Assembly (NCBI GenBank): GCA_948567375.1
Contig: OX419762.1
Span: forward strand, 9,430,001 to 9,494,000
Direction: 5' to 3'
Origin: Lunularia cruciata
Taxonomy: Eukaryota; Streptophyta; Marchantiopsida; Lunulariales; Lunulariaceae
DNA length: 64,000 bases
The notes below the pieces were generated by a model. It was not told where the DNA came from and ran no database searches. It was given only the letters and a program-made list of their open reading frames with translations. Positions 1-64,000 of this stretch are shown here, in pieces (the first letter of the stretch is position 1; each line of letters starts with the position of its first letter). The translations under genes and the position numbers were made by a program.

Positions 1-51
1 TCTGAGAATGATAACACTTTTCAGTCTAAATGAACAAAATGAAGCCATTAC

Positions 52-2813
52 TTGTCTTGCAGAAAGAGATGTATGCGGGAGGACGAGATGGAACGGAAAT
101 CCAAGGCATACCTTGGCACATCTTCCCTTCATGTAGTGTGTACATAACACTTTGACAGGCTTGCTCACGTAGTTCCGAGGGGGTCGTCTTATTCCTAATT
201 CTCTTTCCTTTTGCGCTCGCTTTTTGCGTTTTGCAATCTGGCAAGGGAATCACTGTGTGCATTTTAGAATCGAGATCTTCAAAAGGTAAGCGAAACCTAA
301 GAGCTATTGAACGCGCAAATTTAAGCTCTTCTTGTGCTTCCAGTACGCGCGCCTCTATTCTCTTAGAAAATGAACTGATGTTCGACAGATATGAGACTGA
401 CAAGTTGTGTAAAACGTCCTATTGGAGAGAGAGAGAAGTAGAGAGTTAAAATTCAAGAGGAAGAAATGCTAAAGTTTTTAGAGATGGGGAATACCCAACC
501 CCTTTGACTTCACCTTTCTCTTCAGCATCCTCTCAGCAGTCTCAGGCCCACGCTTTTTCTTGACTGCACCATCTTCCTCCATCTACAAAAACAAAAACGC
601 AGGAAACATCTAACAGGTCATAGACTGCATAATAAAGAGCGGGAGGCATGGAAATTCCCGTACAACAAAGTGGTCTAATGACTTCTAACAACGAACAAGT
701 CTCACTAGAGAGAGTCTGAGAGTCTGCATTCAACTGCCTGTCTACCAACTGACTTTTCTTGGCTTCACGTCAGATGGCGAAGAAAGCAGTCTTGATACTT
801 TAGACGAACTTAAAAGATTGAATAACCTCTGAACCTCTATCAACTCGACCTTAAGAGAGGGAAACGTTGATGAAGGTTGGTGGTGGATCGAAGCTGAAGA
901 CAAGCAGTAAATTTTGGAACATGGGAGCTGGCTATAGAGGAGAAATGCACCTGGGCGACCAGCTGATCGTCGATATCATCGGTCGTATAAAGTCCAACTT
1001 CATCTTCAACGAGAGAAAAAAGTAGACCGTTGTTGGTCTGCGTCGGCTGTACAAACCAGAAACTTTGATAAGCGAACCCTGCAAAGAAACATGAGGGATG
1101 CTGAACAGTTTGATAGGCTCGGCTGGTCAGCTACGACCAGCAAGAACCTCAGGCCAAGATTGCATTTGTAATAGTGCAAAAATCATATTGAGAATTTGGG
1201 GGCAAGACATTGGTCAAAGAATTTCGATGCAATCAACTGTACGTTGCTTAAAACTTGTGACCCATTCTAAACTTGACCAGAAACAATCTCAGGTCGAATT
1301 TAAATGCTGCTAGGCATCCAAAACCGCAACTACATCACCAGTAAACAGAACACTGGCTCCAAACGCAAGTCGAAGTTTCTATCTTCACAACATTTCAGAG
1401 GGATACAGTTGCGTGACTTATTAATCCAATTTAGGTGCATTTTGACCAAGAACGCTGTATTCTGACCTCATGTATTTCACCATCTTCGAGCACATCATCT
1501 TTTGAAGCAGTTTTTGCCTGAGATACGGGTGCCTGGTTCGAACTTCCACAACTATTCACAAGTTGCTGCACTTCACGCCTTTCGCTCTGTCCTTGTTTCT
1601 GAACCGGAGCTTTACCTGAATGCTCAGCAGCATTAGGTTTGAGCTTTTTAGCTTTCAGCTCTTTATACTTCTGACTTGATTTCTCGCGGGCTCTCTTTTT
1701 GGAACCTTCCCCTTTCTTGTGTTTCTTCTTCTTCTTCTTGGGCACTTCCTTGAGTCTACTTAGACCCTCAAGACTCGATCTTCCCAGGAAAATGGAGTTT
1801 TCTCCATATGGAAATTGCATCTGTTCAAACCTCGCATCTTGGGCAACAGCAAATACTTCTTCCCCTCTACTAAAAAAATTTGTATGGTCGTCGATTTCCT
1901 TGTCATGATTTTCATTTTTATCTTCCAATGACTCCTCACTCCCACTCCATTCGCCTGGAAGCTGGCCTTCCTCAGGCTCACTTTCTTCTAAGTTGAGCCC
2001 TAAATTATCTTTTGAACCAGCATCCTTCGTGTGCGAACCCTCACTCTGCTTCGATGACACTGGGCTGGGCTCCGACAGATTGCACAAGTCCCCACGTCCA
2101 CTCCCATGATCAAGTTGCTCTAGTACGCCAGTTGACTCTGAGCATGAAGTGATCAGTTCAGCAACGTTTGTAATCGACTCAGCCTCATTATTAACCGGTT
2201 GTTCGACTCGCTCATCTTGCAGCTTCTTCAAATTGATATCCCGATCAAGGGCACAAGTCTCGGGTAAGCTCTCTACGCCTGCCAACTCAGGGTTTACGTA
2301 GGAGTCATCCGAGGTTTTAGGCGATCCAAGGTCAACTGATCTGCTGTCACAACGAATAGGTGACCCAGAGGCAGCAGATGCGCAAAATTTCGCTATAAAT
2401 TCAGCATCGGATGATTTTGCAACTGCATTTTCAGTAAACGTCCGTTCAAGATGCGAGGCCGAAGAAATAACTGGTAATGTATCAATTCCGCTAGATGTTG
2501 GAGATGAAGCTTTAGCAATATCAGCTGAAGCTAAAGAATCGTGAAGACTGTCCACAGTGAGAGAAGAGGAGGATGAAACCGCTGGATAAACTTCTGCGCT
2601 AACCGCGGATGAAGATTGTCCGATGGAATTGAGAACTTCGCAGCTCAACCCACTAGAATGCGGAACGGAGCTTGAAATTTTAGAAGACAAGGAAATGGAA
2701 ATTGGTCGGCGGTGCGCTAATCGAGCTCGAGAACTGGAAGCTACAGAAATCCGAGGCATCGAGGGCAGAGGATTCCATGTTTGCTCCTTCTCGTTCGAAC
2801 TCTCACTCGCCAT
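52..2813 (-). CDS. Unknown Ser/Lys-rich, probably nuclear protein (partial, 3 exons seen)
   Basis: Three exons join in phase 0. Exon 1 is 2813-1467 (start ATG at 2813-2811, protein begins MASESSNEKE; 449 codons). Exon 2 is 582-514 (23 codons, acceptor TTTTTGTAG, donor AAG/GTGAAG). Exon 3 starts at 418 after a strong pyrimidine-rich acceptor and runs to about 52, where a possible donor leads out of the window. Introns would be 884 and 95 bp. Exon 1 is Ser-rich with acidic patches (ESEPEEGQLPGEW, DDVLEDGEIHE) and a basic stretch (PKKKKKKHKKGEGSKKRARE) that looks like a nuclear localisation signal. Exons 2-3 give a basic segment (VKKKRGPETAERMLKRK) and a well-composed region (ARSIALRFRLPFEDLDSKMH ... 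LREQACQSVMYTLHEGKMCQ). I do not recognise a family. Nuclear localisation is inferred from composition only. An upstream GTG at 2858 extends the frame, but the ATG is the better start. The exon 3 end and later exons are uncertain. Confidence 0.72.
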
Positions 2814-3120
2814 GAAAGCCAAGAAAACACTACCGCTGCCGAATCGGGAGCTGCACACCGAACCATATCACGAACAATCATCAATCGCTTCGAGTCTCCA
2901 GCTTCATGTTCGTCGGAGAATTTGGTCACTAGAAAACGATCGACGATGAACGAAGCATTCCCATAGTTTTCCCGCACTGAACAATATTCTCGAATTGTCC
3001 ACAACTACAGTCCATCCCGAAGTCCACAGTTTGAAAATTGTGTTCTTAACTGTGGTTTGGTTTAGTGACCACAACTGTCCAGGAGGAGCTGACGTGGTCC
3101 ACCCTACCAAGCTTCTCACA
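2814..3120 (-). promoter_or_regulatory. 5' flank / probable promoter and 5' UTR of the minus-strand gene
   Basis: This is 300 bp of mixed-composition DNA directly upstream of the ATG at 2813. It is clearly less AT-rich than the DNA beyond 3.12 kb. Short minus-strand open frames here overlap one another and have no recognisable content. I see no convincing TATA box. The assignment rests on position and base composition only. Confidence 0.3.
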
Positions 3121-5690
3121 AGTAGGGGATGGGTGAGATGGAATATACTGCGATGAAATTCGAGGTACTCGAACTAGTTCGAGTACATCTAATGTCAGAT
3201 TATAGTCAATAAGTTTTATAATTCTGTATAAGAAGAAAAGAGTCTCAACAATTATTCTAAAAATTCATATAAATTTTACATTTTATGTTTTATACTAGAA
3301 TTATGTATATATTTCTATTGTATATACAAGTAGAGATTATTAAAGTCTATATTATACATTATAATCATATGAAAGTTTAGAATTGAAATCATATGACATT
3401 TCACTCTGGTTTTAATGTATAAAAGGAAAATGTATATGGCAAAATACAAAACTATCATCTCATCATGAATTCATTCATATGGTAAATCAACATTTCAGAC
3501 ACTTTAATTTTTATTATAATACAAATCTCTTATTGTGCGATCAAGTATATATCAATTGTTAGATATCATAATTATAAATGATATATGCTTTAATATGGTT
3601 AATATTTGTAAATACATTCACATGATGAATGTTAAATATAAAATAAGAGATCTGTATAATAATCTTTTGGTATGCTAATCATTATGAATAATAATATATC
3701 ATGTGAACAGACTGTTTAAATGATTTTACTAGGATTCTGTTCGGTTAAGTGTACAACTTCTGTTCCAATTGCTCTTGATTTAACTCCACTCAAATTTTTC
3801 TAAGTTATTAATATTCAGTTATTTAAAGTTAGATTCTGGATGAATGCTAATTCTAGTTGAGATTATATCTGTAGATAATAAAAATAGGAAAAAATAAGAA
3901 ATAATTAAAAAAATTGAGATAAAAAAAGTATTTTAAACTAAACATGTATAAATATAACTACAATCAAAATGAAATAGCACTTAAAAAGAGTGTACATTAT
4001 TGTACTTAACCTCTTTACATCGATATTGGGGTATATACCTAAAAGTAAGTAATAAAATTTATTAAATAAATCAATTGTCGGTAGTTATGGTACATTCATG
4101 AATAGTTATACATATCTGTAAAAATAATAAAAATTAAGCGAGATAAAGAGAGCTTCTGACTAGAATATTAGTAGCTACGTTCATGATATACATAGAAATA
4201 ATTTATGGTATATTCTGTTAATAAAATGATAATGGAATCCAAGATATCAAAAATCAAGATACATAGAGTGTTATTACATTCATAAAAAAAATTTATAATA
4301 AGAAACACTGGGAATCAAGTAATAATTTCTGTTTATATCATCATAATTTTACTAAGTAAATTATATTAAATTCCATAAATATACTATAATTATTTTTTTA
4401 AATATCAAGAAGAAAAAAAATTTATCCAACCTATATATTTAAGAAACTAAAGGCAAGAAGTCTATCTTTATTCAAGTTCAACTTCTTTAATATATATATA
4501 ACTAGTATTATTTTTATGAGTGATTAAGTTTTATTATTAAAATTAATATTCAATTTTAATATTTTAAATAGAAGAAGAAAATAATATTTATAGTTAGACT
4601 GCTCTCTTCTAGACATATCCCTCAATCTTACTGTATGTGTATAGAAAATTTTAATTCATAACTTTTATATCATATGTACTACAAACATATTATTATTATA
4701 GCTAAAGTTCAATTTCAGCCACTTTAAAAAGTGGTGTGTAATAGTATAAAATTTATATAAACATAATCAAAATATACAAACTTTCACTTATACTATAATT
4801 AAATGTTTATAAGAATACAATTAGTCATAATAAGGGAATTATTAGGGTGTAAAACATTATAACTAAGGGGCTAACTAAACATACATGAAACAAATTTAGT
4901 TTCATGAAATAATTTTTTCTTTTTTATCAATATGTTCTTAGCCTTCCAAATAATTGGTCATAAATATTTGATAAAGAAAAAAAAATATTTGAATTTGAAT
5001 TTTTATTATAAATAAATAATATATTTAGATTGTAGATTTATTTTCAATTTTCCTCCTTACACAATATGGTGGAACATTCACAATAATAAAACAGAGTAAA
5101 ATGGACTTTATATTCTTTGCATCTATTCTAGATATCTTGCATTAACTACGATCAATACTTAGATATTTACAATATATCACTTTATTGAATTTATAGTAGT
5201 TCTAATTTTAATATCTATTTATTTTCAGCTCTATTTATTTATTATAAAATTTATTAATTTTATAATATAAATTTTTATTAACTATTATGACATTAGATCC
5301 CATATCTTCTTCTTTTTTAAGTATATTACATTAGCATACATTATTTGAACTCACAACCTATCATGCCTTTGTGTTACTTAATATAATTTCCTAATTTTAA
5401 AAATATAGTCATGTAAAATTAGTATTTATCTGAATTATATTTATATTTAAATAAGTTGAACTTACCTATTCTTGACATCCCAATGTTGATGTACTAATAT
5501 CAAAAAGGATAACAATATGTTGTTCCTTCAAAAATACATGAAGGGAATAAAATTAAGAGAAGTATCATATTTTATGCTCCTTTTATTCTTTGGCAAAACT
5601 ACTCCCAAAAGAATGTATTATCCCCCCTTATGACACATGACAAATAAGGGAAAACAAAAATTACTTTCACTACAAATCTATTCCAAATTA
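3121..5690. other. AT-rich intergenic DNA, nothing recognised
   Basis: About 2.6 kb of strongly AT-rich sequence with many short A/T runs and no long open frame on either strand. I see no repeat with copies elsewhere in the window, no RNA gene and no element ends. Confidence 0.6.
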
Positions 5691-6063
5691 TCTCTTAAGG
5701 TGATTGTTCACTCATGCCAAAGGCTACCACTCCAAAGGCTCTACATTTCCTGGAATGCACAACTCTAAAGGAGTCTTTGTATCGATTGATTGATTTGCTT
5801 TTTGTTTCCTTGGTATTATCAATGCTCCAAGTTACCCAAAACCCTTCCATACATTGCCTCGCTCTTTGGAATCCCAAGGATCAAACACCCCAAACAAGTG
5901 CAAATATTCTCCTGCACTCAAGTGCTTGCGCTCTTACTTTGAGGTTCCTCACCACTACTCAACAAAAGCATCCAATCAATACTCAACATGTAGCCAAAAA
6001 GTGATAGAGTTTATAAGGTCCATGTGCTAATTTCATTGATTACCAAAAAGTGAACTTAAAACA

Positions 6064-6170
6064 TATTGAGCTAAAGCCTTATATACATTTGCCTACTTCT
6101 CACCAAAGAGATCTAGTGGCTAAGTAGGATACTAGAAATCTTCTATATACATTTCCATAGTCTACTACAA
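6064..6170. repeat. Dispersed repeat copy D1 (second copy near 21.9 kb)
   Basis: A stretch starting ATTGAGCTAAAGCCTTATAT matches ATTGAGCCTAAGCCTTTTAT near 21878, in the same orientation and with diverged similarity over about 100 bp (both then contain ACTAGAAATC or TTAGAAATCTC type sequence). It is probably a fragment of an unidentified transposable element. Each copy lies within about 1 kb of a member of the solo-LTR family described here, so it may belong to flanking or nested element DNA. Confidence 0.45.
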
Positions 6171-6259
6171 AGCCTATCTACTTATATTATCTATCATGGT
6201 TTTAGTTCAGCTTCTTGGAAGTGTCAAAGGAAAGTATGAGGTTACCTCTTGTAGCATTG

Positions 6260-6900
6260 TGCACCTTGGGGCTTATGACCTTGAAGGACTTTGGCTACAA
6301 AAGGTTCCTAGCACTACTAAGATGTTTTATGCCAAAGTTCTTCCTCTACAAAGGTGTCTTCCATGACAAAGGCCTTATGTGCCAAATATCTACAACCATG
6401 CAGGTCTTCTTCTATGAAGATGTCTACAAGTACAAAGGCCTTCCACCCCAAAGGTGTCTTCAACTACAAAAGCCTTCCTCTACAAAGGTCATACAACCAA
6501 GAAGAACATCTACAACTAAGAAGGAATTTCGTCAATGAAGGATTCCCTACATATAGAATATTACTCCTCTTTCCTTTGGCTGCATCCTTGGCAGTCTTGA
6601 TCAACAAATGTTGAAAGCCTTCAAAAGATTTTTTCTTCTTTGGTCTTTGTATTGAAGAGGTCAGTGACTTTCTCAGTGATTTTTTCCACCAAGGTAGGTT
6701 TGTATGTTGCTCTAGCCTCCTCCTTGAGTTCTTCTTGTGGAACCTCTTGCCACAAAGCAACCTCCTTCCTCTTTTCCACCATCATCTTTAGCATCCTTGG
6801 GAACTTTGAGTTCTTCTTGTGGAACCTCTTGCCACAAAGCAACCTCCTTCCTCTTTTCCTCCATCATCTTTAGCATCCTTGGGAACTTTGAAACTTCAAA
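6260..6900 (-). other. Coding-like remnant with an 82-bp tandem duplication
   Basis: The minus strand holds a lysine/glutamate-rich reading that looks protein-coding (EKITEKVTDLFNTKTKEEK, KRKEVALWQEVPQEELKEEA). An 82-bp unit is present twice nearly identically, beginning at GAGTTCTTCTTGTGGAACC at 6726 and again at 6808. Because 82 is not a multiple of three, the duplication shifts the frame, so the same DNA is read as two different peptides. The neighbouring plus-strand stretch 6330-6500 is rich in short CTACAAAGG-type repeats. I recognise no family. It may be a captured host-gene piece inside a repeat, or the remnant of a mobile element. No start or splice sites are evident. Confidence 0.4.
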
Positions 6901-6969
6901 TGGTTGTAACTTTTGCTATATACATCCAAAAGCTACAATTTTATAATGTCAATATAAGGCTAAATGGAG

Positions 6970-7492
6970 TGTCATACCATTAGTTAGAAAAATTATATAG
7001 AGGTGGAAATTAGCTTGGTAACATCTTTAAGGTGTTATACACAATGATCTAAGTAAATTAGATAGAGGTGTCATCAAAAGAGTATTTCTACTAATAAGGC
7101 TGAGGCAAAACACACCTTGAAAACTTCAGAGCCAATTTTGGAGGCCTAAACAAAAAATTTAGGCCTCAAAAACTAGAAGCAATCTTCCAAGACAAAATGG
7201 CATTACCTTCTCTTCCTCTTGTTTGTCTTATAAAGATCTTTCTAATGGTTCCTCACCCATGCTTTATGAGCTTCCTACATGAAGATTCTACAAAGATTCT
7301 TTTTGGTCAAACTTGTTTGACCAACCAAATAGGACAAGGATTGACATGTCATCAATTCATGCAATTAATCTAAAGATGTAGCTCCCTTGAAAGGGATCCT
7401 CTTTGCTATATTATAAAGACAAGGTGCTCATGTGGTGCATAAAAGTATTGAAGTTTGAAACCTTGTGTTTCTCTAGTCCTTGGAATGTTACG
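6970..7492 (-). mobile_element. Solo-LTR-like element, copy A
   Basis: The reverse complement of this stretch is collinear with copies B and C over its whole length. Shared blocks include TTGGTTGGTCAAACAAGTTT, GAGGCCTA, CCAAAATTGGCT and GACACCTCTATCT. It begins TGTCATACCA on the plus strand, which corresponds to the GGTATTACA end of the other copies. Its other end is degenerate. I do not see a target duplication here. Read as a fossil LTR with no internal region attached. It is old, judging by scattered differences from B and C. Confidence 0.6.
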
Positions 7493-8860
7493 AGAAAGAG
7501 GATTGGAGGTGCACCAAAGACCTTTGTGCACCACCATAGGGAACTAAACCCACATAGCAATATACAAAAACGGCTCCAAGTCCACTTTGTATGTTGGCAT
7601 ACACAAGGATGAAGTTGAATAATATCCAATTGAGAGATTTTCCACCTTAACATAACAATATGCTTCTTCATACTTAACAAAAAAGTAGAAAAATGAAACA
7701 AACTTTCACTTTTTAGGGAGGTTGTGCACCACAAGGTTAATAGTAAGAAGCAATTTGAATCTCTATTGCATAAATTTCTGTCTTTATTTTAGTATGATTA
7801 TTTATTATTAAATATTTGATATAAAATATTTATAAAATTTATTTTTTATACAAGATTATTATTTTTATCAAATTTCCTTCTTGCTTTATAATCACAATAT
7901 TCATGGCCAATTTTTCACACTTGCTTATGTATTTTGATTAATTTTTATATTGGTGAGACTCTGATATATTTTAATATACTAGGTAAAAAATCTATCAAGA
8001 AATAGAATGAAATATTTTATTTTAAAAAATTACAAAATTAAACACATTGGAAAAGGTTATATCAAATAAGATTCTACACACAAATACATTGAGATTATTT
8101 CTTTACATTGACTATTAGGAATAAAAAACATAAGAAATTAGAACTTGATTTGAAATTATTTTCTATTATATATTTAATATGTAAATAAATTTTATATTAT
8201 ATAGTAAAGATAATGTGTTTAGAACTTATACTATCTTTTAGACACATTATAATTTGGTCCTCAATTATCTATTAATATATTTTACTTCTTTGTAGTTTGA
8301 TCAAAAGCATATTTTAAAGCTTTTATAAAGGTGATTGTATTATTTGGGCTGCAACTCCTCCCAATAGCTATTACAGATTCTTCAGGTATTTCCAAATTTA
8401 CATAAATATATTACAGATTGGACTAAATATTGTAACATGAAAATCCAAGTTGTTCATTTTGATAGTCCATGAGATTATGATAAATAGACACATACATCTC
8501 GTATTATAAATTTAGTTCAAAAGAGATAGATTAACATCAAACTTTTGACCCATGTAGGCATTAGAAATAAGCTTAAATAAGCTTAAAAGCTTGAATTCTA
8601 AACTAGTTACTTATATTATACAATCTCTAGAGCATGTTTAGATATTCCTAGTTTACATATCTATATGGAAATTATTTTTCCTCCAAATATTACAAGCTGT
8701 AGATGATAATTTTTCATTGCACAATGCTTATACAATTAACAAACAAACTGCTTGACAAAAAGAGTTTTGAGATGACTTGGTATGTAAAACATCTCAAACT
8801 CTTGAAGAGTTCTAGACTACACTTAGCGTATAGCTTTATAACACCTTGGAGTGCACATTA
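7493..8860. other. AT-rich spacer, nothing recognised
   Basis: After the copy A boundary the DNA holds a short stretch of mixed composition (7500-7740, whose short open frames overlap on both strands) and then very AT-rich DNA. I see no coding signature, RNA gene or duplicated segment. Confidence 0.5.
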
Positions 8861-9039
8861 GCTCCTTGTGTGTTTTGGTGGTTTTGAGTTACTTATAACT
8901 AGTTAAATTCAATCATAAGTAAGTCATAGTTATCACCAATTAAGTTAGTATGGATAACTAAGGGAATAGATATGATATTTAATTGTTGAATTTTTAATGA
9001 GATCATGTTATGAATTTTCATTAAATCACATTAGAGTGT

Positions 9040-9860
9040 AATCTCTTAAACAAAACTTATACTAGAGTGAGATCTAAAAATGCAATTCATATTTATGTTA
9101 GAGTAAGAACCCATATTTTACTTACACAATCAAGCTGACTTGGTATATAAGAGATATCAAAATACTATTGGCTTCACCAAGTTAGATGAACTTTGATAGT
9201 GGAGGTTTCTCAAGTTAGAATTTGACTTGAGCTTGGAGTTTATTCTAATTTTTAATTAAGAAAAGGTCTTATATTCATACAAGATATACTTAGGAAGCTT
9301 CCAAAGGGAAGAATGTAAGGCCAAAATCTCATGAGAATTGCACATTGATATAAGATTACTTACTTAGGGTAATTAAAGTAAAGTAGAGACTTTAGTAAGT
9401 TACCAAGGTTCATACTATGGTAACTTTTGTGAGTATATAAGGAGGAGCTTAAGAGGTGAAAGATATTCATTCCTTGGTGAGCTTAGAGTATGGAGTGAAG
9501 GAGAAGAAGGAAAATTTGTAATTATTACCTATTTTTGCTCAGTAAATAATGAAATCGTGAAATCTTTTATTTGAGGGGGATATTATTTTAGTGTTGGTCT
9601 TTCAAGAATCTCTTACTCTAGAGGGAACATTTTGTGAGTACAAGGGACAGACCTTCTAATGTTCAGATTGATGAAGTCTTTTCTTGTATGCTACTTTGGA
9701 AGAGCTTTGACATATTAGACGATACAGGTTATGTGAGTAGAGAACGACGTGAATGAGAGAATTAATTGAGAGTTGTTATCCTTAGTGATTCTTAATACCC
9801 AAGTTTTTTCTTTGTTCTAGTTCTAGCTTTGTTCTTTGCATGCATAAATGGTAACTAGAG
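9040..9860 (+). mobile_element. Possible LTR (promoter and end region) of an old retroelement
   Basis: The stretch contains a TATA-like GAGTATATAAGGAGGAGC near 9431, followed by purine-rich leader-like sequence, a TCAGTAAATAATGAAATCG polyadenylation-like region and T/G-rich sequence, an order typical of plant LTRs. It lies 2 kb upstream of the gypsy integrase fossil on the same strand. I could not find a second copy or clean ends, so this is a weak call. Confidence 0.25.
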
Positions 9861-10739
9861 GTATCTTTTGGGTGAGAGAGAAATTTAGCAAAATTTATGT
9901 TTGCAATGCACTTATTAGATAATAAATTCATATCTAAGCATTTTATATTATATTTTAGGACTTCTACAATGATCTCTTAACTTTGTGTTATTTTGTGGAT
10001 AGGGTTGGTATATGAAAAATCCAAATGTTATGATAGTGATTGATTATTTTATGAGTGATCCATTCATCTTAGAAAAACTTTAGAATCATCAGATCTCCCA
10101 CAAGCCTATAAGCCCTCAATACTACGTGTATATTAGTTACAGAACAATACTCAAGCATCTTGAGAGCTATCTTAATATTCTTGTAAAAACATCATGGAGT
10201 TTGTTTTCTTCACTAGATATGATCACATCTAATTCTTAACTAGATATACATCTACATTCAACATAATGAAAAAATGGTTGCTTATGTAATATGTCGCTTG
10301 CTTAAAAAAACTAACAAAAGATATAGATTGTCATTTAAACCTTTGAGCAAGAATTTTCATATAATGAGTACTAGAAATTGAGTAATATCTTTACATGAGA
10401 TTTATATTCATGATGTGATCTGGCATTTATTCTATATTAATCGAATATTTTTATTAAAATATATTGGTTACTAAAATGTGCTATATTGGTGATTTGGTTG
10501 ATTTATACTTTGAGGTTGATGAACCATAGTTTGAAGTTGTGAGGTGAAATTATTTAACATTGACCAATTAAGATTGTTCATTATAGATAAAAAAAAGTTC
10601 TTGTAAGATGTATTGTTTGAATTGTTGTACTTTAATGTTCATCAAATGTATTTATGATCAAGAATTTTGAAGTTGTGAAGTAGATATGTAATATGAACTG
10701 GGTTCTCTCACTCAAGATGAACCTTTAATGATTGCAAAG

Positions 10740-11400
10740 ATAGCCTCCCATGGATTAAGAAGTCAAGAAACCAAATTGCATGACAACTCCAAGTACCTTT
10801 AAGACTCAAAACATTGCTCCCACAAAAATTTAATGTGAGAGTGAGTTTCAAATGATAGGATTACAAGTACATCCTCATCCCTTACTTCTATACATGTGAA
10901 ATTTGTACCCATAAAAGTGACCATGGTGACTAAAGCGATTAGGCAAAAATTTATCTAAAGTATAAACGTCTAAGAGAATATTATCCAAACTCACAAAAAT
11001 AATATTTTATATAAGCATGTGGTCTTATGGTAACTTATGTGCTAGCCTATGTCTCACTTAGGATAAAATTTTGATGGTTTTTTAGGCAACATACCATATG
11101 TCAAGAAGGCAAGAAACCAAACTCCATAACACTCTTTAGAGATACATGATTCAAGATATTGCTCATTTGAGAACTCAAGGAGAGATATATCATTGCAAAT
11201 AAAAGGATGTTGAGTATCTCCTAATCTCTATTTTATGTACTTGTGAAATTTCTACACCTAAAATTTATTAATTATTAGAGTAGTTAAGGTCACCAAGTAA
11301 AAATAATTAGACTCAAAAGTCTAAGAAAATATCCACTCATAGGAATAAACCCTATAAGCATGTGCTCTTATATTGACCCATCACTTAAGGCAAGGATTCT
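10740..11400. repeat. Diverged tandem duplication, unit about 345 bp
   Basis: Two successive blocks share an ordered series of short matches: GTCAAGAAACCAAA at about 10762 with GGCAAGAAACCAAAC at about 11107, then ACATGTGAAATTTGTACC with ACTTGTGAAATTTCTACACC, then GTCTAAGA with GTCTAAGAAAATA, then TATAAGCATGTGGTCTTAT with TATAAGCATGTGCTCTTAT. The spacing is constant at about 340-345 bp. The copies are considerably diverged, so the duplication is old. No coding content is seen in either unit. Confidence 0.6.
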
Positions 11401-11557
11401 TTCATATGAGGCATCCTTGGACTATAGCAAAATCCATACCAAAAGGCTTGTGGTATTAAGAGTTTTCAATTCTTTCCTAAAAGCTCAATATTTGAGAATA
11501 ACACAAATTCAATACACTTAAATACAAGTAATTTGTATTTACTCTTATAATTTATTT

Positions 11558-13163
11558 TTAGATAGTATCACCTCTATCTTCAATATGACTAACTTTAGTT
11601 AATCATAGCTAATTTATAAGCTTGAGTAAAATCTATGGAAACAATATCTTCACAATACCAAATGAGATACTCTAATAGAGCATACATGCATCATTGTGTA
11701 TTACAAGCTTATAGACTTGAACTAAAGGACGATTCTTTGTTTGATAAGGAGCTTATGACCATGTTGGTCACTCAAGAGGTTCCAATGGAGTACAAGGGGA
11801 TTGTGGACTTTGTTACAAGAGGTAGCTACTCAATTGCAATGTATGCTCTAGAAAGCACTATAGCAAGATCTAGAACTTAAACAATAATGGAAGATATATT
11901 TTCTCACCAAGGATTAGAAAATCTACTTCAAAGAGTAATGAGTAAGGAGTAGTCTACCTAACTCATGAAAGAGTTTCATGATTGGTTTATAGTTAGAGAT
12001 CACTTTGTAAGTAAGGTTATCTCTTTCAAGATTCTAACTATAAGATCCCATTAGAGAAGGATTTTTTATGATTATCTTGATTAGTGCAAACATTGTAATG
12101 CTTGTCAAGCTCTTGCTAGGAATTTCACCTCTACTTTACCTATTGGATTAATTATATCACTAGGCCTGTTTGAGAAGTGAAGAATTGACTTTATGTGTAC
12201 TCTCTAAAGAACCACATAGAACATTAGTATATTGTAGTAATTGATTATTTTATTAAGTGAGTTCAGGCTAGACTAAGAATGAAGATGAATTAGAGTACTT
12301 TATGGATGCATCATGCTAAATTTTATTACCCTTATAGTTAGTTTTTATCATGAATAGAGAGTTTGGAGGAAAAATAATTACAACTATACTAGAATGTTTC
12401 TGTATTATCTATAAAGTGACTACATTCTATATGCCAAACTCAAGTAGCTTGGCATAGATGACCGTTCAAACCTTATATATGATGTTAACTAAGACGTAGA
12501 AAAAGAAGGAACTAAACATCATTTGGATAAGAGACTTGATGTGGTTTTATGGGAGTACAAGGCAACCATGAAATATCCCTTTTATATTATAAATTAAATT
12601 TGGAAAATATTATTAAGTCTAATTTAACTATACATTTTCATCTTTCTATATTCCAAAGTATTCAAAGGAAAATGAAGGAAGTACAAAACATTGATGTAGA
12701 GAAATCAAAGGAGAATCAACTCATGGAATTAAAGGAATCAAGAGCAATTATAATGATTTGAGTGGAGCCAACTCAAAAGAAGCAAAAGAAAGGCTATGAT
12801 AAAAATATGATCAAGCACTTCAAGAAAGGTATTTGAATCATGTTGTTTGATTCTATTCAATTCAAGAAGGTACAAAATAAGTTTTTGCTTGAGTATTGTG
12901 ACAAAAGTTTAGGAGATACTTTGATAGGATCAAATATGATATTATGAAGTTATAGCAAAGAACTTAAGAACTTCACTTCAAAGATGAAGCAAATGCAAGT
13001 TAAATTGTAACACATTAGTGCATGTATGATTTATTGGGATATTTGGTTTAGGATTATGAATAATTTGCATGGAAATTAATTTTATAGAGTTATAAAAACT
13101 TATAAATTAGCCATGATTAGATAGAGTTAGTCATAGTTAAGATACAAGTGGTATTATTTTATA
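11558..13163. repeat. Imperfect inverted repeat flanking the gypsy fossil (arms 11558-11621 and 13098-13163)
   Basis: The reverse complement of 11558-11621 reads GCTTATAAATTAGCTATGAT and onward. It matches ACTTATAAATTAGCCATGAT at 13098 and continues to match through TAGTCAT and a GATA-rich tail for about 65 bp. The two arms lie about 1.5 kb apart on either side of the gypsy integrase remnant. They may be two oppositely inserted copies of one small repeat, or the ends of an undefined element. Confidence 0.5.
11620..12580 (+). mobile_element. Ty3/gypsy fossil: integrase region
   Basis: The translated sequence shows the order expected of a gypsy integrase. There is a pre-integrase segment with ELMTMLVTQEVPMEYKGIVD and a GSYSIAMYALE segment, then an HHCC-like zinc-binding region with CKHCNACQALA, then the core start with LGLFEKW-IDF-type sequence and a following FI-KWVQA-like stretch. 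Neither the reverse transcriptase nor paired LTRs are convincing around it, although a possible LTR lies upstream at 9.0-9.9 kb. The copy is clearly broken, with many disabling changes, and looks old. It is a fossil with no expected activity. Confidence 0.65.
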
Positions 13164-13700
13164 ATCTTTTCAAAGATTAAGCACCAATACCTTGAAATTT
13201 ATTATTACTTTATTATTGACTATATTTTCTTGCTAGATATTTTGCTTTGAGTCAAGAGTTGAAAATTCTTGGAACCACAAGCATTTTTTATATGGATTTC
13301 CTATAGTTCAAGAATAGCCCATATGAAAGAGTCCTTGAATTAGTTTTTGGATCAAGATAAGACCACTTGCTTATGGGGATTCTTTCCATGCATTTGGAAA
13401 TTCTTTTGAGGATTTTGACTTTAGATGATTTTTTGTATAATAATTTAGTTACTCCAATCACTAGTATTTTGTGTATAAGAATTTCATTAGTATATAAACA
13501 AGGCCAAGGAGGTACTAAACATCCTTTCATTTACTTTCTTGTTGAGTTCTTTGGAGAGCATACCTTGTGCCTTAAATTTATAGTCACCTTCTTAATCCAT
13601 GGTTTGATACTTTAATTATAATCAAAGGTTTATTCTAAGTGAAAGATAAGGCATACTCATAATCCATACCAATCTTTTTTAACACTTCCTACACTCTCTT
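12600..13700. other. AT-rich DNA, no gene recognised
   Basis: Apart from the right arm of the inverted repeat near 13.1 kb, this stretch has only short open frames on both strands (for example around 13.3-13.6 kb) with no recognisable content. Some of it may be further decayed retroelement sequence. Confidence 0.4.
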
Positions 13701-13740
13701 TCAAAATGTATTATTCTTTTATGGATTCTAAAGGCCAATA

Positions 13741-13742
13741 TA

Positions 13743-13838
<96 letters not shown>

Positions 13839-13850
13839 TGTGTGTGTCTT
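13741..13850. repeat. Compound microsatellite (TA)n(TG)n
   Basis: Alternating TA runs from about 13745 to 13806, broken by one GA step. It switches to a TG run to about 13847, interrupted by TTTG near the end. Both parts are tandem dinucleotides seen directly. The open frame read across it (poly Ile-Tyr then Cys-Val) is an artefact of the repeat. Confidence 0.97.
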
Positions 13851-13859
13851 TATATATAT

Positions 13860-16800
13860 CCATTTCTCTCTCTAGATTATATGAGCAAATCTATATTTTT
13901 ATATCAATTTCATTCTTTAGGCTATAAAAGAAGTTCACATTTGTAATTCATTTTTCCTTTTGTCATAAGTGCCAATGTATATCTATATATCCACATCACT
14001 TCTTCCTCCTTCCTTATTGAATTATATACGAATTGAATTATATTCTGATATTTTACCTTGTTCAATACATTGTTTCTTCATTATATTATATGTTTTTTTT
14101 GGTGGAAATTCTTAAATTCAATTTCCATTTGCTTTTGAACCTTCTTCCTTACTTCTACACTTTGATGTAGATCTACTTGCTACAAATGCATTGGCTCTCT
14201 TTGAATTATCAACGTTGGATATTATCTTCATCTATACTCTTATTTTAGTAATTAATTACTCATTATCATCATATGAAGGACAAAATCATCATGAATAGAG
14301 TGTCAAATAATTGATATGATAGCACTAGATTATTAATAACTTAAATAAATAAGTTATATATATATATTCAATAAATTATATTAATATCAATAATTTTCTC
14401 AATTATTTATGTCCTTTACTCTAATACAGTAGCATGATAAAAATCACATGAACGAAAGCAAGTTCTTGAAACTATGAATTTAATTGCTTTATGAAATTGA
14501 GAATATGGAGTTTTAGTGATTTGTAATTGCATTATGATAGCTCTATATCACATGCTTTGCTCCTCAATAATTAAGGAGGTGAGTCATATGCTATGTGATC
14601 TTATTCAAACCATATCACTATCCTATTGACTATATAATGCAAATTCATAACTTTTATCACAATCTAACTATATCACTCTTCTTTGGACTATAGATGCCAA
14701 TCTATATGTAATTCTTCTATCTCTTTGTGGTCTATAGATTCTAGTCCATTTCTATGGATTTACACCCTTCTCTAGATTACGATGGCCAATCCATATCTTT
14801 GTTCACCTTTTTTTTGCATTATATTCTAACATCCATTGCACGCACCTATGAGAGATTATAATTTTACAAAAGTAAATATATTATTTTTATTAGATATATT
14901 AATAATTATCAATCCATATTTATGGTTCTTATATATAAATTCTTGTAAAAGAAGCCTATGTTTGAATGTGTATTTTATTGTGCAGATTTTATTTTATTGT
15001 ACAAGCATTTTCACACATGGATATCCCTTGGTGTAATACAAAAATTAATGTTGTCACATACAAAATAGGTGATCCAATGCAACCATTGATTCCTTGTCTC
15101 AAGTGGTTTTTTTTTAACTAAAGGAGCCTAGGAAACAATGAAGAACTTTCTTGAAAGTCCTTTTATTACAACTTTGCACAAGCGGTTCTTACATGGTAGT
15201 GAGAAACTATAAAGCGTAATTCATGTTGGCCATAATCTAAGGGATATACACAAGGCTTGCTTTAAGAAATTGCCAAAGATATCAAATATTCAATTAGACA
15301 ATGCTAGGTCCAATGTAAGAAATTGTATTGTCATTTCTTATTGTCAATATTGGTGACCAATAAGGTATTCAAGGAGATCCATATGGCTTTTTCATCCTTT
15401 GATACACACATGAAGATGGTATCCATGTCCTTGTTTATTGTGCAATGTTGGTAGTCAAGAATATTTTCAATAAAATCCATGTGGTTTTTTCATCCATTTT
15501 CACACACATAAGATGTTGATGCTATGTTCAACAAGATTGCAAGAAATTTATAGAAATTAGACTTGTATTAAATCAAACATGGTATGCAATCTTCATGATA
15601 TGGCATCGTGAATGTTTTGAGTAGATCATTTGGAGTAGTCTCCATGATACCCATGATTTTAAAGCCTATTTGAATATTTTTTTTCAAGTTTTTGTTGTTC
15701 CTATGTAGTTTGCTCTTGTGATTAGATATCTATATTTTTTCATTATAGCTTTTCAATTTTGTTTGCCAATCACATCACTCTTGGGAAGTTTTATTTGCTT
15801 ATCCTTCTACTCTATATGATGTTTACTCTATATGTGTTTTACCATGTCTTTGAAATTAGAGTATTTTTCTCAAATATTAGTTGTCTTCATCTCTATAAAT
15901 TCTTTATGAATTGTGACTTTGGACCTTCAGATGCAAGTTCATGGGTAATTTTGAGAGGATATTCGAATAGCCCACTCAATGAAGATTAGTTTCACACCAC
16001 CTCAAGGTTCTTTCTCAAACATGCCATGAGATTCAAAGTTAGAACCTAATCTTGCTCTTTCTTGTAATTACCATGATGTTCTATAAGCTTTATTAGTATA
16101 TTTCTCTGTTTGAGATTGATACAAATAACAAAAGAGAGCAAGATTTGGAGAATGAAATTTCTTGTTTTTGCTCCATGTTTGAGTGATGAGATGAGTTACA
16201 CGCTCTACAATCTTGAACTATGGAGGTGAATAATGCTATTCTATCACCTATAGACTATAGATACTTGTCTATGTCTATAGTTCTACTTCATTTCTTTGCT
16301 TTTGGATTACATATTATTGGTTTTGATTATATTCAAACATTTTCTTATCAAATTCCACACACATTATGACTATATAGATGGTAATTATTTGAGTCAAAGA
16401 AATAGGAGTTCATAGAATAACCTCATTAAATCTTTAGAGGATATTGAGGTGCAAAGTGTTAATTATCCAAATTGAAAAGGTCTACAAAAGTGCACTTGAT
16501 AAATTTAGAGGCTATTTTAGTCCTTGTGCATCTCTAAGCAAAAACTAAAATTGCAAAAGAAGTAAATGGTATTTATAGATGCTAGTTGAAAACAATTTGT
16601 ATCTAAAGATGCTTGACCATATCTCTAATCCTACATTGAATATTAAAAGAAAAGTCATGTATACAAAAAAATAAATTCTAACATTATGTGCTTCAGATAT
16701 AAATGATTACAATTGATATTTATAGATGGTAATGGTAGCCCATCTATGGTTATCATTTTTAGAATCCATAGATCCTATCAAACTATTTGACATTCAAGGA

Positions 16801-18192
16801 GTAGTTTATTGCCATGGGAAGTATGTCATCAAAGAGTGAATAAGAGAGTGAAAAGGTATAGAAGGTTTCAATTGTAGATTTTTTTAGAAATGCTATGGAA
16901 GGGAATGCATAAAGAGTGATGGGAGATCCATTTAGAGAACTAACAGATATCATATGCAATGAATTGATTTTTTTTACAAATTTATTTTAAATATATTTGT
17001 GAAATCAAGAGAGAATAATTAATACAAGAAAGTAACAATTTGAAAGAATGACGAGATATCATAAATTTTATGTGTCATCTTGTTATATACTTCATAATTC
17101 TTTATAAGATTACATTGAAAACAATTTAGGGAGTTGTTATGGAATTTTGTAACTCCTGGACTAAACTCATGTTATGACCTATCAATATGGTATGTGTTTG
17201 CTTAGGTTTGATTAGCTCCAATTTAAGCTAAGATGAAACAAGTTGTATGCTCCTACCTTGGAACATTCATCAAACAATCCACATCATCTTTTGAATACAT
17301 ATGTAAGTCTGTGTCTTAAGATCATCTTCATATTTTGTATATTTGGATTAAATTATATCATTTTCTGGAATATAATCCTAAAAAATCTGTATATTGGATC
17401 TTGTGATGCTCATACAATCAATAAGGTTGTATACTTCTTGTAAATTTTGTGACTATTTATACTCCAAAGTTCAAAGGAAGATCCTTTGAGCACAAAAAAT
17501 GTATATGCTAATGGGTATCTATAACCCAAAGATATTTATAATAGATCTTGTTTTGATCATAAAGATGATAGATGGATTTAGTAGTAAATTCCACAATACC
17601 CATACACATTTTATTGCTAAACTTTAACTAAAAAAATGAGAACCTTTTTTTAGATGTAAATCTAAATATTAATATTATGATCCTAAAAAAATAGACTATA
17701 GAGGTGATATACATACACATAGTAATATAATATATTTACTTCTTGGGAAATTTTTGAGTAGCTTGGATTATGTATCAAGTTCATTTTTTCATACTTTTAG
17801 AACCTCTTTTAAGAATACAAGTCTACATCCAAGCTTTAAGGATATATAAAATATATGAAAGATGATATGTAAAATGAAAATTTTATATGATAAAAAATTA
17901 TTTCTCATATACCTTTTGTTTCTCCTATATATACTTCAAACTTCCATGATTTAAGGGTATTCAACATGATCTAGAAAAATTAACAATAAGCCCTTGGCAT
18001 ATATTTTAACCATAAATTTAACCATGTAATAATCCTTTGCATATATTTTAACCATAAATTTTATTCTTCCTCTTGTTTTACCTATCTAAAACTCTTTACT
18101 TAACATAGATTACCTCCTTTTAATAGTTTCTAAATATAAAACCATTTGAGTTGCATCCAAACTATTATGCTTTATTGCATAAGCTAGAGGAT
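13860..18192. other. AT-rich DNA with degenerate short repeats, no gene recognised
   Basis: About 4.3 kb with no long open frame. A loose motif of the type CTATAGATGCCAATCTATAT recurs with variation around 13.73, 13.87, 14.69, 14.74 and 14.79 kb and more weakly near 16.25 kb, suggesting an ancient short-period array. I see no RNA gene and no identifiable element coding region. Confidence 0.4.
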
Positions 18193-18950
18193 TGTAATCT
18201 TCCGAGGATAGGAGACCTTAAGAGAAACAAATGAGAAAACACAAAACTTTGCACTCAATCTTTGATGCCCAAAAGGAGCACTTTGATTGTATTATATAGC
18301 AAGGAGGACTTCCCCAAAAAAAGCTCAACCCTTGGATCAGATGCTTGGATTGGTGACATGTCAGCAAGCTCTACCCTTAGATTAGTTGCATGCATGGATG
18401 ACATGTTAGTTATGATCCTATCTGGTTGGTCAAACCATCTTTGACAAGAGGGAATCTTTAGGGAATATTTATGTAGGAATCTCCAAATTGCATGGATGAA
18501 GTACCATTGGAAAGCTCTTGATGAGATAACCCAAGGGGAGGGAAAGCTAGCCTTTCCTTTGTTGGAGGGGGTGGGGGAGGATGGACATGTTTTTGAGGTA
18601 TAATTCATTCTTTTAGGCCTCCAAAATTGGCTTTGAAGTTTCTAGGCTATTTTTGACTCCTGCATTATTTGTAAAACTCCTCTTTTGGTGACACCTCTAT
18701 CTGATCTACCTAGACCATCATACATAACATCCTTCCAAATATTAACAAGCAAATTTTCACCTTTGGATAATATATCTAGCTTTTGGTATTACAAATTCAG
18801 GCTATTTTTGGCTCTTGCCCTATGAATAGAGGTACTCTTTTGCTGACACCTCTGTCTAATCTACCTTGCACATCATACATAATAAATCCTTCCAAATGCT
18901 ACCAAGCCAATTTTCACCTTTAGATAATATATCTAATTCTTTGTATAACA
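18193..18950 (+). mobile_element. Solo-LTR-like element, copy B, with duplicated 3' part
   Basis: It starts TGTAATCTTCC and ends TTGTATAACA. The 5 bp before the start (AGGAT, 18188-18192) are repeated directly after the end (18951-18955), which is a target site duplication. The element is collinear with copy C through the GGTTGGTCAAAC, GGTACCATTGGAAAG, CCAAAATTGGCTTTGAAG and GACACCTCTATCTGATCTAC blocks. After a first GGTATTACA end at about 18792 the last 150-160 bp of the element are present a second time (GGCTATTTTTGGCTC onward), so this copy carries a partial internal tandem duplication. Read as a fossil solo LTR. No internal coding region is attached. Confidence 0.75.
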
Positions 18951-18955
18951 AGGAT

Positions 18956-20761
18956 GGATGTAAGTAGTCAAGGTTGTGAGCAATCATCAACTTTTGAAGT
19001 TCTTTCTAATTGAAAGAATTTTGAGAATTTTAATAATAATAATAATAATTGGTTTATATTAAAACAAGCATATTCTCTTAGATTTATAGGAGTTTAGGAA
19101 TAATTTTGATAACTTAATATTGACCAAAAAGTGATATAATGGTGCAATAAGTTGTTTCCTTGAGAATAAAAGTAAAAATGATAGAATTGAAGGGAAATGT
19201 AACTTTATTGCAGTTCATTTATTGTTATGTATTTAATATCTTGGTAGGAAACACTCCCAAGAGACGGCATCGTCACTCCTTGTTGCATGCTATGGTAAAT
19301 AGAAAACTTAGTTTATCACTTTCATTACAAGTAAATTCTAAATTAATCTTGAAGGTGATGATTCACTTAACCCAAACCGGCAACCAAAGATTGCATACTA
19401 CACTTCCCAGAAGGCACAAGTCTAAGAGTCTCTTTGCTTTTCATTTCTTGTGGTACTTTTAACGCTACAACTCATTGATGATCCATCAAGGCATTGCTTT
19501 GCTCCTTTATAACCTCAAGGATAATGCACCCCAATCAAGTAAAGTTGTGTTTCCTACACTCTAGCATATTTGTTCATACTACAAAGTTCTTGACCCCTAT
19601 TTTGACAAAGACAACAACAAATACTTGGAATTAAGGCAATATTGACAAATAGGTTTTGAGCTCTTTTGCTATATTATGGTTATAGGAATGAAAAATATCC
19701 ACACTTAGCCTAACACCTTGAATAACAATTCCTACTCTAACTTGCAATGAATAATGGTTGAAGTACTCCAAATATCTATTACCTACATCTTAATTGTACA
19801 TTCTAGGTATTATTGTATTATTCTATCTTACCCATAGCTATCATATCTTCTTTGACCCTTATAAGGTGCCTAATTTACCAATAGGTTAATTAGGTGCCTT
19901 ACAAGTGTCAATTACACTTTATCTCAATTTTAACCACCTTCCACTTGGATCCTTGTTGGAGTTATTGGTTCTTACCACATTATTACAAATTTTAAAAATG
20001 CCTGATTGTTACAATATATGTTAAGAAAATCAATGTAAGCAAAGATGAGGTCTTGCCATACATGATTTAAAAAAATATATGTGACACCAAAGTCTTATCC
20101 CCAGTATCACACATGTATGGTGGGTGTTGGGAGCAGACAAAGCATAGACTATTTTGTTGGTCGGCGGTGTCTAGTGGCAGTGGAAAGAGCCCAAGATCTA
20201 GATCTTGCGGTGGGTGTTTCCGGGAAAAGGAGAATTCGATCCATTAAACATTAAGATGTGAAAGCATTAAAATTGTGCAAATAAAGATAGAATTTTAACC
20301 TCTCTCAAAAAGAGACATTAAGTGATCCTAATATAGTTTTTTTAAAAGAAAATGTTTATCTTTGGTTGGGTTCAAAACCTCTCATTATCCCTATAACCTT
20401 GCACATCATAGTTAGGCTAAGATACCCTAATCAAGACAAGCTTAAATTATGATAAGTCAAGCTAACAAGTTGTGATGACATTGAAGTTAGGTCAACTTAT
20501 AATTAATGAAATAGTAATAAAATAAAAATATAAGTATTATTTTGTATTTAACCTCTTGGAAAAGGTCATTCCCAGAAGAGTGCAAGGTAACCACTTTTAG
20601 TGAAGTATAAATAGATAATTTTTTTAGTTATAATGCTCATTATATGTTTAATCCAAAGGATTAATGAATTTGATGCTTCATTTTTAATGAAGGTCACTTT
20701 GCCTTAGATTCCTTTGTTAACCACTTAATATGACCAGTTCTAGATTATTGTTGCTGAGTCA
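18956..20761. other. Spacer between two solo LTRs, nothing coding recognised
   Basis: Because copies B and C each have their own target duplication, this 1.8 kb is probably not the interior of one element. It contains a short stretch of higher GC near 20.1-20.24 kb (around GGTGGGTGTTGGGAGCAG) and small open frames only. I recognise no protein or RNA in it. Confidence 0.45.
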
Positions 20762-20766
20762 CTTGG

Positions 20767-21371
20767 TGTAATGTTCCAAAGAAAGAAGAAACCCCAAGAG
20801 AAGCACAAGAGAAATACAAGGTTTCATTCCTCAATACTATGATGCCCCAAAGGAGCGAGCACCTTATCTTTATTATATAGCAAAGAGGATCCTCACAAAG
20901 GGAACTACACCCTTGAATTAATTACATGGATTGGTGACATGTTAGTGAGCTCTACCCTTAGACTAACTACATGGATTGCTGACATGTTGATCCTTGTCCT
21001 ATTTGGTTGGTCAAACAAGTTTGACCAACAAGAATATTTGAAGAATCTTTTTGTAGCAAGCTCAAAACAACATGGGTGAGGTACCATTGGAAAGATCTTA
21101 ATGAGACAAAGAATGGGAGAGATTGAAACAACTTTTCCTCCAAAAGAGGGGGGGGGGGAGATTCTATTTTGTGAGGCCTAGTTCTTTTTATTAGGCCTTC
21201 AAAATTGGCTTTGAAGTTTTTAGGGTGTTTTTGGCCTCTACCCTATTAGTGGAAGTGATCTTTTGGTGACACCTCTATCTGATCTACTTAGAAAATTTTA
21301 TATAACATTTATAAAGATATTACCAAACCAATTTTCACCTCTAGATAATCTGTCTAGCTAGTGGTATTACA
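20767..21371 (+). mobile_element. Solo-LTR-like element, copy C, with 5-bp target duplication
   Basis: The element begins TGTAATGTTCC and ends GGTATTACA, so the tips form a short inverted repeat with the TG...CA ends usual for LTRs. The 5 bp CTTGG lie immediately before (20762-20766) and immediately after (21372-21376). It is 605 bp long and collinear with copies A and B. A G-run (about 12 Gs near 21150) sits inside. There is no attached coding region, so a solo LTR formed by recombination is the simplest reading. A non-autonomous DNA element with short inverted tips is a less likely alternative. Confidence 0.8.
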
Positions 21372-21877
21372 CTTGGGCACTTTGAATATTTCTTTTGCAC
21401 TATGAGATTTGTAATATTATGAGATCAACTTGACCGCAAGGTACTATACATTATATCTTAGAACAAAAATATGAAGCAAAGGTAGGAATTTTGAGAATCT
21501 TGTCACCTTGAAAACTAAAATTATGAGCAATGTTCTACCCATCCTAAAAGGCATGACATCATAGGAGTCTTGAATGAACATGCTTCTTAACCTGAACAAG
21601 TTAGTGTGAATCTACAATACTCAAGGTGTTTTGTGGCCTAGCACTATATTGTTCATGAACTTTGTAGAGCTTCTAGAGTTGCATACTCTTGTTACACACA
21701 AATGACGCCTCTCATGCAATTGCTTCTACTCATCATCAACATTCCTCAATCCCACTCAATTAAGCATGCAATCACTCATACAAAGTATATATTAATACAC
21801 ATACACCAACTCAAGAGTCTTGACGGTATAAAATTAATTTCTTACAAAAGAAGGATGCACCAAATGAATCTACGATC

Positions 21878-21975
21878 ATTGAGCCTAAGCCTTTTATACA
21901 TTTCCTACTTAAGCATCAAAGGAATCCAATGGCTACAATGTATTAGAAATCTCCTAATTACATCTAAGGCTCTTT
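21878..21975. repeat. Dispersed repeat copy D2 (pair of 6.06 kb copy)
   Basis: This is the same orientation and order of matches as the copy at 6064: ATTGAGCCTAAGCC, TATACATTTCCTACTT, a CCAATGGCTA or CTAGTGGCTA block, and TTAGAAATCTC. It is of unknown type, probably a piece of a transposable element. The surrounding 21.4-22.8 kb show no other recognisable content. Confidence 0.45.
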
Positions 21976-22829
21976 GTGCTAATCACATCTTATCTACTTA
22001 TCTTATCCTAATCTAATCTTAAGTAGGCATCGGACCACATGGTGTAAGCACTTCAACCTCTTAACTTGTAGTCTATTGCTATTATATTAGGTGATGGGTT
22101 TAACACATGATCTTTGTATTGTAACCTAACTAACTATGTACAAAGTATATATAAATACAAAGCACATTATGCTAGGACTACAAAAAATACCTATCTATGA
22201 GATAACTTGTAGTCATTCTAGATAAAATCTTCTTACTCTTCCACTTTACAAGCTAGAAGCTCTTCAATTTGTTGCACTTGCAACAAATTGCATTCTCCCG
22301 TACATAGTTGGATGAATGATACTAGCTCCTACATGTAACTTGCAACTTCTTGTGTAAAGCTAGTATATGCTTCTTGGAACTTGGATTTAGTATGGTTTTA
22401 CATCTTATCAAATATTGACTTTGAGTTGGTTGTTTGTGCAAGCCTTCTTGTTTTTGTTGACAATTAGTTCCAACTGGTTTTTTGAATTGCATTGTTGTGT
22501 GCCTAATTGTTGCTAGTAACATTGTCTATTTGTATTCCAACTTTTGTTTAGTCCTCTTGGAGTTCCCTTGTCAACTTGTTTTGTATTTTGTTTGTTGCTT
22601 GTCCTCCTTTTCTTGTTGACATGTGGGGCTTGTGTTGAGGTCTTGGATCCAAAGATTGGTGAGTTTCTTCAAATACTTGTATCAAGTTTACACTATCATT
22701 GTCTTGTTATGAGCCTCATCCAATTCACTTGTAGTATGAACAATTCATTATCTCACATTTCTTTGATTCAAATAAAGGAGGTAGATCAAAGGTTGTGCTT
22801 GGGTATTGATCATTTATTTAAGTTGGAAA

Positions 22830-23870
22830 TAGGGTGGACTCTTCCTCTTCCATTGTCATTTTCTGTTTGTCTGAGGATGCTCCTATGTTTGCATCATTTG
22901 CTATATGGAACAACTATGCTTTGCCATTTAGATCTCCAAAGTTCACCTCATCAGCCATCCCTAGTGACAAAATACGAGAAGTTATTACTACCCAACATTG
23001 GATGATGTTCCAAAGCAACTCTTCCCCTATAAGATATAGTTTTTGCTTTGGAATGGATGTTGTGTCCACTATATCATTATTTCCTTCATTCCCTCATTTT
23101 CTTCTCTACTTCCACTTTCTTTTGAGGATAAATCTATCACTTGGGATCATTTTTGCTTCATGGAGGCTTCAATATTGGATCTCACACCTGGCACCTTCAT
23201 ATGAACAATTATTGTATTGTATGATTCTTCAATTGGCATGAAATTATTCACATAAGCAAACTCCTTGTCTATCTCATGATATTTTGTTATCACTTTTGAA
23301 AGGTTTGGGTGCACAATAAAACATGCAAGACGGTGGAAATGGCTTGGATATTTATTCTTCTCTTTTTCTATCAAAAGGTTCATTCCTAAGCAAAAATGCG
23401 GGGTGAAGGTGGTTATGATTGTGACAAGGCCCTCAATAATTTCCTCCAATAGCTTGCTGACTTATTTTTGGAAACATTTGTGCACAACTTACGAGTTTCT
23501 CTTTGTGTAAAATTTGGAAGAAGATCTATTGCTTTAGGTTTACATAGGCTAGTTGTTTGGGCTTGAATAGTTTTATGATTGTGTCCATGATGATTCATTG
23601 GATAGGATCTTTGAGGCCTTCTATCTTGTATCTATTTATTGACTTCCCTTCAGCAAAAAAATTTTCAATATTTGCTTTGAGGCTCTTGCTAGGACAATCA
23701 TAAGGAGTGTCCATGTACATTTGGTCAAAAAGGAAAGAACTTGGATCCTAGCACTTGTTGCTTGTGGTCTTTTTTCCACAGAATAAGATTTACTCTTAAG
23801 AGTTTTTTTGCTCATTTTGATCTTATCTTGATCTCTTCTAGCAAAGATACATTTGAAAAACTCCAATTAC
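22830..23870 (-). other. Unrecognised coding-like remnants on the minus strand
   Basis: Several minus-strand frames look like decayed protein-coding sequence rather than random AT-rich frames: one around 23636-23866 (Lys/Ser-rich, then LTKCTWTLLMIVLARASKQ), one around 23147-23449 (HRLACFIVHPNLSKVITKYH), and one around 22840-23035 (GMADEVNFGDLNGKAQLFHI). Composition and position among retroelements suggest a retroelement fossil, but I cannot name a domain. Treated as broken and old. Confidence 0.35.
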
Positions 23871-24626
23871 ACAACAAGAATTCTAATTATCTACCCCTTA
23901 TGTAATCCAATTAGCAATATAGACCACACTTAGAAATTTTGGGAGGTTTGCAAACAATCTTTATAGGTTTCTCTTGTCTTACCTCATCTCACCTCATCTC
24001 TCACCTCCATGGTACATACTGCTTGTGTTGATTCTTTGAGTAAAAAAATCTACCTATCTCTACACCCTCTTACACAAACTCTTATGTTTTGCACTCTTTT
24101 GACAAAAGCAAATCTTAACACGAGCAGAAAAAAATTCCCACTTGAAAAAACTTCAAGAAGTTGAAAACTGAAAATATAGTACTATGGAGTTAGCATATGA
24201 GTTAGTAGAAGCTAATGAGTTAGTATTCTAAGCTAAATATAGAAAATAGAAGTAGAACTAGCCTAAGAATATGCTCAAAGCATCAAGAAAGCTTGTGGGT
24301 AGAATATCTTAGCAGTACACAAGAAGTTCTTGGTGAGAAGCTTCTAGGAACTTTCCAATGGTAGAGCACCTTGTATGCAAAGTTGCGGGCTAGCTTAGCT
24401 TGGATGACAAGTGAACAACTAGCTTAGCTTGCACTCCAAGTAACGTGGCTCCCCAAAAGAAATTTTCCTTGGAAGTTCCTTGGGAATCTTATACCTAGGT
24501 TACTTATAAACACCCAAGCCAAGCTCAAGCTAGGCATTATGACTTTCACTCACTTGAGAGTCCCAAATGTGATCTTCCTCTTTGGTCTCCAATGTGCACT
24601 CTTGCTGTCCAAAATGATGATGTTTA

Positions 24627-24899
24627 TATTGAGTGTGGAATCTGATTGTACTCTTTAGTTCATGTTCTTGTGGTGGGCTTTATAAATTTGGTCTAGAGCG
24701 GGAATCTAGGAGTAGAGCTCTCAATTGAGGTCTTGCTAGTGCTTTGTAACATGTGTGACAAGTAAAATAATGTCAAAATCAGTGTAGTCATAAACATAGG
24801 CACACTCTTGGATGAACTACATACAATCTTTGTGTATGTTTCTCCATTTTGTGTAATGATTGAGCTTATTTCCTAGATTGCAGATTTTCATTCTTTACA
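24627..24899 (+). repeat. 5' LTR of the copia fossil
   Basis: It matches 28886-29209 through GAGTGTGGAATCT, CTTTAGTTCATG, GATTTGGTCTAG-type, AATGTCAAAATCAGTGTAGT and GTTTCTCCAT blocks, and ends in TTTACA just before the primer-binding site. The 273 bp are shorter than the 3' copy, which carries about 50 extra bp in its middle. Confidence 0.85.
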
Positions 24900-24900
24900 C

Positions 24901-24913
24901 TGGTATTAGAGCC
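24901..24913 (+). promoter_or_regulatory. Primer-binding site of the copia fossil
   Basis: TGGTATTAGAGCC lies one base after the 5' LTR and matches the TGGTATCAGAGCC consensus, complementary to the 3' end of initiator methionine tRNA, that most plant copia elements use. One base differs from the consensus. Confidence 0.85.
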
Positions 24914-27900
24914 TAGTTTGGAGAAGAGTGGAAGCAACAATAGAAGAAGAGAAAGTCAAAATTGACAAGTTTGATGGCAAGGATTTTGGAAGATGAAAAT
25001 CAAGGATTATCTATATGAGAAGTAGTTGCACTTGCCCCTTGAGGAAGAAAAGCCAAAAGAGATGGAAGATGCTAAGTGAAAGTTGTTAGATTGATAGATT
25101 GATTTAGGTTTGGTCTAATTGACATTGACAAGGAATGTTGCATACAACATTATCCATGAGAAGACTACTCATAGATAGATCAAGGCATTATCAAACATGT
25201 ACTAAAAACCATCTGCTTCAATAAAGGTATGTATGATTTTCCAATTAGTCAATACAAGGATGAAAGAAGGAGCATCGATCAAGGATCATGTGAATGAATT
25301 CAATTTTATCATATTGAGATTGGAATTTGTGAGGATTAATTTTGATGATGAGGTTCAGGATTTGCTATTGTTATCATCATTTCTTGATAGTCGGGGAGCA
25401 ACAATAACAAAAGTGAGTAATTTATGTAGAGCAAGTGGTTTAAGTTTTGATAGCATTTGGGACTTAATTCTTAGTGAGGACATTTGTAGACACAATTCTA
25501 CAAAATTGTCAAGTGTAGTGTTACATATTGAAAGCAGAGGTAGAAAGTTTCACCAAGGTCAGAGTCAGGGGAATGGCAGATCCAAGTCAAGGAAGAGAGG
25601 TGAGTCAATATGTCACAAATAATTATTCAAGGAAATAGTTTGCTAGAATTGCAACAAGGTTGGTCACTTCAAAAATCAGTGTAAAAGTCTGAAGGATAAG
25701 AAGGAAGATAATTTGGTGAATGTAGCAACAAAACATGATGATGTGCTTATTTGTTGTGTAGAGTTTACAATAGAATCTTGGGTTATGGACTCTAGAACAT
25801 GGTTTCACTCTACTCCATGCAAAGAATTGATGCACAATTTTGTTCTTGGAAACCTTGGAAAGGTTCATCTTGTTGATGATAAACCCTTGTTATCAAAGAA
25901 AAGTGAGACATGAACTTAAAAACCTCTCAAGGAACTACATGGACAATGACAGATGTTAGATACATCCTTGGACATAAGAGAAATCTGATTTCTATAGGTC
26001 AATTAGATGTGAAAGGATATCACATATCTTTGAAAAGCAAACATTGCAATACTTGTAGGGGTAATATGGTTTGGCATGAGTGCATAAGGTTGGAACCTTA
26101 AAAATTACAAATAAATCATATCATCTGATGACAGTTGAGAATGTCAATCTTTTGATCATGTGGCACCAAAGGCTTGGACACATGAGTGAGAAGTATATGA
26201 AGCATTAGTTTCCAATGGCAAAATTTAAAAGTCAAAGATAGTTCAACTTAGCATTTACAAACATGTGTGTTGGGAGGGTCACCTTCACAAAGGTTGCTAA
26301 GGCACCAAAAGCTAGAAAGCTAGAGTTAGTACATACAGATGCGTATGGTCCTACATCAATTGAGTCACTTGAAGGATCTCGCTGTTATGTCACCTTGATA
26401 GATGATGCCACCAAGAATGTATGGGTGTATTTTTTGAAAAATAAATCAAATGTGTTTATTAATTTCAAGAGGTGGAAATCTGAGGTTGAAAACCAGACTG
26501 GTCAAAACATCAAATGCTTGAGATCTGATAATTGTGGAGAGTATAATAGCAATGAGTTCAAAGATTACTATGTAGAGAATGGAATTTGAATGATACAACT
26601 CTTCTTGAGACTCCACAACAAAATGGTATGGCTGAGCCCTCGAACAAAATTCTTAATAATAGGGCCAAAATTATGAGACTACATGCAGGGTTGCAAAAGA
26701 TATTTTGGGTAGATATAATTAGCATGAAAACATACCTGATAAATTGAGGACACTCAGTTCCATTTGGATTCAAGATTGTTGAAGAATGGTCCGGAATGGT
26801 CAAGAAAGGAGGTAAATCTTTCACACTTGAGAACTTTTGGTTGTGTCTCACATGTAAAGATTAAAGATAGTGATAGGAGCAATAGGAGCAAACTTGATCT
26901 AAATTGAAAAAGTGTTTCTTCATTGGATATGGGTATGATGACATGGGTTATTGTTTCTAGTATACAGATGATAGAAAAGTACTCAAAAGTAAAGATGTCA
27001 TTCTTCATGAGACTGCTATGTATAAAGATAGGCTTGTTGTAGAGGCTTAAGTTACAATGGAACAACAAGAAGAGCAGTGGTAGAACATATTGCAGAGTGT
27101 GATGTTGAAGGAAATAAGAGTTGTGTAGAAATTAGAGATAATAGTGCAGATCCAAAGTGCTTGCATGTAATAGAATTGAGGAGATTCACTAGATTGCAAA
27201 TAAAGAGGTAGTATAGATCTATGTATTACTTGCTTCTAATGGAAAATAGTGAACTTGAGTGCTACTCAATGCAAATGGACAACACAATGCAATGGAATTT
27301 TGTAATCAAGGAAGAGGTGTCATCCTTGGAAAAGAATGAGACTTTGTGATTGACTAAGTTGCAAAAAGAAAAGAAGACATTGTAGAATAGATGAGTGTAT
27401 AGGTTCAAAGAATAACATGATGGAAGCAAAAAATACATGGCAAGACTAGTAGTAAAATGTTTTTAGTAGACAAGAGGTAAAAACTACAATGAGATTTTCT
27501 CTCTTGTAGTTAAGATGACTTAGTCAAACTGGTCTTGGGTCTTGTGATGACAAGGATTTGCATCTAGAGCAATTTGATTAAAAACAACATTTCTACAAGG
27601 AGATAATATGGCGGATGACTCTATTGCACAACCAAAGGAGTCTCAAGTCAATCATAGAAAAGATATGGTTTGCAAGTTGAAGAAGAGTCTTTATGGTTTG
27701 AAGTAGGTTCCTTGATAGTGGTACTTAAATTTTGATGGTTTTATGGCTGACAATGGTTACACTAGATGCAAGATGGATTGTTGCTACAATAATAAGTCAT
27801 TTTTTGATTCATACATCATTTTGCTATTTTATGTTAATGATATGTTTGTTGTTGGGTCCAACATGAAGGAGATCAACAAGTTAAAGTGATGTTCTTGAGA

Positions 27901-28885
27901 TGAAAGATTTGGTCCTACACAACAAAGACTTGGGATGAAGGTTAGCAAAAGCAGATCTATATGTACTTTGACATTTCTTGAGAGAAGTACATTCATAGGT
28001 TGTTGGATTTTTTTTCTCTACAAAATGCTACAATTTGGACCACTCCCTTGGGAAGTCACTTCAAGCTTTCTAGTGAGCAATCAATCACCAAAGAAAAATG
28101 AAGACAAATAATACATGAGTAGAGTAACTTATGCATCAGCACTTGGCAATTTGATGTATGCAATGGTATGCACTAAGACAGACATTGCTCATGCTATGGG
28201 AGTTGTGAGCAGATTCATGTCAAATCCAAGGAAAGAGCATTAGGAAGCAATAAAGTGACTTTTATGTTAATTGAAATACACTTTAGATAGAGCACTTCTT
28301 TTCAAGCAGAAAAATGCCATTTTAAAGGGCTTCATAGATGTAGACTTGGATAGTAGAAATATTACCATAGGTTACATGCTTACCTTGGGTGGTATAGCTA
28401 TTAATTGGATGTCTCAACTATAAAGTGGTGTTGTGCTTTCCACCATAAAAGCCAAGTTCATGGCTTTCTTAGAGGCTAATAAGGAGATGATTTGGTTGAA
28501 GAACTTCATGGTAGAATTAGGCAAAGAATAGGTTGACATGTACTTCACAATGATAATTAGAGTGAAATTAACCTCATAGAGAATCCAATGTTTCATGCTA
28601 GGACAAAGCCTATTCAACTAAGATACCATTTCATTTGCGAGTTGATAGATGGTGGAGTTTTGACCTTGGTGAAGATTATAAGAATTAAAAATCGTGCAAA
28701 TATGTTCACCAAGGTAATTGCAATTGAGAAGCTTAAGTAGTGCATAGCTTCAATTGGCTTTTAGAGTCGATTGATGAGAAGAATGATGTACTTGTGCTAT
28801 CACTTAGGTGTACCAAGGTTTAGAAGATTTACAAGAGACAAAGATCATCAAGTAGATAGATGATGCTAGACTCCAAGTATAAGAC

Positions 28886-29209
28886 TGTTGAGTGTGGAGT
28901 CTCATGGGAGTCTTTAGTTCATGATACTTGAATAGGCTTTGTAGATTTGGTCTAGGGTGAGGGCATGGGAGGTTGCACCCTCTAGCATAGGTCTAGGGGC
29001 AGCGCCGCCAATGGGGGTCTAGGAGCAAAGCTCCCCATTGGTCTCACTAGCTCATTGTCACATGTGTGACAAAGTACACTAATGTCAAAATCAGTGTAGT
29101 TGTGGACATAGGCAAATTCTTGGCCAAACCACATAAAATCTTATGCATGTTTCTCCATGTTGTGCAATGCTTGAGCTTGTTTCTAGATTGGAAATTTGCA
29201 GTCCTTACA
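28886..29209 (+). repeat. 3' LTR of the copia fossil
   Basis: It starts TGTTGAGTGTGGAG, ends TCCTTACA, and repeats the 5' LTR. It has an extra GC-richer middle stretch around 28975-29040 (GGCAGCGCCGCCAATGGGGG) that the 5' copy lacks. A degenerate polypurine-like CCAAGTATAAGAC precedes it. Confidence 0.82.
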
Positions 29210-30300
29210 ATTATTGGTCAATGGAGCTCTGAATTGCTCATGTAAAGGAATTTTGTTTTCTTCCAAGTAATCAATGACTAACGGTTTGTCATGTATCCAT
29301 CTTCTTGCATTTCCCCTTATTGCTTTAGTAATATCATTCCCATCATCTTCATTGACAAAATCCCCAATGTTTGTATCATCTATGTTTAGTGATTCTTTCA
29401 TATTGGCACATTTTTTTTTATCAAATTCCTCTGTGCTTTTGGTAGCACCAATCAGATTATTCCAGCTGGTGAGAACATTGCTCCATTGCTTCTCATTTTT
29501 CCCAAATTGAGGTTAATAATTTGTAAAGATATTGAGGTCTCTAGCTAATTGAGGTCAATGATTTGCAAAGAGAATATGCCATCTACATAGGAGATGGACA
29601 GAAGTAGAGTACACTTCACTATACATAAAAATACATGTAGAATCAATATCAGTGGCAGATATAGAATTTTCTTGTATGCATGTGAAAGCTTTTACAAGGC
29701 AAAGTGTTCATCTTCCTCTGTCTCTCCTTCCATAAAACATAATATGATGGTAAAAGAATGAGATGTATTTGTGAAGCCAACAATGTGGAGGAGTGCCATG
29801 CCAATTTTATTTGTATTATAGTGCAATCCATCAAGATGACTTGCTTAAAGCACTTGGTAAGATCCTCACATTGCTTGGGAAATATAAATAGATGTGTGAT
29901 TTCTCTTGACCTTGGCTTGGCAAGGCCCTTATGGTCAATCACATTCTTGCATAGAGTCTGGAGCTTGCATAGAGTCTGGAGTAACTTCAGGACGGGCAGA
30001 AGACTCCAACTCCCTTTTGTTCTTGGCATGAATCATATCATTCACATCTTGATTGGTGAATGTGTAACCCTTCCTAATCAGATTTCTTTGAATGTATATG
30101 TGGATAAATTTTCATCATACTGCTTCATGACTTCTACCTTCACCTCCTCTATTTTGTGGTACTTTCAAGTGATAGTTAGGACCTCCAGCCTAAGCACAGG
30201 TTTGTGATTTACATGTAAATGATTACATGTGTTGATTGCCGGTATCTCTGCAGTTTTCTAATCTCTAACTCATATATGCACCAACACGCATCAAAAGCCA
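29210..30300 (-). pseudogene. MULE/FAR1-type transposase remnant
   Basis: Read on the minus strand from about 30150 to 29210, frames show the MULE transposase order. There is an upstream segment with GYTFTNQDVNDMIHAKNKRE, which resembles the region before the MULE domain. Then comes VILMDCT at about 29840 (the first catalytic Asp context, usually DCTYKTN), then GMALLHIVGFTNTSHSFTII and LCFMEGETEED, which fit the MULE core closely. A later segment holds LVIDYLEENKIPLHEQF, like the LDYLEKTWLPHKEKF motif. The pieces lie in different frames with stops between them and no single ORF, so the gene is broken. No terminal inverted repeats were found. The reading stops at the copia 3' LTR boundary, which suggests copia inserted into it. 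It could be a transposon or a domesticated FAR1-like gene fragment. Confidence 0.72.
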
Positions 30301-31140
30301 CTTGTGATACTAGGTTTTTACTTCCTTGTCTTTTTTTTTTCTCCTCCCTTGAAACATTTTAGTACATGTAGGTATCATTCTACATGATAGTTTCCGGCTG
30401 AGCCTTTGGGAAGTAATTGAAAAACCTAGCGTGAGCATCAGCCGTTGCCATTGCTTTTGTTTCTTCCCGTAAACACATAGGTAATGGTAGGGTCCAGGCC
30501 CTGCCCACAAGACCAACTTATGACCTCCCGCAACAAGCTCTCATCCTCAATTAACACAAATAATTCCAGTGCTTGAAATGAACATGAAAAAAACTCAAAA
30601 GTGAAGAGAAATATTTGGGTAAAATTGGATAAATACTAATTCTGCATACTCTATGAAGTTGTTGGATATTTTATTTGTATTTTGTATCGACTTTTTCACC
30701 ATTATATATATATTTGTTGATTAAAGTGTAATGATTCATTATATTATATTAATCACCTACATGAGAATGTATAAAAATTAAATTAGTATGATTTATTATG
30801 TTAAGTAATCATATTCGTAAGTTAAATTAACACGGGAGAAGAGTTTAGGGTGTAGAGGTAAATAATTGTGCCACTGCTAGGTTCCCTTTGCCCCTCAATT
30901 CACTCATCTGTTCATGTAGCCAAGTACTCATCCGACAGAGGCATCCCACGATTCAGTAAATGAAATGTCCACACATGTACAGCACAGGATTGTCTGGACA
31001 GCAGACAATCAATAACATGTTTCTTTCAGTCAAGTAGTCTTGGAAGAGAAAATCTAAAAAATCGGCCATAAAAGGAGTCGGGAAACGACCGCGGAAGGCT
31101 CCAGTAGTATCCAGACGCGTATTCAACTAAGAAGAGAGGT
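30301..31140. other. Intergenic DNA of mixed composition
   Basis: The part 30300-30540 is less AT-rich and has short open frames on the minus strand (for example one with a Lys/Arg-rich end), possibly an extension of the MULE remnant toward its N-terminus. 30540-30840 is AT-rich. 30840-31140 is mixed. No gene can be supported. Confidence 0.35.
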
Positions 31141-31162
31141 GGAGTAATCCCCTTTTAGCCTT

Positions 31163-31255
31163 TACTGGGGCTTAGCCCCATGTTACCTTTTTTTCTCTCC
31201 CTTGTACGGTTTGATGGGTTTTCCCCCTCCTTCATTTTTCTTACGCGATCGCCTT
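31163..31255 (+). mobile_element. 5'-truncated 3' tail of a LINE-like element
   Basis: The stretch ACTGGGGCTTAGCCCCATGT followed by TCTCTCCCTTGTACGGTTTG and TGGGTTTTCCCCC parallels 52183-52275 (TCTCTCCCTTGTATGGCTTG, TGGGGTCTTCCC), directly downstream of the LINE-like coding remnant, in the same orientation. Only the extreme 3' part is present here. That is what incomplete reverse transcription of a non-LTR element leaves behind. Confidence 0.6.
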
Positions 31256-34150
31256 TCACTTTACACGATATGTCATGTCATGAGTCTCACTCATTTGTAC
31301 ATGTAGTAAGCGATAGAGACTTCATAATCAGTACGGAGTATTTGGTACGGAGTACCAAATGGTCGGAATTCCGCATTCCGCAGCGGAACCCGTCTTTTTG
31401 TAATGCATTAAATATTCCACAAACAGTGCAGAATTCCGTTTTCCATTGATAATCCACATTTAATTTCGTTTTTCAGTGATAATTTACATTTAAATAGGTT
31501 TAACATTGAATCACCTGCGTGTGAATAAATATTTTGAGTTCTTACGGGATCAGTCAGATAAGATGAGTATCAAGTTAAATGGTGACATGCTCTAGTCGGT
31601 ATGTAAAATTGTCTAATTTTACATTATATATGCAAAATTATCAATTTTACCTTCTGTATGCAAACTGTCAAAGTCAATATTGCAAAATTTGGTTGTGGAA
31701 TTCGCTTTTCACCGATTTAAACTCCAATTTTAGATTCTGCCTTCTACTCTTCTAAAATTCACAAAAATTTCACATTTGCCATTTTATATTCCAAGTATTT
31801 GTACTCCCTAATAATCAGTCATTGTTCATCATGATCACGCTATTCACCTGAACTATTTTCACCCCAGTTTGATCTCATAACTAGTTGCTTTCAGATGTGC
31901 ATGACCGTTCGATCATATTTTGAGGGTAGTTTCTTGTACTCAGCTTTGTAATTTCCATATCTGATCAGCGGATTCCAAGATATCCCTTCCCATTTTCTTC
32001 GTTTATCAAGTAGATTTCCCACCAAGGAAATGTTCAAATTAATAGCAATTACCACATAAAGTGTACCCCATCCTGTAGATAAAATCTAAGATACATTTGG
32101 TCCAGGAAATGATTTGGCACGAACAGCAATGTATGACTCTCGAACGAGTCGCAATATCCACATTGCACTTGGAATTTACTGATACAAACTTTGGGGAACG
32201 ACAAGCAAAGTTGTCTGGTGTATACTTCAGATTTCTGAAGGTTTACCTGCGAGAACTAGAAGCCAACCGGTTCGTAACGTAAACGGGCACTAGCTTCTAA
32301 ACGCATCAAGTTCCAGACTTTTATTCTTCATTGCAACTTTCCACAATCTCAGCTTTCTACTCAATCTGCGGATGAGGATCTGCACCTCATATCATCAGAG
32401 TGCTACAATCTCTTCAGATCACCATGTTGAATACCATGGTGATCAGGAGCATTACGTCGCAGTTTACTCTCCAACCAAATAGACTCCAGCTCGTGTTTAC
32501 TGTATTGGATATAATGGTTATCGCATCCGATATATGTTAGTCTCAACCTCATCGAATGAGTTTTCGGGATAACAATAAGGGGTTTCAGCTTTGAATTTGA
32601 CGGGAATTAGGCGTTCCCGTAAGGTTCCGGTAGATTTATTAGCGGGGTCTCGTAAACCAAATCGGACTCGTTAATGAACACGGGCATAAACTTTTAGAGT
32701 TTTGATTATTTCACATATGTCTATCAATTTTTGCGAGTACTCCTGTTATTAAGTTTTATTATACACCCGTGATTCCAGTAACTATTTACAAATTACGGGA
32801 CATGCTTTTCATGACCCACACAAAATCTTTTACAGTTATGAAAATTTAAAACTCATACGTCCCTCTTATGCACCACGTACCAGATTATGGGATCTCCCGT
32901 AAACAGAAATCTTACAGAAGTCGAAACCCGATTATGAAAACCCCTAATGAGTCTTCCCCGGTTTTCATCGCACTACTACTTATTTATAGAGGATGATTAC
33001 AATTAGTTAGTGTCTCTTATGAATCTTCAGCTTTATCAAATATTTTTCTGGAAATAATAATATAATTGTTATCATACATGAATTAAAAAATATTATTCAG
33101 ATATTTATTATAATAAAGGATATATATTATGTGAGTGATCTAGTTTTATGAACTTATATGCAACTTTTAAATGCTATATCTAGTGAGTGATGTCATATTA
33201 CTAAAACTTATTACAACAAAAATCTGAACAAACATGAGATTACTTTTACATGATATTTATTTTCGGTGGATATACACAGCTATTCAGGTCTCATTTCCGA
33301 GAAGCTCCATGGTCGGTGACTGAAATTTTGCAGTCAACTTTCTTTAGCCGAACACAGATTATAATGCAGACCAAAATACTAGAGGATGATTACAATTTAT
33401 ACTCACATGGCATGTCGTTGTATTCTGTGTATTGTACCAAATGTGGTACACCTAATGTCCGTATTTATGAATGAAATACAAAATCGTGGATAACATATGT
33501 ACTGTGTATATGTCGTACTCTTTTGGAATTAAACCTCACTTTCCTTTGACCTTAAGTGCTCCAAGGGCCCAAGTCTTATCAAACACCAGTGGTGGCGCCT
33601 TGTTTTGCAACGAAGATATTAAGCGTGCGACTATTATTTTCTCCTCCTGCCTCAGCATAGGAGAAAGTGACATAATGCAACAACTCAAGCTGTGACATCT
33701 GCTAAAATAGTTGACTAAAATAGTTGACAACCCATACTCAGGAGTTTATGTATGTTTGCCTTTTGGCCCTCTTCTCTTACTTACGAGGATGAAAAAAGAA
33801 GGCTTTTCTTAGAAACGACCTTCTAAGGTTTTCCTTTTCCGCTGCATCGATCAAAGTGACATTATAGACCACAGATATTCATGTATTTCGAATTTATAAA
33901 TATGTGGGCGATGAGCGTACATCCAGTAGAAGGTCTACTAAATTTACACATACATTTTACGTCCAAGTACACACAAAAGCTACGTAGTTGCGCATGGGAA
34001 TTTGTGCTCTTTCCACTTTCCACCGTATTCTACAACATACGCTTCTGTCCGCCGGGGACTCCTGTCGTCCATTTGCATCTACTGTTCAAGAGTTGTATTT
34101 TGATCATAAATTATACTATAGGTTATTCTGAGCTCTTAAAATTCATAAAT
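31256..34150. other. Mixed-composition region with no recognised gene
   Basis: This is less AT-rich than its flanks and therefore possibly once genic, but the open frames are short and contradictory on the two strands (for example 33250-33474, 33471-33695, 33881-34156). Motifs of the type TTACGGG/CCCGTAA recur between 32.5 and 32.9 kb, and a perfect 10-bp inverted repeat lies at 32417-32444. I recognise no domain or RNA. Confidence 0.4.
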
Positions 34151-36660
34151 TTTTAAATTGAAAATATATGTTGCATTATTTCATATATAATTTAAATTAA
34201 AGTAAACTAATTATTTTACATAATTAATTTTTGGATCTCATATATTTAAAATTTGTTTTAAATTCTTTGGTGCCTTCTTTCTGAACTCCTGGGAAGAACT
34301 TTATACGATAATTATTAACATTATTATAAAGTAAGAATAAAATTATTATCAGGACGGGCTGAATCAATTCTGTACTCTTATATCTCATGTGGATCTAATA
34401 TGATGTTACAATCAAATTTAGAAAATGAATAAAAATAAATTTAATAATATATATTTTAATTTCTAAATATTAAAATACTATTTAGTATATGGAGGAAATC
34501 AAGATTGAAAGAGGAGTATATAAAAGACTAAATAATGGACAAAACAGTATGATTTCATTTTAAGTTTCATTCCATGATATCATATGTAAGTTAGGATATT
34601 TTATCATTTCAAAATTTATCAATATATTTGAGTTTAGTTTATGTTGTGTATACGATCATCTTAATGTTTGAAATACAAATTACTTTTCCAGAAACTAGTA
34701 AAATTTCATGATAAACTATAGAATTGGAATATCTCTTTCAATTTTTGGTGGTCAATCACTGACTATTATAGTTAATGGTTGTTTAGTATTTATTTTGACC
34801 TATATGTAGCAAATACTTGAAAATAATGGACACTTAAATTAAGCCTTTATATATAGGATCCCAAATTTTAGGATAATAAAATTTCCTTATTTATTAATAT
34901 TAAGTAATTGATATTATTATCAGAAATACAAAAATTTGGGAGTTTTAGTAAAACCAAAGCTCTAGATTTAACTTGAATTTTAAGATTTATCAAATTTTCA
35001 GAGTTACTCAAAATAAAATTTGTTCACTGTCATAGTATAGTAGTGAAGTAAAAATCTCAGACTAGTACCTTTGTATAGAGTTAGAATTATATTTGTACAT
35101 ATGAATTTATCGTGCTAGCTCTTAGGATCCTCGTACCCGGTGCATATCCTCTATATTCCTATATATTATGGACTTTTATTTGAGCTTATACTTCCAATTA
35201 GTATTTACTATGGATCATACTCAATTCTAATTTGTAATTATTATAATCAATTAACTTTTACAATGGAAGGCAAGACCAACCAATGAAACATAGTCATTAA
35301 ATTGTTATGTAAGTGGTTCTTCTCCTCATCTTTAATTTGATTCTACTTATATATTCTCTGCTCAGGTCCCGTTATCTGAGTATTCTATTGCCAAGTCAGG
35401 TGCTGATGTTCTGGAATGCGCTAATGTGAATCTCATAGAATCTTAGAAATTACCCCCATGTCTTTTGAAAATATTATTTAAACATTTCAAAACTTTTATC
35501 GCATGCACTCAAAAATTATGTATAGACATCTATCGTAATCAAAGATGTTTCTTATGGTTACTTGAAATTTATATTATATTGAGTCCCACACATAATGTAT
35601 TATAGTCAATTTAGTAAATTATTATACTTAACATTGTTAATATTCAAACTAGAACATATGAATGATAATCATCGTTAAAATTAGATTCCTAAAAAATTAT
35701 TTTTTACTTTTAGAATTGACTCTTCAATATGATAATTGAATGAATGAAATTTTTTTGATATATAAAAATTTATATGTAAATATAAATATAAATATAAATA
35801 GATATGTATATTTGAAAATTTTAGAATTTATATTCTAAAATTTTGGTCAAGTTTTCTAAAAAATAAAAAAAATCAATGCACCTTATATATATAAATATGT
35901 AAATAAAAATAAATAAATAAAGAAAATAAATACATGAGACTGAATACTGTCAAAACTTTTAATTTACAAAAAAATGTTTTAGTTCACATGACCATGGCAA
36001 CCTCCGCCTCTCGAAGCTGCATTAACTACTATCAAACGCTAGCGAATATGTTGACGGTAAAGTGATGTCCGTAAGGCTACTGAAAGTTTCAAGTATTATT
36101 TAGTTTAGTTACCGATCCTCTTGAGCCATATTTACAAATTTTTTATAATTATCTATCTATTATATTTTCCAATTATCACTGAACTAAAATATTTTAAACC
36201 TAAACTTGCCACACCAACGATGAGTGGAATTGTTACATTACTTCAGCCCTAGCAAACTTCGCTCACCCTGAACTTCAGATTCAGCCTTAGCTAAATCTGA
36301 AATTAAGTGAGTTGTTAACCTGAATTCAGAACAAAACCTTGATTTTGGCCAAATGAGATCCTCAGTGGCTCCTCTTGAGGAAGGTTAGATATCTCCCAAC
36401 TCTCAAGCCAAAAGTTTATATCGAGGTGAAATTTCAAATGGTATCACTTTCCAAGTATCATTAGGTGGGAATGATTAATATTTCATATGAATGTTTCTAT
36501 AGATTATTAGTATCTCTAATTACTAATGGACTGTTATTGATATCATTAAATGATTATTGATAGTAATCAAATATTGTACCTCAATGAGACGAGTATGTTT
36601 CTCTCTATGCCCATTAAAGATTAAATTATAGCAACTCAATACAATACTAAGTTTTCATTC
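34151..36660. other. AT-rich intergenic DNA, nothing recognised
   Basis: 2.5 kb of strongly AT-rich sequence with simple A/T-rich stretches (such as the ATAAATAAATA-like runs near 35.9 kb). No coding signature, RNA gene or element ends were found. Confidence 0.55.
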
Positions 36661-36828
36661 AATGTTTTGCTGCATAGCGTTGCAAATGCATTGCAGGCAA
36701 CGAATGCTGTTTTACACCAACAGAAAGATATGGGCATCCAAGTGGAATTATCAAACAATGAATCAAGTCAAGCTGAGGTTTCAGCAATGTCAAAAGTGCT
36801 TAAATCAAGTAGACTAGTCAGTTCATGA
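36661..36828 (+). other. Possible exon fragment of unknown gene
   Basis: A plus-strand frame of about 55 codons ends in TGA at 36826-36828 and reads NALQATNAVLHQQKDMGIQV followed by a Ser/Glu-rich tail. Its composition is protein-like (Gln, Asn, Glu, Ser), unlike the random frames around it. Two AG acceptor-like sites lie at its start. No matching upstream exon or start was identified and I do not recognise a family. It may belong to the upstream part of the NLR pseudogene 1.6 kb further on, or to an unrelated broken gene. Confidence 0.25.
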
Positions 36829-38400
36829 ATATATATTATCGAGAGAGTGGATTCTATTTTAAGGATCTCAAAATGTTAGCGAAGTTACAAAGGCAGTTGC
36901 AAGTTTCGATCCCATTTTATTCAGATTTTCACCTGCACCATAAAATTACTTTGATTTGTTCCTGTTAAATTTTCTACCATACCTTAGTAAATAAGGAATT
37001 ATACTCAGTGTACTGCCGTAAAGCATCTCCGAACACTCCAGAGTGTAAACAGAAGTACGTAAATCATTTACCCATTTGTAACTTTCAGTAAGGGAGAAAG
37101 GAGGAAGGAGAGAAAGATATATTATCTTTTGGAAGAAATTAAAATTTGAGAAAAGGAGAGAATTACTAGATCAATGCCGGGGTCAACTTTGAACCCAGAT
37201 TCTAGAATAGTGATCAGAATAATATACTCAGATGAGCAAAAAATTTGAGAATAGGAGAATGGATTAAAGAGGAAAGAGAGGCTGAGTCCATGCCAGAACT
37301 GGCATCTCATCTAGGAACTACTAAAGCAGGTCTTTAAGCTCCAAATCAGATCCCTCCATTGATTAGCATTATCATTAACATCTTAATAAGACCATGGGCA
37401 TGCATTGTGTGCCAAGCACACTTCGTATAAATGGACATATTACATGGACAAAAGCTTACATACTTCCATATAAATAGACGCTGGCTGGTGCAGATATCTG
37501 GTTCCCTCATATCGCCACTGCTTGTGACCCTCGTGCTAATAACATAAAGGCATATAAACTTCCCTAATCTTAAAGGGAATCACTGCACGAGCCCGATAAA
37601 GGTGGAAACAACTAAGTTTAGTTGGCCTCTGCCACTGGGAAAGGTTCTTATATATGCTGGGTGAATGATTTATTGAGTCACCCTAGCATACTAGATCCTA
37701 TGACTTTCCGACCCAGTTGAGGTATCTTTAGGTTACCTATTTTGAGCTGATATTTTTGCCCGATGAGCCAAAAATTCACATACAAGATTAGAAATTATCC
37801 ATACATTTTGTGAATGGCCATTTTGATTACTTATTTTTTTAATATAAGTTTTTTTACTATTTAATAATATTTATTAAATAATAAAAGATTAGAAATTCTC
37901 CATACATTTTATGAATGGCTATTTTGATTACTTATTTTTCCAATATAAAATTTTTGTACTATTTAATCATATTTGTTAAATAATAAATTACAGTGAAAAA
38001 ATTATAAGTTTATTGATTTCAGTGATTTACAAAAATGGTAATCTACATAATCCCCCCGCCTTTGCACGACTAAAATCGGACGGTGCCAATTGGGATGTGG
38101 TACCCACCTACGTAGTACCAGATGACGTTAACGTTCTTTCGACTGTACCTAATTCATCTCGTCTTCTCAACTCGCTTTTAAGACTTTTGACTTGCGAGTC
38201 TTTCTGGAATACTTAGTGATAGTTTACTACTTTACACAAGTACGCAATTTCAATGGTTGTTGAACTGGTTTCCTCCAATGCGTGCAGTTTAATCTTTTTA
38301 GGGAGAGCTCGGGGGACCAGGATATTTTTGTTGCGAGGCAAGGATGTGCACTTCTAGAGAGAGGAGTAGTAATAAGAACAGAATGTTGAAGTGTCTGTAC
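36829..38400. other. Upstream flank of the NLR cluster, no gene established
   Basis: Mixed composition. A duplicated AT-rich segment of about 100 bp is visible (ACATTTTGTGAATGGCCATT near 37.80 kb and ACATTTTATGAATGGCTATT near 37.90 kb, each followed by a similar TTGATTACTTATTTTT stretch). A plus-strand open frame at 38013-38216 (LHNPPAFARLKSDGANWDVV) follows an acceptor-like TTGATTTCAG and may be a decayed exon. It has no recognisable domain. Confidence 0.35.
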
Positions 38401-38407
38401 ATCTTTA

Positions 38408-38780
38408 GTTCCTTCAACACTTCTCGGGTGAGGGAGCCTTTAGTTTTTGTGTGAGAGATAGAAGGCTCGCAGTCTAGGCACAGCAAAGAAGTTGGAGACG
38501 TGACGTCGATCAGCAACGAGAGATGGATGAATTTCGTTTAAGATGCTATTCTGGATTGAATGGAAACTTGTTGCGGGTTCTATCTATGATGTGGTTCCTT
38601 CGACGCTTCCCCGGTGAGAGAGCCTTTAGTTCCTAAGTTGTAGAGATAGAAGAGCCTTGGAGTCTAGGTAGTGCGCAGGAGTTCGAGACGTGTAGTATTC
38701 AGCAACGCGAGGTGCACGTCTTCGCTTGCGATGCTATTTTGGTTCGAAGGCAAACGTGTGGCTCTTATTCTCGATTATGG
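38408..38780 (+). repeat. Tandem duplication, 186-bp unit, in coding-like DNA
   Basis: GTTCCTTCAACACTTCTCGG at 38408 recurs as GTTCCTTCGACGCTTCCCCG at 38594. Both are followed by GAGAGCCTTTAGTT-, AGAGATAGAAG-, GTCTAGG-, GACGTG-, CAGCAACG- and GATGCTATT-type blocks in order. Translated plus-strand frames are protein-like in both units (QQREVHVFACDAILVRRQT in the second). The region lies just upstream of the hydrolase part of the NLR pseudogene and was probably its first exon, duplicated once. Confidence 0.6.
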
Positions 38781-39329
38781 CGACCTCAAGTACGCATGCA
38801 GAGTCCAGCACAGTGTGGTTTGGCAATGTAGAAACAAGGGCAAGATGCAAACGGGTACTTTTCCTTCTCAAAACTCAATAACATCATAGCCGTAGGCCTT
38901 GATTCCACTCTTTAATCAAACCACTCTTTTTCTTCCCTGTATCTGAATGACAGATTGAAGGTGGTTGGACTCAATCTCTCAAGCAACCTCATCCATTTGC
39001 AAGAAATGTCCAGAAAAATCTATTTGCAATCTAGCTAATCAACAACTCATGCCCGAATACTCTATTTGCATACAGTCGTGAAAACTTTTGTACTTCTATG
39101 TCTCACTGAATCTATGTGCTAAACTTCGTAGTGCCATGTTTGTGGTACATGTTTGATACCCTCTTCATGCCATCTTCAATACCGACTGAGAATTACAGCT
39201 GAATGGAAATGAGAGATTGAGATAGTACACGTCGTCTCCAACCTTTCATTGGCGGCAACCATTATGTGTACTTGCATATATTGCATGCATATCAGTGATT
39301 CTTCTTCTTTGGATTTTGTGTTTTGTAGC

Positions 39330-40407
39330 TAAGTGACGAGGTGTATGAGCTCTAGTTCCTGAAAAAGGACCAGTCAACTTGGAGATTGTTCTTTACATGG
39401 TTTTAACCTTGAAGAAAGAGAAGACGCTTACCATCAACTTAGAGGCGAAAGGAAGACCCTACGTGTTCGCTGTACTCTCTGCTTGCCGAAGCATACTCGG
39501 GTTCGTGCAGTTTCATACGATGCGAGTATCGTTAGAACGTTTAAGAAGGGGAGGATAGACATGTATAAGATTGGAGAGAACTTGGCTCAATCTCTCATCC
39601 AGCATGCAAATGTAGGGAAAAATTGCCCAGTTGTACTGATTGGTCAATGTTTTGGTACTAAAGCTCTCTGCTTGACAACTGATCAATTTGCAACTAGTAG
39701 GAAGAAGCACATCTATATACACCAATATCCCTACTCACGCTTTTTGAGCAATCTCAGAGGAGTGTTCTTCTACTCCACGGCTCATTCAGGATCCCCAATA
39801 TTTCAGAGAGGAGAATCGGAGGGGAAAGGTGTCTTGGTTGAATGGTGGGAGCTACTTAATTCAGACGCTTGCAGAATAAACTAATTTGCGGCATTGCGCC
39901 GACAACGCGAGTGGAAAGCAGCTGGTGTTTGTGAAGCCAATGAAACCGATATAACGGCGGCCTTGTCCAGTATGTATTTTGACCAACTTTCTTCAATATT
40001 GATTGCACGATTCAAGAGGTTTCAAGAATCTTTTATTTCACATACTTATACAAAATTTGCGCTCAGATGGATACATGCTACTAAAATGGGTGAAGTGAGT
40101 GGATGCTGCTGGGATGGATCATAGTTCGTTGGCTCGAACCTAATTCACAGTGTGCTGTGCGTTCTTTTATGGTTTACGCGATTTCCTAAAAAGCTTCGTA
40201 CTGCACTCGTGACGGAAGAAGCGTATATGATCACTCAGCGACATATGACATCGATCTAGAATGCTTGTCTACTATTCCTGGAGAAGATTACTTTACCATT
40301 TGTAGGCCTAAGCATCGACAGTCGATGAGCTTGCAACGTCAATAATTTTCTCCACACCATATGCATGGAAGAGGTGCGTATGAGTCTTTTGCGCTGGCTA
40401 CAAAGGT
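39330..40407 (+). pseudogene. Hydrolase domain of the NLR pseudogene
   Basis: After an acceptor-like TTTTGTAG the reading runs VPEKGPVNLEIV, then (after a frame change) LHGFNLEEREDAYHQL, matching the xxVFVHGL start of SERAC1-like hydrolases. It goes on to HTRVRAVSYDA, GRIDMYKIGENLAQSLIQHA, CPVVLIGQCFGTKALCL (nucleophile-elbow position, Cys where esterases have Ser), LSNLRGVFFYSTAHSGSPIF (conserved after-elbow strand), and LVEWWELLNSDACRIN. Following stops, a later frame gives EDYFTICRPKHRQSMSLQRQ near 40281-40340, like the DHFSVCRPK end of this domain. A donor AAG/GTACGTAT closes it. Whether the Cys is ancestral or a decay change cannot be told from one copy. Confidence 0.75.
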
Positions 40408-40489
40408 ACGTATATCTTCATATCAACAGTAATTAATTACTGATGAACGTTTAAGGATGTATGGTATATGAACTGCAAGATGCCATTTG

Positions 40490-41408
40490 TAGGGACCTAG
40501 AAGATCTGGAGAACTCTAGCGAAGTCGTTGATGATACGGTCGGTGTATTGCCAATATTTGGCACAAGCGTTGTTGTGACAGTTCTGAAGTTTATGTAGAC
40601 CATGTGATGCATTTGTGTCCACCCAAGGTGGAGTCAAACCGTCACCTCACATTTTAGACATTAATTACTTCAGTGTCATGGATGGAGGTGACGCGCTGAA
40701 AGCTTACATAACTTCAATTTAAGCTTATCTGAATAGAGGTGACGCGATGAAAGCTTACAGAACTTCAATTTAAGCTTATCTGAATAGTCTTCAGGTATGC
40801 ACAATTCATCCAAAGTTAGTGGAAGAAATACTGGGAAAGTGCGATGGATTACCTCTTACGGTGGAGGTGAGGAAGCTACTTACGCAATGAGCATAGATTG
40901 GCAAAATGGGAGGGTACGCTTGATAAGATGCGCAAAGCAGAATCTCAGGACGGGGTCACAAATGACAAATTGTTGGGGAAATTGAGAGTGAGCTACGACG
41001 ATCTAGGGAAGCCGGAACAAGAGGTGTTTGTTGACTTGGCCTCGTTTGAGAAGGATGGTCCAAGGGAAAACCAATATGATCTGGAAGTGTTCATGGCAAC
41101 ATGGAGACCAACGGCGTATGGAATAACGGTGCAGGTGGAATTGCAGAATTTGGTGAATAGATTACTTATCCGCATCATCACACACAATGGTGATGACGCT
41201 AATGGAGGGACAAGACTTGATAGTGTACATACACGCGCAGCTGAGGGACATGGGGACCATTTCCAGCCGCCGCGCACAAGAGAATTGCAGGGCATTTTGG
41301 AAGCAAGAAGATGCCGAGCGTCTCTTGACCATGTGCAAGGTGAATGCCGAAATAGTCTGGTCATCCAATTTGTGCATTTCAATGAACTGTCTGAACATAC
41401 GTATTATT
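40490..41408 (+). pseudogene. NB-ARC remnant of the NLR pseudogene
   Basis: The first piece (DLEDLENSSEVVDDTVGVLP) follows an acceptor-like ATTTGTAG. No P-loop (GxGGxGKTT), kinase-2 or RNBS-B is visible. A 51-bp tandem duplication (40686-40736 and 40737-40787) sits where they would be. Then come HPKLVEEILGKCDGLPLTVEV (GLPL motif, about 40810-40870), KLRVSYDDLGKPEQEVFVDLA (the segment after GLPL typical of plant NB-ARC, about 40978-41040), and IVYIHAQLRDMG at about 41220 (MHD-motif position, Met-His-Asp replaced by Ile-His-Ala). Frames change between pieces. Loss of the nucleotide-binding core means no function as a switch. Confidence 0.75.
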
Positions 41409-41484
41409 AACTCGTATGATTTTGGTTTAAGTGATACCAATTTGGATTTGGAATCTATACTTGTTTAATTTTTCTTGTGTACAG

Positions 41485-44280
41485 AGGGGAACAGTCATCA
41501 CCAATTCGAAGCTCGAGGTACAATCCGTTGGGCTGAAACCGAGAGGGGCATCCTCTGATACTGCTATCAGTGAAGGGAAGGCTCAAGGTTTACCGTGGGG
41601 TACTTCCCATGAATTGGCAAGATAACGCTTGTTGAGAATGTCAAAGATCAACATAACTGAATCGAATCATACTCGGCCGATTTCCGTCTGGTCTGACTCT
41701 GCTACACATGGTCCATTGTTCCAAACGACCCCTGGAACGATGGTCACATTTGAAGGTTGTGGAAGAGTGGCCAATTTGAGACAAAGATGTAGGGGCGCTC
41801 CATCAACTGGCTATTCTCCTCTTGGAAAAGTGCGATTATGTAAGACTCCCTGAGAACATACACGAGCTGAAGAATCTGAAGATTCTCCGCCTTGATGGCT
41901 CGAATATTTCAAAGACTGACCGACAAATTTTATCTTCTTCCAAGTTTAGAGATTACATCTTCAATGTGCACAACTCGAGGAACTACCGACTTCATTTCTG
42001 CAATTCCGAGAGTTGAAGACCCTAACGATAATACGTTGTTCAGCTTTGAAGGGATGGCCAATTCCAAACCCAGTTGCGACGGTGCCACAAGGGTCCTTTC
42101 ATCGTGATGCTCTCACGAGTTTAACTCTGAAAAATCTTCCTTCTTTGATGGGATTGCAACAGCTTTAGGAGAAAGAGATTCCTCGAAACACTGTGCATGA
42201 ACGACTGCTCTGATCTGAAGTCTCTGCCTGAAGGTTTTGGCGAGCTGAAGCACCTGAAGAAACTGCAGATAATGTGCTGCTCAATCTTGGAGTCCCTATG
42301 CGAATCTATGCTGTCCAGGTTTCGGCACCTGGACAGCCATGAGGAGCTCCCTCTACGGGAACTCCGTGCTGTGAAGATGCTGCCAGATTCAATGTGATCA
42401 TTGCGGTCTCTCGAAACGTTGTATTTGTTCAAAGTCCCAAACTTGACCACATTCTCAGGGAATATATTTGAGATTCGAATGCTGACAAATCTAAATATTC
42501 GAGAATGTGAGCGCTCGGAGGACCTGGGGCAAGGATGAGGTCAGCAGAACTCGACCGCGTTTCAAGCTTCCAAACATTATAATATCCACATTGACTCGTG
42601 TCCCAGATTCAGATTTCTTCCCGAATCTCTTGGGCAGTGTAGAGCTCTAGCAAAAATGAGTGTCTGGCGCTGTATAAACCTCGAATGTCTGCCCGAGTCC
42701 TTAGGGGAACTTAGAGAGCTTACATAATTAAACCTTGACTCTTGTGACAGCATCAAGCGTCTACCCTGGAGTCTCGTAGTGGAATACCCGAGTCCTTCGG
42801 GCGGCTCAGCCCCCTAACGTCTTTCTCAATTAGGGGTGAGAGCCATCCTTTGAGTCTACCTTAGACCTTAGGACATCTTGGATCACTAACAGAATTAAGA
42901 TGCAGAAATCTGAACGAAATCCCGGATTCAGTCGGGCGCTCGAGAATACTTGCGTATTGAAGGTGGAATGGTTCCTACGAGTTCACCCGAATCTTCGGTA
43001 AACCTTGGATCACTAATATATCGGGGAAGTTAGTGGTGGGAGTCAATCCTCTAAGTCAACCTGACTCCTTGGGACACCTGAGGTCCTTAACGGACTTGAA
43101 ATGCAGAAATGTGAAGGAAATGCCCGAGTTCGTAGAACAACTCAGTGCCCTGAGAACCTTGACAATAACTGGTGGAACTTTGGAGAAACTACTGGACAGC
43201 TTGAATCGTTGGGACGTTGGTGGTGGAGGAATGCACTAATATTAGCGGAGTCCCGATTTCCCTGAAAAGATTCACCACACTGCGGAGTCTGCAATATCCA
43301 AGAGCGAGATGTTCGACAAGGTATCTCAAGCTCTACACCATCTGGTTATGCTTACACCGCTGATTGCACCCGATTTTAGACACTTCGAGGGTTTTCCGGA
43401 GTCACTAATGCCTCTCACGAATTTAGTAGAATTATCAATAAGTGGATCTAAAACATGTGATGTCAAAAAACTGACGTTCGAATCACTAAAACGACTCCCT
43501 AGATTGATCAGTTTGACAATACATAAAGCTGAGAACTTCGAAGGTCTCTTGGAATCACTCGGGCAACTGCCGAGGCTAGTGTCCTTGTTCATCGGGGAGT
43601 GTAGAGATGAACAGCGCAGGTTTGATATGGTGCTGTCGGGACAAATCAGATCCCTTAGATAGTTGAGTTTTGAGAGATGTGAAATCAAATAAGTCTGTCA
43701 ATGTCATTTAGATCCTCTGTTGAGATCAAGGATTGTACCAGGTTTGAGCGAATACCAAATTCTGGGAAGTGGAGGAATTTGTAGATGCAAAACTGAGCAA
43801 GGTTCACAGGTCTGCTCGATTCTTTCAGGCAGCTTGGGAATATCTCTCACACTAAAGATGGAATAGTTTGGTCGTGTTATTAACAGATACGTAGAAGCTA
43901 CGACACGCGCGATACGAAAGAGGATGGCAAGACCCATCAAGCCGTATAAGGAAACAAAGGGTAAAACGGGGGCTAAGACCCCAGAGCATCGCCCTGATGT
44001 CGTGCTGCATCTACGACGTCGAAAACATTCATAGAATCCAGTCAGAAGGCTTCTGAAGACTACTATTCCATCGGCGAAACATGTACGTGCGAAAAAGTTA
44101 TCAACCAATAACCAAGTTTATCCAAGTCTGTTGAGCAGCGTCAAAGACGGTCTACGAGATGCATAACAATTCAAAATGATCTTATCTGAAGATTGGGAGA
44201 GCTTAGCTTTGAGTGTCTAAATAATTTGGTTTCTGAAGGATCTCACTGAGTTCTGATCGGGTCGGAACTTAAGCACTAGT
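41485..44280 (+). pseudogene. LRR region of the NLR pseudogene (block 1)
   Basis: Many plus-strand LRR units of the plant intracellular type (LxxLxxLxLxxCxxLxxLPxSLGxL) are scattered over several frames: LPEGFGELKHLKKLQIMCCS near 42230, LPESLGQCRALAKMSVW near 42620, PDSLGHLRSLTDLKCRNVKE near 43065, MPLTNLVELSISGSK near 43410, LKRLPRLISLTIHKAENFEG near 43490, and LGQLPRLVSLFIGECRDEQR near 43560. Stops and frame changes between them show decay. The 3' part (about 43020-44270) has a diverged duplicate at 45.9-47.25 kb. LRRs normally give ligand or effector specificity. Confidence 0.75.
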
Positions 44281-45850
44281 ATAAAAATCAGAGGATGACA
44301 TCTTTCTTACAGCAATTTCCTTTAAAAGCATAATTATATGTACATTTCCTAATGTCCAGTAATAAGTGGTGAAAAGTGTACAAGATTTAGTAAAGACTGC
44401 TTTTTATGTATACAACGAGTTATAACACATCAGATTTTCATGGGGATTCGATGATCCAGAATTCAATTTCACTTTATTTTAGATGTCTGGATGCCTATGA
44501 TTTTGTCTATATTGACCAACAGCCCGTGCAGCAATTTGACACAGCACTTTTAGTCCCTTACACTATGGTGCGTCACGGAAATTTGGTTGCGAATTCCGTT
44601 TGTTTATCTTGGCAACTTGGCTTGACAAGTTGAACGTGTCTAACTCAGTGCTAGTGATCCTTTTACTATGTCATCCGCTCTTAAATGATATGAACGGATT
44701 CTCTATTAATTTCAGGACTTCCAAATCTTAAACGATTCGTATAATAAATCTTCAAATTTGTATAACAAAGCTCCAAAGTTGAGAAGCTAGACGTGTCTAG
44801 CTCATTCTAAAACATTGATCCTTTGTCTATATCATCATCTCTTAAATGGTTTAGAACCGTGCTATAATGAACGGGTTTTTTTAATCAATTCCAGGACCTC
44901 CAAATCTTAAACAATTTGTATAACAAATCTCCAACAGCTCATGTAAACTAGACTAATTGTCTCGAAGCAACTGATACTTCTCGTCCAAGAATTACAGGAT
45001 CCTAGTAGTACGTATAATTCATGACCAAAACATGCCCGCTCTATGCCATACAGATTATAACATAGTTCTCGAAACTTAGTTGTGACGAGTGTTCGAACCA
45101 TTTTTTGTGTTGAATCACAAAATCTCCCTCACAGTTACTTTGCTTTTCTGTCTTCATGGGGTCCGCATACAAATTTGGTCCCTTATATTGTACTTGCACC
45201 CTCTGAATTTCTGGTAGATTGAATCTTGAAATCCTTTTGGCATGTTGCAAGGGGTGACTAGGTAAGCCCCGTGCATCGTGTCGATGTCCCGCCCACAAAA
45301 ACAGTTCCGTCCATTGTCTCCCATCCCCCTCTTACTTCCTAGAAATAATTTCGTTTATTGAATCTATCCGTTTTCCATTTCTGCTCACAAAATCAAGTCC
45401 ATCTATCATCCCCTGGCGACATATCCTCTTTTATATATACATATATAAATATTATAGAAGACAATTGTGTTCTAAAGCTAAGTAAATAGCCACGTTACAA
45501 TCAGCGACCAGTACAAATGGATCAACTCGAGATACGTCTTATGCATTGGAGCGCGTAGCAAAGGTAATGGGAATGCTAACAAACGTCGTACCTCGATTTC
45601 AACTTAACGAAGGGATTTATTTGATCTTTACATTGCTGGTTGATATTAAAGTACAAGACTTCGTGAAGACTTTGAAGTTTGTCGGTTATTACTAATTTTT
45701 GGGCTGACAGAGTTCGGTACGGCTATCTTTACGGACGAGGTAGGTATGATCGTTCTTGCTGAGTGTTAGACTTAAGTAGTAAGTCTAACACTAGTCAGAT
45801 CTATTTGACGTATGTATTAAACCGCAGAATTAACCTAGGTCGCCTTGTAG
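44281..45850. other. Spacer between the two LRR blocks
   Basis: Mixed to AT-rich DNA with no LRR or other domain. Two related stretches near 44620-44770 and 44790-44940 (AAGTTGA-ACGTGTCTAACTCA and AAGTTGAGAAGCTAGACGTG, each followed by GATCCTTT, ATCATC-, CTCTTAAATG- and CTCCAAATCTTAAAC-type blocks) form an old direct duplication with a period of about 170 bp. Confidence 0.4.
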
Positions 45851-45879
45851 TGCACATCTTCTGATGTGCACTCGTTCCC

Positions 45880-47250
45880 GAATCTCTCGTTCCACTAGCA
45901 GGGTTGAGTAAGTTGCCAATATATGGGGAGATAGAGGACTAACCTGAGTCACTTGGGACCCTTAGATCACTGCAAAAGCTCAACATAAGATTTTGTAACA
46001 GCACCCCCATGTTCTTAGGCCGACTTAGCTCCCTTAAAACATTGGAAATAGTTTATAGGACTTGTGGCAGTTTACCTGAGTCCTTGTGGGAGTCCCGGTC
46101 ATTCACATGGGTAGATTGCACAAGTGTGGAGTGAATGTCGGAGTCCTTTCGGCAACTCAACGGCCAGGTGAATCTGTTTGTGCGCGTAACCAAGTCCTTG
46201 CGACATCTTGGGTCCCAAACATGACTTTAATGCAAAAGAATGCGAAGGCAAATCCTGAAACCCCAGGGCAACTCGGAGGTGTAAACACCTTGACAATATC
46301 GGTGGAACTCTGGCAAAACTAACCAAGTCCTTGGGACAGCCAGGATCGTTGACAAGGTTGAAGGTTGTGGAGTGCAAAAGTATTAGCAGAGGCTCAATTC
46401 CCCTTAAACAATCCACCATACTGAAGAGATCCAGTGAGTCAATATCCAGGTTCAGTATGTTCGAGAAGGTTCCTGATGCTCTACTGTAACAACATTTGCT
46501 TGTGCTTAAATCGTTCAGTGTACCCGATTTGAGACACTGGAAGAGTTGTCCAGATTCACTCTCGACACTCGCTAATTTACGAATTACTAGTGTCTTGTGA
46601 CGAAAGCGATATTTGAATCACTCAAACGACTCTCTAGATTACGCTCGTTGACAATAAAGAATGGTGAAAACTTAAAGGGTCTCTTGGAATCACTATGGCA
46701 GCTGCGAAGGCTAGACTCCTAACGTCTAACATCTAAGCGCGGTCTGATATTCTGGATAATTCACATCCCTTAAATGCTCGACTTTCGACAAATGCAAAAT
46801 CTGCAGAGTCTGAGTCTTCATGTTGAGATACCAATTTGATTTCAATGAGCACTCAGAAACTGCCAAAGATTCACATGCCTCCCTGATTCTTTCGGGCAAC
46901 TTAGGATATCTCTTACAATAAAGATAGACAGGAACATCGGTAGTTGAGTTTAGAATTCACAAGTAGCAGGCACCGTATGCCATGGCAGTTACAGCTCTGC
47001 GCATTAGGAATTCAGCCGTAGCAGGCAACATATGCTGTGGCAGTCAGACATTTTCAGCCTATAACCAAGCTAAAGTGTCGACCAAGTCTGTAGGGCAGCT
47101 TCCAAGACCCTATTTGAGATGCATTACAACTCAAGATGCTATTGGTGAAGATTGGAGAGCTTAGCTTTGTATGTCTACAATTTGGTTTCTGCGTATACGT
47201 AGCTCACTGAGTTCTGCGCATTCTGAGGTTACAGCTTAGGCAGTACTCTG
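45880..47250 (+). pseudogene. Second LRR block, diverged duplicate of block 1
   Basis: Plus-strand LRR readings such as LRSLQKLNIRFCNSTPMFLG and LSSLKTLEIVYRTCGSLPES (about 45960-46090) show the same LRR type. At the DNA level the block parallels block 1: TTTGAATCACTCAAACGACTCTCTAGATTA near 46605 matches TTCGAATCACTAAAACGACT near 43475, GGTCTCTTGGAATCACT occurs in both, and ATTGGAGAGCTTAGCTTTG near 47150 matches ATTGGGAGAGCTTAGCTTTG near 44190. No hydrolase or NB-ARC precedes it directly, so it is either a partial duplication or the tail of a second degraded receptor. It is full of frame changes and stops. Confidence 0.7.
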
Positions 47251-48740
47251 AAAATATGAGACTTGTCTTTCAAGAACTTAAAATACAGTCGTCGAGGGCG
47301 ATGAGGGCAGCTGCCAAGTCACTGCTACTAAAAGTGAAACAGCTGAAGTCGTTAAGATTAAATTTTAAAAGCCTTTGCTCTAGGTGCTAACTTTTTGGAC
47401 GATCTTATCATAAAAATTTAAAATATTTAAGGTCGGCTTTTGCACATTTTACCTTCAAACTGCCTATTTGCTATGCGACACAGGCACTGAAACGCGGTGC
47501 GTGATAGAGAAACGGATAACAGATAGTAACTGCTTGTCAAAACAATTCAGTAAGGAGTCGGTTTCCTTTGTGGGACGACTTTGAGGTTTTATCAATTCCA
47601 AAGCGATTGGAAAACGATTCCTGATGGTTTAAGTGCTTGCTATATAACTCTGACAGTTCACTCAACACTCCCGTGAAACATAACTGAAACAATAAAATAC
47701 TGAATCGATGTTTGAAACACAATTGGTACGAAGGGCCAGGGTTCTGATTTGAAACTTTTCCATGCCAACCTGCAGTGCGTTGTTGATTTCAGTCCATGGA
47801 GCTTTTAGCAAGAGTGTCAAAGAACAGTTTTATTGCTAGCAAGCAGAGTTCAATGGACACAGCGTGGTGATTCAATGGCGTCGTGGTGATTCAATGGCAA
47901 AACTCACGTCTGAAAACTCTGAAATAGAATCATCCTCTCATCCCGCAAGATATGCCTTTTGCATTGCGCCTTTGTCCACATAAAGAGTCGATAAATCATA
48001 TCCGAGGTTCATGATAAAGATGTTCATCCCACTACACGAAAGATATCTTTGAATCCGTAGTAGTTATTGCAAAATGATGTTGAGAGGCTTCTAGAATATA
48101 TACCTTCGCAAACTGCCCACTGTCTCTGGCACGCCCAGTGAGTGAACATTTGGCATACATTCCAAATATGTGTGCAGAATATGAAAAAGTTACACGATGT
48201 CTCCACATTGGGTGATGAGGAAATTATATTCTTATTTTCTGTTTACACTTAAAAGTTGATGGTGCGCATGACCCTAAAAGGAAGTGCTTTCTACATCAAT
48301 CGCAACAGCGTCATACCAATGGCGCAGGAAATGCTCCGGATTTGAGTTACTACAATGCAAGGGACTTAAATATCCGACCTTGCGGTGCAACTGGGATTGC
48401 AGATCTGAAAATCATGACTAAATACATAATCATACAGGCAATTCTGCTGCGCTAGAGTGTCAGATCACGAATTTGAATAATTCGAACCTTCTGTCTATGT
48501 TGCGAACTGCATGGGGTGAGGAGAGGATGATTCTACAGAACTTGACCTACGGAATTCTAATCACTAGGCCTAGCTAAGTTAAGACAGGCATAATCAATGT
48601 CGTTGAGTGTTTGAACGAGATAGAGACCCTGTGGGTCACCATTAATCAGTGGCGGCCAGACGTTAATTGATTGATTGACACATGGATCGCATAAGTTCCT
48701 AACCTCAAGTCGGAGCAACTGTTCAACTCATACCAGCGGC
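47251..48740. other. Mixed-composition DNA, no domain recognised
   Basis: It keeps the higher GC of the NLR cluster, and short open frames occur on both strands, but I find no hydrolase, NB-ARC or LRR motif. It may hold highly decayed parts of the next receptor fragment. Confidence 0.35.
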
Positions 48741-49395
48741 ATTCTCCTGTCAGTTTGTTTCCAAACGCAATTAAGCAGTCTGCAACGGAAATAGAAAAGC
48801 CGTTGACAGATTGTGGCGGACAATTGAAAGTGAGCTACGACGATTTAGGCAAGGCTGAGACAAGTTCCTTGACATGGCTCGTTTGCTACGGATGGCCAAC
48901 CCAACGACATTATGAACCGCAGATCTACAACATTAAATGAAATCGGACATCGACTGAACATTTATAGAAGGGATACATATCGAAATGCTTAGGCATGCCG
49001 CTATATCACTGAGTTGTTACTACGGAAATGGGATTGTGATCGCAGAGAGCCAAGCTCGCATATTAGGGATACAAGAAAGTTTAGCACAAACCCCCCAAGT
49101 CGTAGAGGACTCGAAAGACAAGACGAGACGAGCTTCATGCATAGTGACCCTTGATGTTGTGCAAGGTAATATTGCTCATCGCCGGTTTACGTTTCACATA
49201 TCTGCGACGATTGAGCGGAAGAGTTCGTACTTGTACTTGAGTGATCAGCATTCAAACTCTCAAAGTCCACTCTATACTCTATACTTGGCTGCAAGATTTT
49301 GTTCGGTGTTGAGGAGGGGATTGGGCTACCTTACAAGAGGAGTAAATTTGGGATTGCAAATTTTAAGAGATAAGTTTTGCCAAGTGATACTATAG
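48740..49395 (+). pseudogene. Third NLR fragment (NB-ARC ARC2 part)
   Basis: LKVSYDDLGKAETSSLTWLV near 48825-48880 is the counterpart of LRVSYDDLGKPEQEVFVDLA in the first pseudogene. The DNA matches well there (GTGAGCTACGACGATTTAGGCAAGGCTGA). Downstream the frame 48985-49395 reads through a segment (IQESLAQTPQVVEDSKD, VTLDVVQGN) in the position of the MHD-region and linker of the first copy. No GLPL motif and no LRRs follow before the 118-bp repeat array. The fragment is in the same orientation as the other two, indicating a former head-to-tail cluster. Confidence 0.6.
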
Positions 49396-49690
49396 AGTAC
49401 ATTCAATTACGAGGACGTAAACATTGGGGTGGCAAGAGAGTTTAATAAAGCAACACAAGCACTACACCATTTATTTTGCCAAATGATATTATAGAGTACA
49501 CTCAATTATGAAAGTATAGATATAGGGTCAGGTCGTAAACATTGGGGTGGCAAGAGAGTTTAATAAAACAACACAAGCACTACACCATTTATTTTGCCAA
49601 ATGATATTATAGAGTACACTCAATTATGAAAGTATAGATATAGGGTCAGGTACACTCAATTATGAAAGTATAGATATAGGGTCAGGTGGG
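49381..49690. repeat. Near-identical 118-bp tandem repeat with nested 38-bp repeat
   Basis: CGTAAACATTGGGGTGGCAA starts at 49416 and again at 49534. The two units are almost identical over 118 bp, and a partial third copy of the ACACTCAATTATGAAAGTAT segment follows at about 49651. A partial, more diverged unit precedes at about 49381. High identity implies a young expansion, in contrast to the decayed DNA on both sides. It lies exactly between the last NLR fragment and the LINE-like element. Confidence 0.9.
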
Positions 49691-49859
49691 AGAGTTTAAT
49701 AAAACAAAATAAGCACTACATCATTTGTCTATGGCTAGCTCAATTGACTAGACTATCTCATCCTTATGCTCATTACATATTATGATCAGAGAGGGAGTAC
49801 AATTAAAGGTTTTAGATCATCAACCTGAGTAGTTTTTATGTGTTGATAAGTTACTTTTT

Positions 49860-52290
49860 GCACAAGCTTTGTGCATTGCACCTCGCCTCTATTCAAGAGG
49901 GGTTTCAAGGACTATATATGAGCATCTTGAAGATTACTTTTGGGCAGATGATCATTCTAGTGGACTTACTGAACTATTTCAAGTGGTTGCAGCAATAACT
50001 TGGAGAGATATTCATAGATCAATTAGTCGGGTGTTAGGTGCTAGTCTACTTCTTGCAATGGAGAAGGACATTGGGACATTAGATTCATTGCTATTGGAGA
50101 GATTTTTTTGTGCTTGGTTAGCCACACCATTATACTTCAGCATCATTCTCACTTCCTACAACACCTTAGTCCACATAAGTTTGGAGTAGCTACACCTAGA
50201 GGGTGTGAGGCTATATCTCTAAGCATTAGGGCACTCTTATATATCTATCTGGAGTGTGTTGTCCTATAGGTGGATGTTAAGGAATGCTTTTAATAACATC
50301 TCTTATGCATCCATCTTTAAAGAGTTTAGGGAGGCTGGTGGATCCTTGGTGCATCTTATTCCGTTTGTGCGGTCATTATATAGTTCTATTGCTTCCCTTT
50401 ACTACAAGCATGGTTGGTCATATGAAAGAGTCACCATCTTGGAGTCAGTTGTTGATATATGACAAGGAGATCCTTTAGGGGGATCTTTATTTGCCATGGC
50501 TCACTTTAGAGCTCTCTTATCTACTACTTTGGTCATGCCAAGTTTTATATTTCTCTCCTTGGCAAACAATACACAAAATTTTTGCCCCGCAAATTAGATT
50601 AGGTAGGCCTTTGATCACTTGACTAGTGAGCTACATCTTATAGGCTTGAGAGTCAAGGTGTCAAAGTGCAAAGCATGGTCCCCTTCAAGTATCTTTCCCA
50701 CCTTGAGCTTCCAAAAGGGATGTATCACATCTATTGATGGACTACATATAGTTGGAGTGCTAGTAGGATCTAATGATTTTGTCACACACTTCTTAGACAT
50801 TGCCCTTGTAGAGGATATTCTCCATGTAAATGACCTTCCTCTACTAGGAGATTCATATGTGGCATTTGGTATACTCTCTTCTAGCATTTCTTGTTGATCA
50901 ACTTACCTTCTTAGCATAATTTCCCTTTCCTTGACCTTCCTATCGAGTTTGAGAGCTTTTGATAAGAGAATTATGGGAGTCTTTGGTGATATCATTGGAC
51001 CAAGGACATTTGAGTGTGTGACAAGGAACTTGGCATGTACATAAATATCTCTTCAAATCTTGTGCAGAGGGGTAGACCTATTATCTATGGAGAAGAAGAC
51101 ACAGATCATTTTAGGTAGTTAGGCTCTCTTAACACCCCTACTTTCCTCCCAATTTTTTGTTGTTGATAGGCCAATTTTGGAGACGTATGTGATCAAAGTG
51201 GAGGAGGGATCCTTTTCTTACGGATGTTATTGTGGGAAATGAGAGATAGTCTATCCACATAGATCCTTCCATCCTTTGCTTCACTTTTGTCAGATTGGAC
51301 AAAACATTTGCAATTTTCTTTGATGGAGTGACAATGTAAGCATTGCTCCATTCTCTCTGAGTTGACCGGTCCATTCCTTGGTCCATTGGAGCACGTCTTT
51401 GCTCTTGCTTTGGCAAGTGTGCAGGCTCTTGGATCCTAGCTCAACTGTCCATTATGGCATTTTGACTTGCACCATCTACTTTCTCTTCAACAATGAGGTT
51501 CCTCCTAAGTTTGGTCCACCCATTTGCATCTTCATTACTCACTTGTGAGTGTGGTTGTACACTAAATCCATATGGCATAGTGTTCTTTTGGAGGACAAAG
51601 GATAGCTCTCCATGACGCCATCATGGCCATAGTGTTTACTATGGCACAAGAGAGTGGATACCTTGCTTGGAAGAAGTGCTTGTGTGCTTGTAGACAACAC
51701 ATGTCAGAGTAGACTTATACTTGGTCCAAAATGATTAGGTGATAGTGGAAGATGGTGTGGTTATAGACCCTACACGTGATGTGATTTTGGAAGGAGTGAT
51801 TATTCATCTCCTTGGATGTGCGGCAAGCAAAGCAGCAGCAAGTAAGCTCTCCAAGTATACGTGTATGCAACAAGGTCACCTCTTTGTTCCTCTAGCTTTG
51901 GAGTTATATGGAGCAGTGGACATGGCGTTTGATACATTTGCTAGGGAGTGCACTAGAGCTTATCATATTAGATGTTAAGGAGTATCACTCTCACTCTCAT
52001 TCTTTGTAGCATAGTTTAGACAACGTGTGTCCAATGCTCTAGAAAGAGCATTGGTTGGTGCAATCCATAAGAGAGCAATCACACTAGGTGATGCTTCTTG
52101 GGTGCTCTAGTAGTTTGTAGACCTTACAACTTGCATTACTCATATATCTTAGGTGTAGTAGAGTATATTTCTCATATTGATACTATTGGGACCTAGCCTT
52201 ATTTTACCTCTTTTGTCTCTCCCTTGTATGGCTTGATGGGGTCTTCCCATCCTTTCTGTTTCCTACTCGGTCACCTTTTCTCTCTATGCT
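49860..52290 (+). mobile_element. Decayed LINE-like (non-LTR) element: reverse transcriptase and C-terminal region
   Basis: Plus-strand frames show conserved blocks in order: LYSRGVSRTIYEHLEDYF, ITWRDIHRSISRVLGASLLL and AMEKD (49870-50080); LRNAFNNISYASIFKEFREA and GGSLVHLIPFVRSLYS (50285-50390); then QGDPLGGSLFAMAHFRALLS (about 50462-50520), a reverse-transcriptase block; then ANNTQ where a catalytic ADD-type motif is expected; and LIGLRVKVSKCKAWSPSSIF to VAFGILSS (50640-50880). Near 51735-51980 comes VEDGVVIDPTR and HLFVPLALELYGAVDMAFDT, then RVSNALERALVGAIHKRA (about 52025-52080), which I associate with the C-terminal, possibly endonuclease-like region of this RT group. The catalytic Asp residues at the NAF and ADD motifs look lost and the blocks lie in different frames, so it is dead. 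Its tail recurs at 31.2 kb. Confidence 0.7.
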
Positions 52291-55200
52291 TGGGACTAAA
52301 TGCAAGCCAAACAAGAGAATGAAGGAGTACTAATAAAAATTGTGTGCTCATGCATTAGAATCATTGTGGGCAATGGTGCTTGCTGTCCTTCACTCTTTGC
52401 TTGTGGAGAAGTTTAGAAATCCTACCTCTCTCTGTCTCATCTCATGTGCCGCTCCCCAAAGAACTTTGTACCCATGATCTCCTACCTTGGTTAGCTATGG
52501 ACCTTTGTCAACCAGCACCATTATGATGCACCATTCTTCTCACTTTCAACAAAGTGAATATCCCTTCTACATGGTACAAGGTTTCATGGTCGTCCTCCAT
52601 AAAACCCAAACAAGGAAAATCCTCCTCATATGACAATTCAATTTCCCTACGAAAAGGCATAGGATAATTCACTTTCCTTTGAAGAATTGACTTGCCAAGG
52701 TTTTTTGTCACACTATGTTAGCTTCAGCAACTCTGCATGTTTATCAAAAGCAGCAGCGTTAGAAAGGAGAATCATTTAAATCTTTTCTTCTTATCTTTAT
52801 CAATTTTCTACTCTGATATTCTAAGCAGATTTCTTTATATTTGAAGGATTGAAGATTATACATATTAGGTGGCATCTATAGGGGAGATATAAATTTTTGG
52901 TTATCCTCGGTGGTCAACTTGTCAAGACAGGTAGGTAGGTGCCTCTTGGTTAAATTTGGAAAGGATCATATGCTTATATGTATGCAGATAAGTCTTATTG
53001 TGACATGCTTTTTAGTTATTGAGTTCAGTTCATATCTAAACTCAAGCAAACTGGACTACTAACAACATCTCATTCTTCTAATTGTATCTTTACCTTGAGA
53101 GTCGTTTCCAGAGTTCAAGCATACGAGATCAATCAATTGTGCTCTTGACAGTTTTTCAACATGAGATTGAACTCTATTACAACAAGTGTGGGTTCATAAT
53201 AAAAAGTAGTGCTCAATAGCTTGTGTAGTAATTTAACACACTTTCCGACTCTTTGACGCACTTCACCACTATGACGGAAATCAGCCTGAAAATTTGATCT
53301 GTTTTATCGCCAAATTTCCCAATACTCCAATATGGCTTGAAAAGTTACTCTGTCTAACACATAATAAACCATTGACTTTTGTATCATCCATCTCTTAAAA
53401 TCGTGTCTCAATGAACAGATTCAACATTGGATGTTTGACTTATTGTGTGTGTGATCAAGGTCCATTATCTAACGCTTGAGTTCTAGAATGGGACATTTGA
53501 GTTCTACACTTGAATATCCGTCGTTAATGTATTTTATATATAAAGATGTTAAACTGAATATAATCAGTATATATATCGAGAAAAATTATATAAAATGTAG
53601 AAGCTAATATACTATAAAAAAGGAATGCTAGATAATTCCTAAGATTCCAAATGGAATAAAGTAGAGAAATAATAAATATTAGAATCACTCGAGCTCACTA
53701 TAATTAAAATTTTCAAAGCTTATCTTTAGTTGAAATAGATTCCAAAAAAAATTACTACAATATCAATAGCCGTCTAGTATATATATACATGTAAATATAA
53801 TGGAACAAATGTATTCCATAAATCTTAGATACTTTATACCTCTAACATAAAATAAAATAAAATATTTAAATATAAAAATATAATATAATATAATTATATA
53901 ATCATAAAATCATAAAAATATCCTAGGATTTTGGAATTTAGAACTCAACCTTAAATCTTAAGCCCTCAATTCAAGTCTAATTCAAGACACTAACAAGAGT
54001 AACAAGAAGAAACAAAAGTAGAAGTCATAGATGCTATAAATCTTAACATGGGACTAACAATACTCCATAAGTCTTGGTCTGGGTCTTGGAATGGAAGTCT
54101 TGGTCTTTTTCTTGACTCAATATATGTACACAAATCCATGTGCTAAAACTACAGTTTAAGATGAAGAATTTGTGCATTTCAAGACAAATACTGTTGTTGT
54201 GTGTGTAGCCAATACAAACTAGAAGCAACATAGAGCACCAAGTGAAGAGTGGAAGCTTTACTTTGTGTAGAAACAATGAGCTTATATTTTCTTCTTGAGT
54301 AGACGGAGCAATGCTTTTGCAAAGCATTATAAGCATACTGCTTGTGTGATCTACTCTATAAAAGATGAGGTAAACCATTGTTTATAAAAATACCCTCATG
54401 GGAGTATCATAGTAGGGAATTGAAATTCCAAATTTACAAGAAAATTATGGAAGTATAGTGGCCCCCATAAAAGTTGTATGTTTACATGTAAAAGAAGTAA
54501 GGGGTTTCAATTACTACTCCATTAAAGTTCAACAAGCAATGACATTTTGAGGCGGGAAATTTATTTATTCAAGGCAAGAAATCTTTATGTGGAAGATCTT
54601 TTACCTACAAAAAGGTGAATGATTCTACACTTTTCATCAAATACCACCTGACCATTTATAGAATAAGTGCTCTTCCTTGTGAAGGAAACTTCTCCATCAA
54701 TAGTGGGCCTCTATACAAGGGAAACAAAGTACAATCCACTAAGCCTATATACCATGGAAATCCTTTCCTTCCGTACATAGTTGAAATTCTTGCACTCTCC
54801 TCAATCCAGTCCATTGCACCTTCTTCCTCATAAGAGATAGTTTGGTGATTATTTTTGAGTGAACTTGATGGTAGACCAAGTTTTCAGGCTTTATTTTTGT
54901 TATGACCAAATCTAGTGTTATTGCAACTTGCAATTGTCTCACTATGTAAGCTTTCCAATATACTATCTTGGAAAGCCTAGTCTTATTGAAACCTAGAAAT
55001 TATGAGAATATCCATACCTTACTCTTTATTATTAGTCTCTATCCTACTAGTAAATGGTTACCTAATATCATGTATAGCAAGATAAAATGATCTCTTTTTG
55101 CATTTTCCACTCTCTTTATATAGTGGAAGATGTGGTCGTTCCTAACTCTTGTTGTATTTTTTGTATTGGTTATCTCGAAAGAGATTAAATTTTCTACTTG

Positions 55201-57200
55201 TGGACTAGTAGGCATGGTCTTTACTATCTCTACCACAGGTGGTATCAATGTTGTAAGATTACATGTTCAACAATCTATACATGAGTATAGAGAGAAAATA
55301 TAATCTATAAACATATAAAATAATTCTTGGGTAATATGAGGAGAATAGATGTCCAATTGATCAACTCTCATTTGCAAATATATCTTGATCAAACAAACAC
55401 ATTTGAAAATATAATTTGATTAAAGAAACATATGTGGATGACAAGCTAAGAAAGTCCAATTTTTGACGTGTGGTATTTTGTGGACTTTGGAAGCTAAGAA
55501 GGAAAAATGAAATTATGGGATTAAATTTTTTTATTCAGTGAGCAAGGTTGAGCAAAGGAAGCACAATTCTAGAATATTAGCTTGGTAATAAGAAGCTAAG
55601 ACTAAAAATTTATATTGTGGAATTATGGTTTTTGAAAAGGAAGTAGAGACAAAATAATGACTCAATAACACAACCCAGCAATATCTTGCTCCAAAAATAA
55701 GAAATAATGAGCAAAGCCACTCTTTTATCTCTTTAGGGAAAATAACAAAGTTGTAGATTGAGCAATTGGATTCCAAGATCTAGAAGTTTTATTTTTCTTG
55801 TTGACTTATGTTGTACTTATACATAATCCAATGACAAAGATTCATCTATATCTTTGTTTTATATCTACATTTTGAGCCTTGTTAATTGCTTGTTGAGATG
55901 TCCGCCTGATAAGTCAAATTAAGAGTAGAAGTTGAAAGATCAAATTTATTCCCAAAGTATAGTTGGTTGTACCTATGATGGAATTTTGGTGTGCAAAACT
56001 TGCAATTCAACAATGGCAATTGCTGGTAATCATGAAACTAGAATCAAAATTTGCAAAAGTTGTGATCCAAAGTCATAGTTAGAAATAAGTACAGTTCCAA
56101 AATTAGAATCTTGTAGGACAATGATTCTAGAATTGTACTTTTCTTTCAATATTCTTCCATGTAAGCACAAATCTTATGACAATATTTGTCATTCTTCCTT
56201 GAATAATTTTACTTGGACCAGAATTTTGGAATGATGATATTTTGACTCTTGGCTTTGCTTTTTGTTCACTTTTATATTACAAATTTGGTCTACATCACAA
56301 ACATCTCAAACTTCATGATTATCTCCACTTTTTTTTTCTCTATACTCTTATACCTTTGATAAATCACTAAGCATTAACATCTTCTCCCCCTTCTCCTGTA
56401 GTTTCTACTAATTTTTATTTCATAGGTTTTTCCTCTTCTTATTTGAAAATATGCTTTTATTGCCTTCTACTTCATGGATATGATAATAAGAGATCAATTG
56501 CCTTTAATGCTCTAGACCTCATTTATTTGTGAAGCTTTTCCTCCTCAACCATATGTTCACATACTTCCCATATTATATAACATATTTTTATTGTGTTGTT
56601 TAATATGTCCTATTATCTCTCACAAGATTTTCCCTCTTTCTTTTTTGCAGCAAGATCCTTTACCATCTAGTTCTTGCTCTCTTTTCTTACCCTAGAAAGA
56701 TTGAAAAAAAGGTATGGGCTAATCACGACCTTATTGCTCTTCATTTCTTAGCTCTATGGATTGTTTATTGTTAGCTGTCTTTGGTCAAAAGAGAGAGGCA
56801 AAAAATGCACGCCAAAGAAATTGATTGCTCACTCCTCCCCAAGATCCAACTACAAGCTTTTAAATAGCAACAACTTACACATATACTATTGGAGCTTGAA
56901 TTAAAATGGCACCAAACTTGTACTCCAATGGATCCTCTTTAAGGGATTTAGATCGTATGCTTCCTAATTACCAAACTTGAAAAAACCTAATATTATTATT
57001 TATTGTCACTACCTCTTTGTGTTGGGACTTGGTAATTTTCACACTTACTACCTTCCTTGGATGTGGTGGCCATATCTCAAGCTCCTTCTTTGGAATCAAA
57101 CCCTAATTCTCCATCATGTCACATGTTACCACCATGGTAGGCCTCTATCCTTCTATCATCAAAAGTTATGAGTGTAGAATTTGAATGAAACATTACTAAC
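52291..57200. other. Mostly AT-rich intergenic DNA, no gene recognised
   Basis: Nearly 5 kb with only short, mutually overlapping open frames (for example near 54.05-54.38 kb minus and 54.6-54.95 kb on both strands). The part 53.5-53.95 kb is very AT-rich. No element ends, RNA genes or domains were seen. Confidence 0.45.
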
Positions 57201-57204
57201 ACTA

Positions 57205-57760
57205 AGGCTATGAAATTTGTTGAGTTATCATGAATCACAATAACATTGAGCAAGTCAAAAATTTTACATGTGGATCACCTATCTTATAGGTATGGGCTCT
57301 TGGCTACAAGAGTTATGATGTCCTGTCACCTCTTTCTATCCTTTGTAAGATTCAAATGGTTTTAATCACACTTTTTCTGAGGCCATACATCTTGTTGAGT
57401 TGCCATGAGTCATTGGAACACCCGGCAAGCTAGCATTGGCAAGATGTAGGTCCACCTATCTGATAGTTATGGATGCTTGGCTATAAGAGTTCTGATGTCT
57501 TTTCCACTCTTTCTATCTTTTGTAAGATTGAAATGGTTTTAATCAGACTTCTTTCAGGCTGTACAATTGTTGAGATATCATAAATTACTAAAACATCCAG
57601 CAAGTGATGCATTGATTAGATTTTGTCCACCTATCTTATAGTTATGGACACTTGGTTTAAAACATTTATGACATTCTTTTCCCCTTTCTATCCTTTGTAA
57701 GATTGAAATGGTTTTAATCACAATTCTTTGATGTGTTATGCCTATTCATTTCTTGACAAA
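57205..57760. repeat. Satellite-like tandem array, unit about 176 bp, about three units
   Basis: CACCTATCTTATAG-type sequence occurs at 57276, 57453 and 57628, at 177 and 175 bp spacing. Each is followed by TATGG-CTTGG, TATGA or CTGATGTC, CTTTCTATC-TTTGTAAGATT and AAATGGTTTTAATCA, and preceded by TTGTTGAG and a CATGAATCAC/CATAAATTAC-type block. The units are diverged but collinear. The unit length is in the nucleosomal range typical of plant satellites, though only about three units are present. Confidence 0.8.
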
Positions 57761-57840
57761 TTGGTATGCTGAACTCTTATGTCAAATAAGTTTGTTGGTT
57801 CTATCCGTAGAGTTACTCTTATAAAGAGTCTCTCTCTTCT

Positions 57841-58018
57841 CATTCTCCAAAATACTATTAGATTGATGAATGATTTGTCTTCCTTCAATATTGTTTTGCT
57901 CTCCAATTTGCTTGGTTCTCTCTCTCTTTGCATTCTCCAAAATACTATTAGATTGATGAATGATTTGTCTTCCTTCAACATTGTTTTGCTCTCCAATTTG
58001 CTTGGTTCCCATATCTAT
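57841..58018. repeat. 90-bp direct tandem duplication, open on both strands
   Basis: CATTCTCCAAAATACTATTA starts at 57841 and again at 57931, and the two 90-bp units are almost identical. Because 90 is a multiple of three, frames stay open on both strands. The minus-strand reading repeats KQIGEQNN-EGRQIIHQSNS. No start context, domain or splice structure supports a gene, so it is annotated as a repeat only. Confidence 0.85.
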
Positions 58019-58860
58019 CACTTTCTCTCCTCCCATTTATCTCCAAGTTTCTACATCAAGGATAGCATAGAGATCTTATTCTAAATTCAATTCTAGAATC
58101 CTTGTTCCAGGTTTTACTTTTTTATCTGCTTTAATTTTTTTCTCATTTTAAATTTAGATATTTTGCACTTTTGGACATAATCTGACCACAATTTTGGAAT
58201 TTAGGTTTTAAGTTTAACTCCTTTTTTCTTGTATTGTTATATTCTATTCTAAGATTTTTCAAAAGTGATTCTTTATCAAAAGTGAGAGTTTTTTTTTCTT
58301 ATTGAAGCTTTGCAAGAGCAGATTTAAATGGAGCAGTCACAAGGATAAAGAAAATTTGGAAATGAGAAAAATATTTCCAGATTGGTGAAACGCCTTGAAG
58401 CAAAGCCCCAAAGAACTGGAATAAGACGTTAAATGACTTCCTAGTGAGGTATGGTTTCATACAAGATATCTCACACTATAATGTTTAGACCAATTTTCTT
58501 CTGAAAAATTGAGCCCATTTACATTTTCGTCCTAGTATAAGTTGATTCGTCTGATTGAACTTTACAAGTAAAGAAACCACATTTAGTTATCCACTTTAGA
58601 ATTTTTATTATATTATGAAGTCCAGTTACATTTCCGTTAATATTATGTTATAGGATATTTTCTTATATCCGATTTTATATTTCTTGACGATCGTTATGTC
58701 GTCGTCGTAAGTTGAGAAGTTATAACCGGTATCTTTCTTGTAGATTTAGAGAATAGTCCCTTTGATCCGTCCTTATCTTATCCTTCCCCTGTACGTTAAG
58801 AGATCAAATGCGCTGAGACTTCCTTTATGGATTTGATATGGAGGGTAGAACCTTGCTTTG

Positions 58861-58888
58861 TAACAACTCTTTGTAGAAAGAGTTGTTA
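58861..58888. other. Perfect 12-bp inverted repeat (hairpin-capable)
   Basis: TAACAACTCTTT, then GTAG, then AAAGAGTTGTTA: 12-bp perfect arms with a 4-base loop, about 320 bp upstream of the B3 gene start. It lies in a segment with LTR-like or promoter-like features (TATTTTATTTTATTTCTAAT just after it). No T-run follows as in a bacterial-type terminator. Its role is unknown. Confidence 0.6.
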
Positions 58889-59208
58889 ATATATTCTCAT
58901 TTATTTTATTTTATTTCTAATAGATCCCAGTTAGTCAAGAGGTCATTGTCGCAGTCTCTCTGCAATCTCCTTGTGAGTACGGAGTTTAGTGCTTTTCTGT
59001 CATACCTGAATTAGAATGTTAATAAAGAAATATGTCTTCTTTTAATTTGCACTGCATGCGCATGCATAAATTCCAACTCCTTGGTCACCACATGAAGTAT
59101 ACTTCGTGACAGAACCTTGTATTTGGAATCGTATGTAGGTCTATCAAACGAGGTTTGTCTATTTATTCAGTGCGAAACTTGATCATCTAGTTGCCACGGA
59201 CAGAGAAA

Positions 59209-60074
59209 ATGGAAGATGCTTTTCTTAACGATCCAATTTTGACTGACGAATTGGAGTTGGCACTTATTGGTGAGTTGGAGGGAGAAAACACTCGCACAGA
59301 GACAGATACGGGACAAGAGTATATTGACAAAATCGATGACACTCTTTCTCCTGTAGACAACAATGTCATGTTACTCCAAAGTGATACGGACAATCTGGCC
59401 GTGGGACATGAACCTCAAAACAAAATTAAGAAGACGCTACCTCCCGGGGACTTTCAGTGTGTGATGTTGCGGCACCACGTAAAAGTTTCTTTCTGTCTGG
59501 TAAAACCATATGTTTATCGTTTAATTTGTTTACTTGAAGACTGATATTGTTTTGGTCTCTTCCTGTTCAACATTCTGACTTGAAGGCGATAGTGTTCTAA
59601 GATTTTTCCCTTCCAGTTTAAAACTCTAGCATCCCACTTGTATAGGAATTGCGGCAATCAATGATGTTCTTTGCTTTCTGCTAGTGAAACACTTTCTGAA
59701 CTCCTGTGCATGAACCAGAACATACCCAGCAAGTTTCGCAAGCAAAACCAGTTTCCTGCTGTAGAGACTTTGATGAAGTTGGAAAACGAGGAAGGGAAAA
59801 CATGGGATGTTAAGTATCTGCCAAAGAGTCGTTCTTTCAGTGCTGGATGGATTCATGTGGTCAAAGAGAACAACCTGGATCTCGGAGACATTGTAACCTT
59901 TCGCATGGAGCACCCATTCAAATTTAAGGTAACAAAATGTTCACCACACATGATAGCTTATTGTTTATACAGTTTGTTACAACGGATGAGAGTGTATCAG
60001 ATTGACCCCCTTTATCTCAATGCATTCTGTAGATGTACGTAAAGAAGAAGGACGGCTCTACATCCGAAAGCTGA
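59209..60074 (+). CDS. B3-domain DNA-binding protein (small, three exons)
   Basis: Three phase-0 exons fit together: 59209-59499 (ATG at 59209, 97 codons), 59719-59928 (70 codons), and 60033-60074 (ends TGA). The product is about 180 residues. Residues 1-80 are acidic (MEDAFLNDPILTDELELALI). From about residue 84 a B3 fold is readable: FQCVMLRHHVKVSFCL / NIPSKFRKQNQF across the first junction, then TLMKLENEEGKTWDVKYLPK, FSAGWIHVVKENNLDLGDIV and TFRMEHPFKFK / MYVKKKDG across the second. This matches the HV...FWLxIPSKF, LSAGW, GD.xxF and FKVxI landmarks of the plant-specific B3 domain found in REM-like transcription factors, which bind DNA in the nucleus. Donors are CTG/GTAAAA and AAG/GTAACA; acceptors are AACCAG and TCTGTAG. 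Only one B3 domain is present. The target and role are unknown, and upstream noncoding exons are possible. The 5' flank has AT-rich and hairpin sequence. Confidence 0.78.
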
Positions 60075-61500
60075 ATATGGATGTCTACTGGTTCCAATGC
60101 TTCCATTTCGAAGCTCAGTTTGATCAAGATGGATTAGGATAAACGATTAGGACCTGGAGGTAGCTTCAGCACGGAGGCAGATTCCCATGGCTCATGGGCG
60201 ATTCACGAAGTGCATAACTCTCGTTTGGGATGTTCCCATCCTTGTCTCTAATCGGAACATGGACACTGTCATGTACAAAGAAACTTCTGCAATATTATTT
60301 GTTGGCAGCGTCCACATCCTCAGCGGCAAGATGCACCACCGAGATTTCAACGTAAGCTAGTTCGATTCAGCTCCGGTCAAAACTATGAATTCATCTGCAT
60401 GAAGTTCTTCAATTCAATCCTGTTTCTGCGTTCGGGTCTAGTCTGAATGTATTCATGGTAATGTACTTGGTTGGAACGCGTCCATGTTTCTTTTCACACG
60501 AGTGACAGTACCATTTTACAAGTTTAGAATCTCTTGTGAGTGCAATCACTGATCGTTATACATCTTCCTGTGAGTGAAAAGAAGCAAAAGTTACACAGCT
60601 AAACTTCTCATGGTTTGCTCTACACAATCTCCTTTATCTTCACGTCTTGTAATTCGTATGATGCTGGTGATGATGTGATTCCACCATTTAAAGGTAACTA
60701 ACTAATCTACCCACAAGCGTGAGAAAGTTGGTAAATACGCTTTTCTATGTTGGCAGCGGCTGTCTAGCATTTACAATTCATGAATTGTGAGTGCTGGTAA
60801 ACAATGTCACCACCTACAGAATCCAAATAAGAACATGCTTACCGCTCCGGATGGAAGAATCATTTAAGACTAATATTTTTAAAGTATATTTTTGGTTTGA
60901 AAATTAATTAGTAACTAAGATAAAAGAAATTTTTAACAAATTAACCTAAACCCTACAGATCAAAAAGTGGTTGGTTCTCTCCATTGGTCTACCTCCATGC
61001 GTCAAAGGCAAAAGAAACTGTACTTGGTACAATCAACTATCTTTATATTTTTTTCTAAATCACTTAAGAATTATTCTCCTTCTAAAATGTATTTCTGGTT
61101 TCGTGATTAGCTTAAAAATAAGATGAAATTAAAAATTTTAACAAAATTAAATAAACCCTAAACCCTCCAGATCAAGAAATGGTGGCTTCTCTCCATACGT
61201 CTACCTTTACCGTCAAGGGCATAATGAATAGTACTTTGTACAATGAATCAGTTATCACTTTTATTCGTCTGTACATCACTTAAAAATCATGCATTTTATG
61301 TAAAATTATTTTTTCCTGAGAATCAATTAGGAATTAATTTAAAATAAATTTTATATAAACATTTGTATACCTATTTGGAGAAATATTCAGATCTTTTGGT
61401 CAATTTTTGGATATTCTTACTGTATGTTAATGCAGGATAGAAGAAATACGTCACCTTTACTATCTTTATTCATAAAAAGAAATTTCTAGTTCTTTTTGTA
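60075..61500. other. 3' flank of the B3 gene and AT-rich DNA
   Basis: 60075-60850 has mixed composition and may be 3' UTR or a decayed coding stretch. Beyond that, an AT-rich segment includes a diverged direct repeat of about 180 bp: AAACCCTACAGATCAAAAAGTGGTTGG near 60950 matches AAACCCTCCAGATCAAGAAATGGTGGC near 61155, with CTCTCCAT-GTCTACCT following in both. Confidence 0.45.
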
Positions 61501-62000
61501 TCAAAAGAAGACTTCTTCTTTTTTATACGCATGATATCGATATGACCTGTTAATGGAGTGACTTCTAGAGAAAATCCAAAATAGGCTTGGGGTAGCTTCC
61601 ATTGCATATAGAAGTCTGTTAGTAGCGTGCATAAGACAATATCTATTAAAACAACACTGTAGATATACTAGTTGGTAGGAGACAAAGAGAAAAACGTGCT
61701 TCTTGGAGAAGTCGGTCAGAATAACCATAAGATAAAAGACGTGGTTAAAAAAAGATATGCAGCCAATGTGTATGGGTGAAGACATGAGAAGATAGATAGA
61801 ATCAAGGGGAAAATGTCCTAAAAGAGAAATTTATAATATAAGAGTAAAAGATATAGACTATAGGGACGTAAAGATGTGAGCAATTAGAGTTCTTCGTGAC
61901 TAGATGCACTTGCATACATTCAATGGTTCGTATGTAGTCATAGCAGATTTAGAAAAATAGTGACCGAGAAGTAAGGGGATGGACCAAGATTGACATCTAT
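61500..62000 (-). mobile_element. Probable Ty3/gypsy integrase fossil
   Basis: Minus-strand frames show a spaced pattern resembling a gypsy integrase: a CMQ-type zinc-binding half (near 61.91 kb), then HVFYLMVILTDFSKKHVFLF (about 61700-61740), which corresponds to the FVVVDRFSKMAHFIP core strand. Other landmarks are too decayed to read. It is clearly broken, with many changes, and no LTRs were found. A chance match cannot be excluded. Confidence 0.4.
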
Positions 62001-64000
62001 ACAGTTTTACGTTCAATCAGGACCATATTGTGATTTACCTACCACCCTCATATGCAATTATAATAGTTGATGAGCAATAAGAATATCTAAAAAAGACAAT
62101 ACTCCCTTGATAAGAGGAAAATAAATGGATGGCGGAGTATTAGACAAAGCAAAAGTTACATCTTGGAGAATTTTTTAGATACTTGAACTTAACTTTTTAC
62201 CATAATCTCTCAAGCCTAAACATAAACTTACTGACCAAAATATTCAAAAACAATTTCCTTCAACCAATTAATGCCAGGATAATTATAAATAACAACTTGA
62301 AGATATAAATTATTAAGTGAGGAGAAACGGCCAATATTACCATAATGAGAACTTAGTCCATAATAAATTAAGCAATAATCATGAGAACATAATCTTCATC
62401 AACTTTCTTCTTGATACGAGAGAAAGGCCCCATTACCACAACCCAATTTGAAGTTTGCTTAAAGAGAGGATGCAAACTTGGGAAAGAACCTAGATAACCA
62501 TTAGACCACTTTCATGGTGTTGTACCTAAGGTTAATGTGTTCAGGAAGAAGGAAATTGAGGTGTTCCTAGATTAGCTGCCTCATTTTACAAGATGTTATC
62601 ACAATATGTATTAGCAACTTATAAGGTGCATAGGGAATATTTTCAAGTAAATATGGTTGTGCAAAAAGCAGCAATAAGAAATTAGAATTGCCAGAAACAA
62701 CTCAATAGGGTATTCAAGAACAAGTTAATCAATATACTATAATATCCTATCAGTATCAATATATATTGTCCATTGCAAGAAAACTTGTACTATAGTTCAA
62801 AGAAAATATGACTAATTTGAAAGACAAACTTATGGCAAGTGAAAAAATATAATCTCAATCTCTTCTATAAAATAGTAGAGATCAATCAACTCACAATATG
62901 GGTTGCTAAAGTTATTAATGAAGCATTATAAATGATGGTGCTAGAATAGAAAATGAATGAGCAATACTCAATCATAGTTGAAGATTATGATAACAAAGAA
63001 GAAGATATAAGCCACCAATGACAAATAAAATGACAAAAATATGATAAGTCATTAGCTCATTGAAAGAGGAGTTTGATGTGGAACCCAAAGTGCCATCCAT
63101 TGAAATTTGTTAAAAAAAGATGTATTAACAAGAAAAAATAAAATAAAGATGAGAAAATAGGATCAGAATAAAGCAAATTGAATATCAATAACCTCAAATT
63201 TTGTGCCATCAAGAACTAAAAACCTTAGAATGATTAATTTAAGTTGGGACTTTGGTTTATGCTTGTGAGTCTTGGTGCCATATGATGGTGGTGTTAGAAT
63301 AGGATTTCAAATCATGTTGGTATAGAACCAAATTTTGAGGCACTCAATTTACTAGATGAAAAATGAGATATTGTGTTAAAATGCTACAAATTGCAAAGAG
63401 CTATTACCAAAAGGTAAAATACATGTAGACCACACTAAATGGAAAAATTATGGCATAACACACAAAATATGAGCAAAATCACATATGTTTGGTAAGCCAA
63501 AATGCATTCTAGCCCATAGTTCAAAATCCTTTTATTATTGAAGAGAATAGCTATTTTTGTGGAAAGCACTCAAATAAAAGGCTTTTAAATAATTCCTAGT
63601 TTGGCCCAAGCACCCTAAATGAGTCCATTTGAATGAATTTTGGTTAGGATTATAATTTTAAAAGGCAAAAGGGTGGTAAAGCCTTGGAATGGCTGGAATT
63701 ACATATGGAGATGAGTGTGTCTAACATGGCTTAGAAGTGGGATCCAATCTTGGTAACTCTTTGTGTTGATCGAAGTGCATGAGGTGGATCCAAGGATCTA
63801 GCCAAGCAATTGGATGAAGTGGAGGAATGATACAAACCCAATGAACATATACCAGAGAGATTCCAATCATTCTTATCTAATTAAAAACCTAAAACAAAGA
63901 AATTGAATATATAATGATTGAATAATTACCATTTCTATTTATTGAGCAACTTAGTAGTAATGATTTGTTAATTTTTTTGCATACATCTATGTAAAGAACC
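62001..64000. other. AT-rich DNA to the window end, nothing recognised
   Basis: 2 kb with stops in all frames. Some stretches on both strands look like very decayed coding sequence, and retroelement remains are likely given the neighbouring fossil. No motif, RNA gene or repeat boundary can be supported. Confidence 0.4.

Follow-up and report, generated by a model that had tools for sequence, protein, structure and literature searches.

A locus best read as a decayed hydrolase-NBS-LRR gene, with partial copies downstream

Hydrolase-NBS-LRR (HNL) genes, whose receptors bear an enzyme-like domain in the place of the TIR or coiled coil of other plants, are called liverwort-specific in the available sections of Xue et al. 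(2012; PMC3352924), which treat genes of Marchantia polymorpha. There, HNLs are given phase-0 introns within the hydrolase domain, between hydrolase and NBS, and between NBS and LRR, and a conserved domain-boundary intron is ascribed to HNL, PNL and TNL genes but not to CNL genes. The mosses Sphagnum and Ceratodon also carry HNLs, according to the sections available of PMC10952240 and PMC11218826. The same parts of PMC11218826 place most bryophyte hydrolase-NLRs near bryophyte TIR-NLRs, suggest for one Sphagnum subclade an independent fusion of a hydrolase with a CC/RPW8-type receptor, and report that the hydrolase domains of two M. polymorpha NLRs elicit HR-like responses in N. benthamiana. 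The accessible text of PMC11850516 has mosses without canonical NLR genes, in conflict with PMC11218826. On the available sections of these sources, the statement of the initial annotation that hydrolase-NLRs are known chiefly from liverworts is too narrow; since mosses have HNLs as well, a locus of this kind probably points to a bryophyte host, not necessarily a liverwort. By analogy with NLRs generally, the LRR of an intact relative would sense a pathogen signal and the hydrolase would execute the response, with the NB-ARC as the nucleotide switch between them.

Within the 64,000-nucleotide stretch of DNA that we analysed (the window), the plus strand at 38.8 to 44.3 kb is best read as a decayed HNL-type NLR gene, with a probability of roughly 0.84, and most likely as a dead member of this already known class, not as a new gene type. 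This reading builds on features seen at the locus: an LRR region, the C-terminal part of an NB-ARC domain, the common direction and spacing of the pieces, candidate phase-0 splice sites, breaks in the frame, and copies downstream. A decayed hydrolase-NLR is also what the initial annotation had proposed; its LRR, its C-terminal NB-ARC and the single direction of all pieces within 6 kb hold up, whereas its hydrolase is left with no confident family match. The features, all on the plus strand, are as follows.

38408 to 38574, plus strand: 5′ flank repeat, copy 1 (130 of 176 columns identical to 38594 to 38762), in which no coding reading was found
38594 to 38762, plus strand: 5′ flank repeat, copy 2, the partner of copy 1 over the same 176 columns
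38777 to 38854, plus strand: candidate first exon (a conjecture), 26 codons from an ATG, frame 2 open, GT donor in phase 0, without homology
38855 to 39328, plus strand: candidate intron 1, GT...AG, 474 bases, phase 0, with a T-rich 3′ end
39329 to 40405, plus strand: probable alpha/beta-hydrolase (SERAC1-like) remains, in pieces in frames 2, 1, 0, 2, 0 and 2
40406 to 40469, plus strand: junction, whose first bases, GTACGT, would be the phase-0 donor of candidate intron 2
40470 to 40595, plus strand: possible kinase-2/RNBS-B remnant, a short frame-0 piece recognised by eye
40679 to 40780, plus strand: tandem duplication of 51 bases between two NB-ARC pieces, copies 92% identical
40798 to 41339, plus strand: C-terminal half of the NB-ARC domain, with GLPL in frame 1, RNBS-D in frame 2 and an MHD-like motif in frame 0 (PF00931 and PDB matches)
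41340 to 41484, plus strand: candidate intron 3, GT...AG, phase 0, separating NB-ARC from LRR by 145 bases
41485 to 43659, plus strand: LRR region (Pfam LRR matches), alternating between frames 1 and 2, its listed pieces interrupted by five in-frame stops
43660 to 44311, plus strand: 3′ end of this copy (copy A), seen only through similarity to the downstream copy
45943 to 47272, plus strand: second remnant, of which only the LRR part was found (LRR_14 at 6.6e-3 on 45943 to 46131; similarity to copy A)
48804 to 48899, plus strand: third remnant, of which only the RNBS-D segment was found (80 of 103 columns identical to 40963 to 41063)

The NB-ARC domain that had been noted from motifs is borne out for its C-terminal half. 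It is detectable only when frame-shifted pieces are joined, because the open reading frame (ORF) at 40871 to 41407 by itself has zero matches in Pfam, NCBIfam and PADLOC. Joined with the GLPL piece of the adjacent frame, this ORF gives a read-through of 269 residues that matches Pfam PF00931 at E = 2.0e-4 as a whole and at 5.1e-5 with an 80-residue slice (23.1 bits, profile positions 182 to 247 of 248), 0.4 bits short of the curated cut-off of 23.5 bits. Searching the PDB with the read-through yielded nine sequences at E ≤ 10, eight of them NLRs: ADR1 (1e-6), At5g04720 (1.1e-6), At5g66900 (6.6e-6), an RPW8 protein (7.7e-6), RPP13-like 4 (0.0025), Roq1 twice (0.014) and an NB-ARC protein (0.34), the unrelated one standing at 0.43. 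The ADR1 alignment extends across the MHD-like IHA segment (41229 to 41237, frame 0); the possible kinase-2/RNBS-B piece lies outside both the PF00931 match and the PDB NLR alignments. A scan for at least seven of the nine positions of a P-loop pattern found none in 38.8 to 41.3 kb; over 36.0 to 49.5 kb it found two places, which lie in the LRR part and lack the GK core. The LRR claim likewise stood, with matches to the Pfam families LRR_14 or R13L1-DRL21 on the ORFs at 41780 to 42013 (5.8e-5), 42149 to 42394 (8.1e-4), 42961 to 43236 (1.5e-3) and 43246 to 43659 (7.7e-5), and a weak LRR match at 42539 to 42724 (0.11); all fall below the Pfam gathering cut-offs, as is expected for fragments. Matches of LRR pieces to XopL, XopAE and XopAC in NCBIfam were taken as LRR-to-LRR similarity.

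Domain order, direction, the candidate phase-0 donor after the probable hydrolase and the candidate phase-0 NBS/LRR intron liken the locus to the HNLs (Hyd-NLRs) of Marchantia, Sphagnum and Ceratodon, from which it differs in its broken frame, a P-loop not found in the scan, an altered nucleophile motif, a candidate intron 1 at the domain edge and a hydrolase without profile confirmation. The candidate phase-0 sites at 38855/39328, 40405 and 41340/41484 agree with the published HNL introns, the first of them only roughly, as it borders the hydrolase part and the published intron lies within that domain. For candidate intron 2, neither an acceptor nor the P-loop part was found in the junction. 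Candidate intron 3 is not specific to HNLs, since the boundary intron is common to PNL and TNL genes; it would set the locus apart from CNL genes, for which such an intron is not published. TNLs such as Roq1 (7jlv, 7jlu; 0.014) share that intron before the LRR, but the Pfam matches of the submitted pieces, which covered 38.4 to 39.3 kb in some frames, include no TIR domain. We looked on both a TIR and a CC N-terminus as options and saw neither.

The initial annotation had taken the hydrolase, NB-ARC and LRR pieces to belong to one gene, and we infer the same, with the spacing and the candidate phase-0 sites resembling published HNL introns as added strength. It is unlikely that two adjoining genes are present instead, a truncated NB-ARC-LRR pseudogene and, by chance just upstream of it, a separate SERAC1-like hydrolase pseudogene. 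Comparisons within the window show no intact fused relative, and the P-loop half is missing exactly at the boundary, so that a deletion could have joined two genes there. However, the two parts share a strand, only 64 bases separate the hydrolase donor from the first possible NB-ARC piece recognised by eye and about 400 from the first one backed by Pfam, and the hydrolase part closes with a candidate phase-0 donor, matching published HNL genes.

A further point stands against the HNL reading itself: the top solved-structure matches of the NB-ARC are RPW8-NLRs of the ADR1/NRG1 type (8zw9, 9jbn, 8yl6, 8zf0; 1e-6 to 7.7e-6), whereas most bryophyte hydrolase-NLRs lie near bryophyte TIR-NLRs. Should the plant lie outside mosses and liverworts, for example among hornworts, lycophytes or ferns, a wreck with an ADR1-like NB-ARC would represent an independent fusion of a hydrolase with a CC/RPW8-type receptor, in a lineage for which the sources above report no hydrolase-NLR. 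We give this no better odds than the pair of adjoining genes. Unlike RPW8-NLRs, the locus shows no RPW8 N-terminus among its Pfam matches.

The upstream part is harder to name. Motifs in 39329 to 40405 presumably resemble those of bryophyte SERAC1-like/HNL hydrolases, and from these motifs and the gene structure we regard this part as a probable SERAC1-like alpha/beta-hydrolase domain. Its open frame at 39363 to 40121 comprises 173 and then 79 codons with one in-frame stop between them; two in-frame stops lie within the listed hydrolase pieces. A PROSITE lipase-serine pattern of 10 positions fits the nucleophile elbow (39630 to 39659) at 8 positions, the misses being Q in the H/Y/W/V position and Cys in place of the expected Ser; shuffling the ORF produced a match as good in 77 of 5000 cases. 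Over this expected nucleophile segment, 39501 to 39680 has a weak Pfam match to DUF726 (PF05277), which we take to be an alpha/beta-hydrolase family. At E = 0.11, given by one of six slices tried after earlier library failures, this match is no stronger than those that other ORFs here give by chance (0.012 to 0.23), and we claim no membership. The initial annotation had staked its claim on a hydrolase-family match in 39330 to 40340, and the sole one in the libraries, DUF726, comes close to none; the label is for this reason probable, not proven.

No confident hydrolase match came from Pfam (single ORFs, read-throughs and six slices), NCBIfam, PHROGs, PADLOC or the PDB by sequence, and none from tblastn at E 10 against a plant-free plasmid collection. 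Six peptide patterns gave 2 matches in IMG/VR and 20 in GTDB contigs, both collections without plants, and 0 were confirmed in either. Matches to BigR (NCBIfam, E 0.1) and phrog_11471 (PHROGs, E 0.19) were taken as chance. The AlphaFold2 prediction has a pLDDT of 32.5, at which the fold searches, with no hydrolase among 8 matches nor among the 50 matches listed, carry little weight.

It is improbable, more so than the two readings above, that the upstream frame is some other N-terminal part or non-coding DNA open by chance, and the locus an ordinary decayed NLR. The libraries do not recognise the frame, and when 39329 to 40450 was simulated 2000 times with a first-order Markov model, an ORF of at least 173 residues did arise in the three plus-strand frames 6 times. 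A codon-preference scan of 38.4 to 41.6 kb gave no clear coding signal in the hydrolase part; it was positive for the NB-ARC part, itself in the training set. The elbow pattern scores higher in unrelated DNA (9 of 10 at 50742) and fits three other places as well. Yet the elbow-like motif and the weak DUF726 match coincide, several more motifs presumably agree with those of HNL hydrolases, and the candidate phase-0 sites fit an HNL gene. The long open frame, with its 6 of 2000 simulations and 1 of 2000 when 39329 to 41340 was simulated, also counts for the HNL reading.

This copy should not work, because its frame is broken repeatedly (seven in-frame stops across the listed pieces, plus repeated frame changes), the scan found no P-loop part and the nucleophile motif departs from the expected one; we infer that it yields no product. 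A P-loop and an unbroken frame mark a working HNL, neither is seen here, and we file the locus as an HNL wreck. The least probable account is that the plant carries an unbroken gene and that assembly or sequencing errors made the breaks: frame changes, a common long-read error type, make up many of the breaks, but the stops, the P-loop part not found, the 51-base duplication, partial copies diverged by 22 to 32% and an unbroken 478-residue frame at 1431 to 2867 of the same window speak against it.

Comparing 8 segments of the locus with 44.8 to 49.5 kb, each against 30 shuffles, gave a score of 468 for the RNBS-D segment (shuffles at most 317); intron 1 (333 against a shuffle maximum of 322) was taken as noise, and the other six did not exceed their shuffles. 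The 3′ portion of copy A (43066 to 44311) aligns with 46195 to 47272 with 813 of 1315 columns identical and 306 gap columns. No further hydrolase copies were found within the window. The wreck would most likely have arisen by tandem duplication and loss, like other plant NLR clusters.

In the locus block CG stands at 0.77 and CHG at 1.0 of expectation, and in the transposon-rich part of the window at 0.11 and 0.26, most of both being lost. Knowledge of the HNL class itself is unchanged by the locus. If our reading is right, it adds to the evidence that hydrolase-NLR clusters undergo birth and loss like other plant NLRs, and hydrolase-NLRs can survive as recognisable wrecks outside silenced DNA, CG and CHG in this block being near normal.

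On the plus strand between 38.8 and 44.3 kb, the remains of an NLR gene follow one another in the order probable hydrolase part (39329-40405), NB-ARC, and LRR region. According to Xue et al. 2012 (PMC3352924), hydrolase-NBS-LRR (HNL) genes carry three conserved introns, each of phase 0, located within the hydrolase, at the hydrolase/NBS junction, and at the NBS/LRR junction, the last being common to PNL and TNL genes. Candidate splice sites of this locus (copy A) and two smaller remnants downstream are as follows:

38855-39328, plus strand: candidate intron, GT-AG, phase-0 ends, T-rich 3' end
40405, then GTACGT, plus strand: candidate phase-0 donor after the hydrolase part
41340-41484, plus strand: candidate intron, GT-AG, phase-0 ends, T-rich 3' end
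45943-47272, plus strand: second remnant, LRR, similar to copy A (43066-44311 aligned with 46195-47272, 813 of 1315 columns identical, 306 gap columns)
48804-48899, plus strand: third remnant, RNBS-D segment (80 of 103 columns identical)

Unlike the published first HNL intron, which is inside the hydrolase, the candidate at 38855-39328 sits at the margin of the hydrolase part, and for the middle candidate intron the donor at 40405 could not be paired with an acceptor. Because spacing, common direction, and candidate phase-0 sites all point that way, descent of the three parts from one ancestral gene, the decayed hydrolase-NLR inferred in the initial annotation, is the simplest reading. Xue et al. 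2012 called HNL genes liverwort-specific, but Sphagnum and Ceratodon mosses are also named as having them (PMC10952240, PMC11218826), which makes a bryophyte the probable host.

The LRRs claimed within 38408-44280 are secure: Across 41780-43659, Pfam LRR families were hit by four plus-strand ORFs (5.8e-5 to 1.5e-3) and, weakly, by one more (0.11); none of the five reached the gathering cut-offs. The claimed plus-strand NB-ARC is well supported for the C-terminal half of the domain; its P-loop half was not found. By itself, the ORF with the SYDDL segment had no match in family searches; joined to the GLPL piece of the preceding frame, it matched PF00931 at 5.1e-5 (profile positions 182-247 of 248), 0.4 bits short of the curated cut-off. 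A longer read-through, i.e., frame-shifted pieces translated together, scored 2.0e-4 against PF00931, and its PDB sequence search listed nine sequences, eight of them NLRs, with ADR1 on top (1e-6). A pattern scan found no P-loop-like strings in 38.8-41.3 kb, and its two loose matches, both without the GK core, fell inside the LRR part. Between the donor at 40405 and a piece that, by eye, may be kinase-2/RNBS-B lie 64 bases; the Pfam-backed part of the NB-ARC begins about 400 bases from this donor. The ADR1-like best match is in slight tension with what is known of bryophyte hydrolase-NLRs, since the majority of these are close to TIR-NLRs, with one Sphagnum subclade among CC/RPW8 receptors (PMC11218826); coming from half a decayed domain, the match settles nothing.

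The hydrolase claimed upstream of the NB-ARC was recognized from motifs by eye, but the libraries did not confirm it. Their sole relevant match, to DUF726 (which we take to be an alpha/beta-hydrolase family), covered a slice at the nucleophile elbow (39630-39659) and scored 0.11, the same strength as chance matches of other sequences here. A single frame opens over 39363-40121, with 173 codons, one stop, and then 79 codons; of 2000 simulations of 39329-40450 with matching dinucleotide composition, 6 had a frame this long among the three plus frames, as did 1 of 2000 simulations of 39329-41340. By eye, an HG segment, a VRAVSYD strand, a GRIDMY...ENLAQSL helix, the PVVLIGQCFG elbow, a RFLSNLRGVFFYSTAHSGS segment, and, in a different frame, a DYFTICRPKH segment succeed one another, presumably the order of bryophyte SERAC1-like proteins. 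The elbow fitted 8 of 10 positions of a lipase-serine pattern, yet the six frames of the window held five such places, one of them better (9/10 at 50742); when the hydrolase ORF was shuffled 5000 times, 77 of the shuffled versions contained a match of such quality. Since, in addition, structure prediction was uninformative, relatives being lacking, 39329-40405 is only probably a SERAC1-like hydrolase.

The locus is a pseudogene, as seen from seven in-frame stops across its listed pieces (one each in H1 and H3 of the hydrolase part, and one in L6 and four in L7 of the LRR region), repeated frame changes between them, the P-loop part not found, a 51-base duplication, and a Cys where the elbow should have Ser. 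Two hydrolase domains of M. polymorpha NLRs elicited HR-like responses in N. benthamiana (PMC11218826); from copy A, no product is expected.

The window has 35.2% G+C; a plant origin is suggested by its NLR, B3, and copia pieces and by the depletion of both CG and CHG sites in its transposon-rich stretch. Elsewhere in it, we noted an ORF with a B3 DNA-binding domain (59665-60039; Pfam, 3.5e-14), a degenerate eukaryotic small-subunit rRNA fragment on the minus strand (56719-57458; Rfam RF01960, 153.7 bits), short tandem duplications of 97-99% identity (6724-6891, 49412-49647, and 57829-58008), a Ty1/copia gag ORF (25206-25619; Pfam Retrotran_gag_2, 1.1e-6), and, in a CpG-normal block, an unbroken minus-strand ORF of 478 aa (1431-2867; Pfam only DUF3362, 0.22). 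The transposon-rich stretch 4001-28000 has lost most of its CG and CHG sites (0.11 and 0.26 of expectation), whereas the block with the NLR remnants, 36001-49400, nearly keeps both (0.77 and 1.0). This sharp shift probably reflects old DNA methylation and, judged from composition, the decay of the NLR wreck therefore seems to have taken place away from heavily methylated DNA.
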